This document shows positions 1 through 64,000 of a stretch of 64,000 bases of DNA, one piece after another. Position numbers and translations under genes: made by a program. Positions within the stretch are counted from its first letter, which is position 1. Every line of letters starts with the position of its first letter. The notes beneath the pieces were generated by a model, which ran no database searches, had not been told where the DNA came from, and was given only the letters and a program-made list of their open reading frames with translations. The stretch comes from Naegleria lovaniensis (Eukaryota; Heterolobosea; Eutetramitea; Acrasida; Naegleriidae), in assembly GCF_003324165.1 (NCBI RefSeq), contig NW_025407850.1, positions 463,647 to 527,646 of the forward strand, read 5' to 3'.

Positions 1-1
1 A

Positions 2-2374
2 GAATTCAATAATTTACCCTTATTTAGTCAACAAGAATCCCAACATTTAAAGGAAGAAGTTACTTCCGAGAATCTTATTCATTCACCATCACTACCATAT
101 GGCGTCAATGTGCCTCAACTATTGCATACTACAACAGCCACCACTAGTTGGGATGATCAACAACAGTTGCTTAGAAAGGTCTTTCCACGCATAACCTCTG
201 CTACTCCTTCGAGTAGTGTTGAATTCACTCCAATCGATCAGACATCCACAACTTATTTCACTGCATCTTCTTCCAATCAGATGGTATTGGAATGCACTTT
301 TAAAGACATGCTTGATAGTGATGGTCTTGGAATGACTCATACTCTCACAATTGAACAACCCGTGCTTGCTACAAGTTCTGTTACAGCTCAACAATCTCCA
401 TTTAAATATTTTGAAGTTCAAATTTTAGATGGAGGGGAATCTGGAAAGTGTTCTATTGGACTCATCTCGAAGGCCTACCATGGTGAAATATTTGCAAGTG
501 TTGTTGGTAGTAGTAGTAGTAGTAATACTCCGAATACAGCCACGATTGAACATGCCATGAATGTAGGATATTCTTCTATCGATGGGTATTTATTTGGAAA
601 GAGTCAAAACCAACGTTTTAGAAGAAGACCATTTGGTCCACAGTATCAATGTGGAGATGTAGTTGGGTGTGGATTGATATCCGTACCACGAGTGGATGAT
701 ATTTCAATGAACAGTTCTATTCCTTCTCAAATTGCTTATTTTACTAGGAATGGAAAACTTGTGGGATTTGCTCCTTATCAAGTTGAAGAAAAAGATTTAT
801 CGTTTGCCATTGTTTTACGATCCAAATACATGAAGGTTTATGTTAATTTTGGACAAGAAAAACAGCCATTCCAATTTGATATTCATCAAGCAGATATTTC
901 ATACTTTAATCAAAAGTTGCAACTATATGCCAACGTGCAAACTAGTAGTAGTTCTGAAAAATCGATTAACGTTGGACTTGATTATTTTAATAGAGTGTTT
1001 ATTCAGAATACATTTAACAATAAGAACATGTTTACAATCAACCCAATGCATACTATTATGGAGGATTATGTGCAACCAATCAACAACAAACCCAAATCTA
1101 AACAATTACCAACTGGAAAATTACTCGAAATTAATCAGAAATTAATGAATACTATAACCAATCCTGTTACAATCAAATACAAGACTCCATTACGTAAAAA
1201 TAATGAAAAAGAGGAGATTGTCAAATGGAATGGTATCGAGTCGAACAGAGTGTTATCCTCACTATTGCATATTCCAAAGTCTTCCTTCTCTCCAAATGAA
1301 TTTGCAAATGTTGTTAATTATGGACAATTTGTCATTGATTACCACTTGACACCAGAGGGCTATGACGACTCCATTCAATTTAATATAACTCCGTCATTGG
1401 TAGCCATTAGAGCATTAGAGGCTCTTCAATTATCAAAAGGAATGAAATTTTTAGAAGTTGGAAGTGGTACAGGATACGTCACTGCATTGGCATCATTTAT
1501 TGTGGGTGAAGAAGGTTGTTGTACTGGACTAGATATTGATGAAAATGTTATTGGATTTGCTAAACAAAAATTAATCGAGTTTTGCACGAGTGCTCATGGA
1601 TGCCAATACGCTGCTCAAATGTGTGAAATAGAGTTTGTCAAAAAGAATATTCTAATTCCAAAGAGTCTCAATATTCCAATACTTTCTTATGAAAACTTTG
1701 ACGCTATATTCTGTGGATTAGAAATTACAACAGATACTTTAAAGTACTTTGAGAGTGTAATCAAAACGAATGGAAAATTAGTGGCATCTCTTTCTGACAA
1801 GTGCCTATATCTATTTGAGTTTATTGGAGATAGTTGGAAGAGAACTAAATTAATGAAGAATTGTGAATTACCAATGGTAGTAATGCCATCAGCAGAAGAT
1901 ATTGATTTTGAAAAGAGAGAACGAATTAGAGAATATGTGAACAACAATTTTTATTTCTCCAAAAAGGATATTAGTTTGGCAATGGATATTTTGGGTACTG
2001 ACAACCTTGTGAATATTTGTCAATTCTTGATGCTCTACTCAGATCCAGCACTTAGAGCTATGGACGTTCCATTGGAACAAATTGTGCATGCTTTACGGCT
2101 GTTTGAGACGCATACCAATATCACTCTTCCCATTCAACAAAATGTTATCCTCTTTCCTGTGAATGCACACTTTTACTTGTTGCATGCTAGAAATCTGAGC
2201 CACTTCTTCCAACTGCCTCTCAAGTTCATTGAAGCTTGTTTGGTGAAATTTCAATGCAACATGCTGCAACTGAACCCGATTCTAGAACAAATTTCGAAAC
2301 AAAAACCATCGTTCCTTACTGAGGACGATGAAGAGGAAGTATGCCATGAATTACTGGCAAAGTTCACAAAATAA
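2..2374 (+). CDS. SPRY-domain + protein-L-isoaspartate methyltransferase-like protein, 5' partial
   Basis: The frame is open from the window edge, with no in-frame ATG before the conserved part, so the true start lies upstream. The N-terminal half has a SPRY/B30.2-like domain (about 390-870; motifs such as KYFEVQILDGG and the YFTRNGKLVGFA strand pair). The second half has an S-adenosylmethionine-binding Rossmann fold of the PCMT type: ITPSLVAIRALEAL followed by motif I LEVGSGTGYVTA (about 1390-1490), with an acidic GLDID at the end of strand 2. PCMT enzymes methylate isoaspartyl residues in damaged proteins, and SPRY domains bind proteins, so a targeted repair or methylation role is inferred. 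A C-terminal extension of about 200 residues is not recognised. The methyltransferase subfamily is less sure than the fold. It converges with the next gene, with 30 bp between the stops. Confidence 0.72.
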   Translation, partial: EFNNLPLFSQQESQHLKEEVTSENLIHSPSLPYGVNVPQLLHTTTATTSWDDQQQLLRKVFPRITSATPSSSVEFTPIDQTSTTYFTASSSNQMVLECTFKDMLDSDGLGMTHTLTIEQPVLATSSVTAQQSPFKYFEVQILDGGESGKCSIGLISKAYHGEIFASVVGSSSSSNTPNTATIEHAMNVGYSSIDGYLFGKSQNQRFRRRPFGPQYQCGDVVGCGLISVPRVDDISMNSSIPSQIAYFTRNGKLVGFAPYQVEEKDLSFAIVLRSKYMKVYVNFGQEKQPFQFDIHQADISYFNQKLQLYANVQTSSSSEKSINVGLDYFNRVFIQNTFNNKNMFTINPMHTIMEDYVQPINNKPKSKQLPTGKLLEINQKLMNTITNPVTIKYKTPLRKNNEKEEIVKWNGIESNRVLSSLLHIPKSSFSPNEFANVVNYGQFVIDYHLTPEGYDDSIQFNITPSLVAIRALEALQLSKGMKFLEVGSGTGYVTALASFIVGEEGCCTGLDIDENVIGFAKQKLIEFCTSAHGCQYAAQMCEIEFVKKNILIPKSLNIPILSYENFDAIFCGLEITTDTLKYFESVIKTNGKLVASLSDKCLYLFEFIGDSWKRTKLMKNCELPMVVMPSAEDIDFEKRERIREYVNNNFYFSKKDISLAMDILGTDNLVNICQFLMLYSDPALRAMDVPLEQIVHALRLFETHTNITLPIQQNVILFPVNAHFYLLHARNLSHFFQLPLKFIEACLVKFQCNMLQLNPILEQISKQKPSFLTEDDEEEVCHELLAKFTK

Positions 2375-2404
2375 TTTGTCCAACTAGTAAATTGTGGCAG
2401 AGCT

Positions 2405-5065
2405 TTACTTGTACTTGCCGTTTTGAAGTTCTTTGATGAGCTCATGATATACATCCATTTGTTCCTTGTCTTTGACAACAAATTTTAGCTGAGTAAGGTA
2501 TTTGCTCTTTTTTGCGAACAAATCCTTCATTAACTGGCTATCTACAAATTTGGGTGTTTCAATCTTTAAATATTCCAAGCTTGTGCAATCTCTAAACACA
2601 GTATACACGGTATACTTGCTATAAATATCATTAACTTCTGAATAATCTGAAGCTGTTGAACTTTGTGTTGTGGTGGGAAATAGTGGAGCAATGGATTGAA
2701 TAAACCCATCAGGAAATGGCTCATCTGTTTGTATTGAGACTTTCTTAATAGATGTCATTAAAAACAAATAGGCTAACCATAAGCAGTCAAACTCGCAATG
2801 ACGTAATGTCAAGTTTTTGAGTTGATGTTTGTAATACGAAAACAAGTGTGCAAAACATTTCTTCTTTTTAAAGTTGGACCATTTGAGCGTTATTAAATGT
2901 GGACAGCTTTTTCCTAGTTGCTCAACCAGTTCAGGAGCGATCGATGTCTCGTGTTTGTGACAATGTAATAAATTTAACACTTTCAAGTTATGAAACCCTG
3001 ATCTATTAAATACGTGATGTCTCAAATAATCCGATTTCACAATTCTTGTTGTTGAGAGATTCAAAGTTTCGACACAAGTCAATAATGGTGCGTCGTCCTG
3101 ATTAGTTAGTGGTGATGGAAATGCATGATTCATGATACTTGTTAAAAATTGTGGTTCATTCTGATCGATATTATTCTTGGAAGCAATTCCAATAGTGACA
3201 TCTCGTGCCATGTGAATTCCTTTCAAATCTAAACTATCCAATTGATTTTGTGACAATTTACATTGAAGATTCACACTTGATGAAGACTTGAGCGAAGAAT
3301 CGGTGGTGACAATTGGATAACATCGTAACGTCAAGCTCACTAGAGATGTCAAATTTGAAAAATCTAAATTTGTTTCTAAACAGGTAGGTTCAATAATTTC
3401 TAATGTATGTAATACCTTGAATCTATGGTTACCGGTACCAACTAGACATTCATGAAGAGAGAGAGAATATGGTAATTTCACCAGTGATAACTTTTCTAAT
3501 TTTCCTACACTTTTAAGAATTGTGAAAAGTTTCACTAATGGTTTCTCGCTGATCAATAATGAAGAATCTTTTTCTAAATGAAATCTTTTCAAAGATTTAA
3601 ATCTTTGATTGTCAAGAGAGGAAGAATCCAATGTCAATTGATCCATCAAGACATCACATGTGTTTGGAGATGGAAAATTCTTATTGAGAGAAATGATTAA
3701 CTTTAAATCAGAGAGATGTTTCAGATTGGAAATTTGATCCAGTCCTGATTTCAAATTAGAACTGTTGAATATGGTCATGTGTAGTTTTGAAAGAGAAGAA
3801 AGGACAGGAAGCATGACAGAGTTCAGTACATCGCACGGCACTCCATAATTTTCCATTTTCAAAAATTTCATACCATCTCTCGATTGTAAATGATTGAAAA
3901 TATCACTAGCAATCTCAGAGGAATAAGATCCTTCTAAAGAAATATTATCCAAATATAGTACATTGGTTCCTAGCATGTTATTGGTCATGTAATCAAATGA
4001 AAATTCGCTTCCAGTATTAATTTTGATATCACATCTCTTGATACATCTCAAATAAATAAAAAATAGTAAATCTGAACGCATCACAGGTAATTTCTTCTCC
4101 TCTTCTCTCTCTTGATGCAACGTATCTTGAATTAACGAAGTGATACGTGTTCTATTGATATGTTCATAATGTTCATCGGAACGAATTAAAAACTTTCGAT
4201 TACTTTTAGCTCCACCGACAATGAGTTGACCATTGAGAGAGTGTTCACTTTGAAATGGATCTCTACCCATCGTCCCAATTTGGTCAAAAATGGAAGGATA
4301 GGGAACTTTCCATTCCAAATAATTAATATCAATATTTCCAAACATGAAATTGAATGTATCCAAATGATGCAACCAAATAATCATTTGATAATAATGTTTG
4401 TGTTTGGACTGTTCTCTATTCACAAAATCTTGTTCAATATTTAAAGAGAAATTTTTAAATAAGGTTGCAATCGTGTATACATTCGAATGGAGCACTTGTG
4501 AATCATTGGGTGTTTCGATTTGAACGTCCAAACTATTACTTCTTGGTTCTTGATCAACAAATTGTTGTGGCGATGATGTTGGTGGTTGAATCACATGATC
4601 CAATAGCCTTGCTGATGAAGAAGGAGATTCAAGAGCAGAAGAGGATGTGTTACTAGTGGCTACGACCTCTCGTTCCTTCTTGAATTTTCCAAATAATAAT
4701 TTCATCATCAAGGTGTTTACATTTTTGTTATTTCTAAATTTGTGATAAATCATGCGCACAATAATAGTAAAATAGAGTTTCAAATCTAAAATATAAAAAT
4801 CATTCAAGATTTTCAAAACGATGGATTTAGGTAACTGGCGAAGTTGATCTAGAAAATTTGGAGCATGAATATCGGTGGGTTGATCTTTTCTTCCAACCAA
4901 TGATTCAAATAAATCCGAAGTCGCTGATGATGTAACTTCAGAGGAAAAGAAGGATGAAAGTCCATCATCATCATTCTCACTTGGTTGAGAGAAAAATTTG
5001 AAGAATGAGCCTTGCTTGCTTGAGGTGGTCGTTGGTAATGGTGGCGGATGTTTGTGATGAGACAT
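2405..5065 (-). CDS. leucine-rich-repeat protein, F-box/LRR-like
   Basis: This is an 886-residue single-exon protein. The start is placed at the ATG at 5065, which is preceded by an A-run (AAGAAAAAAATG) like many starts here; another in-frame ATG exists at 5116. After a disordered Ser/Pro-rich N-terminus there is a hydrophobic helical segment beginning LPKSIVLKILNDFYILDL that resembles a degenerate F-box. The C-terminal two thirds carry irregular leucine-rich repeats (for example NLKVLNLLHCHKH and LDSLDLKGIHM) of the AMN1/FBXL type. F-box/LRR proteins usually select substrates for SCF ubiquitin ligases, but the F-box is weak here, so that role is an inference. Related architecture recurs at 10740 and 29747, pointing to a lineage-expanded family. 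Confidence 0.7.
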   Translation of the reverse strand: MSHHKHPPPLPTTTSSKQGSFFKFFSQPSENDDDGLSSFFSSEVTSSATSDLFESLVGRKDQPTDIHAPNFLDQLRQLPKSIVLKILNDFYILDLKLYFTIIVRMIYHKFRNNKNVNTLMMKLLFGKFKKEREVVATSNTSSSALESPSSSARLLDHVIQPPTSSPQQFVDQEPRSNSLDVQIETPNDSQVLHSNVYTIATLFKNFSLNIEQDFVNREQSKHKHYYQMIIWLHHLDTFNFMFGNIDINYLEWKVPYPSIFDQIGTMGRDPFQSEHSLNGQLIVGGAKSNRKFLIRSDEHYEHINRTRITSLIQDTLHQEREEEKKLPVMRSDLLFFIYLRCIKRCDIKINTGSEFSFDYMTNNMLGTNVLYLDNISLEGSYSSEIASDIFNHLQSRDGMKFLKMENYGVPCDVLNSVMLPVLSSLSKLHMTIFNSSNLKSGLDQISNLKHLSDLKLIISLNKNFPSPNTCDVLMDQLTLDSSSLDNQRFKSLKRFHLEKDSSLLISEKPLVKLFTILKSVGKLEKLSLVKLPYSLSLHECLVGTGNHRFKVLHTLEIIEPTCLETNLDFSNLTSLVSLTLRCYPIVTTDSSLKSSSSVNLQCKLSQNQLDSLDLKGIHMARDVTIGIASKNNIDQNEPQFLTSIMNHAFPSPLTNQDDAPLLTCVETLNLSTTRIVKSDYLRHHVFNRSGFHNLKVLNLLHCHKHETSIAPELVEQLGKSCPHLITLKWSNFKKKKCFAHLFSYYKHQLKNLTLRHCEFDCLWLAYLFLMTSIKKVSIQTDEPFPDGFIQSIAPLFPTTTQSSTASDYSEVNDIYSKYTVYTVFRDCTSLEYLKIETPKFVDSQLMKDLFAKKSKYLTQLKFVVKDKEQMDVYHELIKELQNGKYK

Positions 5066-5173
5066 TTTTTTCTTCTTAGAAATCAAAAACGACAACAATA
5101 ACGTGTGACATGTCATCAAATATTGACCTTTATCTTTTGGAACTATTTTATTACATTTTATTACTATACCATT

Positions 5174-5797
5174 TTACACAGTGTCATCGTGAAAGAACCA
5201 TCGTGTTTGTTTTGGGCTTTTAGTGGAAGTCAAGACATAGGAATCATTGTCTTTGGGTCTCTTTTTTTCAGTTGCTGAACTCAGCATGGATTGAATTGAT
5301 AAGCATACCGTTTGAATGTTCATGACTGGTGACCAACCATCATATAAAATATTACTATTGGATGGTGTTGAAGAAAAGATCAAATAAGAATGAGAGTGTT
5401 CCATTCATTCATTTGAATCAATTATTGGAGAATTAGACAATTTTTGAATCTACCAATCCATCTTGCATACTTACAGACAAATATGACCATTTGAATAAAC
5501 ATGTTCATGAATTGGCGTTTTTGGAGGAATAAAAACAACTTCGGGACTTGATAGCGGATAATCATTTGGAAACTTAAATCTGAGCAGAAATTCTTCACCT
5601 TCGTAAATGGTTCCTTTTGCGCCGAAAAGTGTACAATAGATGATTTCAAGATTATCTATGGGTTGTTGAAGGAAGATGTCAATTCCCATTCCCGATTGTT
5701 GTCGGAGAGCTGTATTTCCATTTTGTAAAGCTTTTTGATTTTGATCTTGCTCAATTATGAGTTTTTGAATTTCTTTCTGAATTCTCTTGGCAAACAT
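5174..5797 (-). CDS. UBE2W: ubiquitin-conjugating enzyme E2, UBE2W-like (two exons)
   Basis: Exon 1 is 5797-5475 and exon 2 is 5354-5174, separated by a 120-nt GT-AG intron (5474-5355, donor GTAAGT, acceptor ATAG). The spliced protein has 167 residues. It shows the E2 core in order: helix 1 (KRIQKEIQKLI), GTIYEGEEFLLRFKFPNDYP, the active-site stretch HVYSNGHICL with the catalytic Cys, then after the intron NILYDGWSP, VCLSIQSMLSS and a C-terminus ending WFFHDDTV. The HVYSNGHICL motif and the WxxHDDT end are diagnostic of UBE2W, the E2 that ubiquitinates protein N-termini. The ATG at 5797 matches the family's start position. The intron falls just after the catalytic Cys, so each exon alone looks like a truncated gene. 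Family assignment is firm; N-terminal specificity is inferred. Confidence 0.92.
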
Positions 5798-6090
5798 GAT
5801 GATCACCCAAATACGTTAGTAAGAGATTTAAGATATTAATAAATTAAAAATTGTATGATTTTTGTACACGTGTAATGATCACGATTATTCTCTTTTAAAT
5901 AATGAACGGAGGCAATAGAGTCGAATATTCGCGTCGCTACTGCTTGATCACGATGTTTTATTTCCGAACGTGATCACTTCCGATATCAATCGTATGGTGA
6001 TGATGATTTTTTTTACAACTTGTTGTTTGATTAGAAGCGAATTCCCAAATCATTCGAACAAAACATTCGAGGGAGGAATGAAGAAATTTA

Positions 6091-7869
6091 TTACTGCTTG
6101 GATGGTTCTTCAACAGCATAGGCTCTTTGCCAACGAGCAGATGGATCTGTTTCAAATTTGGACCATGGCAACCACTTCTTCACAGTCTTGGCACAAATTT
6201 CTTGTGGGAAGTGCTTCTCAAAGACTGATCTGTAATAATAAGCTTCCTTAGAAATTGGAGTGTTGTAAGGGAATCTTTCAGATGCCTTTAAGAATTCTTC
6301 ATCACTCACTTTCTGTTCACAAAATTCCTTCAAGGAATCAATCCAACCATGACCAACACCATCTCCGAATTGAACTTTGGTTCTCCACAAAATTTCATTT
6401 GGAATCAAATTCAATCCATCAAAGGCTTTTCTAAGAATGAATTTCTCCATGTTATGTTCTTCACCATCGGATCCATGATAGGAATGCAATTTATGATCTG
6501 GATGAACCATCATGACTGTATCTAAAAAGTCCTTATCTAAGAATGGAACTCTTGCTTCCAAACCATGAGCCATGGTAGCACGATCACATCTCATCACATC
6601 TGCCAAGTGCAAATTTCTAACTTTGGTGACCAATTCAGTTTGTAATTGTTGACTATCCTTGGCATCTCTAAAGTAAACATAACCACCAAACATTTCATCA
6701 CTTCCTTCACCACTCAAAATGACACGAATGTATTGAGAGGCTAATTGAGAAAGTAAAAACATTGGAGTGGTTGCTCTCACCGTAGTCACATCATACGATT
6801 CCAAATGATAAATAACCTTTTCCAAAGCAGCAATTCCCTCCTCAATTGAGAAAATATGTTCATGATGAACAGTTCCCAAATGAGCAGCAACTTTACGAGC
6901 AGCCACTAAATCTGAACTCTCATTCGCTCCAATACCAATTGAAAAACTATGCAATCGTTCCTGAGTGGTAAATTTCTTGACCAAAGCAGCCACAAGACTC
7001 GAGTCTAAACCTCCACTCAAAAATACTCCCAACTCGACATCGGACATCATTCGCTTCTGAACAGCAGCCTCAAAGCCTTCTCTAATCTTCTTCAAATCGG
7101 TTTCCTCTGGTTTTTGATAGACGCAAGTATCGAACCAAATGGGATTGTAGTATTGTTGCATGGTTCCGATAGGTTGAGAAGCATGTTGAACATAGACCAT
7201 ACCAGGTAGGAAACTTTCAATTTCATAACAACCAGCAGCACTCAACACCTTCATCTCACTGGCAAACCAAATACTATCCATTGCTTGTCCCTCATTCTTC
7301 TTCTTGCCCATATAGAGTGGTTTGATTCCGATACGATCACGAGCTGCTACCAAAGTTTGAGTCGTAGTATCATAAACAACGGTAGCAAAATAACCGTCCA
7401 ATTTGGAAACAAACTCAACAGCATCTTTCATGTTAATGACAGTAAGAGGATCAATATCAACACCACTTTCTAAACGTTTCTTCTTTGCTTGTTCGTACAA
7501 ATGGAGAATACATTCCGAGTCGGAATGAGTACGATACACAAAGCCTTCCTTCTTCAATTCTTCATCAATGGCATCATGATTGTAAATTTCTCCATTGTGA
7601 ATCACAGCACATTGTTCATCTTGACTGAGAATAGGTTGTTTTCCAGTGGTGAGGTCAATAATGGACAAACGTTCATGGGCCATACAAGCAAATGAATGTT
7701 TTTCAACATCGGATGATTCAAGTGGCCATACACGAATATCGGATTCAATAGGACCACGATGAGCCAATAATTTGGAATAGGCACGAACTTGTTCGAGTGC
7801 TAATTCGCGACATTCCTGCTGAGAGGCAGCAGAAGTCAAATATCTCAATACAAAGGTAATTCCGCACAT
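6091..7869 (-). CDS. ASNS: asparagine synthetase (glutamine-hydrolysing)
   Basis: This 592-residue single-exon enzyme makes asparagine from aspartate, ATP and glutamine in the cytosol. The start is fixed at 7869 because the class-II glutaminase needs Cys2 as nucleophile and the protein begins MCGITF. The glutaminase domain includes HRGP, ERLSIIDLTTGKQP and VIHNGEIYNH. The C-terminal synthetase domain has the ATP-pyrophosphatase P-loop SGGLDSS (about residues 285-291) and ILSGEGSDEMFGGY. All key motifs are intact and the length is close to eukaryotic ASNS. The 600 bp upstream up to the DUF4116 gene hold its promoter. No frame damage is seen. Confidence 0.96.
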   Translation of the reverse strand: MCGITFVLRYLTSAASQQECRELALEQVRAYSKLLAHRGPIESDIRVWPLESSDVEKHSFACMAHERLSIIDLTTGKQPILSQDEQCAVIHNGEIYNHDAIDEELKKEGFVYRTHSDSECILHLYEQAKKKRLESGVDIDPLTVINMKDAVEFVSKLDGYFATVVYDTTTQTLVAARDRIGIKPLYMGKKKNEGQAMDSIWFASEMKVLSAAGCYEIESFLPGMVYVQHASQPIGTMQQYYNPIWFDTCVYQKPEETDLKKIREGFEAAVQKRMMSDVELGVFLSGGLDSSLVAALVKKFTTQERLHSFSIGIGANESSDLVAARKVAAHLGTVHHEHIFSIEEGIAALEKVIYHLESYDVTTVRATTPMFLLSQLASQYIRVILSGEGSDEMFGGYVYFRDAKDSQQLQTELVTKVRNLHLADVMRCDRATMAHGLEARVPFLDKDFLDTVMMVHPDHKLHSYHGSDGEEHNMEKFILRKAFDGLNLIPNEILWRTKVQFGDGVGHGWIDSLKEFCEQKVSDEEFLKASERFPYNTPISKEAYYYRSVFEKHFPQEICAKTVKKWLPWSKFETDPSARWQRAYAVEEPSKQ

Positions 7870-8469
7870 AGTGTTGGGGCTAATTGTCAATTGGCGAGGT
7901 GTTCTTCTTTGGCGACTTGAATGGGCTTTCTAAAGGTCTTTTGACTGAGGGAGCAAACGACGAGAGGCTTGAGTTGTTGATGAGTGGAGGAAACGATAAC
8001 TGTATCTTGTTGCATAAAAGGTTATCTTGAATGCTATGGATTCAAAATAGGAGGTGAGAAACTTTGATGAAATATCTTTCAGAGCAGAGACTGAATAATG
8101 CAAAACACACACGAAATATATCACACCGGATAGGGATGAGATGTTTGGATGTTTTTTTTGTTTTCGTCAATTATTGTGCCACGGGAAAGCAAGTGTTGAA
8201 ATTCATTTCAGCTGCTCTCTAATTGTTGAAATTACCGAATAAAAGAAATCTCCGGAAAATGCAGTGCAAATTCGCAGAAGAAGTCAGATACGCGTTCGTT
8301 TGGGCGCTTGTTGTAAAGATGACGACTTTCTCATACGTCACTTTAGCAATTGGATCTCGTTACTTTTGCCCATTTTTTACAAGGCAAATAATAGTTGAAA
8401 AAGAGCCATTCACAACAGAGTCATTGCAATGAACGAAACAGCTCAAAGACAACTGTGCCAGACTTGGTT
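7870..8469. promoter_or_regulatory. intergenic region upstream of asparagine synthetase
   Basis: This is 600 bp between the asparagine synthetase start and the stop of the upstream gene. Only short open frames without ATG starts or recognisable sequence are present. It should contain the asparagine synthetase promoter and the 3' UTR of the DUF4116 gene. No specific element could be identified. Confidence 0.45.
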
Positions 8470-10515
8470 TTATTCCACCATAAAAATTGTTTTCCATGGA
8501 TTGGAATTAGTTCCAAATAAGTATTCATGCCAAGTGCTGGCATTATATTTTTCTCGGTTGTGAAGTCCAGGTCTTTCGAATAACTGAATAGGTTCATTCA
8601 TAATGAAACGAGAAGGAATTTCACATCCATGATATTCATAATCGAGTCTTGATTGTTTCCATTTCATAAAAGTTCTCCTGTGTATTGAATTTTCATAAAG
8701 AACACCACCATACTTGGCACAATCTTCAAATAAGGTGTGATCATTCTGTAATTCAGGTGAGGCATATTTTAGAGACTTGGAATTTTGAATAATTGCTTGT
8801 AGTACAATCTCTCTATTATTTCTCAGATGCTCTGAGGCATAGGTCAAAAAGAGTCCATTACGCTTCACAGCAATTAGCACAATTTCAAAATCATTCTGCA
8901 AATCAGTGGACAATTCTGATAAGGAAAATCGTTTCGAGCTCATGAATTCTAAAATGAAATTTCGATCATTTCTCAACACATCTGGAACATCCCATAAATC
9001 GATAAAATCTCTATTTCTCAAGATGAACTCTGCATCATGTTTCAGTTCTGGTGAGGCATATTCAAAGCAATACTCAATTCGAATACAACATTCAACAATT
9101 TGTCGATTATTACGCAATTCTTCAGGTAGTAATTTTAAAATACTGCACGTTCCATACCGATTGTTCACACAACGAGCAGCTGAAACGAGATCTGACTTCA
9201 TGATTTCTCTACTTTCAAACCGGTTGAAAATGTACAACAGGGCCTCACCATCGTTTCCAAACAGCTTTAAAATCACATCTCTCTTTCGAATGGATCCAGA
9301 AAAAGAAAAAATGATATCAATACATTGCTTCTTCAATTCCTTATCTAATTTTAACTCTTCAGCTGCGAATTGAAATGCAAGAGGGTTCTCACGTATTGCA
9401 GTTAACACGACTGCTTTATCTTTCTTTAGTTGGTCAGAGGCAAATTCTAAATTCATTCCGTTAGTAATGACATGACCCATGACCACTCTTCTATTATTTC
9501 TACTTGTTGCTTCAGAAATGTTTTTCAATAAAGGTTGCTTTGTTATGTTTTGATTTTCTGTGAGAATCAATTTCATAATATTTGCATATGAATATGTGCT
9601 TGAAGGTGTGGTTGGAATGAATTGAAAAACTTCCAATGAATTTCGCAATGCTGCAGATATGATATCCAAATCATTTTTCAAAGAGTCAGAAGCATATTGG
9701 TATGCAAGACCATTCTGTTGAACTGCTTTCAATACCACCCACTTAGTATTCCTCATTTCTCTTGAAGCATGTTGGAGAGACATTCCATCTTGGGTGACAG
9801 CTGTCATTACAATCGTCATGTCATTCTTCAATCTTTCAGAAGCAAATTGAAGATCAGCTCCTGAACGAGAGACAGCAACCTCAACAATGTGATTGTCATC
9901 GTTGGATAATTGGATTGGGCAACATTTCCATCCATGTAATACTTTGGCTAAATCATCCTTAAATTCCAATAGATCGTTTCTCGACACATAATTCAAAATT
10001 TGCAAATATTTACAACTAACGGCTCGCAATAGTCCAGCCTTATTACCTTTCCAAAATCGACATTCATCTTCAAAGGACAACAACGAGGTATTCCGAATGG
10101 TTGCCATCCAATTTGCAATATTTCTATATGGATCCGTTTTAATTGGTGGACAATAAATATAAAAAATTTCAATGCATTCCCGATCATCCATAAATTCAAG
10201 AGGAATGAGATGATGTTCTGGAATCTTGTTTTTGTTTGAAAAATCCATTTTCCAACGCTCTCGGGCAAGTAACCACTTTGCAAAGCCTTTTGTTTGATTT
10301 TCAAATTTGTTTTTTAATCGTTTGAAATTTTGGCAACAATCATCATCATGATGATGAATTGATATATCAAAGAATTCGATTAATATGATTGTTACATTCG
10401 TACGTTCCTCCTCCATTGTCGGAAGTAGAGAAGAGGCTTCACAATTTTCAGTTAATTTCAAAATTTTGGTTGAGTGAGGTTGGTGGTTGGTGGCGTTGTT
10501 GGATGGTCGTTTCAT
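8470..10515 (-). CDS. DUF4116-repeat protein
   Basis: This 681-residue protein is dominated by roughly nine copies of a 45-50-residue helical repeat of the DUF4116 type, with cores such as LQFASERLKNDMTIVMTAV, LEFASDQLKKDKAVVLTAI and LTYASEHLRNNREIVLQAI. DUF4116 repeats are common in amoebozoan, heterolobosean and some algal genomes, and their function is unknown. The start is placed at the ATG at 10515 (context CCAAAAATG). The frame continues upstream to a stop but has no earlier ATG, so an upstream exon is possible. The N-terminal 200 residues carry no recognised domain. Confidence 0.8.
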   Translation of the reverse strand: MKRPSNNATNHQPHSTKILKLTENCEASSLLPTMEEERTNVTIILIEFFDISIHHHDDDCCQNFKRLKNKFENQTKGFAKWLLARERWKMDFSNKNKIPEHHLIPLEFMDDRECIEIFYIYCPPIKTDPYRNIANWMATIRNTSLLSFEDECRFWKGNKAGLLRAVSCKYLQILNYVSRNDLLEFKDDLAKVLHGWKCCPIQLSNDDNHIVEVAVSRSGADLQFASERLKNDMTIVMTAVTQDGMSLQHASREMRNTKWVVLKAVQQNGLAYQYASDSLKNDLDIISAALRNSLEVFQFIPTTPSSTYSYANIMKLILTENQNITKQPLLKNISEATSRNNRRVVMGHVITNGMNLEFASDQLKKDKAVVLTAIRENPLAFQFAAEELKLDKELKKQCIDIIFSFSGSIRKRDVILKLFGNDGEALLYIFNRFESREIMKSDLVSAARCVNNRYGTCSILKLLPEELRNNRQIVECCIRIEYCFEYASPELKHDAEFILRNRDFIDLWDVPDVLRNDRNFILEFMSSKRFSLSELSTDLQNDFEIVLIAVKRNGLFLTYASEHLRNNREIVLQAIIQNSKSLKYASPELQNDHTLFEDCAKYGGVLYENSIHRRTFMKWKQSRLDYEYHGCEIPSRFIMNEPIQLFERPGLHNREKYNASTWHEYLFGTNSNPWKTIFMVE

Positions 10516-10739
10516 TTTTGGTTGTGGATCAAGGATTGCAGAGAGGTCAAAATCTTTTTCGGCGTCGTAGCTTGTATTAACTGTTTGTTCATTACTACCG
10601 AGATGCAAGTTTCAACCACCGAAAGAAAGAAGCTTTATAGGTCAAAGAAACTTTGTAATTTCAGTTAAAAACGTTATCAAAACATGAACATGATACTTGA
10701 TTGTAGTGCAGTATCCGTATGCAGTCATTAGCTAAAAAA

Positions 10740-11612
10740 TCAATTGCCATCATTATCAATTTGATTGCAAGTCAGATCCAAAGAAGTCACCTTCTTCAAC
10801 CATTCACTCGTAGCAATATATTTGGCACCTTCAATGTCGATGTGGTTGTATCTCAGATTCAAAGAAGTTAAATTCTTCAACCATTCACTTTCAGCAATAT
10901 ATTTCGCACCTTCACTACCAATTTCATTGTCACTTAGATCCAAAGAAGTTAAATTCTGTAAACGTTCACTCATAGCAATATATTTAGCACCTTCATTATC
11001 AATTTCATTACCAACCAGATCCAAAGAAGTCAAATTCTTCATCCATTCACTCGTAGCAATATGTTTGACGCCTTTACTACCAATTTCATTGCCAACTAGA
11101 TTCAAGGACGTCAAATTCTTCAAACATTCACTTTCAGCAATATATTTCGCACCTTCACTACCAATGTGATTGTAACCCAGATCCAAAGAAGTCAAGTTCT
11201 TCATCCATTCACTCGTAGCCATATGTTTGACGCCTTTACTACCAATGTGATTGTCATTTAGATCCAAGGAGGTTAAATTCTTTAAACATTCGCTTGTAGA
11301 AATATATTTAACACCTTCATTATCAATTTCATTGCCATACAGATCCAAAGACGTCAAATTCTTTAAACAATCGCTCATAGCAATATATTTAACACCTTCA
11401 TTATCAATTTCATTGCCAACCAGATTCAAGTAAGTCAAATTCTTCAACCATTCACTCGTAGCAATATATTTCACACCTTCACTGTCTATGTGATTGTCAC
11501 TAAGATCCAAAGAAGTTAAATTCTTTAAACATTCGCTTGTAGAAATATGTTTGACATCTTCACTGCTAATTTCATTATGTCCCAAATTCAAACAAGTCAA
11601 ATTCTTCAAACA
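10740..11612. repeat. tandem 81-bp coding repeat array (about 11 units)
   Basis: The phrase GTCAAATTCTTC and its variants recur every 81 bp on the + strand (for example at 11029 and 11110), each unit encoding one 27-residue LRR on the minus strand. High similarity between units indicates recent unequal crossing-over or gene conversion, and makes copy number uncertain in an assembly. Confidence 0.85.
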
Positions 11613-11945
11613 CTCACAATTAGCTAAAAAAAGTTTGATTGGTTTAGAATCACATTTGAAGTGCTTTGGTTGGAATGAAATTGAGAGCGGAATTTGAAAG
11701 GATACTTGTCTCCATTGTTTTGAAATTTTCATACAAATTTGAACAATAAACAACGATTCGAGGAATTGAAGAATTTCTAAAATAATATCATCAATAAACG
11801 GTCCATTGCTAGAACTTGTCGGACAGAAGTCATCTTTTGCAGCACTATCGTTGATCATTATTGATGATGAATTTGCTGCTTCAACAACACCAGTTTCAAC
11901 CGATGGTGAGAGTTTTCTCTTTTTAGCGGCACAAGTATTTGTCAT
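10740..11945 (-). CDS. F-box + leucine-rich repeat protein with 11 near-identical LRRs
   Basis: This 401-residue protein starts at the first in-frame ATG (11945). A basic N-terminus is followed by an F-box-like segment (about residues 54-95, DDIILEILQFLESLFIVQIC). Then come about 11 copies of a 27-residue ribonuclease-inhibitor-like LRR, consensus LKNLTSLDLSDNxIxSEGVK followed by YIATSEW. The copies are so alike that the DNA shows an 81-bp tandem periodicity. The last unit stops in mid-repeat at QIDNDGN, so the protein lacks an LRR cap and may be truncated by an early TGA. Substrate recognition for an SCF ligase is the usual role of this architecture and is an inference here. Confidence 0.82.
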   Translation of the reverse strand: MTNTCAAKKRKLSPSVETGVVEAANSSSIMINDSAAKDDFCPTSSSNGPFIDDIILEILQFLESLFIVQICMKISKQWRQVSFQIPLSISFQPKHFKCDSKPIKLFLANCECLKNLTCLNLGHNEISSEDVKHISTSECLKNLTSLDLSDNHIDSEGVKYIATSEWLKNLTYLNLVGNEIDNEGVKYIAMSDCLKNLTSLDLYGNEIDNEGVKYISTSECLKNLTSLDLNDNHIGSKGVKHMATSEWMKNLTSLDLGYNHIGSEGAKYIAESECLKNLTSLNLVGNEIGSKGVKHIATSEWMKNLTSLDLVGNEIDNEGAKYIAMSERLQNLTSLDLSDNEIGSEGAKYIAESEWLKNLTSLNLRYNHIDIEGAKYIATSEWLKKVTSLDLTCNQIDNDGN

Positions 11946-12834
11946 TGATGGAAGATGAAATACACAATTTTTTTGTTTGTTTCGCTCTGTTTTGTTGTAA
12001 ACATTAAGATCTTTCTTAGAAATCCGGGGAATCACATCACATCACATCGCATTGAATCATATCACATCATAATAAATCACATCACAATTCTGGATAGAAT
12101 TTTCTTCGACGGTGTTCAGGAACGCTCTAAAAAATTCAAAAACATTTATTCCCGAATAAGGCCAGCCAGAGTTTCCAATAAACAATCGTCTATTAAGGTT
12201 TGTCCGCCAATCGTTTGAATTAAAATTTAAACAATAAACATGTTTAAACAATTATAATCAAAATAATCATGTTTAAACTTGTATAAACGTTTAAACTCGA
12301 TCAAACCAAAATTTATTTCTAAAAAACATTAAACAAATTTCTAAAGAATTAAATCTCATTTCAGATCGCTCGAGCATGGCTAGAGGTCTAATTCTTATCT
12401 TGTCCTCAAGATATTGAAGAGAGAGCGATTTGATCAGACCGCCACTGAGTGGGATTCATATTGAGCTCAAATGGAATGGAGTACTCATTAAAATTCAGAA
12501 TGTTGAACGAACCACTTTTTGTAACATGAGAAACGTCATACTATGCCTTCATCTTTTCTGATCAATTAGAAATAATATTACTATAATATATATTATTATT
12601 GTAATTTTAAACATTTACATGATCAAACATAATAAACTTGGTATTCAAGTTTAAACGTTTTAAAACTTGTTCAACCATGAACACAATAAACAATGACACT
12701 TCAAACCGAAGGCAGTAAAATCACAAGAAGAATGGGAAGAAGAGGAATGTTGTGAAATGTACTTAAGAATTTTTCTCTAAAAAAATCCTCATGGACATGC
12801 CTATCTCAATATTCATCCATGAAATACATTGATC
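11946..12834. other. 889-bp non-coding AT-rich intergenic stretch
   Basis: No supportable gene is seen. Contents include ATCACATCAC-type short tandem repeats at about 12031-12090; two clusters of TTTAAAC words (about 12225-12300 and 12605-12665), including the inverted pair AACGTTTAAACT at 12286 and AGTTTAAACGTT at 12648; and, between them, a stem-forming element at 12365-12429 listed separately. It separates two minus-strand genes and must hold the promoter of the LRR gene. Confidence 0.6.
12365..12429. other. inverted-repeat element able to form a nested stem structure
   Basis: ATCGCTC at 12365-12371 is perfectly complementary to GAGCGAT at 12423-12429, and inside lies a perfect 7-bp hairpin with a 4-nt loop: TATCTTG-TCCT-CAAGATA (12396-12413). 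The length (65 nt) and closing stem recall a small structured RNA, but there is no T-arm, box or known snRNA motif. It could be an uncharacterised non-coding RNA, a terminator-like structure or chance. Confidence 0.3.
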
Positions 12835-14442
12835 TCAATAATAATCATCCATAGAGGAAGATTCTGGTGCAAATTTCCAAATATAAATTGCCATGGTTGC
12901 AGCTGCTAGTACAAAAATTCCACCCCAAATGAATAATGATTGTTGTCTCATCTCTGTTTCACTTATTTCAACAAGTTGTTTTCTTCCCTTCTTTGAATGA
13001 ATCGTTCGACTGTTGTTACTATTACTACTAGTCTTTGAAGAATGATTTTTGTTTGATGATTTTTTCATATTCGAATACAGTAATGGTTGTCCATCATTCA
13101 ATGAATGTTGATACTTGTTGTTAGTAGATCGATGCGTCGAATTCACAACCCGACTCGAATGAGTTTCAAATCCAAAAAATTGAAAAAGTGGAGAAAGAGG
13201 TGATTTTGGAGATTGAACAGTGTCATCACCATGATCGTCATTGGCAAATACCAACTGTTGAGGAGATTGAGGAGAGAGTGGACTTGGATAATTTCTTAAA
13301 TATTCTTCTGTCAATCGTTGTTGTTTGGATTTTTCACATATTGGTGGTCGTGTATTGTCTTGTTCTTCAGACATGGATGAGTCGTTGTCATCATCACTTG
13401 AAAGATCATCTTCATCAGTGGAAGATGAATTCTCTGAAAATGCTCTTAATGAATGATTTTGAGTGAATTCCATCAGATCATCAATCTGAGGAACTTGTTT
13501 CTTGGAGCAAATATGAATGGAACAAAGTTTTTCAAAGGTAGCACACAAATTCATAAAATTAGGTTTTGGAACTTGAAATGGAATATTTCGAATGGGAATG
13601 TGTTTCACACCGAGTTCATTCCATAACAAGTGTTCAATCATGTCACGATTAATGGTACCTGGACAATACACCATTGAAGCAAATACTTTTTGAACACTTT
13701 TTGAATGATGGGTACTTGCTAATTTCAAAGAACTGTCATGATTGTTAGTTATTACACTTTTCGAGAGGGTTGGAACTTCCTCTACAAAATAGCTTGCCCA
13801 TTGTTGTGTCAATAGAGTGTGTAATTTTTCTTGAAATTGTTTTTCTTGATTTCTTCGAATTTCACTTCCTGCAGATTTGGCCCGATGTCCAGTTTGAATA
13901 TCGTGTGAAAGTTGTCTTCCTCCTTGTTTCTTTCGTGAGACATAATTTGAGAAGGTTTTATGAACGAGACATTTTCCACTTTCAAAATCAAAAATTCCTC
14001 CAGAAAAGTGTCCACCATGCATGATACAAATAAATAATAAATTTGAAAATATTTCAGAATTGGAGGTTTGATTGTTGTCTGTCATGTCATTCACTTGATT
14101 TGAAGAAGAAAAGGGATGTAAAATGTGTTGATCCTTGGATTGGATGCATTCTTCATTCATTTCTCGAGAATTTTCATCAATATTGTACCAACAATTCCAA
14201 AAAGTCATTACTTTAGAATTTTCTTCATGATCTCTTTCGTTGGAATGGTTTGGTAAATGCACTCCGATGAGTCCTGGAATTTGATTATAATTTTTTTCTA
14301 ATACACAAATTGGATGATGATTTGTCGTCGAATTAGTGGCCATTGTGTTTTCAATAAGAGCATTTAGAATGGTTTCATCATTGATTTTATATCGCCCGAA
14401 GGGATAGTCATCAATGTTCGACGCAGCTGTGGAGGATGACAT
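12835..14442 (-). CDS. Vms1/ANKZF1-like VLRF1-domain protein with C-terminal membrane anchor
   Basis: This 535-residue protein starts at the ATG at 14442, preceded by nine As. Residues about 134-294 form a VLRF1 (eRF1-like) domain, with GGHFSGGIFD, LVHKTF, the glutamine-bearing loop SRKKQGGRQ and KSAGSEIRRNQEK. In Vms1/ANKZF1 this domain cleaves peptidyl-tRNA on stalled 60S subunits during ribosome-associated quality control; the loop Gln (about residue 173) corresponds to the catalytic one. Unlike the known proteins, the N-terminal C2H2 finger and the ankyrin and VCP-binding regions are not visible. A Ser-rich linker leads to a single C-terminal transmembrane helix (about residues 503-524) and an 11-residue tail, a tail-anchor layout. 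Domain call firm; membrane targeting inferred. Confidence 0.85.
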   Translation of the reverse strand: MSSSTAASNIDDYPFGRYKINDETILNALIENTMATNSTTNHHPICVLEKNYNQIPGLIGVHLPNHSNERDHEENSKVMTFWNCWYNIDENSREMNEECIQSKDQHILHPFSSSNQVNDMTDNNQTSNSEIFSNLLFICIMHGGHFSGGIFDFESGKCLVHKTFSNYVSRKKQGGRQLSHDIQTGHRAKSAGSEIRRNQEKQFQEKLHTLLTQQWASYFVEEVPTLSKSVITNNHDSSLKLASTHHSKSVQKVFASMVYCPGTINRDMIEHLLWNELGVKHIPIRNIPFQVPKPNFMNLCATFEKLCSIHICSKKQVPQIDDLMEFTQNHSLRAFSENSSSTDEDDLSSDDDNDSSMSEEQDNTRPPICEKSKQQRLTEEYLRNYPSPLSPQSPQQLVFANDDHGDDTVQSPKSPLSPLFQFFGFETHSSRVVNSTHRSTNNKYQHSLNDGQPLLYSNMKKSSNKNHSSKTSSNSNNSRTIHSKKGRKQLVEISETEMRQQSLFIWGGIFVLAAATMAIYIWKFAPESSSMDDYY

Positions 14443-14663
14443 TTTTTTTTGATGTTCAATTTCTGAATGAATAATTTGAATATCATTCACAGAAATTGAA
14501 AAATTTTCTTCTCTTCATATGATTCCCAAACTGTTGCATTGATAGCGGCTGGATGAATGTGCACGTTTTGAAAAAGAGAAGAAGGTAAAATTGAATTTGG
14601 ATTTCAAAAGGAATTAAAAAAAGAGACGTTGGCCCGTCAGTTGTCATCCAAACCAACAAAAAA
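14443..14663. promoter_or_regulatory. divergent promoter region, Vms1-like / Qb-SNARE
   Basis: Only 221 bp separate the two divergent start codons, so both promoters must lie here or overlap the genes. No defined element is recognised. Confidence 0.5.
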
Positions 14664-16409
14664 ATGCCCAGTGACGATAGCTTGAGTATGGATGGTGATG
14701 CCGAAGAAGGCTTCGAAGTGCTTTTGGACGTATGTATATTCAATATATGTATCAATTAATTGTATCATTCATTGGTCTGATCAATCTAAACAACATGCAA
14801 ATTTTCAAAACCATCGTTCAAAACTTTCCAATCATGTTCTTTTTCAACGTCCGTACGGGATCGTATGGAATATACGATGGCTCTCGTTGATGTAAATTGG
14901 ATCGTATTCATGAATGTTTCCATTCCTTATGAAAACCATCCGATGATGTTTCATTTTCATTATACAACAATAACAATAACAACAATACATACATAACGAC
15001 AACAACATCACATTCCATCACCGCTCATCATCATGTTCCAACCATGACATTATCAAAACAACCATCATCATCTATCCCAAATTATGAACCCAACCACTCA
15101 ACATGGTTCATCATGATGGGATCACTATTTTTCACAAAACACAAAACAACAATGAATATATTTGACGAATGACTGAACGAACCCCACTTGTAACCATCCT
15201 TGTATCCATCATTTCCATAATATACATATTCATGAATATATATACAAACGTCAATATGACCCATCGATTCATATCATATACAATGACACACACTCTCTTG
15301 AATATATGAATTCTTGAAACCCTCTCTCAACAACAACAACATCAAATCATCCAATGCAACAATAGGAAATTAAAAATAAGGAAAAATCTCTGCGAGATGC
15401 AGTCTACAATCTCCATAAAGCAACTTCAAAAGAACAACGAACCACACTCATTAAAAAAGCAGAACAATTCTACAAACAAGCAAAAGAGAATATCAATGTA
15501 CTCAAAGACGATCTCTCTTCCTATAATGGAAATAAGAAAAAAACCTATCAAACTGAAATGAAGAAACTCGAACAAGCAATTGCAAAGAGTTACAATGATT
15601 TGACTCAAATTAAAGAGAATAGAGAAACTCCAGGAAGTGTCACAACTCCAACTGGAAGTGACCATGGTGGTAATTTGTCAGCCAATACTCCAACTGGAAG
15701 TAGAAAATCAAGTAGTGCCAAGACAGATGATGGAATGGTCACAACACCTGGTGGATCAAGTTCTGGCGGTGGTTCAAAGAAAGGATCCTCAAAAAAGAAT
15801 TATGATGAACAAGATGGTGCCATCATTATGGATGATGACGGAGCCAATGGACAACCCAAACAATTACAAAAAGGTCACTCTCGAGTGGATGAAATTTTAA
15901 CCATTTATGATAAAAATAATGAAATGTTAGATAACATGATTAGAATTGGAGATGAGACAATACAAATTGGTGCAGCAGCTGCTGAAAAGTTAAAACAACA
16001 AACTGAGAGAATGGTTCTCATTCAAAAAGATTTGGATGAATTGGGAGATGGATTGAAGAGAGCTAAAAAAGAATTGAATGCTTTCATTAGAGGTACTAAT
16101 TGTGATAAGGCAGTAATTTGTATTTTCATTATCATTGTTTTGGTAATGGTTGCAGTGATTATTGGATGGCAAGTGGCAAAATATGTTTGTATTAAGGGAG
16201 TGACTAATACCTGTATTGGAGGTTTTTCAAATTCTTCTTCATTCTCTGTGAGTGGAAGTTTGGAACCTTTCAAAGTTGATTCTTTACATTCAGAGAGTGC
16301 TAGTGGTGGTAGTAGTGGTAGCGGCGCTAGTGGTAGTGGTGTTTCATTGAACAAGGATTTGATCACATCTCTTGTTACAACAATCAATGAACAACAGAAG
16401 AAGAATTAA
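14664..16409 (+). CDS. Qb-SNARE, NPSN/Vti1-like (two exons) with long lumenal tail
   Basis: Exon 1 (14664-14729) encodes 22 residues from an ATG preceded by AACAAAAAA; exon 2 is 15366-16409. The 636-nt intron has donor GTATGT and acceptor ATAG. The 369-residue product has a Vti1-type N-terminal helical region (FEVLLDEIKNKEKSLRDAVY onward), a Gly/Ser-rich linker, a SNARE helix (RVDEILTIYDKNNEMLDN and following) with the zero-layer Gln in LKQQTERM, and a transmembrane helix starting CDKAVICIFIIIVLVMV. It best resembles plant-type NPSN Qb-SNAREs, which mediate membrane fusion at the plasma membrane or in secretion. SNAREs normally end at the membrane anchor; this one continues for about 75 residues, rich in Ser and Gly. 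Confidence 0.82.
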
Positions 16410-16543
16410 AACCATTTCACTACTTGGCATTGTAATTATACTTTTTTGTGGTAATGAGAGTTCTTTCTCGTGTTCTTGACGACGAGCCAAGATGATAGTG
16501 GTGTGTAATCATTCATTCACAACATAATCAAAATGATCAAAAA

Positions 16544-17780
16544 ATGGCTCAATTATTCGATATTGATGAGACGACACTGGTTTCAAAATTATTTTCTAAA
16601 AATTTCAATATCATGATCACTATTGTCACTGGGTTGACATTGGCAATATTGATTTGGAAATTATCTCAAAAGAAAATCGAAACCAATAATCATTCCGATG
16701 ATGATGAATGCATGAAATTTGGAATGGATGACCCTCTGTGTGAAATGAAAAATCTTTCAAACTTTTCAAAGACTTCGGACCGAAAATGGATTCTCTTTTT
16801 AATTCCATCATTATTTACAGATCATCGAATTTTCAATAATCAAAAGAAAGTTTTTGGAGATTTAATTGAAACCATAGATTTAGAAAAAATAGAAGAAAAT
16901 TCCAAATTGACTTTGCAGAGTTATGCCAAACAATTGGCTCATCAAATTATTACTAAATATAGTAGTATTGAAACGAAAGAAAACAACGCTGTTGAAGGAT
17001 TTCTTGTGGGCGGATTTTGTGTGGGTGGAATGATTTCAATTCTTCTAGCTCAGGAATTATTAACCATTGCACCTCCAAATTTTGCAAACAAGTTAAAAGG
17101 AATTTTACTTATTGGAAGTTGTCCTTCCTTTACTCATTGTGTCGATCCCTATTACATGAAATTGAAAAGAATTGTCATGAATTATTTACCCACTCGTATC
17201 TTTGAATCAATTGTGAAAATGTATTTATGGTCGAATAGTGCAATCAGTGCATGGATGGAACGAAGTGTGTTGACAAGTTTATGGTCACAAGATCGAAATG
17301 TGATGGAGGAGTACAAGTCCTTGTTGAAGAGTATGATGGTTGAAAAGGATCCTGAATTTGTCATTCAAATGTTGAAAGCTGAATTTAATTTTAGTGCAGA
17401 AGAGGGACAAGAAGATTATGTGAAATGGTCAATTTTCTCGGAACATAATATTCCCATCTCGCATGTAAGTATGATGATCGTTGGCATGGAGTTGTTCAAT
17501 ATGAATGATGTCATGTTGATTTCATCCAATATAACTCATTCTTCAGATACATGGAGATCACGACTACTTGATTCAATCTTCTCTCTGTGAGAAGTTTGTC
17601 AAAGAATCTATTCTTCCAAAACAAACCAACTATCGTTTGCATGTAATGAAATCATCAGGACACTTTCTGCCATTAACACGTAAGAATGCTGTGAATAATT
17701 TTATTTACAATCTGTTGAATGAACTATCAAGCACAATTGCATATGGCAGCAGTAATCATGACGACAGAGTACAAAATTAA
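16544..17780 (+). CDS. membrane-anchored alpha/beta hydrolase with Cys nucleophile (two exons)
   Basis: Exon 1 is 16544-17464 and exon 2 is 17547-17780; the 82-nt intron has donor GTAAGT and acceptor TTCAG. Splicing gives 384 residues and supplies the missing catalytic half. A transmembrane helix lies at about residues 22-41. The nucleophile elbow is GGFCVGG (Cys159), the dienelactone-hydrolase type rather than the common GxSxG. Exon 2 provides the acid loop IHGDHDYLIQ (Asp313) and the catalytic SGHFLPL (His346). This forms a plausible Cys-Asp-His triad; the substrate is unknown. The start has the A-rich context ATCAAAAAATG. The stop codon overlaps that of the convergent ERG28-like gene. Confidence 0.78.
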
Positions 17781-18491
17781 TCTTCATGTACATAAATGTC
17801 TTCTTTTTGAATATCTTCCCCACGTTGTCGATTAATCTTCTTTTCTTGAATCAATCTTAATTCATAATAATAATTACGAACAGCCCAGATAAAGTTGAAA
17901 AGCAAGAACACAGTGACCAACGCAGTGTATTCATAACGAATACTCTTGTAATAGAAAGTTTCAGCAAGATAGTGTAGAATTGAGAAGCCATCAGCAAAGA
18001 GAGTGTACGTGGTAAGGGCCTTGTTCTTCTCAATACTGGCACAATACAGATTTAAGAAACCTTTGTGTGTTAGAAATAACGAATGGAATTGTCATGAAAA
18101 TATTTAAAAATCATTCAACAAACGACGTCGATGGAAATCAATTTTTCATCATCACATGTTCTCAATACTACATACCAACTACAAATCCAAGAACAGCTGA
18201 AGATCTTTGCAAGTGATCGTTTCTTCCTTGTTTTGAAAAACCAAAGAAGATATCGGCATGAAGAATTGTTGTTAACGTATCCACATAGAGTAAAATAGCA
18301 TTGGCGATAAAGGCCAATCCAACAATGAAGAGACTTGTGTTAAATATCCGTTTTCCAGGAAAATATAATTGACGAATACTATCTTTCAAGACTCTCTTTT
18401 TACGGTCTGTTTCTTGTTGCGCCTGACTTGGACCTTCCTTATTGACTGTGATATCTTCTTCTTGTCTATTAGCAAATCTTGATTCAACCAT
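17777..18491 (-). CDS. ERG28: ERG28-like sterol-biosynthesis scaffold protein (two exons)
   Basis: Exon 1 (18491-18176) and exon 2 (18060-17777) join across a 115-nt intron (donor GTATGT, acceptor AAAG) to give 199 residues. The join restores a Gly codon and the conserved run FVVG-FLNLYCASIEKNKALT. The protein has about four hydrophobic segments (including LFIVGLAFIANAILLYV, YTLFADGFSILHYLAET and YTALVTVFLLFNFIWAV) in the pattern of ERG28, the ER membrane protein that tethers the sterol C-4 demethylation enzymes. The charged N-terminal extension of about 45 residues is longer than usual. Identification rests on pattern and topology and is fairly but not fully sure. Confidence 0.75.
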
Positions 18492-18799
18492 TTTCTTTGT
18501 TACGTTGTGGTGTTTTGTTTGGTTGAAAAATGTTCAATTAATGAAAGATTTTTGAATGGTGGAAATAATACAAAACCAGCTAAACTCAATCAAGCAACAT
18601 GACATTTAAAGAAGTCAAAAACGTAATTTTCCATGTTGGGTTATAAAGTCATCGATATTCAATTAGAGATCTCATCAAGAGGCGTAACAAGATCTTCAGC
18701 TGAAGGAGAGTTGAGAATTGTTACGAGTTTTCAGTTAAGTACTGATTGATGTGGTTCCGAATGATTACGGATACGATGCCTTAAACATGCATGGTTTCT
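18492..18799. other. 308-bp intergenic stretch with no recognised gene
   Basis: Lies upstream of the ERG28-like gene and downstream of the small membrane protein gene, both on the minus strand. It presumably carries the ERG28 promoter. No element is identified. Confidence 0.4.
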
Positions 18800-18955
18800 T
18801 TAGTTGTTGTTCAAATATCCTGCGAAAGTCAGTTTTCCGTCTTTCACTGGTGTCTTTACCGCAATCATTGCAGCCATGATGATGAATGCATACAACGCCA
18901 AACAAGCCAACCCCAATACGACGCACAAACAAACAGCCTTCTTTGTGTCCTTCAT
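18800..18955 (-). CDS. small single-pass membrane protein (51 residues)
   Basis: The ORF begins at an ATG preceded by a run of eight As, the typical start context in this window, and ends with TAA. It encodes a short basic head (MKDTKKAV), one long hydrophobic helix (CLCVVLGLACLALYAFIIMA onward, about residues 9-33) and a short polar tail (KTPVKDGKLTFAGYLNNN). No family is recognised. The start context, the clear membrane topology and the tidy polar ends favour a real gene. Its start lies 417 bp from that of PP1 in divergent orientation. Confidence 0.6.
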   Translation of the reverse strand: MKDTKKAVCLCVVLGLACLALYAFIIMAAMIAVKTPVKDGKLTFAGYLNNN

Positions 18956-19372
18956 TTTTTTTTATTATTTGCATGAAATACCATGACAGAGAAAGATCGT
19001 TCCGAGTGTATTCCAAGCTCAACATCATGAGACACAACATAAGAATATTCGTTTGACATGACCATAATTGTAATGGTCAACCGTTAAAATGGCGCGACAA
19101 CGCCATCCAAAAAAAAATCGAATCGGCGCTGCTCCACATCAGCCATCTCTCTTCCCAGCGCTGCAAAGAATACCATCATCACCGCAGCTGTTGCATCATT
19201 TTATCATCATCATCAACTACAATATATATTCCCACTACATTGAACGTTGTTGGAATCTTGAGTAAATATATACAACAACAACAACCATCAGACGACTTTT
19301 TTTTTCTTTGCTGATATCTTCCACTTTTAATTTAACGTACAACAACTTTCGTAAATACATATATACATCATC
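18956..19372. promoter_or_regulatory. divergent promoter region, small membrane protein / PP1
   Basis: 417 bp between divergent starts. It contains a 6-bp hairpin ATGGCG-CGACAA-CGCCAT (19089-19106), a TATATA-like stretch near 19220 and pyrimidine-rich tracts upstream of the PP1 ATG. No element is proven. Confidence 0.4.
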
Positions 19373-20452
19373 ATGTCTACTCCTACAACACCAACAGACA
19401 TCGATATTGATGGCATCATTTTCAAATTATTAGAGGTTAGAGGTTCTCGACCTGGAAAACAAGGTTTGTATTTTCGGTAATCATTTGATGAACTCATCAT
19501 CCACTGTGCGTACTAGTGAACCTAACTGAAAACGAAATCAAACAATTAATATTAAAATCTAGGGAAATATTCATATCTCAACCTCCATTGCTGGAGCTCG
19601 AAGCACCTATTAAAATTTGCGGAGATGTACACGGGCAATATTATGATCTATTGAGATTGTTTGAATATGGAGGATTCCCACCAGAAGCTAATTATCTCTT
19701 TTTAGGTGACTATGTGGACAGAGGAAAGCAATCATTAGAAACTATCTGCCTTTTACTCGCCTACAAAATCAAATATCCAGAAAATTTCTTCCTCTTGAGA
19801 GGTAATCACGGTATGTACATTGATCAAACCTGTTTGTAATGTTTAATGTTGTTGTTATTAGAGTGTGCTTCTATTAACAGAATTTACGGATTTTACGATG
19901 AATGTAAAAGGAGATACTCCATAAGATTATGGAAGAGCTTTACTGATTGTTTCAACTGTATGCCAGTTGCAGCAATCATAGACGAGAAAATATTCTGCAT
20001 GCATGGTGGATTGTCACCAGAACTTCATAACATGGAACAAATCAGAAAAGTAATGCGTCCAACGTAAGTACACACACGATTGTGCAGTAGTTTGTGTGAC
20101 CGATTTTAGCGATGTACCAGATAGCGGTTTACTTTGCGATTTATTGTGGAGTGATCCTGAAGAAGGAATCCAAGGATGGGGAGAAAATGATAGAGGAGTA
20201 TCATTTACTTTTGGAAGTGATGTTGTAGAAAAATTCCTGAAAAAACACGATTTGGATCTTGTTTGTCGTGCTCACCAAGTAGTAGAAGATGGATATAAAT
20301 TCTTCGCCAAGAGACAATTGGTGACGATTTTCAGTGCACCAAACTACTGTAACGAATTTGATAATGCAGGCGCAATGATGTCCGTAGATGAAACTTTGAT
20401 GTGTTCATTCCAAATATTGAAGCCAGCAGTCAAGAAGAGCTATTATTATTAA
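19373..20452 (+). CDS. PP1: serine/threonine protein phosphatase PP1 catalytic subunit (four exons)
   Basis: Exons are 19373-19463, 19517-19810, 19862-20063 and 20110-20452; the three introns are 53, 51 and 46 nt, all GT-AG. The joined protein has 309 residues and follows PP1 throughout: [22 protein letters not shown], then the metal and catalytic motifs GDVHGQY, GDYVDRG and RGNHE (the last completed across intron 2), [31 protein letters not shown] and [19 protein letters not shown]. All metal ligands are present, so it should be active. PP1 controls mitotic exit, actin dynamics and metabolism. Only a short extension follows FQILKP. Splice sites were confirmed by restoring unbroken PP1 homology. 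Confidence 0.97.
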
Positions 20453-20643
20453 AGTTTTGATTTTTCTATCCCACCAATCAGCACGTTCCAACCGTCCAAT
20501 AATGAATTTGTCATGTCGTTATTGGCGAGTCACATGGCAAATTTCACATGATTAAAATAGATGCTTGTCTTAATTTGAAATTAGTAGTAGATTTACCTTG
20601 TTTAGCATGTTTAATTACGCTTGTTGACATGTTCATTTTCGCT

Positions 20644-23600
20644 TTAACAAAGTCTCAAGTCTGTAGCTTGAAGTTCAAGGTAATGTGAGTATGGATTAAC
20701 ATTCAATGTATCCAAATTTTGCTTCTTGTCTTTCAAATCCTTTAAACATTTCACATACAGGTTAAACACTTCGTAGTTGTTGAATAAATGTCTATCGTAA
20801 TTGATTGCTTTTCGTCTGATGAGATAATGTTGTTCCTTTAACTTTTGGTTGTTGTCTGGGAATGGAACGTCAACAATCATGCTAATGTCAGAGCCAATCT
20901 TCTTCAAAATCTCAGCCTCCTCGTCTAACTTCAATTGGCTGGCAAGACAAATTCCTCTTTCATCAAGCGGCACATATTGCTGCAACTGTAGCACGTGATA
21001 TTTGAGCTGGGGTAAGTTTTGAGACAATTTCTCAGCAACGTAGGGTGAAACATAAATAGTGTATCGTAAATGTTGATATAGAATGTAAATAGATTGAAGT
21101 AAATGGTTAATTAACTCCATATTGGCCTTGGTTGAGTGAGGGAATGAGGCAATTAACACGCTCTTACTACGATGATCTAACGAAGTTGGTAAATTAGGGA
21201 ATGCACTACTCATGCCCTTTAAGAAGGCATCTCTGACAGTTTGTCCAAAGCATGCCACTTCACCAGTACTGGCCATTTCTACACCCAATTTTGGATCACA
21301 ATCAGCCAATCTCTTGAATGAAAACATTGGAGTCTTACATCCGTAGAACGATTTACAGAATCGTTTTCTTTGAATGGATTCATAGGTCATTGAGTATTTA
21401 TCAATCAACTCATTGTGATTTGGAGAGGATTGTTGCTGTTGATTATTGGAACGTAGTTGAGCAATTTCATTCAATAAATTCATTTGCTCATAATAATTTT
21501 GAGTTGGTACTTTCTGTTTGGATGTCATTTGCTCAATATTTGATGGTAAAAGGAAGGTATTTGTGAAAACTTTGGCTGCTAGGGCGATAAAGTCCAAATC
21601 AAGAGTCTTTGATATGAATGGGAATGATCTTGAGGCTCTTAAATTGCATTCAATAACTCTCAATCTCTTTGATAAACTTCTATATAACTTGAGAGCTTCC
21701 TCTTGTGGGTCTTCCTCTTCGTCACTCCATGAAGATGGTTGAGTATTGTTCGCACTGTCATGTGGAAGTTCATTATCAAAGAGGAATTGCATATTGAATG
21801 GACCACTAATGTTAAGTGCTTTGGCAATAAGAGCTGCCTTTTCTCTAATAAGATCTTGAATATCAAAACTCAAGCTGTAAGGTGGACAAATTAAAGTAGC
21901 ATCTCCACTATGAGTTCCTGCTCTTTCTACATGCTCACTGATAGCATCAATGATAATAAATCCATTTTGAGCAACACCATCAATTTCAATTTCTTTGGCG
22001 TTTTCATAGAACTTGGAAATAACAACAGGATGTTCGCTTGAAACGTCAGCAGCTTCATACAATTGTTGTAATAATTCAGTGTCTGAGTACGCCACATTCA
22101 TAGCTGCACCACTCAATACATAACTTGGTCTAATCAAAACTGGGTATTGAACCTTGTTGGCAAAATAAAGAGCATCTTCAACAGTAGTTAGAGCAGCCCA
22201 CTCAGGTTGATAAATAAGTTTCTCTCCTCGATTGTCGACAAGAGAATCTAAAAGTTTGCTGAACTTGTTTCTGTCTTCACATGAGTCAATGGAATCTGCA
22301 CTTGTTCCAAGAATATTCACATTACATTGCTTATCGAGAGGAAGAGCAATGTTATTGGGTTGTTGACCTCCAACGCTAATTATAGCACTAGAACATGATT
22401 CTTGTTCATAAATATCCATCACTCTTTCAAGACTCAGTTCTTCAAAATAGAGGCGATCTGGTTCGTCATAATCAGTAGAAACAGTTTCTGGATTGTAATT
22501 GATCATGACAGTCTTAAATCCTAATCTTCTTAACTCACGAATACACATCACACCACAATAATCAAATTCTACACTGCTACCAATTCTATAAACTCCACTT
22601 CCCAAAACCATAACACCCTTATCATTAAATGTCACATCATGGTGGAGATGATGATCAGGATATACAAATTTGGACTTATTTTGGGATTTCTCATCAGGTA
22701 ATGCAATGCTGTTGATTCCAGCGTTATAGGTTGTATAAAGATAATTTGTTTGGGCAGGATACTCTGCTGCTAAGGTGTCAATTTGTTTAACAATTGGTTG
22801 AATCTTGTGAATATACTTTCTGACATATCTAACGATCAATTCCTTATCAATATTTGTTAAATGATCTTTTGAGGATAATTTGTAAGGGAAAGACGAATCT
22901 GGAACAAAGTTTTGGAACACAGAGTTTGGAAGGTAAGATGCTATTTGCAAATCTGAGAAACCTTGCTGCTTTGAGAGAATTAAGAGAGGGTATGGAATGT
23001 CAACAGTTGATTGCATATACTTGCCGACTCCTTTGAGTGCCTTTCTGGTTTGTACAATGTTATTGAGCTTGTACAAGAACCAACGATCAATTTGTGTGAA
23101 TTGATGAATTTGGTCTACGGTCATGTCAAACAAGTCCATGGCCAGAGCAATTGCGAAAATTCTTTGATCTGTTGGATGTAACAATTCTCTAATTACTCTT
23201 TGTTTAACCTCTTCCTTAGCATTGATCACTGTTGGAATTGCAAATGGATTGCTATTTGGTTGAATAATGTTATTTGGAATGGTCTTCAATAGCTTTTCAT
23301 AATCAAATAGTGATCCAGTGGTTTCAAATCCTCTATAACTCGTGTTGACCATACGAATAGCTTTTTGAATGGCTTCTTCAAAATTACGACCAATAGCCAT
23401 GACTTCACCAACGCTCTTCATTGCACTTCCAATGTTAGTAGAGACACGAACAAACTTTTTCAAATCCCATCTTGGCATTTTAACAACACAATAGTCAAGA
23501 GCTGGCTCAAAGCATGCAGTAGTTTCCTTTGTCACTGAATTCTTAATATCAATTAATTCCATTCCCAATGAGAGCTTTGCAGCAACAAAAGCAAGAGGAT

Positions 23601-26291
23601 ATCCTGTGGCTTTGCTTGCTAAGGCAGAGCTTCTACTAAGACGAGCATTGACTTCAATGATTACATATTCTCTACTGTAAGGATTGAGAGCATATTGAAT
23701 ATTGCATTCTCCAACAATTCCCAAGTGTCTAATCACCTTAATAGCTGCAGTTCTGAGCATATGATATTCGTCATTATTAAGAGTTTGAGAAGGAGCAACG
23801 ACAATTGACTCACCAGTATGGATGCCAACAGGATCAAAGTTTTCCATGTTACAAACTGTAATGCAATTGTCATTAGAGTCTCTTACAACTTCATATTCAA
23901 TCTCTTTCCATCCTTTAACACTCTTTTCGACAAGAATTTGAGGAGATGAGCTTAATGCTTGAGTAGCTAATTCTCTTAACTCTCTTTCATCATTTGCAAA
24001 ACCAGAACCAAGACCACCCAAAGCGAAAGCAGCTCTCACGATCACTGGAAATCCAATTTTGTGTGCACTAACAATGGCTTCATCGACATTGTCACATGCA
24101 CATGAATCGGCAACTGGTTGGCCAATTTCTCTCATCTTTTGATTGAAAATATCTCTATCTTCGGTATCAATAATAGATTGAACTGGCGTACCTAATACTC
24201 TACATCCTAATGTTTCCAACACACCACTCTTGTGCAATTGAACACCACAATTTAGTGCTGTCTGACCTCCGAATGAGAGTAACAACCCATCTGCTGCTTC
24301 CTTTTCAATAACCTTTTCAACAAAATCTGGAGTAACTGGGCCGAAGTATACTCTATCAGCAAGTTCCTTCGATGTCTGGACTGTAGCAATATTTGGGTTA
24401 ATTAAAATTGTAAAGATTCCCTCTTCTTTGAGGGCCTTAATACATTGTGAACCACTGTAATCAAATTCACCTGCTTGTCCAATTTGAAGACCACCACTTC
24501 CAAGCACAATAACTTTCTTTGGGAGAGGAGGTTTCTTGGAAATTGATTTTTCTCGTTTTTGTGACGGATCTCTCTTATACTCAGCCGAGAAGATACTCTT
24601 CTTCATCAATATTTCTTGTTGTTGGAAAATTGGTGTGCTAATGTCTGATGTATCCTCAATAGATTGCAAAAGTTCATTAAATTTGGTTCTCATATTCTTA
24701 TGATGTCTTACAAACACCTTGCTGTAGTGTGACTCGAAGTTGGTAATTTCTAACAATTTGCCATTACATTTCAATTTCATCAAGTCAACAAATTGGTCGA
24801 AAAGGAAGAAGGTGTCCTCTGGACCTCCTTTGGCTTCAGGATGGAATTGTGAAGTGAAAATTGGCATGTTTGTGCAATAAATTCCTTCGTTACTGTTGTC
24901 GTTTGCGTTAATAAAGTATGGTTTGAAGTTGTAGGGTAGACTGGAGTTATCAACAGCATAACCATGATTTTGGGAGGTTATAAAACATTTTCTTGTCAAT
25001 TGGTCAATTACAGGTTGATTGTGACCACGATTACCAAATGGTAATTTGTAAACAGATGCTCCAACAGCTCTACCAACAAGTTGGTTACCCAAACAAATTC
25101 CAAATATAGGGATCATTGGTAATTCCTTTGATGATGCTTTTCTAATATAATCCTTTAAATACTCAATTGTAGAAACAAAATTGTTTGGATTACCTGGTCC
25201 ATTGCTAATAAATAGACCATCCAAATGGTCAACTTCTTCAACCCAATTGTAATTGAATGGAACTACCTTCAATTCAATGTCTCTCTTCACAAGCTCTCTA
25301 ATAATGTTATATTTCATTCCGCAGTCAATTGCAATAACCTTAAAGGTATTTCCATGCCCGTATACTTTGACTTCCTTACATGTTACTTGTGTAATAATGT
25401 CTGGATCTGCCCTGGATCATACCAGTTAAGTTCCTTACATAACTTTATCATCTCATCTGCAGCATTAATGTCTGTGACAATTCTGCCAAGCATGGAGCGT
25501 TCATTTCTTAATTTCTTTGTGATTGCTCTGGTATCAACGTGATAAATACCTGGAATATTATATTCTTGTAGCCAACGATGAAGTGAACAAATAGCTTCAT
25601 AATGAGAATAATTGTGAGAATAATCTTGAACAATTAATCCTCGAATATGAATTCTGTCACTCTCTAAACGAGGTAACAAACCAAAATCATCAACATATTC
25701 ATTGGCCATAGTATTGTTCATAGTAGCTGCAGAAGGTAATTGATTTTTCTTGAATGGAGGAGCTCCATAATTACCCACAAGTGGAAAAGTTAACACCAAT
25801 ATTTGTCCTTGATACGATGGATCTGTCAAAGACTCTGGATACCCAACCATTGCAGTGGTAAATACACATTCACCACTTACAGAGAATGATGTATCCCAAT
25901 TGGTATCCTTTTCATTCATGCACTTGGTAGCTCCAAAAGCCTTACCATAGTATCTTGTACCATCTTGCAATTCCAAGTAGCTATCAAAAATGTGAGGTCC
26001 GAATTTAGTAGTGCTCGGATTTAAAACACCACTACTCACAGCTTGAGAGGGTTGATGATGAGGTTGTTGACTCATGAATTGAGTATTACTACTGTTAGGA
26101 GACAACAATGCTTGTGCTGAATTCAACAAGCTGCTCAAAGCTGTGTTGGTAGAAGAAGGACTATGGTGAGAATGATGAGAATGGTGATGGTATTGGTGAT
26201 GAGCGGAAAGATGAGAAGGAGGAGTTGAGCCCATCTTTGGACTGTAATAACTCATGAAAGATTTGTTGGATGGCGAGGATGAAGGATACAT
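20644..26291 (-). CDS. carbamoyl-phosphate synthase II (GATase + CPSase fusion), frame interrupted near 25401-25418
   Basis: A glutamine-dependent CPSase fused in one polypeptide of about 1880 residues. From 26291: a His/Ser-rich head of about 95 residues, the CarA N-terminal domain (GECVFTTAMVGYPESLTDPS), the glutaminase (GLFISNGPGNP, catalytic Cys in FGICLGNQ, SQFHPEAKGGPED), then two CarB ATP-grasp halves (GSGGLQIGQAGEFDYSG; GSGVYRIGSSVEFDYCG) and a C-terminal MGS-like regulatory domain. It makes carbamoyl phosphate for pyrimidines. No DHOase or ATCase is fused, unlike animal CAD. Near 25401-25418 the CarA part runs into a stop, and the frame resumes at a different phase around a GATCCAG direct repeat, 11 nt out of register. 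An assembly error is most likely. Confidence 0.93.
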
Positions 26292-27030
26292 TTCTTCTGT
26301 GTTGTTCGAGTGTGAGAGGTCCTATTTGTTTTTTTCTACAAGCTAAATGATGCATCAATAGCCATCATCGGAGTGTTATATAAGGTAATTCAACAATTGT
26401 TGATGGTATTACAAGAAGGACAGTGGTTATTAGAAGATGCACGAATGAATCGTCATGTGGTATCACAGCTTGGTTTATACCAGCTCAATGGCCAGCCAAA
26501 TAGATTACCTACCTTTGAAAATTGAATTCACTTCTAATGTCTGGAAAGAGAGATTGGTTGGCTATGTACAACAAACGTTGGTAACGATGATGGTCAACTC
26601 GAAAGAAGGTTGCTCCTGCTTGTGCTCTCTTTTTTCGAGAGGAAGATTTTGAATTTCAAACAATTGTTGCAGGTTTTGTGGTACGGCTCGCTTGTTGTAA
26701 TTACCTTGCGGGTTAAATGATGGTACCCACCAAATTATTCGTTGTTGAGAGCTCTCATGAGGTTAGTGTTAATGAGCTTCAAGGAGTGTTGTTTGTCGTT
26801 ATCGTACAACACTTCTCTCATAATGATTCAGACAGAAAAGCGATGATGATGGTATGAATGAGAATTGCTTGTTAGATGGATACCGGTGCATGATCCACAT
26901 TTGATGGCTTACAACTATTGGATGTGTTCTCAATTTGGTCCGACCAAGCCAGCACCTTGGAAAAAAACAATAACCAGTATTTTCATCATCTTCACCAACA
27001 CAACCACCTCTCCACTGCCGAAAACACACC
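26292..27030. promoter_or_regulatory. shared divergent promoter region, CPSase II / ATCase
   Basis: 739 bp separate the divergent starts of the first two pyrimidine-pathway genes. A TATATAAG word sits at about 26377-26384. Short open frames here have no recognisable content. Co-regulation of the two genes from this region is inferred. Confidence 0.55.
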
Positions 27031-28029
27031 ATGATTTCCCAATCCATTCATTCCGAAAGCACTAACAAATTATCTCATCTCATTACTATCAAACAAATCA
27101 CTCCGCAACTCAGCGAAAGGCTTTGCCACCGTGCTTCTGAATTTAAACATTTTTTCAGTACTCAACAACATGATCAATACAATTCCATCCTCAAAGATAA
27201 GATTGTCAATTTGTTGTTTTTTGAGCCTTCTACCAGAACCATGTGCAGTTTTCAGAGTGCAGTGTTGAGATTGGGAGGTCATCCTCTAACTTTGGATATT
27301 CAAAGTAGCAGCAGCGTGAAGGGTGAATCTCTTCAAGACACACTCCGAGTGATGGAACAATATGGAGATTTAACTGTGATGAGACATTCCAAGAGAGGAG
27401 TTCATCAAGAAATGTCGTCCTATCTAACAAAACCTTTGGTCAATGCAGGAGACGGTGATGGAGAACATCCAACACAGGCTCTCTTAGATTTATTTACAAT
27501 TAAGGAAGAACAAGATCGAGTGGCCAAGAAGATTGATTTTCAAGTGCAAACAATTTGTTTATTTGGAGATTTAAAATATGGTCGAACGGTTCATTCTTTA
27601 CTGAGATTGTTATATATTTATTTTAGAAATCAACCTTTGAAAATTTATTTAATTTCGCCTGAAGGATTGAGAATGCCTCAATACGTGATTGATGAATGTG
27701 TTCAATTGGGTGTCAATCATACTCTCGTACAGACTGAAATGTTAACACCTGAAATTATGAACGAATTGGACGTTATTTATGTCACTCGATTACAAAAAGA
27801 ACGATTTGAGAGCGAAGAACAATATTTAAAGCTCAAGTCCTCGTTCTGTTTAAAGAAAGAAAATTTAAGTGCTTCTAGGAATTCCCATGTGCCAATTATT
27901 ATGCATCCATTACCAAGAGTAGATGAGCTCGATGAAGCTATTGATTCTGATGAAAGAGCTGCATATTTCAGACAAATGAACAATGGCATGTTCATGAGAA
28001 TGGCAATATTGGAAATGTTGTTAAAGTAA
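27031..28029 (+). CDS. aspartate carbamoyltransferase (ATCase catalytic chain)
   Basis: This 332-residue stand-alone enzyme condenses carbamoyl phosphate with aspartate, the second step of pyrimidine synthesis. Diagnostic motifs are present: the carbamoyl-phosphate loop LLFFEPSTRT, SSSVKGESLQDT (with the Ser/Lys that reach into the neighbouring active site), VNAGDGDGEHPTQALLDLFT and IMHPLPRVDE. The length equals that of bacterial PyrB. It lies head-to-head with CPSase II, which supplies its substrate. The start at 27031 is the first ATG after the upstream stop region. Confidence 0.96.
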   Translation: MISQSIHSESTNKLSHLITIKQITPQLSERLCHRASEFKHFFSTQQHDQYNSILKDKIVNLLFFEPSTRTMCSFQSAVLRLGGHPLTLDIQSSSSVKGESLQDTLRVMEQYGDLTVMRHSKRGVHQEMSSYLTKPLVNAGDGDGEHPTQALLDLFTIKEEQDRVAKKIDFQVQTICLFGDLKYGRTVHSLLRLLYIYFRNQPLKIYLISPEGLRMPQYVIDECVQLGVNHTLVQTEMLTPEIMNELDVIYVTRLQKERFESEEQYLKLKSSFCLKKENLSASRNSHVPIIMHPLPRVDELDEAIDSDERAAYFRQMNNGMFMRMAILEMLLK

Positions 28030-28102
28030 TTCATGAGTTAAATCTTTTGATGATTATATTATATTCGAGAATTGTTCTTGATTAGGCAAAGCAAACAAAA
28101 AA

Positions 28103-29740
28103 ATGAATGCATCTGGTTCTTACTTTGGCAATGACAGGAATTATAACTCGAGTTACTACTCGCCAAATTCTTCAACATGGTCTTCGTGGCTGAGTACATC
28201 TTCTCCTGTGGCTGGAAAGCGATATATTTCTCTTTTCTGGAGTGTGGTGTTGGATGATAGCATTGTTTGTTTCATTTCCTTTTTGTTAGATAAATTATAT
28301 AGAAGACAATCTCGGGATCATTACATGATGCGATATGAAAAATTAAGCGAGATTTTAAGAAGAGATTTATTTAATTATTTAAATCATGAAATTGGAGAAT
28401 TGAAAATTTCTCTTAATACTACAAATCAAGAAATTAGAATTAGAAAGAAAAATTCGGATCGTTCCGAAAATTATGATCACGAAAATTACTATTGGAAGGA
28501 TTTTTTGAATTTGCGAGAAAGAAAACAGTTTTTGAACGAAATAATAGAAACAGCTATTCAGCTGAGAAGAATGGAAAATGATGATCATGTAGATACATTG
28601 AATATGTTTAAAAGAAAATCGTTTAGAATTATTCATATGATTGTATCTGGACTTTACTATAGCTTTTTCAATGTATTCAATGTGGAATCAATTGGAAATT
28701 TATTGATGATGCTACGAACAATGAAAGTCAACAACAACATGCAATCAGAATCACCCACTTCTAGTACACAAACTATAACAGACATACCATGGATTTCTCA
28801 GGTGATAAAGGCTATTTTGAGATCTGTAATAGTGTTTTACAGTTATGATTTGATCGATTCGGTCATGAGTAATTTATTGAGCATTGCCAAAGCCAATTCT
28901 AGAACAGAGCGTGAAAGAGAAATCGCTAAGTTTAATGGAGCTGACACTTCAATTGGAAACAATGTATTTATCACTCCACAGGTGTCAAATCAGTTGAGAA
29001 ACGCTGAAATGCAACAAAGTCGTGCTCAATCAGAGAAAATTTATGAGGCACAGCTTAAACTTTCCAATATTTTAACTACGTTGTCAATATGCTCTGCAAA
29101 CGCCAAGGAGGACCTTTCAAAATCTATTCAACAACTAGTGGAAGAATCAAAAGCATGCTTTAAAAAATTAATTTCAATTCTTGAAAAAGCTGAGGAGTGG
29201 ACGTGTAAATATAATAGTCTCAACCTTATTCAAGCAGAAATGAAAACAACAACAGAAAATGTGATTGATGCAGCTGAAACTCTGTCGTACACTCTCCTCT
29301 CACAAACACGCGAATTGTTACCAATCTTTAAAGAAACGATTAACAATATTAACAATGCCGTAAACGAGGTTGTAAAAACTTCTGGAACAGCCGCAGAACG
29401 TGACAAGGATAATCAGACATCATCCATAAACAAAGTTGGAAAAGATAAATCTTCAAAAAAGAACCGTCGCGTTGAAAAGACAATGGATCAGTACCGAGAA
29501 GTATTGAAACAAATGGATGAGCAATGTAACAAGCTATCAACTCTAACATCATGTCCGCCAAGCAGTGACGCTCTCAGCACTCCGTTTTACAGACGAGAAT
29601 CTTCCTTAAACGATAGATTACAGCTGTTTTTAATGAACTTGCCCATAAGGACATTATTAGTGTACATTATAGATCTCCTTCTCATGTATTACAGCGGTAC
29701 AAGATTGGATTTTCTACCATACGTACTTCAAAGAAACTGA
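28103..29740 (+). CDS. unknown protein with hydrophobic ends and central coiled coil
   Basis: The 545-residue ORF starts at an ATG with the A-run context ACAAAAAAATG. It has a Ser/Tyr/Asn-rich head, a hydrophobic stretch (RYISLFWSVVLDDSIVCFIS), long helical coiled-coil-like segments (about residues 75-165 and 270-430), a second hydrophobic patch near VSGLYYSFFNVFNVESIGNL and a third near the C-terminus (IRTLLVYIIDLLLMYYSG). It may be membrane-associated. No family is recognised and no function is offered. It ends 6 nt from the stop of the convergent F-box/LRR gene. Confidence 0.72.
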   Translation: MNASGSYFGNDRNYNSSYYSPNSSTWSSWLSTSSPVAGKRYISLFWSVVLDDSIVCFISFLLDKLYRRQSRDHYMMRYEKLSEILRRDLFNYLNHEIGELKISLNTTNQEIRIRKKNSDRSENYDHENYYWKDFLNLRERKQFLNEIIETAIQLRRMENDDHVDTLNMFKRKSFRIIHMIVSGLYYSFFNVFNVESIGNLLMMLRTMKVNNNMQSESPTSSTQTITDIPWISQVIKAILRSVIVFYSYDLIDSVMSNLLSIAKANSRTEREREIAKFNGADTSIGNNVFITPQVSNQLRNAEMQQSRAQSEKIYEAQLKLSNILTTLSICSANAKEDLSKSIQQLVEESKACFKKLISILEKAEEWTCKYNSLNLIQAEMKTTTENVIDAAETLSYTLLSQTRELLPIFKETINNINNAVNEVVKTSGTAAERDKDNQTSSINKVGKDKSSKKNRRVEKTMDQYREVLKQMDEQCNKLSTLTSCPPSSDALSTPFYRRESSLNDRLQLFLMNLPIRTLLVYIIDLLLMYYSGTRLDFLPYVLQRN

Positions 29741-29746
29741 TGAACT

Positions 29747-32182
29747 CTACTTTTTGTAATCAATATCCATAATGATTGAAGTGTGAGGGAAATACTTTTG
29801 CATCTTTTCTGTGACTTTACATCTCTGGACATTAAGATGAGTGAGATATGGTAATGAGCTTAATTCCTTCACTCCCTTGTCTGTAATGGCTGCAAAGTTG
29901 ATAGTCAATTGTTGAATTGATCTCAAATGTTGTGTAATAGCTTTGATGGTTTTGTTAGTAATGAATTCATTGTAACCATAATGACCACCATGAATGGTAA
30001 GAATTCTAATATGAGGACAATTTTCTATCACTGGAATGATATTGTCATCCTTGATATTGAAGCATCTTACTAAGATTAATGTTTCAAGTTGTGTCAAACT
30101 TTTCAAGTAGTCAAATCGATTGATTCGTTTAACATGCAGAATGTTGAATACTCTCAGATTTGTGAATTTGGAAACGCTTTCCAAGCCTTCATCCTCTAAC
30201 TTGGTACACCAATCTAAATTCAATTCTCGCATTGTTTCGCAAACACGAGGAGAATTTGCCAAATATTTAAGTCCCTTTCCGTTGAGAGTTTTGTTATGAG
30301 CAAGAGATAACTTTTCAAGTTGTTCACAATTAACTAGGCCTCTCAAATCTTCATCCTTCATTTGAATGTTGTTACTCAGGTCCAACTGTTTCACATGATT
30401 CAGTTTTAACATCCATTCAAAATTTGTATACTCCCTGGAGTCAATAAAATCAAGCTGTTCCAGAACCTTGAGATCACACATGGCTAGCAATTGCTCCATT
30501 CCACGCCTGAGTCGAATACATCTCTCAAATGTCAACGAGTGTAGCTTTTTCTTATTGATCACTGATACAACTTCATCTTTCTCATTAATGGTTGAGGTAG
30601 AGGCAGGTTCCTTTGCAGTGGTAAATAAACTCTCAATTCTGCAACAATAATCCAGAGTGAGATGTTTCAAATTCACAAAGGCATTTTCTCTGATTAAACT
30701 CCTAGTCACGTTATACATTTTCCCACTGTGAATATAGAGAGTATGCAGTTTGGGATAAATGGAATTATCTGTGGACATGTGCATTCCAGTCATGGAATCC
30801 CATCCTTCTTGTGTTAGAACATCACCACATTCATTGAGCACAATTTTTTCGAGATGATTCGATAATTCAAATAGATTTGAGCATAAATAGGGAGCTTGTA
30901 CGCTGACAGATCTTGAGCATGAACCCAAATCAAGATGAATTTCCCTCAATTCTGTCAAATGAGTTAGAACTTGTGTGAAATTATATGGAATGTCATCCTG
31001 TAGTCCTGACGCATGAAATGCAAACTCTGACAATTTCAAATCTTTTAAAGTATCTTTGAATTTGTACAAGATACTTGTCAATCCATTATTTTCTGTGATC
31101 AATGAATCTTCGTTCGTTTTAGGAGCAGCTCCAAATGTCAATTCAGGTTTCTTATTCTTATCAAAATGTAACGTTTCAATACCTTTGAATATATTTGAAC
31201 AAGCCACACATCCAGAATCTTGAATCGACAAATTGTACTTGAAAATAAGTGATTTTAAGGGAATGGTATTTTTGTACGACTTCTCACTGACGCTTCCGAA
31301 TATTTTCAATTCATTTTCGCAGTAGAATTTTAAATACTTCTCGAACTGTTCAAACGCTTCATCTAATAGACTACTTTTAGCAATTTCTAAATGATCTAAC
31401 ATTTCACAGCCGTCGGTTGATGGAACTCCTTGTTGAACCGATTGAACAAGTCCCATGCTTCTGAGATTCATCAATAGATTCTTCTGTAACATCAATAATA
31501 AGAATTTTGAGATGAATTCTTTCGACAAGTTGGCATTTTCAATCGTAATAGACTTCAACTTGGGCAAAACAATATCATTGCTTTTGAACTGAATATTGTT
31601 AGGTTCAGTCATGGATGGCTCTTCAAAAAATTCACTAATAATGTTGTTGGTGGTTTCATTTCTGCAATTATGAATGTTCACATGTAAATGTGTCAAATTT
31701 GGTAATTTAGTACAAATAAAATAGAGTTCATCTGCACTAATAGCTGGCTTGATATACAGTGATTTGAGGCGACGGCTTTTCGAAGCAAACTTTTGTGAAA
31801 ATAATTTAATGGTAGAACTAGTTGTTGAAAATTCCTTTTTGAAGACTGCTTCATGCTCAATTCTCAATTCTTCCACAAATGGTAATGCCTTGTCTAATAC
31901 TACATATTTAATTACATATTCCACAAATTGTTGATTCCATGTTTGATCAATATGAATTTTGTTGGTACTAATCCAACAAAAGGTAAACCATGCTTTCGAA
32001 ACAAATCTCAACACTCGTAATTTCTCTTCAAGAGAAAAATAGGAAAGTAAAATGGAGAGTAATTCCGAAGAGAGTTGATCATTCAATTGTTGACGAGAGG
32101 ATGATGATTTGGGAGATGTTGATGATGGTGAGGTGTTTGATGACTGTCTGGGTTTGTTGTTACCCGAGAAGCAAGCGAACAT
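29747..32182 (-). CDS. F-box/LRR protein (AMN1/FBXL type)
   Basis: The 811-residue protein starts at the first in-frame ATG (32182; context CAAGAAAAAATG). A Ser-rich head precedes an F-box (about residues 35-80, LSSELLSILLSYFSLEEKLR then FVSKAWFTFCW). The remainder is a long array of cysteine-containing-type LRRs, for example MRELNLDWCTKLEDEGLESV, LETLILVRCFNIKDDNI and LTHLNVQRCKVTEKM. This is the architecture of substrate-binding subunits of SCF ubiquitin ligases; the target is unknown. It faces the preceding + strand gene with only 6 bp between stop codons. Confidence 0.85.
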   Translation of the reverse strand: MFACFSGNNKPRQSSNTSPSSTSPKSSSSRQQLNDQLSSELLSILLSYFSLEEKLRVLRFVSKAWFTFCWISTNKIHIDQTWNQQFVEYVIKYVVLDKALPFVEELRIEHEAVFKKEFSTTSSTIKLFSQKFASKSRRLKSLYIKPAISADELYFICTKLPNLTHLHVNIHNCRNETTNNIISEFFEEPSMTEPNNIQFKSNDIVLPKLKSITIENANLSKEFISKFLLLMLQKNLLMNLRSMGLVQSVQQGVPSTDGCEMLDHLEIAKSSLLDEAFEQFEKYLKFYCENELKIFGSVSEKSYKNTIPLKSLIFKYNLSIQDSGCVACSNIFKGIETLHFDKNKKPELTFGAAPKTNEDSLITENNGLTSILYKFKDTLKDLKLSEFAFHASGLQDDIPYNFTQVLTHLTELREIHLDLGSCSRSVSVQAPYLCSNLFELSNHLEKIVLNECGDVLTQEGWDSMTGMHMSTDNSIYPKLHTLYIHSGKMYNVTRSLIRENAFVNLKHLTLDYCCRIESLFTTAKEPASTSTINEKDEVVSVINKKKLHSLTFERCIRLRRGMEQLLAMCDLKVLEQLDFIDSREYTNFEWMLKLNHVKQLDLSNNIQMKDEDLRGLVNCEQLEKLSLAHNKTLNGKGLKYLANSPRVCETMRELNLDWCTKLEDEGLESVSKFTNLRVFNILHVKRINRFDYLKSLTQLETLILVRCFNIKDDNIIPVIENCPHIRILTIHGGHYGYNEFITNKTIKAITQHLRSIQQLTINFAAITDKGVKELSSLPYLTHLNVQRCKVTEKMQKYFPHTSIIMDIDYKK

Positions 32183-32300
32183 TTTTTCTTGATGTCTGAC
32201 AGCTGGCGATGGTGAAAAAAGTTCATTGTTCAAAAAACAAGGTCCAACAATAAGTAAGGGTTGTTATTGAATTACATTATGATACACCATATACCTTCTT

Positions 32301-33588
32301 CTACAAACATTCCACTTGAGCATCTGGAGTACCAAGCTCAATAATTGGATAAAGTGTCAAATTTGACCCAACACGATCAAATGCCATTCCACGATTGATA
32401 TCATTCACAAGAAACGAAATTCTTCCTCTCTTGGGTTCGTAAATAACCTTAATGACGGATCCATCATGAATGGATTGATATATATACTTGTGACCATATC
32501 GTAAACACTTTCTTGAACAATACAATTTTCCGTCATGGGTACATAAACTAAAGGACAGTGAAGTATTGTCAGAATTGAGCTTAACCAATCGTGTAGTACA
32601 GAACCCAATGGATACATGCGAACAATTGGCTACAAGCTTGACTGAAAATTCAGTACATTCTGTTTTTCCCATGCAGGCACAGTTCCACTCATAGCCACCA
32701 CTGATCTTTTGAATTCTTCTGTGGTCAGGTGAGAGTTCTGCATTAGAAGAAATGTAATTGGGATGAAATAGCATATCTGGAACATGAATATTGAATTTGT
32801 TCATCAACATGGCTTTCCCATGACTCGGAAATAAATTGAAAATTGAAGAGATTTGATAATAGACCACCTCTTCCATAAAGTTACACAATTCACTCTCTTT
32901 CATCTCGCTCAAGTTTTTGGAAATATCCATTCCTCGCAAATGATTCAAAATCAAATGAAAATGTTCATAGGGACGATCAATGAAAAAGGCTTGATCGTGT
33001 TCTTCCGGTTTCGGATCAAAGTAATCGTTAAAATAGGCACAAAAGAAGGAATCCTTTTCATTCTTCAAGGTGGAGAGAAATGTACAATAGATTTTACCTC
33101 CAACATTTAAACGAATGACTTGATTCGGACCAAGACGAGACTCTAACAAGGCACTTGAAGCAATGCGTTTTTCAATTTTTGAAATTTTTGTTTCTCGTTC
33201 TTCATAATCGCTCATCATTTCCTTGCGTTTCTTGTTTGGAAACCTGTGCTTGCACAATATTCTCAAATTCTCGTTCATTCTGTTCTAGCACATGTTCTTT
33301 ATGAGCAATGGTTTGTTCTTTTTCTGTGAGAAGACGTTTTCGTTCATTCCAAACATCTTGTTCTTGAGAGAGTGCTGTTTTGAAATCATGTTCATATTGT
33401 AAAAGAAGTTTGGAAAAGGTTCGTTTGATGGATTTTGTGGAGGAGAGATGATCAGAGAGAGGAGAAGGTTGTTGTTTTTTATATGATCCAATCGCGGAAC
33501 AGTTCGGATCGTCACTATGGTTGGCAACAACAACATCTTCGGAAGATGAGGACGAAGAAGCAAAAGGATGGGTTGCAAAATGAAGCAT
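32301..33588 (-). CDS. KCTD-type BTB protein with N-terminal coiled coil and SPRY-like C-terminus; frame broken near 33222-33243
   Basis: Two overlapping minus-strand frames appear to form one gene. The first (33588 down to 33202) encodes a Ser-rich head and a strong coiled coil (NERKRLLTEKEQTIAHKEHV). The second continues the coiled coil (KISKIEKRIASSALLESR) into a T1/BTB domain (VIRLNVGGKIYCTFLSTLKN, FFIDRPYEHFHLILNHLRG) and a SPRY-like domain (FSVKLVANCSHVSIGFCTTR, RISFLVNDINRGMAF). KCTD proteins commonly serve as cullin-3 adaptors. A 22-nt GT-AG segment (33243-33222) would join the frames exactly, but it is far shorter than any other intron here; a sequencing frameshift or a separate start at 33218 are the alternatives. 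Confidence 0.72.
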
Positions 33589-33740
33589 TTGTCAAAAGTG
33601 TGACCACCGTCAAGTTGTTGATTTTGTTTTGGAAGATGTTTTCTCTTAACATGTGTGAATGAATTCTTTAAAATCCTGGAATTACTAGCGAACTCTCAAT
33701 AATTGTTGAAGCATCGTGAAAATTTATGAAGTTCGATTGC

Positions 33741-34808
33741 TCACATATTCAAACATTTCTTTTCTTCGGACGATACGCCTGAAGGTGGATCAGTGTCACT
33801 GCTCGACAACTGTAAACTACTAACATTACCATCCCAAGGCAACACAGTTACCATGTGTTTGCCATTCACTAATGATACAATCGGTCGACAGATACCCTTT
33901 GTACTTTCGTTTGATTCAAAACGGTGAATTGTGCCATTTGCTAAATACACATGGAAATCCACGTGACCTCTTCGGTAATTGCACTTAATCCCAATTAAAT
34001 GTCCCTCTTGGTTGACATTTGAGAGATCATATGAAGTGTATGATTGCTTGACAATGGCATTGGATTTGACGCAATAACCAAAACTCAACCATGTGGTCAA
34101 TGGTTCTGGTATTCCTTGAATATCGTTGAAATTTACACCTACAAGAATTGTCCAACTGTTGGAAGAAGATCGATCAAATTGTGTTAACAAAATGGACCAA
34201 CAATACGTTTGTTGTGGTTTCAGTTGATTATTCACAAAATAGGATCTCCAAAACCCATTGTAAGTCGCCATTACCGAGTGATTTAAATGTCTACAAACAT
34301 TAGGGGCATTGTCTGAGCCGCCGTTGCTCACAATATTACAAAACATATATTTCTTAAATAACAAGTATTGAATTTTCATGGTGGATGCTCTGGTGTCCTC
34401 TTTTTGTTGCCCTTCTGAGGTCATGGTCTTTTTCCAAGCTCTCATCAACGGCTCAAGATCATTTCCTCCGTCGTTTAAACAATTATTGGAATCCAAACGA
34501 GTAAACATGTTGTGTCTGAATTGATAATATCCATGCAGAAAATTATCTGCAATACGTTGTTCTTGTCCTTTGAAATGATCGAGATATTCCTCTTCTTTGA
34601 GAGTTTTATCAAATTGTTGATCTAGGAATTTCAATTTTTCTTCCCAAATGTTGGGGTTATTGACGAGTTTGTTGTACAATAATTTACATGATGATCCGAA
34701 AGAGATCCATGAAGCATCGTCGAGATGGGCCACAACAACCTCATACAGAAGAACATTAAAATCAAGATCTAACAAGTGAGTGGTACAAGTGCTGTTCAAT
34801 AACGCCAT
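33741..34808 (-). CDS. F-box-like protein with SPRY-like C-terminal domain
   Basis: This 355-residue single-exon protein begins MALLNS at an ATG in A-rich context (AAAAAATGGC). An F-box-like N-terminus (about residues 14-60, NVLLYEVVVAHLDDASWISF, GSSCKLLYNKLVNNPNIWEE) leads to a beta-rich domain with SPRY/B30.2 character (NSWTILVGVNFNDIQG, LSFGYCVKSNAIVKQ, RRGHVDFHVYLANGTIHRFE). The neighbouring KCTD gene has a similar C-terminal domain, so the two may share a target-recognition module. An E3-ligase adaptor role is inferred from architecture only. Confidence 0.68.
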   Translation of the reverse strand: MALLNSTCTTHLLDLDFNVLLYEVVVAHLDDASWISFGSSCKLLYNKLVNNPNIWEEKLKFLDQQFDKTLKEEEYLDHFKGQEQRIADNFLHGYYQFRHNMFTRLDSNNCLNDGGNDLEPLMRAWKKTMTSEGQQKEDTRASTMKIQYLLFKKYMFCNIVSNGGSDNAPNVCRHLNHSVMATYNGFWRSYFVNNQLKPQQTYCWSILLTQFDRSSSNSWTILVGVNFNDIQGIPEPLTTWLSFGYCVKSNAIVKQSYTSYDLSNVNQEGHLIGIKCNYRRGHVDFHVYLANGTIHRFESNESTKGICRPIVSLVNGKHMVTVLPWDGNVSSLQLSSSDTDPPSGVSSEEKKCLNM

Positions 34809-35080
34809 TTTTTCGTTTTTTCTTCTTCTATTAATAACTATACCAAAATTAACTTAACTTTAAGGTCATTCCTCACACGTTTTGTACGCTTAATGTTGAA
34901 GATTACACAGATGCTGGTACCCCTTGAATTTGGCCTCTTTTTCTCATGTTGTTAACCAAGGTGATTAGTCAATGACATTTTCATGAATTGAAATGCTTCG
35001 CTGTCATTTTCCAGAACTTTGGTGCTAAAAATGCAAAAAGAAGTCCTTGGCTGCAAAAATAACGAAAAATATTTTTGAGG
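34809..35080. promoter_or_regulatory. divergent promoter region, F-box/SPRY / GlyRS-like
   Basis: 272 bp between two divergent ATGs. It is AT-rich with no recognised motif; both promoters must lie here. Confidence 0.4.
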
Positions 35081-37036
35081 ATGAGTAGCAACAACACTAA
35101 CGATACATCTTCCTCGTCGGAAGATGATGATTTTCATCAATTATTGATTCGGCGCTTCTTCATTGTTCCTTCTTTTGAAATTTATGGAGGTTTTTCTGGA
35201 TGTTATGATTATGGACCTCCAACTTGCTCCATCAAGAATAATATTCTGCAATTATGGAGACAACATTTTATTAGAGATGAGGAAAATGTACACGAAATGG
35301 ATGGTTCAAGTCTGACCATGGAATGTGTGTTATCAGCCAATGGACACCTCCAACAACATTCCGATTGGATGGCACAAGAATTTGATTTTCCGTGCCATTC
35401 ATCTCAACAGCATCCATACTCAGCAAGAAACAACTACGTTTCGAGAGTGGATCGAATTCTAGAGAATTTTATTGAAACTGAACTGGATGAAAATTCACAA
35501 TTATTGAGACCAGAACAATTTGAGGAATTGTATTTGGCAAAAAAGAAAATTCGTTCATCTTTGGCTGGAAGTGGTGATGAAGAGTTTTGGAATGAATTTA
35601 TAAAAAAGTATCGTGTGAAAAATCCAGCAACAGGAAAATACTTGCACAATATTCATTTCTACAATTTAATGTTCCCAATTTCCATACATAACAAAGGATC
35701 TACCAATCAAAAGGTCAAGAATTACCTTCGTAAAGATTTGAAACAAAATATTTATTGCAATTTCAATCGCTTGTTGCAGGTCAATAGAAACAAGCTACCA
35801 TTTGCTGCAGCACAGATAGGACAAGTGTTTCGAAATGAAATTTATCCAAAAAGTGTGTTAAGTGAGGTGAGAGAATTCACAAGTACCGAAATTATATGCT
35901 TTTTCAACCCAAATAGAGACATGCATCCTCGAATGGATCAAGTAAAGCATGTCATGGTGCCATTGTTGACACGAGAAAATCAAACCATGAGTTTGCCACC
36001 TATGGATTTTTCCATTGAAGATGTATTGAATCAACAATTTGTCAACAGCCCCATTCAAGCATATTATATTGCAAAAGTGAAATTGTTTATGGATCTGTGT
36101 GGTGTATTACCTAATGCCATTCGATTTCGGCAACACCTATCACACGAAATGTCTTTTTCAACCACGGATCATTGGAGCTGTGAATTGAAAAGCTCTTTGG
36201 GATGGATTGAGGTTGTTGATATTGTTAACAATTATTGTTACGATCTTAAATGCCATTCCTCTCAGTCGAGGCATGCATTGGTGGCATTTGAAACATTCGA
36301 CCAGCCATTGACGTCAGAAAATATTGTGATGGAAGTTGAACACGAAAAGCTTGGAAAAATATTGAGAAAGAACAAACGTGTGGTTCTTAACTTTCTGGAA
36401 ACACTGACGAATAACAAAAAGCTGGAACTTCAACAAGAATTAGAGAGTAATGGAAAATTTTCAATCTATATCCCACAACTCGATCGACAAGTAGAGCTTT
36501 CGAGTGATTTCATTTCGTTCCAAAAAAGAATAACGAAAATATATGGGTACAAATACGAACCGTGTGCTGTTGAGACGACTTTTCATATCGGTCGATTGAT
36601 CTATAGCCTACTTGAACAGTGTTTCTGGGTACGAAAAGGAAATTACTTACATGAAAAGATGTCACAAAAATATGTATTGTCTCTCCCAACAATAATTGCT
36701 CCCTACATGGTCGTATTGATTTCACAAATTTCCAATCGTGCATCTTCGTTCGAAGGTATGAGCAAAACTTTAACACAATTATTCACAAGAAATGGTATTA
36801 CCTTTCGTGTGGACAATTCTGCCAATCAAACCATTGGTAAGAAATATTCACGAGCCGATGAAATTGGTATTCCATTCGCTGTCACTATTGACAATCAAAG
36901 CGTCGAGTGCAACACCGTTACAATTAGGGAGCGTGACTCGTGCGACCAAGTAAGGCTTCCACTTGATGAGCTTGTTCCTACATTACTGGATCTCATACAC
37001 GGCAACAAATCATGGGAAGAAGTGTCACTCAAATAA
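35081..37036 (+). CDS. divergent glycyl-tRNA synthetase paralogue with altered active site
   Basis: The 651-residue protein starts at the first in-frame ATG (35081). It aligns along its length with eukaryotic GlyRS: EIYGGFSGCYDYGPPTCSIK, LSANGHLQQHSDWM, NKLPFAAAQIGQVFRNEI (motif 2, Arg251/Glu253), VREFTSTEI, IRFRQHLSHEM, the motif-3 region HIGRLIYSLLEQCF and a well-kept anticodon-binding domain (IGKKYSRADEIGIPFAVT, TIRERDSCDQVRL). However, residues that are nearly invariant in GlyRS are lost: RPETAQG has become RKDLKQN (217-223), SPRQG has become YPKSV, and the GIADR loop reads DIVNN (about 380). It may be a non-catalytic paralogue or have changed specificity. No targeting peptide is obvious. 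Confidence 0.85.
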   Translation: MSSNNTNDTSSSSEDDDFHQLLIRRFFIVPSFEIYGGFSGCYDYGPPTCSIKNNILQLWRQHFIRDEENVHEMDGSSLTMECVLSANGHLQQHSDWMAQEFDFPCHSSQQHPYSARNNYVSRVDRILENFIETELDENSQLLRPEQFEELYLAKKKIRSSLAGSGDEEFWNEFIKKYRVKNPATGKYLHNIHFYNLMFPISIHNKGSTNQKVKNYLRKDLKQNIYCNFNRLLQVNRNKLPFAAAQIGQVFRNEIYPKSVLSEVREFTSTEIICFFNPNRDMHPRMDQVKHVMVPLLTRENQTMSLPPMDFSIEDVLNQQFVNSPIQAYYIAKVKLFMDLCGVLPNAIRFRQHLSHEMSFSTTDHWSCELKSSLGWIEVVDIVNNYCYDLKCHSSQSRHALVAFETFDQPLTSENIVMEVEHEKLGKILRKNKRVVLNFLETLTNNKKLELQQELESNGKFSIYIPQLDRQVELSSDFISFQKRITKIYGYKYEPCAVETTFHIGRLIYSLLEQCFWVRKGNYLHEKMSQKYVLSLPTIIAPYMVVLISQISNRASSFEGMSKTLTQLFTRNGITFRVDNSANQTIGKKYSRADEIGIPFAVTIDNQSVECNTVTIRERDSCDQVRLPLDELVPTLLDLIHGNKSWEEVSLK

Positions 37037-37080
37037 AATTGAATGAAGATTTTACAAAAAGATTTATTTGCACTTTATGG

Positions 37081-40000
37081 TCAGTGTGTTTGAATCTTGC
37101 ACAAGAATTTAGCACTCGTGTCCAAACCTAAATAACAATCGGGAACTACACGAATTTCCAATTCCTTATCGTTCTCAGTAATTGGAAGATAAATTTCTGT
37201 AGGATTGATTTTCTTATTGGCTCTCACTCTCTTCATGGCTAACAGTTCTTGATTGGTTGGATTTGAAACAATGAGCCAAAATCCTTCATCTTTCTGCTTG
37301 GTATACATGGGAGTATAAGCTTGCTCTTTTGATTTGCTTATTCTTTCAATAATAATGTTCACTTCAATCTTGTGCTCTTCTTCGTCATGCAATACTTGAT
37401 CCACACGAACAGTTAAATATGGAAATTCATCAATGATTTTCATAATGTTGCTCACTAAACTATTCTTCTTTGTATACTTGGAAAGCAATTGCTGTAAAGA
37501 ATTTTCTCCATTCTTTGAAGAGTATCGAATGGAGAGTAATTGTTTCAATTCAGTAATATTTTCCTTAATTCCTAATAATTCGACAAGTTGATAAATTTCA
37601 TCATTCGTGTTAGTGTTTTCACGTGGACATGGCAAGTTACTAAATAATTGGAATAAAGTTGAGTCTTTCTCCCATCTCGCTTGCATGATCATTTGTAAAA
37701 TATGCATCATATTTAAAGACGCTTGTAAATAACCTTTCTCAGCACAAATGTCAATATATGCTTGTGCAATACGAATAGTTGAGTCTAATACAGTTCTAGT
37801 ATCGGTAATATAATCTACAATTGGTAATTTGACTCGTTCGAAGTGAGCTTGCAACAACAAGTAACATTTCACATGAGGAGATTCATAATCATATAAATAA
37901 CTTCCTAATGGCACCACCTCGCTCAATTCCTTGTTTAACTTGTCTTCATTATGTCGAACTGGAATTTCAGCAAACTCTTTGGCTTCACAAAGCAGTTCCA
38001 ATAGATAATTGATGTTAGAATCAGGTCTAATAAGTCTGTTGAAATGAGATGCAGTTCTATATGATAGATAATAGTAACTGGCAATAATACCTGTAGCAGT
38101 AGGTTCTAAATAAATTCCCTTTCTCTTTTGTTTTTCTTTTTCAGACTTTTCCTTCTCTGCTGTCATGGTACCAAAGGTATTTCCAGACTCAGTAGCCATA
38201 ACTTGTAAAAGTTTCTTCTTATCCATAGATAAATCTGTGGCCTTCACAAGTCCAGCAAATTCCAAGTCGTCAATAATTTCAGAAATCTTATTCGATAACC
38301 ACTTATTAAGACCTTCATAAGATAAATCTTCAATACCGTAATAAAAAGGATTTTGAACTAAACGACGGAACATAAATGTCCATGTTAAATAATCCAAACA
38401 ATCTTGTTTTGTCTTGATGGTACCTGATACAATTTCAGCATTAATGTGATCATGTAATTGAGTGTGTAAGCTTGATTCGATTGGGAATGGCTCATAGAGG
38501 AATCTCTTGTAAAAATTCTTTTTCACATCATGAACCATGATAAATACTCTTCCTTCTTCGTCAAATCCAGGACGACCAGAACGACCTGCCATTTGCAACA
38601 CATCAACAAGTGGATAATCCTCATATCGCTTAGTTTTTGGATCAAAGTATTCAGTTCCCTTAATAATGACAAAGTAGGCTGGCAAGTTGACACCCCAAGC
38701 CAATGTTGCTGTAGCAATGAGAACCTGAATTTTACCATTCAAAAACAATTCTTCAACAAGTTTCTTATCTGATGGAGTTAAACCAGCATGGTGAATTCCA
38801 ATACCATACGTTAAAAATTGTTTGAGATTGGTGTCACGAGCTAACTCACAAACCTGAATCAGCTCATCATTATTCATGTTCAAAAATCTTTGAGGATTTT
38901 CATCAACGGTACAATATGCAATTAAATCCATAGCTGTTAATCTGGTTTGTCTTCTTGATGATACGAAAATAAGACATGGCTTGTTATTGGAATGTCTCAA
39001 AATAGCTTGATATGCTGGCTTATTCATAGAGTTCATTCGAGGACAATAATTCTTTCCACTAAATCCAGAAATACTGATTTGTAATGGAACAGGTCGAACT
39101 GAGCTTCTAAAGTTGAATAGACCTCTTTGAGTGACACCTAACCAATCAGCCAAATCAGTAGCATTGGCCATATTGGTGCTGAGACCCATCATACGAATTG
39201 GTATTTGAGTATTCCAAGAAATGTATCTCATACGTGATGTAATAACTTCAAGAATTGCACCTCTCTCACTTCCAAGTAAATGAATTTCATCCATGACAAT
39301 GAGTCCAACATCTCTAACATAGGATCTATTTTGCCAATTTCTGGAAATACCATCCCATTTCTCAGGTGTGGTAATGACAATATCAGCTTGCTTCAATAAC
39401 TTGACATCAGGAGTGAAATCACCTGTCAATTCAACCATTCTTTTTCCAAGTTTTTGAACAAATTTCTTTTCCCATTCAGTCAATCGTTCTCTTACAAGGG
39501 CTTTCAATGGGGCAATATAAATAACTTTAGATTGAGGTTTCAAAGTAAACAATCTCATCATACACAATTCTGCAATTGAGGTCTTTCCTGAACCAGTTGG
39601 AGCACCCACCAAAATATTTTCATCAGAATGGTAAGCCATGTGGAAGATTTGTGTTTGAACAGGATTGAAATACTTAATTCCCTTATCTGTAAAGAGTTTT
39701 TCATAATTTGGATTATTGAGAGCAGTTACTGGAAGTGGATCAAGTGGCAATAATGGTGTACTTGGAGCAAAACCTTCGGGTAAAATAATATCCTTAATGT
39801 TAATCGTTAATTGAGCTTCAGCACTAATCCACTTATCTGAAACTGCACGAATAATGAAATATAGTGGTCGTGGATCTTCTTTAAATGGAACAACAAAGTT
39901 CAAAGTGAAACATGGGTCATCCTCTTCACCTTTAGATTCTTTCATCATCTTTTCATGTTCTGATTGTTTCAATAGGAAATATTCAGAGTGATAAATATAT

Positions 40001-43000
40001 TCTGAATTTTCATCTTCAACCCAAATCCACCATGGTTCAGTTTCTCCATGAAGTTTTTTGTCCCATGTAAAGTTTGGTCTGATTTTAACTTGGAATCGCA
40101 AAACTGATCTTGTGATTGGTTGAACGTTTGCTTCCAAATCAAGATTAGGGAATTTATCAATTGCTTCCATAACCACTCTTCCCATTCCTTTAACATTGAT
40201 AACTTGATCAAGCTCTGATTCTTCATATTCCACCAATCTAGAAAGTGTTAATTTCTTACTTTCAAGTTTTTGAATAGTGTAAGATGGTAATTTTGGTATT
40301 TGTCTTAAAGGATGTTCGAAAACCCATTGTCTTCTATCGATACATTTTGTCAGAGTTAAAAGTTTGTCCATCAATGATGACCATCGTTCCTTGACAGCAA
40401 TTTCAAAGAGAGCTCTCACAATTCTTCCTACACTTTGTACAATGAAAGCGCAATCTGAGATCAAGGAAGAGTTTTTGATCTTTACATGTGAAATGTAACT
40501 TTGTATCATGACGTTGACCTTTCCAGTATAATCGTTCAATCCTTTAACCTGAACAGGAGAGTTTGTACATAATTCTTGTAACTCTTCGCTTTCATCCTCT
40601 CTAACTTTGATATTTTTGAATTCACGAGCGCTTGCAACAATTTGTAACACATCAGATTCAGATAAATTAGCATGTAACTTTTCGTTATAGAGTTGAATTG
40701 TTTCATAGTGGATGTAATAATGAGAAGCAATACGTCCAAGATCGGTTGCTGAAACAACTCCTGTTTTTTCATCATAGATAATCATTTTGCTGTCTTGAAG
40801 AACCTTACAAGCTTTTTCAATAAGTGTTCTTCTTGTACCAATTAAAGTAGGATCAAGTTGAACTTCTTCAAATGTAAGTCCATAGTTCATTGGATTTTGT
40901 CTCATTCTTAAAAATAGATAGGTGTAATTCAACCATAGAGAACCTTCTCTCACATTGGATACGGTACCCAAAACAATTTCTGCACACAAATGATTTGCTA
41001 AATCTTGGGTCATTTGTGATTCAATTGGTAAATTACGTTTGAGTAAGTTCAAATATCGTGGTAATTGGTCATAACTAGTGATGATTACACCTTCACCTTC
41101 AACATCAAATTGAGGTCTACCAGCACGACCGAAAATTTGCATAATATCTAACATTCCAAGTTCAGTCATTTGACCTTTTTCTGCATTATAGACTTCTGTT
41201 CCTTTGATAATACAGCAATAGGAAGGTAAGTTTACACCCCAAGCAAGTGTTGATGTACAACAGAGAACTCTAATAACACCTTCAGCAAATAATTTTTCAA
41301 CAAGATTTCTGTCAGATCTTACTAAACCAGCATGGTGAATACCAAGACCTTTTGGAACTAAATCTTTCAATTCTCTATTATGACATTTCTCCAAGGCTTT
41401 GGTTACCCATTTCTTTGTATGTTCATTTTCAGGAACTCCTTGAGTGAAAAACTCTAAAGTACCTTCTTGCATTGCTAAATCTAGTAATGCTTTTGCGGTA
41501 GTTGAAGTTTCTTTTCTTGAATGTACAAATACCATCACTTGTTTTTGTTTCTTCAAATTCTTAAGAGCTCTATTATAAGCAATATTGTTATATTCTTGAC
41601 TTCTTTGAATTGGATTTCTTAAACTAACACCAATAAAACTCTGTTCAAGAGGTACAGGTCTATAAGATCCATCAAAGAAATGTAATCCTGAATGAGGGTT
41701 CACTCTCAAGAAGTGAGCAACGTCCATATAATTTGGTAATGTAGCAGAAAGACCAACTAATCTAATTAATGATTGAGTAGTTTCCATTTGTCGTAATGTT
41801 CTTGCAACAATGGATTCAATGACTGGACCTCTATCTTCATTCAGTAGATGAACTTCGTCAATGATGATTAATCGAGTGAGTTGAATGAGTGCCTGATCAG
41901 TAGCTTTTCTTGTAGTCACATCCCATTTCTCGGGAGTTGTGACAATCATTTGAGTTTGTTGAACCTCTTGCTTTGTAAGTTGCATATCTCCAGTCATTTC
42001 TTTTACAACAATACCTAACGGAGCAAGTCTCTTTGAAAAGTTTTCGACCATTTCAGCTGCTAAAGCTTTCATAGGAGCAATATAAATAATTTTAAATTCT
42101 TCACGTCTTATTTTTCCACCTCTGAAATGTTGTCCAATCTCTCTCAATACTGTTAACATGGCAACGTTTGTTTTACCACATCCTGTTGGTGCACAAATTA
42201 GTAAATTTTCTGAGGTTTTGTAAGCTGAGTAGAAAACATCAGATTGAACACGGTTAAGATGAGTGTATCCCTTAAATGCAAGTTGTGCCCAGTCCTCAAA
42301 AACTGAAATAGGTACCAAAGGTTGAGTATCTTGACGTGGTTTTGGAGCTGGAAAAACGTGTTCTTCATAGGTTTGTTGTCTAATGACACGTTCTTGTGTT
42401 TCCTTGTCAGCTTCATTCTTGTCTTCTGGAATGACATCTCTTCCTAATTTCAAAACTCTTGCTTCTCCTTCTCCTTCCTTCAAAACTGTACGATCCTTTT
42501 CTTTTTTGAATTTTTGATATAATTCTTTCAATTCAAGTTGTTCGTTCAAATTAACACCGCCACCAGAAAGATTGATTTTTTTTTGATGTTTTCTTCCAAG
42601 TTTTTTACCTTCTTTTCTCAAACCCTTTTTAGCTTCTTTGAATTTTGAAGTGGTCATCTTGATATGAGAGAAAGAGTTGATACCTTCAACGGCATTTTCT
42701 TCCATTTGTCGTTTGTAAAAATCTTTCAAAAGCTCTGACTTGTGTTCCATAATAATTGACATTAACTCGAAAGCGTTTTCTCCAAGAATGTCAAACAGTC
42801 GTGATTGAAGTTCAACATCGCTTTGGCCCTTCTTTTGCAACAATTCCATAACAGCATTTTCAATTCCTGCTGTTTTACAAACTTTTTTGCATTCTTTTTC
42901 AAGCCATTCCATGCTGAACATGGATGTTGGTTCTTCCTCTTCTTCTTCGTTTTCATCATAAATATCTTCATCTTCTTGAGAAATATGTGAAAATAAATTT

Positions 43001-43956
43001 GTTTGATCCAACACATTCTCAAGTTGACTCTTAGAAAATACCACAAGAGGTCTAAATTGGTGATATAAATGTGCGGAGTGCTCAGCATCATCCATAGATC
43101 CGAATTCTACATTCTCATCAATATCAATGCCGTTGTCATCATTCTCACTTTCAGATGTAACAAAATGAGTGTTGGTATTCTTCGATTCACCAGTTCCAAT
43201 GAGTACCTTTTCTATTTTGGAGTATCTTCGTTCTTCCTCTTCATGTAGTCCAGGTTTTGCAAATCTGTCAATCCAATCAACGACTTTTTCTAAATATTGG
43301 ATAACCTTGATAACATTTTCTTCTTTTACAGTTTGAACAAGTTTTTGAATTTTAGGATCTAATGTCAAACCAATACCCATGTTCTGTAAATCTTTAAAGA
43401 CACTTTTAACACTCAAATTGTTCTTAAACTTTCTTTTGGCAATATAGAGTTGTTTGGCGATCAAACAAGCAAGCTGTCCTTTCGATAAGCCACTTGCAAC
43501 TCCATATTTGTTGGATGACACTTGATCCAAGCGCAAATTCTCTTCGATCGCTGTCAAAAAGTGGTCCAACAAATTTCTTCCGTTCTGTTCTTCAATTCTT
43601 TTATCAAAATTCGCGTTCACTTTACGTGAAGGTTGAGAGAAGGAAATTTTTGGTTTGATGAAACTATCCCAAGTTAATCCAAATTTTACCAAGTCATCTT
43701 CAGCGTTCTTCTTTCTCTTGTTTTCAATCGCTGGAAATAATTCATAATATGATTTTGTCTCATCAAACAATTGCAAAGAATTATTACCAATAGTCTTTTC
43801 ACGCAAGACGTTTGATAATCGTGGTGGAGATATTAGCAGGTCCATTGATGTCGTAGATGATGAATCGTTTCCTTCTCCCGAAAGAAAAGAAAGACTTCTT
43901 GATCCTATTGCTCTCGGAAGCAACTTTTCGAAAATATCAGCAGACGAAGAGGACAT
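37081..43956 (-). CDS. ASCC3: ASCC3/Slh1-type double-cassette Ski2-like RNA helicase
   Basis: The 2291-residue single-exon protein starts at an ATG preceded by a long A-run. Cassette 1 has Walker A APTGCGKTN (about residue 590), DEVH (about 700), SATLPNY and FGRAGRPQFD, followed by a Sec63 domain. Cassette 2 has APTGSGKT (about 1450), DEIH (about 1555), ATATLAWGVNLPA and AGRSGRPGFD, followed by a second Sec63 domain. Both cassettes keep active motifs, and runs such as GETEPWWIWVEDENSEYIYH and YFNPVQTQIFHMAYHSD match ASCC3/Slh1 better than Brr2, whose second cassette is degenerate. ASCC3/Slh1 splits collided ribosomes (RQT complex) and aids alkylation repair. The acidic N-terminal region probably binds partners. 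Confidence 0.9.
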   Translation of the reverse strand: MSSSSADIFEKLLPRAIGSRSLSFLSGEGNDSSSTTSMDLLISPPRLSNVLREKTIGNNSLQLFDETKSYYELFPAIENKRKKNAEDDLVKFGLTWDSFIKPKISFSQPSRKVNANFDKRIEEQNGRNLLDHFLTAIEENLRLDQVSSNKYGVASGLSKGQLACLIAKQLYIAKRKFKNNLSVKSVFKDLQNMGIGLTLDPKIQKLVQTVKEENVIKVIQYLEKVVDWIDRFAKPGLHEEEERRYSKIEKVLIGTGESKNTNTHFVTSESENDDNGIDIDENVEFGSMDDAEHSAHLYHQFRPLVVFSKSQLENVLDQTNLFSHISQEDEDIYDENEEEEEEPTSMFSMEWLEKECKKVCKTAGIENAVMELLQKKGQSDVELQSRLFDILGENAFELMSIIMEHKSELLKDFYKRQMEENAVEGINSFSHIKMTTSKFKEAKKGLRKEGKKLGRKHQKKINLSGGGVNLNEQLELKELYQKFKKEKDRTVLKEGEGEARVLKLGRDVIPEDKNEADKETQERVIRQQTYEEHVFPAPKPRQDTQPLVPISVFEDWAQLAFKGYTHLNRVQSDVFYSAYKTSENLLICAPTGCGKTNVAMLTVLREIGQHFRGGKIRREEFKIIYIAPMKALAAEMVENFSKRLAPLGIVVKEMTGDMQLTKQEVQQTQMIVTTPEKWDVTTRKATDQALIQLTRLIIIDEVHLLNEDRGPVIESIVARTLRQMETTQSLIRLVGLSATLPNYMDVAHFLRVNPHSGLHFFDGSYRPVPLEQSFIGVSLRNPIQRSQEYNNIAYNRALKNLKKQKQVMVFVHSRKETSTTAKALLDLAMQEGTLEFFTQGVPENEHTKKWVTKALEKCHNRELKDLVPKGLGIHHAGLVRSDRNLVEKLFAEGVIRVLCCTSTLAWGVNLPSYCCIIKGTEVYNAEKGQMTELGMLDIMQIFGRAGRPQFDVEGEGVIITSYDQLPRYLNLLKRNLPIESQMTQDLANHLCAEIVLGTVSNVREGSLWLNYTYLFLRMRQNPMNYGLTFEEVQLDPTLIGTRRTLIEKACKVLQDSKMIIYDEKTGVVSATDLGRIASHYYIHYETIQLYNEKLHANLSESDVLQIVASAREFKNIKVREDESEELQELCTNSPVQVKGLNDYTGKVNVMIQSYISHVKIKNSSLISDCAFIVQSVGRIVRALFEIAVKERWSSLMDKLLTLTKCIDRRQWVFEHPLRQIPKLPSYTIQKLESKKLTLSRLVEYEESELDQVINVKGMGRVVMEAIDKFPNLDLEANVQPITRSVLRFQVKIRPNFTWDKKLHGETEPWWIWVEDENSEYIYHSEYFLLKQSEHEKMMKESKGEEDDPCFTLNFVVPFKEDPRPLYFIIRAVSDKWISAEAQLTINIKDIILPEGFAPSTPLLPLDPLPVTALNNPNYEKLFTDKGIKYFNPVQTQIFHMAYHSDENILVGAPTGSGKTSIAELCMMRLFTLKPQSKVIYIAPLKALVRERLTEWEKKFVQKLGKRMVELTGDFTPDVKLLKQADIVITTPEKWDGISRNWQNRSYVRDVGLIVMDEIHLLGSERGAILEVITSRMRYISWNTQIPIRMMGLSTNMANATDLADWLGVTQRGLFNFRSSVRPVPLQISISGFSGKNYCPRMNSMNKPAYQAILRHSNNKPCLIFVSSRRQTRLTAMDLIAYCTVDENPQRFLNMNNDELIQVCELARDTNLKQFLTYGIGIHHAGLTPSDKKLVEELFLNGKIQVLIATATLAWGVNLPAYFVIIKGTEYFDPKTKRYEDYPLVDVLQMAGRSGRPGFDEEGRVFIMVHDVKKNFYKRFLYEPFPIESSLHTQLHDHINAEIVSGTIKTKQDCLDYLTWTFMFRRLVQNPFYYGIEDLSYEGLNKWLSNKISEIIDDLEFAGLVKATDLSMDKKKLLQVMATESGNTFGTMTAEKEKSEKEKQKRKGIYLEPTATGIIASYYYLSYRTASHFNRLIRPDSNINYLLELLCEAKEFAEIPVRHNEDKLNKELSEVVPLGSYLYDYESPHVKCYLLLQAHFERVKLPIVDYITDTRTVLDSTIRIAQAYIDICAEKGYLQASLNMMHILQMIMQARWEKDSTLFQLFSNLPCPRENTNTNDEIYQLVELLGIKENITELKQLLSIRYSSKNGENSLQQLLSKYTKKNSLVSNIMKIIDEFPYLTVRVDQVLHDEEEHKIEVNIIIERISKSKEQAYTPMYTKQKDEGFWLIVSNPTNQELLAMKRVRANKKINPTEIYLPITENDKELEIRVVPDCYLGLDTSAKFLCKIQTH

Positions 43957-44090
43957 TTTTTTTTGAATTCATTTTTGTTTTTCAAAATCGAGTTTGAGTT
44001 GTTAATCAAGTTTGATTTGTTGATTCAACTGCGAGTTTGAATATTGAACCGTAGAATGTTTACTGAGAATGTTTCTTTGTTAACGAATGA

Positions 44091-46319
44091 TCATCCAAAG
44101 ATAGCGTATCCAATTTCACCCCCAACAATAGCCACCACTGCACCAGCAATTACAATAATTGGAGGAGAAAAATCGAAAAAGTTCAGCAAAAAGCAAAACA
44201 TGGTACAGGCAGCAAGGTATTGATTCATTCCAACATTGTCAATCCACATATCAATGGCGTTTGAAATGACGTATCCAATACAAACAGCGTTCACACCCAC
44301 CAGTGACATTTTGATAATATTGTTTTCTCTAATTTTTCTCCAGAGAGGAAGAAAGCCTGTCATTGTCAGATAACCTGGCAAATGGAAGAAAATTCCTGAT
44401 AACAATCCTAGTAATGGTGGTAATATGAAGAATAGAGCAGTTCTATGGGTGCTTGGAGTAACAGGTATAGCACTACCGTTGACACTATAAAAATCTGTAT
44501 CGAATGTCATTACGCTTGTCACGTTACTAGCAATCAATGTTGAATTCGATGTTGAATTAAGAGCAGTAGGAAACGTGGAAAATTTAACACCAATAGCTGC
44601 TCCAAAATATGCAGCAACATTATACTTTGGACCAGGTAAAGCATTAGACAGAGCAAATCCATTCATAAATTGTTCTTTTGTCATCCATTGTCGTTGTAAC
44701 ATTTCTGGCATCAATAAAGGTATTCCACCCACTCCACCTCCAAATATAAACGTTCCCATCCTATAGAAGAATGATAAAACTAAAATACTTTCCTTGAAAA
44801 TGTCAGCACCAGTAGGAGAAGAATGGGGTCTTTTGTATTTTGCAAAAATTGCAGAACACACCAATAGGACCACGAACAACATGATAAATATGGCTAACAT
44901 GGTAAACCCAAGCCATAATGGAGAATGTGTTCGAACTTGCTTGCTCATGACATCTCTTACTTGCTCCTGTTCTGCTTCAACTTCAGCATCATTCACAGTA
45001 ACTTCTTCTGTGCTCACTGAAGGTTTTGGTTTAACAAAACTTTGTAAAAGTATCCAAACAAATTTCAGTTTTTGTTTGATGGTCATTTCTTCATCCTCAA
45101 ATGTTGCAGCTCCAACTGCTTGCTCTTTGATGTGATAATCTTGAATTCTCTTTTCAATGATAGCTTCAATTTTCAAATAAATGCAACTCAGAGCCGCACC
45201 CAAACCAATAAGAGCAGGTAATAGCCATGTAGTCCTATAAATCATGGTTGTAATAGCAATAGATCCTGCCAAAACATAAGGAAAAACTTTGCTCTTCATT
45301 TTGGTTAACATTCCAGCCATTCTCCAAGCCGATGATACTGCAAAAGCAATACCTGAAGTTGCCAAACCAAATTGTAAATTTGTAAGCCAACGAGGCGAGT
45401 TCTCATCAATATTGACATCGGCCATAAGCCATCCAAACAACAAACACCCCAAAAAACCAGGACCACAAAAAAGAATATTCGATAAAAATCCACTCCAAAA
45501 ACCAAATCTGAGCATGGCGATAGAAAATACAACTTGGCTAATGATGGGTCCAGGCAAACTTTGACTTAGAGCATAAATCTATGTTAAAGTGAGTGAACAC
45601 ACAAGAATCCAATATATATTCCAACAAGAATTTTGTAATGCACTACAAAAACATACCTCCATAAATTCATTTTCAGTCAGCCACTTTTTTTGGTCGACAA
45701 ACATTTTCTGTACCACAGCAATACCACCTACAAAGGTTGTGCAACCTAAAGGTAAAAAGATCTTGAATGTTTCCTTCAGCATGGTACACCAAGTAATCTT
45801 TTTACGTAGCTCTCGTTTTCGTTGCTGTTCTTCTCGTAGTTGCTTGAACAATTGTTCATGCTCTCCTTCTTCAACCAGCGACTCACTCTCGAATGCACTT
45901 TCGGAAGGAGCTGAATGATTGTTACGAAAATAGTGTTGTCTTGGAGTGAAATCATCGTTTAAATCCTTCAATTCAATTTCTTCCTCTTCATGATGGTGTT
46001 CATCATTACTCAACTGAGGATTGAATCGGTTGTTTGATGAGAGTGGTGGTACAACAATGACTGGTTGATTATGGTTGGTAATAGTATTGCTACTACTATT
46101 TTCATCAGTGTTTGCGTTTTGAAAATGTACATGTTGTGGTGATGATGAAGAAGTGATAATGTTCGAGGATGAGCATTTCCTTCCAAAGGTAAAGCCAATA
46201 CTTGCTTCGTCTGAAGTAATGTTGGTGGTGTTGTTGTCATGATTGTCGTTTGGATCCGAAGAGGCTACATCATCTCGAAAGCCTTCTTGTTGTTTGTCGT
46301 ATATATTAGGACGATGCAT
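44091..46319 (-). CDS. chromate ion transporter (CHR) family protein, two domains (two exons)
   Basis: Exon 1 is 46319-45657 and exon 2 is 45578-44091; the 78-nt intron (donor GTATGT, acceptor CATAG) splits the first CHR domain. The 716-residue product has a disordered cytosolic head of about 190 residues (Asn/Ser/His-rich), then CHR domain 1 (FKIFLPLGCTTFVGGIAVVQ, KKWLTENEFMEV, then across the splice IYALSQSLPGPIISQVVFS) and CHR domain 2 (LSFFYRMGTFIFGGGVGGIP, QWMTKEQFMNGFALSNALPG). Both LPGP signatures are present (SLPGPI, ALPGPK). This is the long CHR form that exports chromate or carries related oxyanions; the physiological substrate is not known. The start is the first in-frame ATG. Confidence 0.9.
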
Positions 46320-47052
46320 CAAGCAATTGTTGTTGTGTTGTTCTTTTCTGTTGTTGTTGGTGGTGGGTTTTGAAATCAATTATTTGCCCTTTGTAATTGA
46401 AGTAGAAGAATTGACTTTAATAATAGCGTGCATCATGGTGTCCATTATCGTCCGAGTGGAGCGATCCGAATAAATTTTGAGACCATTATTCGTGCACGTG
46501 TCATCAACGGACTCCAATTCATTGGTAATATTCTAATGTATGTTTCACATTCTAACTTAGAAGATTGGAATTAGAAGATGAGGTGGTGGTTAATATATGG
46601 TAAATTATAAAAGGAGATTCCATGATGATCGGATAAAACGTATTTGTTAAGAGTACGTGTGAAGATACCTTCGCTCCGAGAGAGAGAAAAATCAACAAAT
46701 AAAATTTCCACTATTGATGCCATGTCTAAATGAACGCATTGGATGACAACGGCTTTGAATAAATTATTAGGATTTGTCAAGCATAGCAAAACTGCCAGCG
46801 AAACAAACTTCCGGGCTTCGAGTATTAAGATTTCATACTCGACAAAAAAATGGGTAATGTTAACTACCTGATCAAACTGTAGTTTATGCTTCAACTAAAA
46901 CGAAAACACGTCATGTAATTTCCTTTTTGAATCACACTTCGGAATTGTTATATTACAGCCATGTTGTTGACAATATTACAAAAATTGGCTTCCTAGAATT
47001 CGTGTAGAGTTCATCATCATTTATATATTAAAAATTATTAAAATTCATCGCG
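46320..47052. other. 733-bp divergent intergenic region, no gene seen
   Basis: Lies between the CHR transporter start and the transposase-like gene. One minus-strand frame of 107 codons exists (46571-46894) but has no ATG start and no recognisable sequence. The 60 bp before 47053 are very AT-rich. No terminal inverted repeat was noticed by eye. Confidence 0.4.
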
Positions 47053-49947
47053 ATGGGTAAAACTTTAGAGATTCAAGAACACCTTCCTGCACTTCATTCT
47101 TTACATACCTATCAATACGAAGGCGATCAATATTATTCTGCCGATGAAATTGTTGGATCGTTCTTTAAAAAGGAGAAAAATCAAAAAATCTGCAATATTA
47201 TCGAAAGAAGCTATGGCAAACACATCACGATCAATAATTGCCAACAGCAAGAGATTGGGTTTCCAAAGGTAAAAAAGTCCGCAATTTTGCTAAGCTTGGC
47301 AGCCGTTATTGGAACTCTGTTAAAGTTGTCGAAGAAAGATCATCATGATTTATTAATTCAACACCTGTTCCAAACGCATCCCAATCACAACAGTGATCAC
47401 TATGATACACGTATGGATGACGATGAATTATTTGATAATTCAATGGAAGAAATTTTCAACCAGCCTCAAGTCGAGGACCAAGATGAAGCTTTCAATCAAT
47501 TGGTTGCTGATGCTGCATCCTATTTTGTTGACGAGAACTCTAATGAAAATGATGATGATATTTATGAAAATAATATTATAGTAGAAGCTTCTGATATAAT
47601 TAATGATGCAAGTCAGCAACATGAACTTAATACAACCTCACAAGATTACTCTCAAACAGTAGATAGCATGGAAACAGCAAACACTAATCCTAACCTTTCT
47701 CAACAGTGGAACGATCAATGGAACGCTTCTCAAAATTGTATACAATATTCTGGGCTTAAGTATGTCGAACCATTCATTTTGGCAGACCAGACTTGTGAGA
47801 CATATTTGTCCCAATTTGCACTTTGGAACTATTTCAAGCCTCAACAGCAATCACAGCCTCAACAATTCCCAACACAACCAATTTGCTCTCAACAATATAA
47901 TATTGAACAATGGAAAAATTGTTATACAACTGATACCGCTTTACAATCCAATACATGTGACTCATTCAACCATTCTCAAGCACAATCTGATAATGATCAA
48001 CAAGTAGAATTGAAATATTGGGAATGTGCTTGTTGTAAACACCAAAAAGTCCAAGCATGTCCTCACAAATACCCTGGTATTCAATCAAATCAAGACAATT
48101 ACAACCGTGGAGCGAAAGATCGAGCAAAAGAAATAGTGTCTATATTTGAGAAAATGTTAGGTAATTTAGGACATGATGTACATGCATGGCTGGAATGTTA
48201 TCTTCAAACTGATGAAGGTATTAAAACAGTAATCCAAGAATTAGAGCAAAATATTAGATACAGCCATCGTTATCAAAAACTGAAAGAATATCTAATTGAA
48301 AAGAAAGATGTAACTATTGTGCAATATTGGCGAGATAATAACTTGATTTCTGATGTTACATATCATAACTTACGAAAAGAAGTCAATTTAATGACATTAC
48401 TCCCGACAAGGAAAGAGATGACAACATCGAAACAATCACTAAATGAACAAGTTGAGAAAACTTTCAAATTACGATGTCCAAGTTCAAACTACATTGGATA
48501 TATTATAGACTTAGATCAAGCCATATTTTATATTCTGAAGCTATGTATGTCATTAGGGAAAAAATTACCCAAGAAAATATTTTTTAAAATTGGGGTAGAT
48601 GGTAGAGAAATTAATGGAGTTAAACAAGTTGCAGTTGCATTGGTTCCACTCAATTTAAGAGATGTATTTCCATCGCAGGCTGTTTATTCTGTGTTTTATA
48701 TTGGGTTATTTCAGATGAAGGAAACAAAAGAAAGTATCAAAGAAACAATTGGAACGCTTCACGATGAGATTGAGCGTGTTTTGCAAAAACAATATTTTGG
48801 GAAGCATCAAGTTTGCCTTTTTTATGTTTCAGACATGCATAATGTAGGCATGACGTTCTCATTTGATTTATGTCCCTATTGTATGGCTCAAACTATTGTA
48901 GATTTTGCATCAACTCCACGCGACTCTCTTGACGGCCAGTTACCTTTTTCTCCATCACAAACAATACTATGTGCTCTTCATATCAAACAGAGGCTAGTAG
49001 AAAATGTTATCGGTTATATGGCATCAACAACTTACAAATATGAGATTCAGAAAAATATACAAACATTACATGGATTGGAAACATTTAATTGGAAAGAGTT
49101 CCACGAACGAGTATCGAATTATGGAATTTCTCAAACCTCAGCACGATCATCAACCAAGTCATGTATGCTGTCGGGAGATCATTGTAACACTATTTTACAA
49201 AATATTGAGAAAGTTGTTGATAATATTGAACCAAGCACCAAACAAAAATATTTACAAATTCTGAAATTGTTGCGAAATATTATCATTATTATTGAAATGC
49301 ATCAAGATAACGAAAATAATGACAATGTATTGACAGCAAATAAGATTGTGGAATTGGACAAACTGATAATGCAATTCTTAGTTGCGTGTTTTTCAATATG
49401 GACTCAAGGAATTAAAGCTCATTATTTCCATTTTATAATTCATGTACCCTCAATAATGAGCTCTCTTTTCAAAGAAAAATTATCACTCTCGATTTTGAGT
49501 AATCAGGGATTCGAACGGTCTCATTTATTTCACCATGCAGTGTTTAATCGAATTATTAACAATGGAGGAGGTCGTACTCAAATACACCCAACCAAACAAT
49601 TGCTATTGTGGCAATGGCGAAAGGTATTAGTCGCAATTGACTTGAAGGAAAAAACAGGAGAAACATATTGGCATGAAAAACGTTTAAAAAAGCTTTATTC
49701 TTGGGATGCAAGTCATGTCAAACCACAAAAGGAATTGTATCAATGGTATGATGCTTCTTTAGTGGACCCAACCATAATTACGGATCGTGATAATTTGAAC
49801 ATGATGATTCAAAAGATCCAAGAAAATGACAAGGAGAACAGGAAGAAGCAAACTTCCAAAGATACAGACACCAATGCCTTCGCTGGGAGAGTAACTGCAA
49901 CAATGTCACACAAGAAACGGAAAGGATGTCCTAGCAATGATGAATGA
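47053..49947 (+). CDS. putative RNase H-fold transposase-like protein, possibly domesticated
   Basis: This 964-residue ORF has an intact ATG-to-TGA frame. The N-terminal third is Gln/Asn/Asp-rich with a Cys/His cluster (WECACCKHQKVQACPHKYPG, near residue 330). The C-terminal half shows what may be a DDE-type core: Asp516 in FKIGVDGREING, Asp594 in LFYVSDMHN, then a CPYC knuckle (607-610) with CALHIKQRL behind it, and Glu821 in NQGFERSHLFHH. The order D...D...CxxC...H...E is that of several large eukaryotic transposase-like families with a CPWC-type knuckle. No terminal repeats were found, and the stop lies 2 bp from the next gene's stop, which argues against a recent insertion. Family and catalytic residues are inference. 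Confidence 0.55.
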   Translation: MGKTLEIQEHLPALHSLHTYQYEGDQYYSADEIVGSFFKKEKNQKICNIIERSYGKHITINNCQQQEIGFPKVKKSAILLSLAAVIGTLLKLSKKDHHDLLIQHLFQTHPNHNSDHYDTRMDDDELFDNSMEEIFNQPQVEDQDEAFNQLVADAASYFVDENSNENDDDIYENNIIVEASDIINDASQQHELNTTSQDYSQTVDSMETANTNPNLSQQWNDQWNASQNCIQYSGLKYVEPFILADQTCETYLSQFALWNYFKPQQQSQPQQFPTQPICSQQYNIEQWKNCYTTDTALQSNTCDSFNHSQAQSDNDQQVELKYWECACCKHQKVQACPHKYPGIQSNQDNYNRGAKDRAKEIVSIFEKMLGNLGHDVHAWLECYLQTDEGIKTVIQELEQNIRYSHRYQKLKEYLIEKKDVTIVQYWRDNNLISDVTYHNLRKEVNLMTLLPTRKEMTTSKQSLNEQVEKTFKLRCPSSNYIGYIIDLDQAIFYILKLCMSLGKKLPKKIFFKIGVDGREINGVKQVAVALVPLNLRDVFPSQAVYSVFYIGLFQMKETKESIKETIGTLHDEIERVLQKQYFGKHQVCLFYVSDMHNVGMTFSFDLCPYCMAQTIVDFASTPRDSLDGQLPFSPSQTILCALHIKQRLVENVIGYMASTTYKYEIQKNIQTLHGLETFNWKEFHERVSNYGISQTSARSSTKSCMLSGDHCNTILQNIEKVVDNIEPSTKQKYLQILKLLRNIIIIIEMHQDNENNDNVLTANKIVELDKLIMQFLVACFSIWTQGIKAHYFHFIIHVPSIMSSLFKEKLSLSILSNQGFERSHLFHHAVFNRIINNGGGRTQIHPTKQLLLWQWRKVLVAIDLKEKTGETYWHEKRLKKLYSWDASHVKPQKELYQWYDASLVDPTIITDRDNLNMMIQKIQENDKENRKKQTSKDTDTNAFAGRVTATMSHKKRKGCPSNDE

Positions 49948-49949
49948 AA

Positions 49950-50624
49950 TCAAAAACTTTCAATCCAACAATCTCCATTCTTTGACTGTACCCAATGACT
50001 GAGGTGTGCATAATATAATTCGAATGAGGTGTCGTAGGAAATGATCAACTTGGATGCAATGCAACGATATTGAACAGTTTCAAGTTCTGAGCGAATGGGC
50101 CTGTTGAATCTCTTTCTAAGGCTGTCAATTATATGCTTTTGGTCGACACTCATATAATTCTTTGCCCAAGTCCCATCCCCGAAAGAAGGAAAGTTTGGAT
50201 AATTGAATTCGTAAATGATGTGACGAGTCCGTTCAATGTCACCTTCTCGGTTGATCCAAGGAGAATATTGCTCCACACGAACATACTTCTCGGGCCCCAT
50301 AGTCTTACACATATACATATCAAAAACGGATTCTTTACACTCACCTATTGGCAATCGAGTCCGTGCTGGGCCGTTGCAAGGAGAATTCATGTCCCACAAA
50401 AAGTTGAAAAGCTTGAGTTCCATACGAGCAGCTTGTTTCCGATGGGAGTTGTGAGTAAAATGGATTAAATTGAGGGGGCTTGGATGCATGGTGATTGGTA
50501 TCTTATCCACTTTAACAAAGGCCTCCAATGGATGATATTTGTAACGACGACGCTGCCTTTTTGGTGTACTTGATATCTTTGAAGGTTGGGAAGGTGTGAT
50601 CTTCTTTGATTGCTCTTTTGGCAT
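49950..50624 (-). CDS. unknown basic protein
   Basis: The 224-residue frame starts at the first ATG (50624, MPKEQSKK). A basic Lys/Ser/Pro-rich head with KRQRRRYKYHP could serve as a nuclear or organellar signal. The body contains aromatic-rich stretches (AARMELKLFNFLWDMN, FELYYAHLSHWVQ) and several Cys residues, without a family I recognise. It converges with the transposase-like gene with 2 bp between stops. Coding character is supported by the length and by the lack of a competing frame. Confidence 0.55.
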   Translation of the reverse strand: MPKEQSKKITPSQPSKISSTPKRQRRRYKYHPLEAFVKVDKIPITMHPSPLNLIHFTHNSHRKQAARMELKLFNFLWDMNSPCNGPARTRLPIGECKESVFDMYMCKTMGPEKYVRVEQYSPWINREGDIERTRHIIYEFNYPNFPSFGDGTWAKNYMSVDQKHIIDSLRKRFNRPIRSELETVQYRCIASKLIISYDTSFELYYAHLSHWVQSKNGDCWIESF

Positions 50625-51011
50625 TGTGCTGGAGAGTGTTGTTGCTGTTAATGATGATGCGATCAGTGATCGGTGTTGAAGCAATGAAGTTGATGGTAAG
50701 TAGATGAGGTTGTGAATGATGCTGATCAAGAAGTGCTGATGATGGTTGATCAGGGTAACAGTTTATATTTGTTTTGTTTCGATTGTTCTTGCAAGCGACA
50801 TAGTAGCGTCCCAAACATTTTATTTTTTTTCAATTCCGGTTTGCCAAATCCATCCTGCAACTGGGTCTATTGGCTTGTCTTGCTATGTAGTGAATGTCAT
50901 GAATAGAATGACAAATGTATCGTTCATTTGGTTGATTGTGTCATTTTTTGAAGTGTGATGATGACAGACCTTCACACTCATCATCATAACATCACAACAA
51001 CAAACTAAAAA
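50625..51011. promoter_or_regulatory. divergent intergenic region
   Basis: 387 bp between divergent starts. It contains a run of nine Ts at about 50821-50829 and CATCATCA repeats just upstream of 51012. No gene is seen. Confidence 0.35.
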
Positions 51012-51422
51012 ATGCAAGCAAGAATCACTGATCTCACTCGTGAAGAAGAGAAAATCATTTACAACTCCAGCATGTATGTGGCATCTATGGATCCACTCTA
51101 CCGAAGCATAGATACTCTTTTACGTGAGAGCGGTGTGGATGATCCAAATCAATTACCTCCTCATCTCAAACAACAATATGATGGAATTAAATATAGTTTA
51201 CAAATGATGGAAGATCAGTTATATTCTATTGGAACACTGGTCTCTTCAATTTCCATTCAAGTTTATAAATCACCAGAAGTTGGAATAGAGCTTCGGACTC
51301 TGTTTGGAGTGTTGATCCGACATTTATATGAATTGGGAATCTACAAAACAACGTTCCTTTCCATGTTCATTCAATTGTCATTTGGTACACGCTCTAAAAC
51401 AGATTATTTAATGGAATTATTA
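51012..51422 (+). CDS. unknown helical protein, 3' end lost in assembly gap
   Basis: The ATG at 51012 has the local A-rich context (AACTAAAAAATG). 137 residues can be read before the gap: mostly helical, with MQARITDLTREEEKIIYNSS, LPPHLKQQYDGIKYSLQ and a hydrophobic end (TTFLSMFIQLSFGT). No family is recognised. The frame is open into the run of Ns at 51423-51432, so the true C-terminus is missing. Confidence 0.6.
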
Positions 51423-51432
51423 NNNNNNNNNN
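51423..51432. other. assembly gap (10 Ns)
   Basis: Ten ambiguous bases mark a scaffold join of unknown true size. Two convergent genes run into it from either side, and both lose their 3' ends. Confidence 0.99.
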
Positions 51433-52316
51433 TGTGCACTCATATGTTGCATATTTTGGAAGATTCCACGGGTTAGTAAATTTTCCAATCGTGCTGGAAA
51501 GTTTCTCCCCATTTCAAAAAGAGAGGTTGGATCTAGTAAACCATCAGTATCGTCTTGTTCGACATAATAAAAATCTCCAGCCATATCATCTCCGATGAGG
51601 ACGTCATCTTCTTCATCTTCAACATTTTCCAGCATTGGAGCATTGTCTGAAAGAGATTATATTGTACAGTGTAAGTTCAATTTCCATCACGATGAAAAAC
51701 GTGTTTTTTTGCATGATGAATCAATTTTGATCAATTAACAACAAGTATTAATAATGTAGAAAAATCATAGTCGATGATAAAATATGAAATCGAAGGTTGC
51801 AATTTAAATCATTCATCAAACAACAAGATTAATATTTCCATCATCATGATCGGAACATGTCAGATAAAAATACCAAAAATAAATAACAATAATTATTGGA
51901 TGATCAATAGACAGCATCAATGAAAAGATCTTTCAAGCCGTCGGCTCCTACAAGTATTTTAAAAACTTACCAAAATTCAAAACGTTTTCATCATCTTGTT
52001 CAATTGTATCCTCCTCTTCTTCCTCTTCCTCTTCTTCTCCTTCATCTTCTTCAACAACACCAGGAGGTTCTTCATCATCCTCGCCTTCCACGCCTTCTTC
52101 CATTTCCTCATCCTCCATAGAAGGTTGTTCATCCTCTCCCTCTCTTAACTCATTATCAATCTCAACTCCTGAATTAATAAAATTATGAAGTTGCTCCTCA
52201 AATTCGTTTAGATCCATTTTTTTGTAAAGTTCCTTTTCTGCCAATTCTCGAACCAACAACGGTACGAAATCGTCTAGGTTTAAAAAGAAAGATACAGTAA
52301 TTTCACTCTTAACCAT
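51433..52316 (-). CDS. unknown acidic protein (two exons), 3' end lost in assembly gap
   Basis: Exon 1 (52316-51971) starts at an ATG and exon 2 starts at 51646, across a 324-nt intron (donor GTAAGT, acceptor TTTCAG) that joins FG to DNAPMLENVE as an Asp codon. Exon 1 has a helical part (LDDFVPLLVRELAEKELYKK, FEEQLHNFINSG) followed by a very acidic tract with an unbroken Glu run. Exon 2 is also acidic and ends in a helix (FPARLENLLTRGIFQNMQH) at the gap. No family is recognised. The acidic tract suggests a nuclear or chromatin-associated protein, but that is only a guess. Confidence 0.6.
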
Positions 52317-52631
52317 CCTCACAACTTCTCACTTAACTCCAGGCTATCTCTTTACAGGGTTTGGCTAAAGTTATTGGTGTGCCCAATTCGTCACCTACTT
52401 TCCTTTCTCAAATTGTAAATATTCAATCATTCCACAAAACGACGTTTCTTTCATCACATTAAAAAAAGCACAAACTGAATCTTGCAAGTTCAGCACCTAT
52501 CGAGTTAACTCGTTCGTCATATTTATAAACTGAGAGAGTTGTATCCAATTATCCAATACAACAACAACAGCACTTGTCACAACAATAACTAGACTTCAAA
52601 ACATCCAAATTTTGAATTCATCTCTACTACA
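52317..52631. promoter_or_regulatory. divergent intergenic region
   Basis: 315 bp between divergent starts. It holds a perfect 12-bp palindrome CGAGTTAACTCG (52500-52511) and CAACAACAACAG repeats near 52560. No gene is seen. Confidence 0.35.
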
Positions 52632-53180
52632 ATGCCTCTCCTAGTATTCAATAAAAAGACTCGTGTGCCATCCATGGATATGGACGAACAACACGAGCGA
52701 GAACGACAATTTCAGAAACAACTTCAACAAAAAGTACACGACGAAGAAGACTTTGATTCCTGGAAGAATGCTGATAAACAGAAAATCAACAACTCGTCAC
52801 TCTCTGTACAAGCTTCTTCTTCACGAGGAAGATCCAAATCCGAACATCAACAAAATACAACAACCTCCTCTCCATCATCACAAAATGGAGAAAAAAGCTC
52901 ATGGTTCGGACGCGGAAGATCTCAATCAAACAAACAACAACCTTCCTTGACAGTAACATCTCCATCAGATGCTGTGGAAGAGACTCAAGAAGGAGTTTCT
53001 AAAGAAGAGATGAGAACCGGCAAGATGCAACACCAACACACCAAGAAGAAGGGACAAGTTGGCGATTATGAAGAGGATCATGAGGAGGAAAGACAAGAAA
53101 TTCCAAAGGACGAACAAAAGGTGAAGAGGAAATACAGTTTAAAGAAAAAGAGTGCTGAATTGTTATCTTCTGATGAGTGA
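52632..53180 (+). CDS. unknown low-complexity, highly charged protein
   Basis: This 182-residue frame runs from ATG (context CTACAATG) to TGA. It begins MPLLVFNKKTRVPSMDMDEQ, then is rich in Gln, Glu, Lys and Ser, with two Arg/Ser-type elements (SSRGRSKSE and FGRGRSQSN) and a Lys/Glu-rich end (VKRKYSLKKKSAELLSSDE). It is probably disordered throughout. No homologue is recognised; coding status is moderate because disordered proteins give weak evidence. Confidence 0.5.
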   Translation: MPLLVFNKKTRVPSMDMDEQHERERQFQKQLQQKVHDEEDFDSWKNADKQKINNSSLSVQASSSRGRSKSEHQQNTTTSSPSSQNGEKSSWFGRGRSQSNKQQPSLTVTSPSDAVEETQEGVSKEEMRTGKMQHQHTKKKGQVGDYEEDHEEERQEIPKDEQKVKRKYSLKKKSAELLSSDE

Positions 53181-53495
53181 GGGACGTGTGACCTGTAATT
53201 TTATACATTTCAATGAAAACATGTAAACTGTCAACAGAATGACTAAAAATGTCCATACGATCACAATGTACAAAAGATTTCATAAAAAATTGAAAGAGAG
53301 AATTAATGTATTGATTGACTTGATGATTATTGTGAAAAGAACCCATCCATGAAGTTAAATAAGGTATTGATCGTGAATGAGCATGTCACAAGTGTCAACT
53401 CACTAAAATTCATCCCTACGTTTGAATTCAAAATTTCAACTCAACTCGAAAGTGACTTCCTGAGAAATTGCTCTTGTGTTGCAATGTCAAGATTT
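53181..53495. other. 315-bp convergent intergenic region
   Basis: Lies between two convergent stops. It should contain only 3' UTRs; no gene or structured element is seen. Confidence 0.4.
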
Positions 53496-54344
53496 CTATT
53501 TAATAAGTCGATCATTTCGAACTGCTCCAGCCTCCTTATAATATCTCAACAACATTCTCTTTTCCAAATCACTTGCATACTCCTTCTTACTGAACTTGTC
53601 CAATTCATATCCAATCACTAAAGAAACACCCAATGACAAGGCAGCATAAAAAGGAATTCTTCTTTTCGTTCGCTTCACCATTTCCTCTCTCTCCATTTCC
53701 ACTTGAAAAGGACTAAATTTTGGTTTGTTGTGCATGAATTGATTCCACTCTGTTTTCGATTCGTCAAAAAAGTGAGACGAAATCTTTTCATCCTCTTCTC
53801 GAGTTTTCTTTTGATTCAATCGATGCATTTGTTCTCTAAATACCTTTTCTTCTTCACTCAAATTTTCAACATCTTCCTTTCGTGATTGATATCGATCCGA
53901 TTGATGAATGTAATGATACATTTTCCTCCTCATGGCTGAATCATAGGCAACCGTATTGAGATTGGTTCCGAAAATACTACTCGAACTATTCATAATTCTT
54001 CCAAAATGTGTTCCAATATCCAATTCCCGATCGTATTCTGCTCTCTTTTCTTCATCACTCAATAATTCATAACTATCCTGAATATCGAGCCATGCCTGCT
54101 CATCTTCCAATGAAAGTACTGCTGAATTGGATGGTTTTCCAGAATCGGAAATGAGTTCGGAAGCATTATTGTTGGTCACCACTCCATTCATGATGGAATT
54201 ATTATTCGTTGAAGAAGGTTTTTTGGCATCGGGATGGTACCTTTTTGCTAATGCATAATAGGCTTTTTTAATTTGTTGTTTGGAGGCTGAACGAGGAACT
54301 CCCAATACTGCATAGTGATCCATGATTTGAGTGGGTAATTTCAT
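53496..54344 (-). CDS. J-domain co-chaperone with C-terminal membrane helix
   Basis: The 282-residue protein starts at an ATG at 54344 (MKLPTQIMDHYAVLG); Met8 is an alternative. The N-terminal J-domain has DHYAVLGVPRSASKQQIKKA, the HPD motif in KRYHPDAKK, an Asn/Ser insertion, and the final helix with DSYELLSDEEKRAEYDRELD. The middle is charged. A single transmembrane helix (FYAALSLGVSLVIGYEL, about residues 236-252) precedes a basic tail. It lacks the Gly/Phe and zinc-finger regions, so it is a class-C J-protein that recruits Hsp70 to a membrane, possibly ER or mitochondrial. The insertion before the last J-domain helix is unusual. Confidence 0.85.
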   Translation of the reverse strand: MKLPTQIMDHYAVLGVPRSASKQQIKKAYYALAKRYHPDAKKPSSTNNNSIMNGVVTNNNASELISDSGKPSNSAVLSLEDEQAWLDIQDSYELLSDEEKRAEYDRELDIGTHFGRIMNSSSSIFGTNLNTVAYDSAMRRKMYHYIHQSDRYQSRKEDVENLSEEEKVFREQMHRLNQKKTREEDEKISSHFFDESKTEWNQFMHNKPKFSPFQVEMEREEMVKRTKRRIPFYAALSLGVSLVIGYELDKFSKKEYASDLEKRMLLRYYKEAGAVRNDRLIK

Positions 54345-55133
54345 GTTGTGTGATTTGTGTTTGTTTGTGTGGTGTTTGATGGTTTTTTTGATGATAATGT
54401 GAAATTATTGTAATTATAATAATTATTTGAAACTAAATAATGAATTCTATTTCTAGTAATAAATATGAAATAATTAGAGGGATGATGAATATGATTTTTG
54501 AAATGATAATAATTATTTTTCAATTGTCTAAATGGATTTGCACCAAAGTGTTGTCGTCGACGGTTATTCGATTCTTTCTCTCCGATGAAAAGATGACACT
54601 GGTGATAATTAACGACAAGAGGTTGACGCGAAAGTGGGTGATGATGATGCAGCTGTTAATTGACTTGTTTTTGTTTGAAAAAATGCTTTAAAAGGTGTTT
54701 TAATTTGAAAAATGGCTAAATTCGGCCCGAAGTACAGCTATTGCTCCGACATTTGACTTTGGGTGTTGTATAAATGTAACATGCTGTTGTTCTTACAATT
54801 AGAGTCATTCACTCCTGCATTCTCTAATGGTGTGATGGTTTGGAAAAGAATCGTTCGTGGTGGCGTTGTAAAAAGTACCGCCGAGGAAATTTTTGAGCGT
54901 CCAATGAAAATCCAACAAAAATGCCGCCACCGCCAAAATTCTTTCCGTTAAACTTTAAAATGAAAAACATGCATCTGCCAGCTGTCAACAACGGCTTAAA
55001 ATTTTCACAGAGCGCCTATCGTCACTTGCTTCAACAACAAAAAAAACAAGTCAATCATCTCATTACCAGATAATTGATACCACAACAACACACTCCTAGA
55101 AAGAAGAACACTAATCACACACTCTAACACAAA
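54345..55133. promoter_or_regulatory. divergent promoter region, J-protein / alpha-tubulin
   Basis: 789 bp between divergent starts. It is very AT-rich near the J-protein. An 83-codon + strand frame (54440-54691) looks random. The 100 bp before the tubulin ATG are rich in CAACAA and ACAC motifs. No promoter element is proven. Confidence 0.4.
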
Positions 55134-56675
55134 ATGAGAGAAGTCGTTTCATTGCACATTGGTCAAGCCGGTATTCAAGGTAAGTCATGAATCATCCACA
55201 CCTTTTTCATCATCCATTTGATATTCTTTTCATATGAATTTTACTCCTCCATATCCACAACAATGATAAAATCATTATCCATGTCCACAACAATGATCAT
55301 ATGATCCACAACAAATATTGAAACAACAACATTGTCATTCAACAATGAATTATATTATTTTCACACAGTCGGTAACGCTTGTTGGGAACTCTTCTGTGCC
55401 GAACATGGAATCAACCCAGACGGTACCTCTTCCTCCATCAACGATGCCTCTTCCTCTGTTTACTTTTCTGAAAATTCACGTGGTAAATACGTTCCACGTG
55501 CATTGATGGTCGATTTAGAACCTTCTGTCATTGATGCCATCAAAAACACTGAATACAAGCAATTGTATCATCCTTCTTACTTGTTACGTGGAAATGAAGA
55601 TGCTTCCAATAACTTTGCTCGTGGTCATTACACCATTGGAAAGGACATGCTCGATTCTGCCATGAATTCCATTCGTAAGATTACTGACAATTGTCAAAGT
55701 TTGCAAGGTTTTCAAATTTTCAACTCTGTTGGAGGTGGTACTGGTTCTGGATTTGCTTCCTTGCTATTGGAAAGACTTGCTGTTGAATTTCCAAAAAAGA
55801 CTAAATTGGGTTTCAATATTTATCCAAGTCCTCAATTGACAACTTCCGTAGTTGAACCTTACAACTCTGTGTTGAGTACTCATGCCTTATTGGAACACAA
55901 TGATGTGTCTGTAGTATTGGACAATCAAGCCATTTACGATGTCTGTAAGAATAATTTGAAAATTGACAGACCCAACTATAAGAATTTGAATCGTGTCATT
56001 GCTCAAACTGTTTCCAGCTTGACTTGCTCATTGAGATTCCCTGGATCTTTGAATGTCGATTTGAATGAGTTCCAAACCAATTTGGTTCCATATCCAAGAA
56101 TTCACTTCATGTTGTCCTCTTTGGCTCCAATGGTTTCTGTCTCAGAACAATACTATGCCAATAATAATGCTGCTGAATTGACAAGTCATGTCTTTGAACC
56201 TAATAACATGATGGCCAAGTGTGATCCAAGAAGTGGCAAGTACATTTCATGTTGTTTAATGTACCGTGGTAAAGATATTGTCAATAAGGATGTGAGTGAT
56301 GCTGTCAAGGTCATGAAGAGCAAATCGAGCATTCAATTTGTGGATTGGTCTCCATGTGCTTTCAAGATTGGTATTAATCAACAATCTCCAACCATGTTGC
56401 CAGGAAGTGAAATGGCTCAAGTCGATAACTCTTGTTCCATGATTTCCAATAACACTGCCATTGCTTCTGTCTTTGCTAGAATGAATGACAAGTTTGACTT
56501 GTTGTTTGCAAAGAGAGCATATGTACATCACTTTGTTGGAGAAGGAATGGAGGAAGGTGAATTCAATGAAGCTCGTGAAGATTTGGCTGCTTTGGAAAAG
56601 GACTACAGTGAAATTAGTAAGGATACTATTAGTGAAGAGGATTCCATGTTGGATGAAGGTGAAGAAATGCATTAA
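55134..56675 (+). CDS. divergent alpha-tubulin, mitotic type (two exons)
   Basis: Exon 1 (55134-55179) encodes [15 protein letters not shown] and exon 2 runs 55369-56675; the 189-nt intron has donor GTAAGT and acceptor CACAG. The 450-residue product has the alpha-tubulin length and signatures: [16 protein letters not shown], the GTP motif [25 protein letters not shown], the catalytic Glu in [20 protein letters not shown], and [20 protein letters not shown]. It is unusually divergent. The K40 loop is shortened and has no Lys, helix and surface residues differ widely, and it ends DEGEEMH without the terminal Tyr. Naegleria is known to build its spindle from divergent mitotic tubulins separate from its conserved flagellar ones; this gene fits that class by inference. 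Confidence 0.93.
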
Positions 56676-56877
56676 GTTCATTCATAATGATCAATGATGC
56701 CACAAGTCAAATTCTCTGTGCGCCTCCTAATTAGTACTACATGTAAACGATGATCATGTTTGACGAAGGTTCATACATGCATCTCAAATAAAACTATTAA
56801 TATTTTAACAATTCAAACTCTAGAAATGATTTGAGCGTTCAAGAAAATTATTAAGCACTGGTTCTTAGTGAAGAAAT

Positions 56878-59871
56878 TTACTGATTGAATTGCGTAAACA
56901 AGGTTTGCAACGATTCCAAATCCAATTTCAAATTCAAAGACGATACTGTCGTTCCTATTATGGTATTAAGAGGTTGAATTATGAATGATGACTCTTCACC
57001 AATTATTAAAGTCTTTCTTCGAGCACAATCAATCATTCGTTGCACCACATGTCCAAATCCTCGAAAAACTTTCACAAATCGTTTTCCCAGCAAACTAGCA
57101 GCCAATAAATCTCTTTCCAACATGTCATGGTAATATAAAAATTGTTGCCTCAAATCGTTATTCATCAATTTTGAATCTTCTTGATTAACTTCATGCTCAA
57201 TTTCCTCAATGGCTTCTGCATGTGCTTTCCATCCAAGTGCAATTCCACTCAATAGAAAAGGAGGAATATGTCCAAATAATGGATGTGACGAGAGGCGTGT
57301 CAATTCTTCAGTCACCGATCGAAGTTCTCTTCCTCGTAGCCCTAGTTCTCTATAAATTCCTAGTCGATAAGAAACCATCGTAATTGAAATAATTAAATGA
57401 GCTAAAATTTTCCCCTTTTCTTGTACATTCTTTTTTGCATTGTCGTATTTGGTGTAGCATTCATAAATTTTGTCCACAAAGTACAAATATTTTGGGAGAG
57501 TATCTTTTTTAAGTGGTTGACTGAGAATGGACATTAATTCTTCAGGGACCGTATTGGAGCTTGTACTGTATTTGTATCCTTCCAGTAATTTTCGTTGAAT
57601 ATAATTTGAAACTCCTTCAACTTGTTCATAATCGAAATCTTGTGTTATAAAAGTTGCAAGTACACATCCTCGTTTGAGACATGACAGGGAGTCGTCCATT
57701 TCTTTGATTTGTGACAGATAGGATCTTGTAATAGCGACTAATTCAGTAGCATCTTGATCCATAGAGGATGCAGCTGCATAGGATGCTAAATAACAACAAA
57801 TCGCAGCTACTAAATAACTAGGTCGATCCAAATCAAGATATTCCGAAAATAGTAATTCCTTACTTCTGTAAAAAGATCGAATTGCATTTTCATTATTTCC
57901 AAATCTCTGATAACAAAAACTTTGAATGGCATACAGCAATGAAAAATATTGGGTACTGCTTCCATAATTTTCTCTCTCAGCGAGTATTGTTTGAAAAGTA
58001 TTTCTTGGAATTATTGACACACCAGCACTCACCACTCCAAAGAAAAGATCCACCGTTTGTTGTTGCAAGACCACTTGAGAAAGAACAGCGTTTCGTTCAA
58101 AGGTACAATACACAGCATCGTCAATGACTTGGGGAAGAGTATGGTTGAGAGATTGTTGTACATTGATGGTTGTTGGAAGGAGGTGTTGAAATGTTGGATC
58201 AAAATTTTGGTTTGTGTTCGAGTGTACAGTGGAGGTGGCGGTCGCCATGGATAATTGTTGTTGAAGGAGTGGCATGATTTGTGAAGCATTGGTTAGTTTC
58301 ACAAGGAGTGATAATAAACGATTAATGACGGATGGATCTGCATTGTTTTGAATGGCGTATTGAAACAATTGTAAAATTCGTTCAATAGTTGCTGAATGGG
58401 AGTTCATCGATGCAGAAGTGTTTCCTTGAGAATGGGGTTGACTTTCAGAATTCACTGGTGCTTGATTTGAATGATCCGAATGATCTTCTTGAGTTGAGTG
58501 ACTGCTTGGATCAAATTGTAAATTGTGAAAATTAACGGAATGCAGAGCAGCTCTCTGATTCATTTCATCTCGAATATTCACTTGTGGTTGTTGTTGTTGT
58601 TGAGAAAGTGTCATTGATGATGGGAAAGACAAGTTTAGAAATGGTGAGTGTTGTGAAGGATTGGGTTGAACTTGTTTTTGAATTCCACGAGAATGATAAT
58701 CAGAATCTTCAGCTGATTCCGAACTCGTGATGGATGTTGGTCGCCCATGAGAAGTGGAAACAGAATGAGAAAGGGTTGTTGATGACGATTTGTCGATGTG
58801 GTCAAAGTTCGTACCAATCCGGGTTGAGGATGAATGGATCACCTGTGAAGGAATAAGGGAAAAGTTCAGAGTTGGTTTTTCTTGACTGGTCAAGAGAGGA
58901 GTGTTGCTACTATTCGAAGTCGTAGGTGTAGTCGTGCTATTCGATTGACTATTCGCTTTCCTTTTTCGAATTGGATTGGTTTTCACATGACCAGTGAATA
59001 AATTTAGAGTTGAATGAACCGTCCCAGTGGTTGTTGTTGATGAGGATGCTTGTTGAGAAGAGGTGCATGCAAGAGTCTCTGAGCTGTTTTGAGAAATCGT
59101 GGTTGTTGTCTGACCTTTCATTGGTTTTGAAGTTTGTTGCTGCTGAGGCGTTAAGAATGAAACACTCACACACTTGTGATTCTGTTTTCCCTTTTCAAAA
59201 CTTTCCAAACCAAGAACACTTATGGTGACTGGTTTCTTTTTTTGAATCTTGTTTTTGCTACCCACGGTTCGACCTCTTTTCTTGGCTTCAGGATAGACAC
59301 AGATTTTACCTTTCGAAGTGCATTCATGACATGCTGGCAACTGACGTCCACAGCGTTTGTGTCCTCTTCGACACGTGATGCAAGAAATGGCATTAAAATT
59401 AGCAGACATTGTTTCTAGATCAGAATTTTCAAGAAGAATTGCATTCAATGATACCCGTTGTTGCTCTTCTTCCTGAAAAGTATCAATGATTGATGCATGT
59501 ATTTCTTCGGACCATGATGAAAGTGGAATCTCATGCAGGGTCGAGAACTCGCTTTCATGAATCGCCATGAGTTTCCGATGTGAAGACATTGATTCATCCT
59601 CCTCTCGCTCCTGAAATAGTGGTTGTGTGTGACTCTTCGTTAATTCCTGTTGTGATGGTTGAGTGGATGGACACGATGGATACACGATTGAAGACAACAC
59701 GCCTTGATGATGAGCTAGTTGTTGTACATCCTCCTGATGCTTCTCCTCCTGCTCTTTATCCTTCGAAGGTGGTTCTTGAGAGTTGTTGTTATTATTATTA
59801 TCGTCATGATTAAAACTACGATCGGTCATCATAATTCTGCGTCCACCACAAGCATTATCATGACCTTGCAT
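56878..59871 (-). CDS. Zn(II)2Cys6 (Gal4-type) transcription factor
   Basis: The 997-residue single-exon protein starts at the first in-frame ATG (59871). A Gln/Glu/His-rich head precedes a binuclear zinc cluster at residues 164-191 with spacing C-x2-C-x6-C-x6-C-x2-C-x6-C (core CITCRRGHKRCGRQLPAC) and a basic linker (KKRGRTVGSKNKIQKKK). A long Ser/Thr/Gln-rich stretch follows. The C-terminal 400 residues are helical (for example NENAIRSFYRSKELLFSEYL and AAICCYLASYAAAS), perhaps a regulatory domain. Such factors bind CGG-type half sites and are mostly fungal, though some protists have them. It is divergent from DNAAF1, with 469 bp between starts. Confidence 0.88.
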   Translation of the reverse strand: MQGHDNACGGRRIMMTDRSFNHDDNNNNNNSQEPPSKDKEQEEKHQEDVQQLAHHQGVLSSIVYPSCPSTQPSQQELTKSHTQPLFQEREEDESMSSHRKLMAIHESEFSTLHEIPLSSWSEEIHASIIDTFQEEEQQRVSLNAILLENSDLETMSANFNAISCITCRRGHKRCGRQLPACHECTSKGKICVYPEAKKRGRTVGSKNKIQKKKPVTISVLGLESFEKGKQNHKCVSVSFLTPQQQQTSKPMKGQTTTTISQNSSETLACTSSQQASSSTTTTGTVHSTLNLFTGHVKTNPIRKRKANSQSNSTTTPTTSNSSNTPLLTSQEKPTLNFSLIPSQVIHSSSTRIGTNFDHIDKSSSTTLSHSVSTSHGRPTSITSSESAEDSDYHSRGIQKQVQPNPSQHSPFLNLSFPSSMTLSQQQQQPQVNIRDEMNQRAALHSVNFHNLQFDPSSHSTQEDHSDHSNQAPVNSESQPHSQGNTSASMNSHSATIERILQLFQYAIQNNADPSVINRLLSLLVKLTNASQIMPLLQQQLSMATATSTVHSNTNQNFDPTFQHLLPTTINVQQSLNHTLPQVIDDAVYCTFERNAVLSQVVLQQQTVDLFFGVVSAGVSIIPRNTFQTILAERENYGSSTQYFSLLYAIQSFCYQRFGNNENAIRSFYRSKELLFSEYLDLDRPSYLVAAICCYLASYAAASSMDQDATELVAITRSYLSQIKEMDDSLSCLKRGCVLATFITQDFDYEQVEGVSNYIQRKLLEGYKYSTSSNTVPEELMSILSQPLKKDTLPKYLYFVDKIYECYTKYDNAKKNVQEKGKILAHLIISITMVSYRLGIYRELGLRGRELRSVTEELTRLSSHPLFGHIPPFLLSGIALGWKAHAEAIEEIEHEVNQEDSKLMNNDLRQQFLYYHDMLERDLLAASLLGKRFVKVFRGFGHVVQRMIDCARRKTLIIGEESSFIIQPLNTIIGTTVSSLNLKLDLESLQTLFTQFNQ

Positions 59872-60340
59872 GACTTGTGAATTTTTTTTATGCCGCTTAC
59901 ACTCATGGCTCTGTTTGTCGGAATAAGGAATGTGCACAACCAGAGAGGAGCTGAAGAGTTTGGGTTCACGAAACGGAATTGGTAAGCGATGAAGTGAAGA
60001 GTGAATCCAGTCATCCGTTTAAAGTGGTGCTGTTGCTTGAATGAACATCCGAGAGCATGAAAATGGTGCACATGGAAAATACTTGATTTTTCCGAAAGGC
60101 TTTGATTTTAAAAAGAAAGAGCTCGGGAACGAAATGTGAGTGTTGTAATTCGAATGGAGTTTGCTCTTTCAGAAAATCAAGTGAAAAAAGTGAGCCAATC
60201 ATTATACTATTAAAATTTTGGATATAAGGCGTGTGTTGTTTTTACAGCTACTACTACACTGAGTCACTACACTTGTTCTTACTGTAAATGAGGTTTGAAA
60301 GCCCTCGTTGTATTTTTAAACGATTTACAACTGAAAAAAA
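59872..60340. promoter_or_regulatory. divergent promoter region, Zn2Cys6 factor / DNAAF1
   Basis: 469 bp between divergent starts, with no recognised gene or element. Because it lies beside a flagellar gene, stage-specific elements might be expected, but none could be picked out. Confidence 0.4.
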
Positions 60341-61993
60341 ATGCTCAGCGCCGAACAATACGAAAGAATTTTGAGGGAGTGGGAAACAACGCCATCCTCG
60401 TCATGGTCCGCCCTTAATTCAGTGACACAGAAACGTGCTATTCAAGTCGATGAAGAATATGATGAAGAGTTAATTTGTAGTGGAGCCAACGATTGCATGA
60501 GAAGATCAAATCAAACTCCAACGAAAAGAACGTCCGAATACAACGATCATGGTCATCATGATGACTATGGAAACACAAATGATTCTCCATCAGCACATTA
60601 TTCATCGCCTTCTTCTTCTATGCAATCTAAACAACATGTATCATCACCTGTCAACAATTTCAACGATCAAGTGCACACCCCTCGAATTACTGTTGACTTG
60701 ATCAGGGATCTGTGCTCTCGTCAGCATTTGTATCAAACTCCGTATCTCAATGATAAATTGTTCCTTCACTTCAAAGGGTTTAGAAAAATTGAAAATCTAG
60801 AGTTGTACACAGAGCTAAAGGCTTTGTGGTTGGAGGGTAACGCAATTACTGTAATTGAGAATTTGGGACATCTCACCAAACTAAGATGTCTCTACCTCAA
60901 CCAAAATCTAATCACGAAAATTGAAAATTTGGAAGCGTTGAACAATTTACAAACCCTTAACTTGGCAAACAATCACATTAGCGTTATTGAAAACTTGGAA
61001 GGTTGTAATCAGCTGGAAACTCTCAATCTTGGAAATAACAAAATCTCGAGCATTGAGAGTTTGAACCGACTTTGTAAACTACCTAGGCTCTCTGTCTTGG
61101 ATCTTTCTAATAATCAAATTACTGATCCTGAAATTGTTAATATTCTAGCTAAAATTCCGTCCTTAAGTGTACTATATTTGAAAGGAAATCCTGTGGTGGG
61201 CTCTTTGAGAAATTATAGAAAACTGTTAATATCTTCAATTCCAAAACTCAACTATCTTGACGAAAGGCCGGTGTCACCTGATGAGAGACGGTGTGTGCAA
61301 GCATGGGCCCGTGGAGGTCCATTGGCTGAAGCAGAAGAGAGAAAGAAGATTATTGAGGAAAAAGAAAACAAACATGAAAGAGAGATGAACGCTTGGTTAG
61401 ACATGCAGCAAAAAGCAGCTGAGAGAAGAAGTCAAGAGGAAAAAGAGGGAGTGTTGAAACGGATGTACTATATTGAAAAGTTGAGGGAAGCAAATCTTCC
61501 AAAAGAGAGCGCTTGCCAACCATCCGTTGAACTTCCTGCTTCATCCTTGGTGACATTAGAAAAAGCATCAGTTCTTGTCAAAAACGAGGAGCCAGTACCA
61601 GTGGTGGTAGAGCCTTTAAGACAAGAAAATCAACCAACAGAGAAAAAGGTTCAAGTTTTAGAGGGAGAAGGCATCGTTTGGAACTCAGAAATTAGGCAAG
61701 TGTTGCTGCAGTCGGTACGGAAAGAACTCTTCAACTTTGAAAAGGTCTCAAAAGCAGTTCAATCATTTGTGTTGAAGAATTACAAAGTGTATGACTCGTC
61801 AAAAAAGCTCGTTGAGATGAAGGAAGCCACATCAAACAACAACAATACAATGTTGGTCTCAGTAATGGTGTACACTTCAGACCGATGCAGAATGGAGTAT
61901 TCACGCTTACATCAGGATCACCAAGACAAGCCCACGCAAGTTCAATTGGAGTCTCCCCTTGTAGAAATTTGGCAGTCCAAGAAATTATTTTAA
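60341..61993 (+). CDS. DNAAF1: dynein axonemal assembly factor DNAAF1 (LRRC50/ODA7)
   Basis: The 550-residue protein starts at an ATG with an A-run (CTGAAAAAAAATG). After a disordered head come the family hallmarks: [20 protein letters not shown], then SDS22-type LRRs ([73 protein letters not shown]) and the LRR cap [20 protein letters not shown] followed by [15 protein letters not shown] coiled coil and a poorly conserved tail follow. DNAAF1 helps preassemble axonemal dyneins in the cytoplasm before flagella grow, so expression during the switch to the flagellate stage is expected. Confidence 0.93.
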
Positions 61994-62107
61994 CACTGTG
62001 CGCCTAGGCGGTGTCATAAAAGTTTCAATTTTTTGTTTCAATTTTTTGTTGCCTTTTGAATTTAACGGTTTTCAAAAAACTAACCGTTACACCTAAAATT
62101 TAAAAAA

Positions 62108-63709
62108 ATGCAACAACAAGCCTTTTACCCCATGCCATCACAATCGCAATTCGTGGAAGCATCTTTCAATTATCAACACCATCCATCCTATGCTCATATG
62201 CAACAACCTCCACAACAACCTCGAAAGTACATTGTTCCAGAACAACAAACTCCTTTCCAAGCAGACCCCACAGCTCTCTATGCCATCATGAATAATCAGC
62301 AACCACTCGATCCCTACAGTAACCAAAGTGCCAGGTATTCTTATGTTCCAGGAGGCTCCTCTAATCCAAAAACACCAGGAAAATCTCCGTACTCTACCCA
62401 CCATAATCATCAGTTCATGATGAACTCTAATTTGAACAAGGAGAATGATCATTACAACAATATGAACTATAATTATTCCTTAAATTCTTCAACCTATGCA
62501 TATCAACAATCCATGATGCAACCTAAAACACCAGGCAAATCCACAATGAATGCTTCTTTTGTTTCCAGCACTGCCATTACTCCTGGACGGACCTCACTTC
62601 GGAAGGAATCGTTATGTAAAACTGGAGAAAAAAAGTTTTTACACACACCAAAGAGAGCCACAGCATCTGTTTCCAATAACACCTCGAAACCTAAAACACC
62701 ACATCAAAACACCTCCCTTCTCAATACAAGCAGCATGTCCTTTAACAATAATAATACCATCTCTACGAATAGCTCACTAAATAATAGTTCCATGATGACG
62801 AGTAATAACACTTCGAACAGGTCAAGCAAGGTGAGCAGTAACCAAAGAGCCTCTACAAATACTAGTCAACAAAGCAAGAGAACCTTAGCCTCTGTGAAAG
62901 AGAATGACCGAAAATCTCAAAGGTCTCTTAATTCGCAAACGAGCCGTCAATCTCGAGTTCATAACCAACCACCACGGCACTCTCTCGTGTCTGCTCCTTA
63001 CTCGAAACGAGTGAACACTAGTAGCAACGATGGAGTTCATGGTTTCCTAACCAGCACTGCTTCTTCGTCTACATTGGTCTTTGATAATTGTGACACTTCC
63101 AATGATGATGCCTTCATGATGAATACTACCTTAAATTCTTCTCAAGAGTGTTCTGAACAAGATATTTGTAGATTTCTTAATGCTCAATTGCAAAGAAGAT
63201 CCAAGAATGATTTGAAGGAAATTCTGGAACGATACATTGAACACCATTTAGTGAGTCATAATAACTCGATCATGGAACCTCAAGGTACGAATGATTCTCT
63301 CTTCTCCAGTTCGGTGTCATCTAATGCCTCCGTTTACGAAATGGAGAGTGAAGAAACGACTGGCCAAGAAGTCGATTCTGCTTCCACACTCACACAAGCT
63401 TCTACTTTCACTGCTCCAAGCTTTAATGCATACCATTCTGTTGCTTCTAATGGTTCGTGTAACACCTCCTCAGGATCTAACTCTCAGCAAATTTCAAACC
63501 TTACTCATTCATCCTCTCGAACTTCAGTGTACTCTCATTCTGGTCTCAACTCATCCTTTGTAAGGTATGAGCCAAGCGATCTCATCAAACGTTTATTGAA
63601 AGAGGAGGAACAACGATGTCAAGTGATTTCACACGTTGCTGCCAACGCAGCTTGCCCTTCGTCAACTGTGTATCCAATGACCAATCTTCCACAACATTAT
63701 AGAAGATGA
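62108..63709 (+). CDS. unknown low-complexity protein with KEN boxes and CDK-type sites
   Basis: The 533-residue frame begins at an ATG with an A-run (TTTAAAAAAATG). It is Ser/Asn/Gln/Thr-rich and probably mostly disordered. It carries four full CDK-consensus sites (TPGK at 89 and 141, TPGR at 158, TPKR at 180), two KEN motifs (111-113 and 264-266) and several RxxL elements. A helical patch lies near the C-terminal third (LQRRSKNDLKEILERYIEHH), and another near the end (SDLIKRLLKEEEQRCQ). This combination is typical of cell-cycle proteins degraded by APC/C, but no homologue is recognised. Confidence 0.65.
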   Translation: MQQQAFYPMPSQSQFVEASFNYQHHPSYAHMQQPPQQPRKYIVPEQQTPFQADPTALYAIMNNQQPLDPYSNQSARYSYVPGGSSNPKTPGKSPYSTHHNHQFMMNSNLNKENDHYNNMNYNYSLNSSTYAYQQSMMQPKTPGKSTMNASFVSSTAITPGRTSLRKESLCKTGEKKFLHTPKRATASVSNNTSKPKTPHQNTSLLNTSSMSFNNNNTISTNSSLNNSSMMTSNNTSNRSSKVSSNQRASTNTSQQSKRTLASVKENDRKSQRSLNSQTSRQSRVHNQPPRHSLVSAPYSKRVNTSSNDGVHGFLTSTASSSTLVFDNCDTSNDDAFMMNTTLNSSQECSEQDICRFLNAQLQRRSKNDLKEILERYIEHHLVSHNNSIMEPQGTNDSLFSSSVSSNASVYEMESEETTGQEVDSASTLTQASTFTAPSFNAYHSVASNGSCNTSSGSNSQQISNLTHSSSRTSVYSHSGLNSSFVRYEPSDLIKRLLKEEEQRCQVISHVAANAACPSSTVYPMTNLPQHYRR

Positions 63710-64000
63710 GTCGATTTGACCTTTTCCCTTATGTGCTCTCCGTAAATGGAATTAGAAGATTTGAAAAGCGCTGAAAGGAATCAATGTCTTGAATGCAAGA
63801 GCTCTTCAACAAGTGTGCTTTTGTTCAAAAGCATTTCGCCAACCTAATAGAAATTTCTCATGGATGCTCAGTTTGTGTAAATATTTTTCAAAATCATTGA
63901 ACTAACGAACATATGTAACAACACGATTTGAGAAGTAAAGAAATTTCTTGATACCAAAGATCTATCTTGTGTTTTTAATATGGGTCCACTACATTTACAA
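63710..64000. other. 3' flank without a recognised gene
   Basis: 291 bp to the window end. It presumably holds the 3' UTR of the preceding gene and the flank of the next gene; nothing is recognised. Confidence 0.35.

Follow-up and report, generated by a model that had tools for sequence, protein, structure and literature searches.

A glycyl-tRNA synthetase paralogue with an altered glycine pocket and a frameshifted second copy in Naegleria lovaniensis

The paralogue gene and its surroundings

The window analysed here is a 64,000-nucleotide stretch of a Naegleria lovaniensis contig (NW_025407850.1, positions 463,647 to 527,646 of the forward strand), with a GC content of 35–37%. Positions 35081–37036 (+) of this window form a single ATG-started open frame that encodes a protein of 651 amino acids, with the stop codon ending at 37036. 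The protein is a paralogue of glycyl-tRNA synthetase (GlyRS): it scores 470.1 bits against the TIGR00389 (glyS_dimeric) model, where the cut-off is 243.3, and hence passes as an alpha2 (dimeric) GlyRS, while the human GlyRS chain is matched with an E-value of 1.4e-111; these two values exclude a chance match. Identity reaches 52% to the canonical GlyRS encoded elsewhere in the same genome and 34% to human GARS1. Against the Pfam tRNA-synt_2b model the paralogue remains under the cut-off (22.3 versus 29.3), which the canonical copy exceeds (36.6); the anticodon-binding domain (HGTP_anticodon, PF03129; 36668–36988, +) is detected with 73 bits over residues 545–636. The paralogue shares with both the canonical enzyme and human GARS1 the fold, the domain order, motif 1, most of motif 2 and the anticodon domain. 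In contrast to the canonical enzyme, it lacks an N-terminal helical hairpin and contains an insertion of 14 residues (approximately residues 101–114; 35381–35422, +; the ends depend on the alignment), which directly precedes the sequence YVSRVD where the canonical protein has ECFRAD. The N-terminus is acidic and serine-rich, and by inspection does not have the look of a mitochondrial presequence.

The best AlphaFold model of the paralogue displays a mean pLDDT of 77.9, corresponding to moderate confidence. When this model was used for a fold search, GlyRS entries made up the best 26 of the 50 listed PDB matches, with the human-type enzyme placed first; query TM-scores ranged from 0.42 to 0.67 and overlay rmsd values from 6 to 15. 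The protein is thus predicted to have the GlyRS fold. The hairpin is seen in the model of the canonical copy, whilst the motif 2 loop has a pLDDT below 50 in both (residues 255–261 of the paralogue, 302–308 of the canonical protein), so that comparing loop confidence is uninformative. An assignment as accessory subunit of DNA polymerase gamma was also considered, given that Pol gamma B (POLG2) is a non-catalytic relative of class II synthetases and matches the part of the paralogue containing the anticodon domain by sequence. This match is much weaker than that to GlyRS (E-values of 7.2e-11 and weaker for Pol gamma B chains, compared to 1.4e-111) and the 26 GlyRS entries stand ahead of the first PolG2 entry in the fold search, which rules this candidate out; Pol gamma B is moreover said to occur only in Metazoa (PMC4419789).

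Tail to tail with the paralogue and separated from it by 44 bases between the frames lies a gene for a double helicase of the ASCC3/SLH1 type (37081–43956, −), whose best PDB match is ASCC3 (8alz, 1873 bits). ASCC3/SLH1 acts on stalled ribosomes, and its position next to a GlyRS paralogue is probably a coincidence. A further gene of the window (12835–14490, −) encodes a VLRF1 release-factor domain (PF18826, 9.4e-30) together with a hydrophobic C-terminal segment, and we take its product to be a Vms1/ANKZF1-like candidate.

The canonical enzyme and the altered active site

Our search of the genome (30.7 Mb in 97 contigs) revealed an intact canonical GlyRS of 718 amino acids on contig C20 (C20:24673-26829) and a copy of it on C79, the two differing over 2157 bases by a single silent change. 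This canonical enzyme exhibits the motifs RPETAQG, SPRSG, GIANR and EPSFGIGR. The TIGR00389 search of the genome returned the canonical copies, the window gene, a second copy of the paralogue on contig C45 (in two pieces) and one weak match of 24.3 bits on C32; the alpha subunit of the bacterial alpha2beta2-type GlyRS was looked for in the genome and not found. Two PF03129 matches of equal score lie on opposite strands of contig C54 (C54:67650-67955, +; C54:141737-142042, −) and possibly form an inverted duplicate. The initial annotation of the window gene as an inactive paralogue had hinged on the presence of another, canonical GlyRS gene. With such a gene found on both C20 and C79, the paralogue cannot be the sole GlyRS of the genome and is free to be inactive.

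In the paralogue, the glycine-binding loop RPETAQG is replaced by RKDLKQN (residues 217–223; 35729–35749, +), as initially proposed, and this replacement is borne out by gap-free alignment to both the canonical copy and human GARS1. The same alignments place YPKSV (residues 255–259) opposite the motif 2 loop and DIVNN (residues 380–384; 36218–36232, +; human G406>D and R410>N) opposite GIANR, and the lack of gaps inside all three motifs rules out their misalignment. Both of these substitutions are real, although the starting points assumed at first (SPRQG and GIADR) need correction: the canonical enzyme of this genome has SPRSG and GIANR, so that Asn in place of human D409 is not special to the paralogue. 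In motif 2 (residues 250–270; 35828–35890, +) the core elements FRNE and REF and the residue E270 are retained (R251, N252, E253, R264, E265, F266 and E270), with changes in the YPKSV loop and from R to E at position 262. A fourth change, missed by the initial annotation and among the strongest evidence, lies in motif 3, where EPSFGIGR has become ETTFHIGR (36572–36595, +; human S524>T and G526>H, with E522 and R529 kept). Expressed in human numbering, the changed residues are P244>K, E245>D, T246>L, A247>K, G249>N, R283>K, G285>V, R288>E, G406>D, R410>N, S411>Y, S524>T and G526>H; those kept are R243, Q248, R277, N278, E279, V289, R290, F292, E296, E522, F525, G528 and R529.

E245, E296 and E522 of human GARS1 are reported to bind the amino group of glycine, with R410 interacting with E245 and E522 (PMC4938167). 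The paralogue has D219, E270, E498 and N384 at these positions, and therefore fails to retain this set of four, with two kept. At the position equivalent to human G526 (H502 in the paralogue), the G526R substitution is reported to deprive the enzyme of charging in vitro (kcat/Km 1/44,000) and to be lethal in yeast, although the same table gives "Normal (Drosophila)" for a fly assay (PMC8247414); in a fragment of a further table, which comes without its column headings, minus signs stand against both P244L and G526R (PMC5094542). Class II enzymes are described as holding the adenosine phosphate with two conserved arginines (PMC5919687), and by our own mapping from motifs 2 and 3 this pair would correspond to human R277 and R529, which are kept in the paralogue as R251 and R505. 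The initial view of an eroded ATP site was hence too strong, as these arginines and two of the three glycine-binding glutamates persist. Judged from the alignments, glycine handling is the most changed part of the site, and the core of ATP binding is kept. Since P244, R410, G526 and other residues essential in human GARS1 have been lost, the proposed loss of normal glycylation does appear likely, with this activity being either impaired or absent.

Conservation was then compared between regions of the protein using bacterial GlyRS sequences, which were found through a DNA pattern for RPETAQGIFVNF: at least 120 stretches matched, 80 loci were listed, 55 of these had complete frames of 440–600 amino acids and 28 were left after dereplication at 75% identity. 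Columns conserved to at least 90% in these 28 sequences and identical in the canonical and human proteins were treated as invariant (84 sites); the RPETAQGIFVNF pattern fixes the RPETAQG columns in the bacterial set by construction and inflates their invariance, while the canonical and human sequences support these columns independently. The paralogue keeps 18 of 30 invariant sites in the active segments (RPETAQG, motif 2, GIADR and motif 3), 29 of 36 in the other catalytic regions and 14 of 18 in the anticodon domain (Fisher p: active segments versus other catalytic regions 0.10, active segments versus anticodon domain 0.34, catalytic versus anticodon domain 0.77). Without the human row the counts are 51 of 71 for catalytic and 16 of 20 for anticodon sites. 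If the bacterial filter is dropped, 174 of the 277 sites common to the canonical and human proteins are kept, with 29/49 in the active segments against 145/228 elsewhere (p 0.63) and 30/45 in the anticodon domain against 144/232 elsewhere (p 0.62). The contrast drawn initially between an eroded active site and an intact anticodon domain is thus not significant (p at least 0.10), and losses are spread over the regions. The anticodon domain is indeed kept, but only about as well as the remainder of the protein (59/104 sites identical to the canonical protein versus 255/490). What these counts show is an active site without its former special protection; erosion is not confined to it, nor does the anticodon domain stand out as specially kept.

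The region with the highest retention is that of motif 1 and the dimer interface (residues 20–65; 35138–35275, +), where 22 of 25 sites shared by the canonical and human proteins are kept versus 152/252 elsewhere (p 0.008, uncorrected and the best of 15 tabulated regions), closely followed by residues 227–249 (13/15). Motif 1 forms the dimer interface in these enzymes. The least-kept of the longer regions comprises residues 66–133 (14/30), where the 14-residue insertion lies immediately ahead of the altered ECFRAD sequence. In human GlyRS this region helps to dock the acceptor end, and if it does so here too, docking by the paralogue is doubtful.

Ancestry, selection and near-identical copies

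In a tree of 31 proteins, the paralogue and the canonical GlyRS are sisters (support 99/94) with the human protein outside. The branch of the paralogue is sevenfold longer than that of the canonical enzyme (1.32 versus 0.18), and the tree program flags both this long branch and the letter make-up of the paralogue, making its placement less sure than the support implies. The paralogue shares residues with the canonical protein only at 146 sites and with the human protein only at 34. Taken with the sister grouping, these counts indicate that the duplication most likely postdates the divergence from the human lineage and is lineage-specific. Comparison of the two Naegleria genes (NG86) affords a dN of 0.39 and a dS of approximately 2.0, which is saturated and bounds the strength of selection only roughly. 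Over 623 codons, changes are least frequent at position 2 (148), compared with 230 at position 1 and 342 at position 3. When neutral decay was simulated by randomly mutating the canonical gene until 60% identity remained, a mean of 16.9 stop codons with a minimum of 5 arose (300 runs), whereas the window copy contains none over 651 codons at 48% divergence: this argues for the paralogue having long been under selection. For the greater part of its history the gene was probably under constraint, and its past maintenance as a folded protein is very likely.

The second copy of the paralogue on C45, which the initial annotation did not foresee, is 99% identical to the window copy. It lacks a stretch of 62 bp (35481–35542, +; ends ambiguous by approximately 2 bases), the absence of which shifts the frame. 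An intron as the source of this difference was ruled out, given that the stretch is not of GT...AG form and aligns with canonical coding sequence. The comparison of the copies further reveals a 3-bp in-frame difference in the motif 2 loop (35863–35865, +), with SEV in the window and RV on C45; the copies are further distinguished by 3 synonymous and 2 nonsynonymous changes, compared with the single silent change between the canonical copies on C20 and C79. The similarity extends well beyond the gene: in a comparison covering bases 50001–130000 of C45 and matches of more than 300 bases, positions 19041–46781 of the window match C45 from 101196 down to 73482 at 98.7–99.5%, less the 62-bp gap, and two further matching stretches of approximately 0.5 kb each lie outside this interval. 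Window positions 53000–57000 have a 99% copy on contig C19. For positions 10000–14000 no 99% copy was found, with 59 other matches at 70–86%. A gene in this part (10740–12035, −) encodes a leucine-rich-repeat protein of a large family with at least 59 other genome matches at 70–86% DNA identity, all within approximately 10724–11980 of the window; with scores computed for 40 of 86 candidates, this number is a minimum. The near-identical copies on C45 and C19 suggest separately assembled, rearranged haplotypes or segmental duplication, and the C45 copy of the paralogue may be allelic, stem from segmental duplication or reflect, in part, an artefact of assembly. The frameshift it contains indicates that one gene dose, and perhaps the whole gene, is dispensable.

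Possible roles of the paralogue

We favour, with a probability of about 0.55, an origin of the paralogue by lineage-specific duplication of the alpha2 GlyRS gene, followed by loss of normal glycine activation; the protein would have been retained for a long time in a folded, non-catalytic and probably dimeric form, and in the best reading the gene is by now dispensable, or in decay on one of its copies. With His in place of G526, and with the surroundings of P244 and R410 lost, glycyl-adenylate would be kept from forming or from being placed correctly. Motif 1, being well kept, could allow the paralogue to associate with another molecule of itself or with the canonical enzyme. Any action of the paralogue would consist in binding tRNA-Gly or a canonical subunit without charging. 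Such binding is physically reasonable by analogy, as sequestration of tRNA-Gly has been reported for human GARS1 variants whose charging is severely reduced (PMC11928938). The closest example is G526R (PDB 2pmf), which affects the same motif 3 glycine and is described as inactive in vitro, dimer-forming and sequestering tRNA-Gly (PMC8247414, PMC11928938), although this is a disease point mutant and not an evolved paralogue, and the Naegleria protein has His at this position along with many other changes. In Trypanosoma, the AdoMetDC prozyme offers a comparable case: this paralogue, itself catalytically dead, associates with the active sister enzyme (PMC5201418); it belongs to an unrelated enzyme, and pairing of the GlyRS paralogue is only a possibility. 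Several observations stand against our favoured explanation: R277, R529, E279, F292, E296 and E522 are kept, leaving adenylate chemistry possible, the counts of conserved sites do not single out the active site (p 0.10 and p 0.63), and G526R is listed as normal in the fly assay (PMC8247414). The saturated dS, the moderate confidence of the model with its overlay rmsd values, and the possible artefact on C45 also count against it. Binding of tRNA by the paralogue is likewise only putative, given the poor retention of residues 66–133 (14/30) and the change to Lys of R283, a residue reported to make base contacts with G1 and G71 of tRNA-Gly (PMC9908026). A present role as either dimer partner or tRNA-Gly binder is put forward tentatively, with the odds somewhat against it. 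We regard as unlikely the more specific proposal of a Naegleria pseudo-synthetase, a non-catalytic subunit that would tune the glycyl-tRNA supply by pairing with the canonical enzyme through motif 1 or by holding tRNA-Gly. The paralogue agrees with a pseudo-synthetase in having an intact sister gene with full motifs and in the loss of essential active-site residues, with the presumed loss of activity; as to maintenance by selection, the open frame exceeds what simulated neutral decay leaves, but the second copy is frameshifted.

Because of this frameshifting deletion in one of two copies, decay has to be weighed seriously against a regulatory role. A redundant duplicate under relaxed constraint, without present function and currently being lost, would also account for the fast branch and for losses that cover all regions without focus. 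Against this stand the open frame of the window copy, far below the simulated neutral stop count despite 48% divergence, and the low number of changes at codon position 2 (148/623 versus 230 and 342), so that we consider decay alone possible but on balance improbable. The paralogue could instead be an active, specialised GlyRS (a stress or organelle form) that tolerates an unusual pocket, with two glycine-binding glutamates kept, the third replaced by Asp and the ATP arginines in place. Yeast provides a precedent for a functional, divergent second GlyRS: GRS2 is, like the Naegleria gene, a divergent duplicate beside a housekeeping GlyRS gene, reported as stress-inducible and dispensable in normal growth, but when highly expressed it rescues a GRS1 knockout at 37 °C (PMC3306390). 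Unlike GRS2, the Naegleria paralogue has lost pocket residues, with P244K, R410N and G526H occurring together, and has one copy frameshifted, while the acidic, serine-rich N-terminus does not resemble the presequence of an organelle form; activity of this kind is quite improbable. Least probable is a repurposed adenylating enzyme that would still use ATP and have exchanged glycine for another acid or acceptor. The kept ATP-site residues, the rebuilt amino-acid loop (RKDLKQN) and the changes S524>T and R410>N could be accommodated by such an enzyme, but H502 lies where G526R is reported to abolish charging by human GARS1 in vitro (PMC8247414), and the motif 2 loop is not the same in the two copies, a sign that it may be weakly constrained.

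Relatives of the paralogue were absent from the viral contigs scanned, and none of the 12 stretches returned when genome contigs were scanned with the canonical protein was a relative. A search for literature on Naegleria and glycyl-tRNA synthetase afforded no paper, and among the listed matches on Naegleria aminoacyl-tRNA synthetases none concerned GlyRS by title or abstract opening. The gene was likewise not reported in the titles and abstract openings listed for Naegleria synthetases, synthetase paralogues and GRS2, a scope beyond which most subscription papers lie. Synthetases that have been duplicated and repurposed are already known, and the table of one review includes for GlyRS the active yeast GlyRS2 and carrier-protein ligases (PMC9437257); a GlyRS pseudo-enzyme of whole architecture was not found reported in Naegleria among the matches listed. 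In the sources as available, full-length GlyRS duplicates that lack catalysis but retain the whole architecture appear to be little described. Should the Naegleria paralogue bind tRNA-Gly or the canonical GlyRS without charging, it would offer a natural parallel to the tRNA-Gly sequestration described for human GARS1 neuropathy, and as a true pseudo-synthetase it would represent an evolved counterpart of the tRNA-sequestering GARS1 mutants; if it is only decaying, it would be an example of relaxed constraint after duplication.
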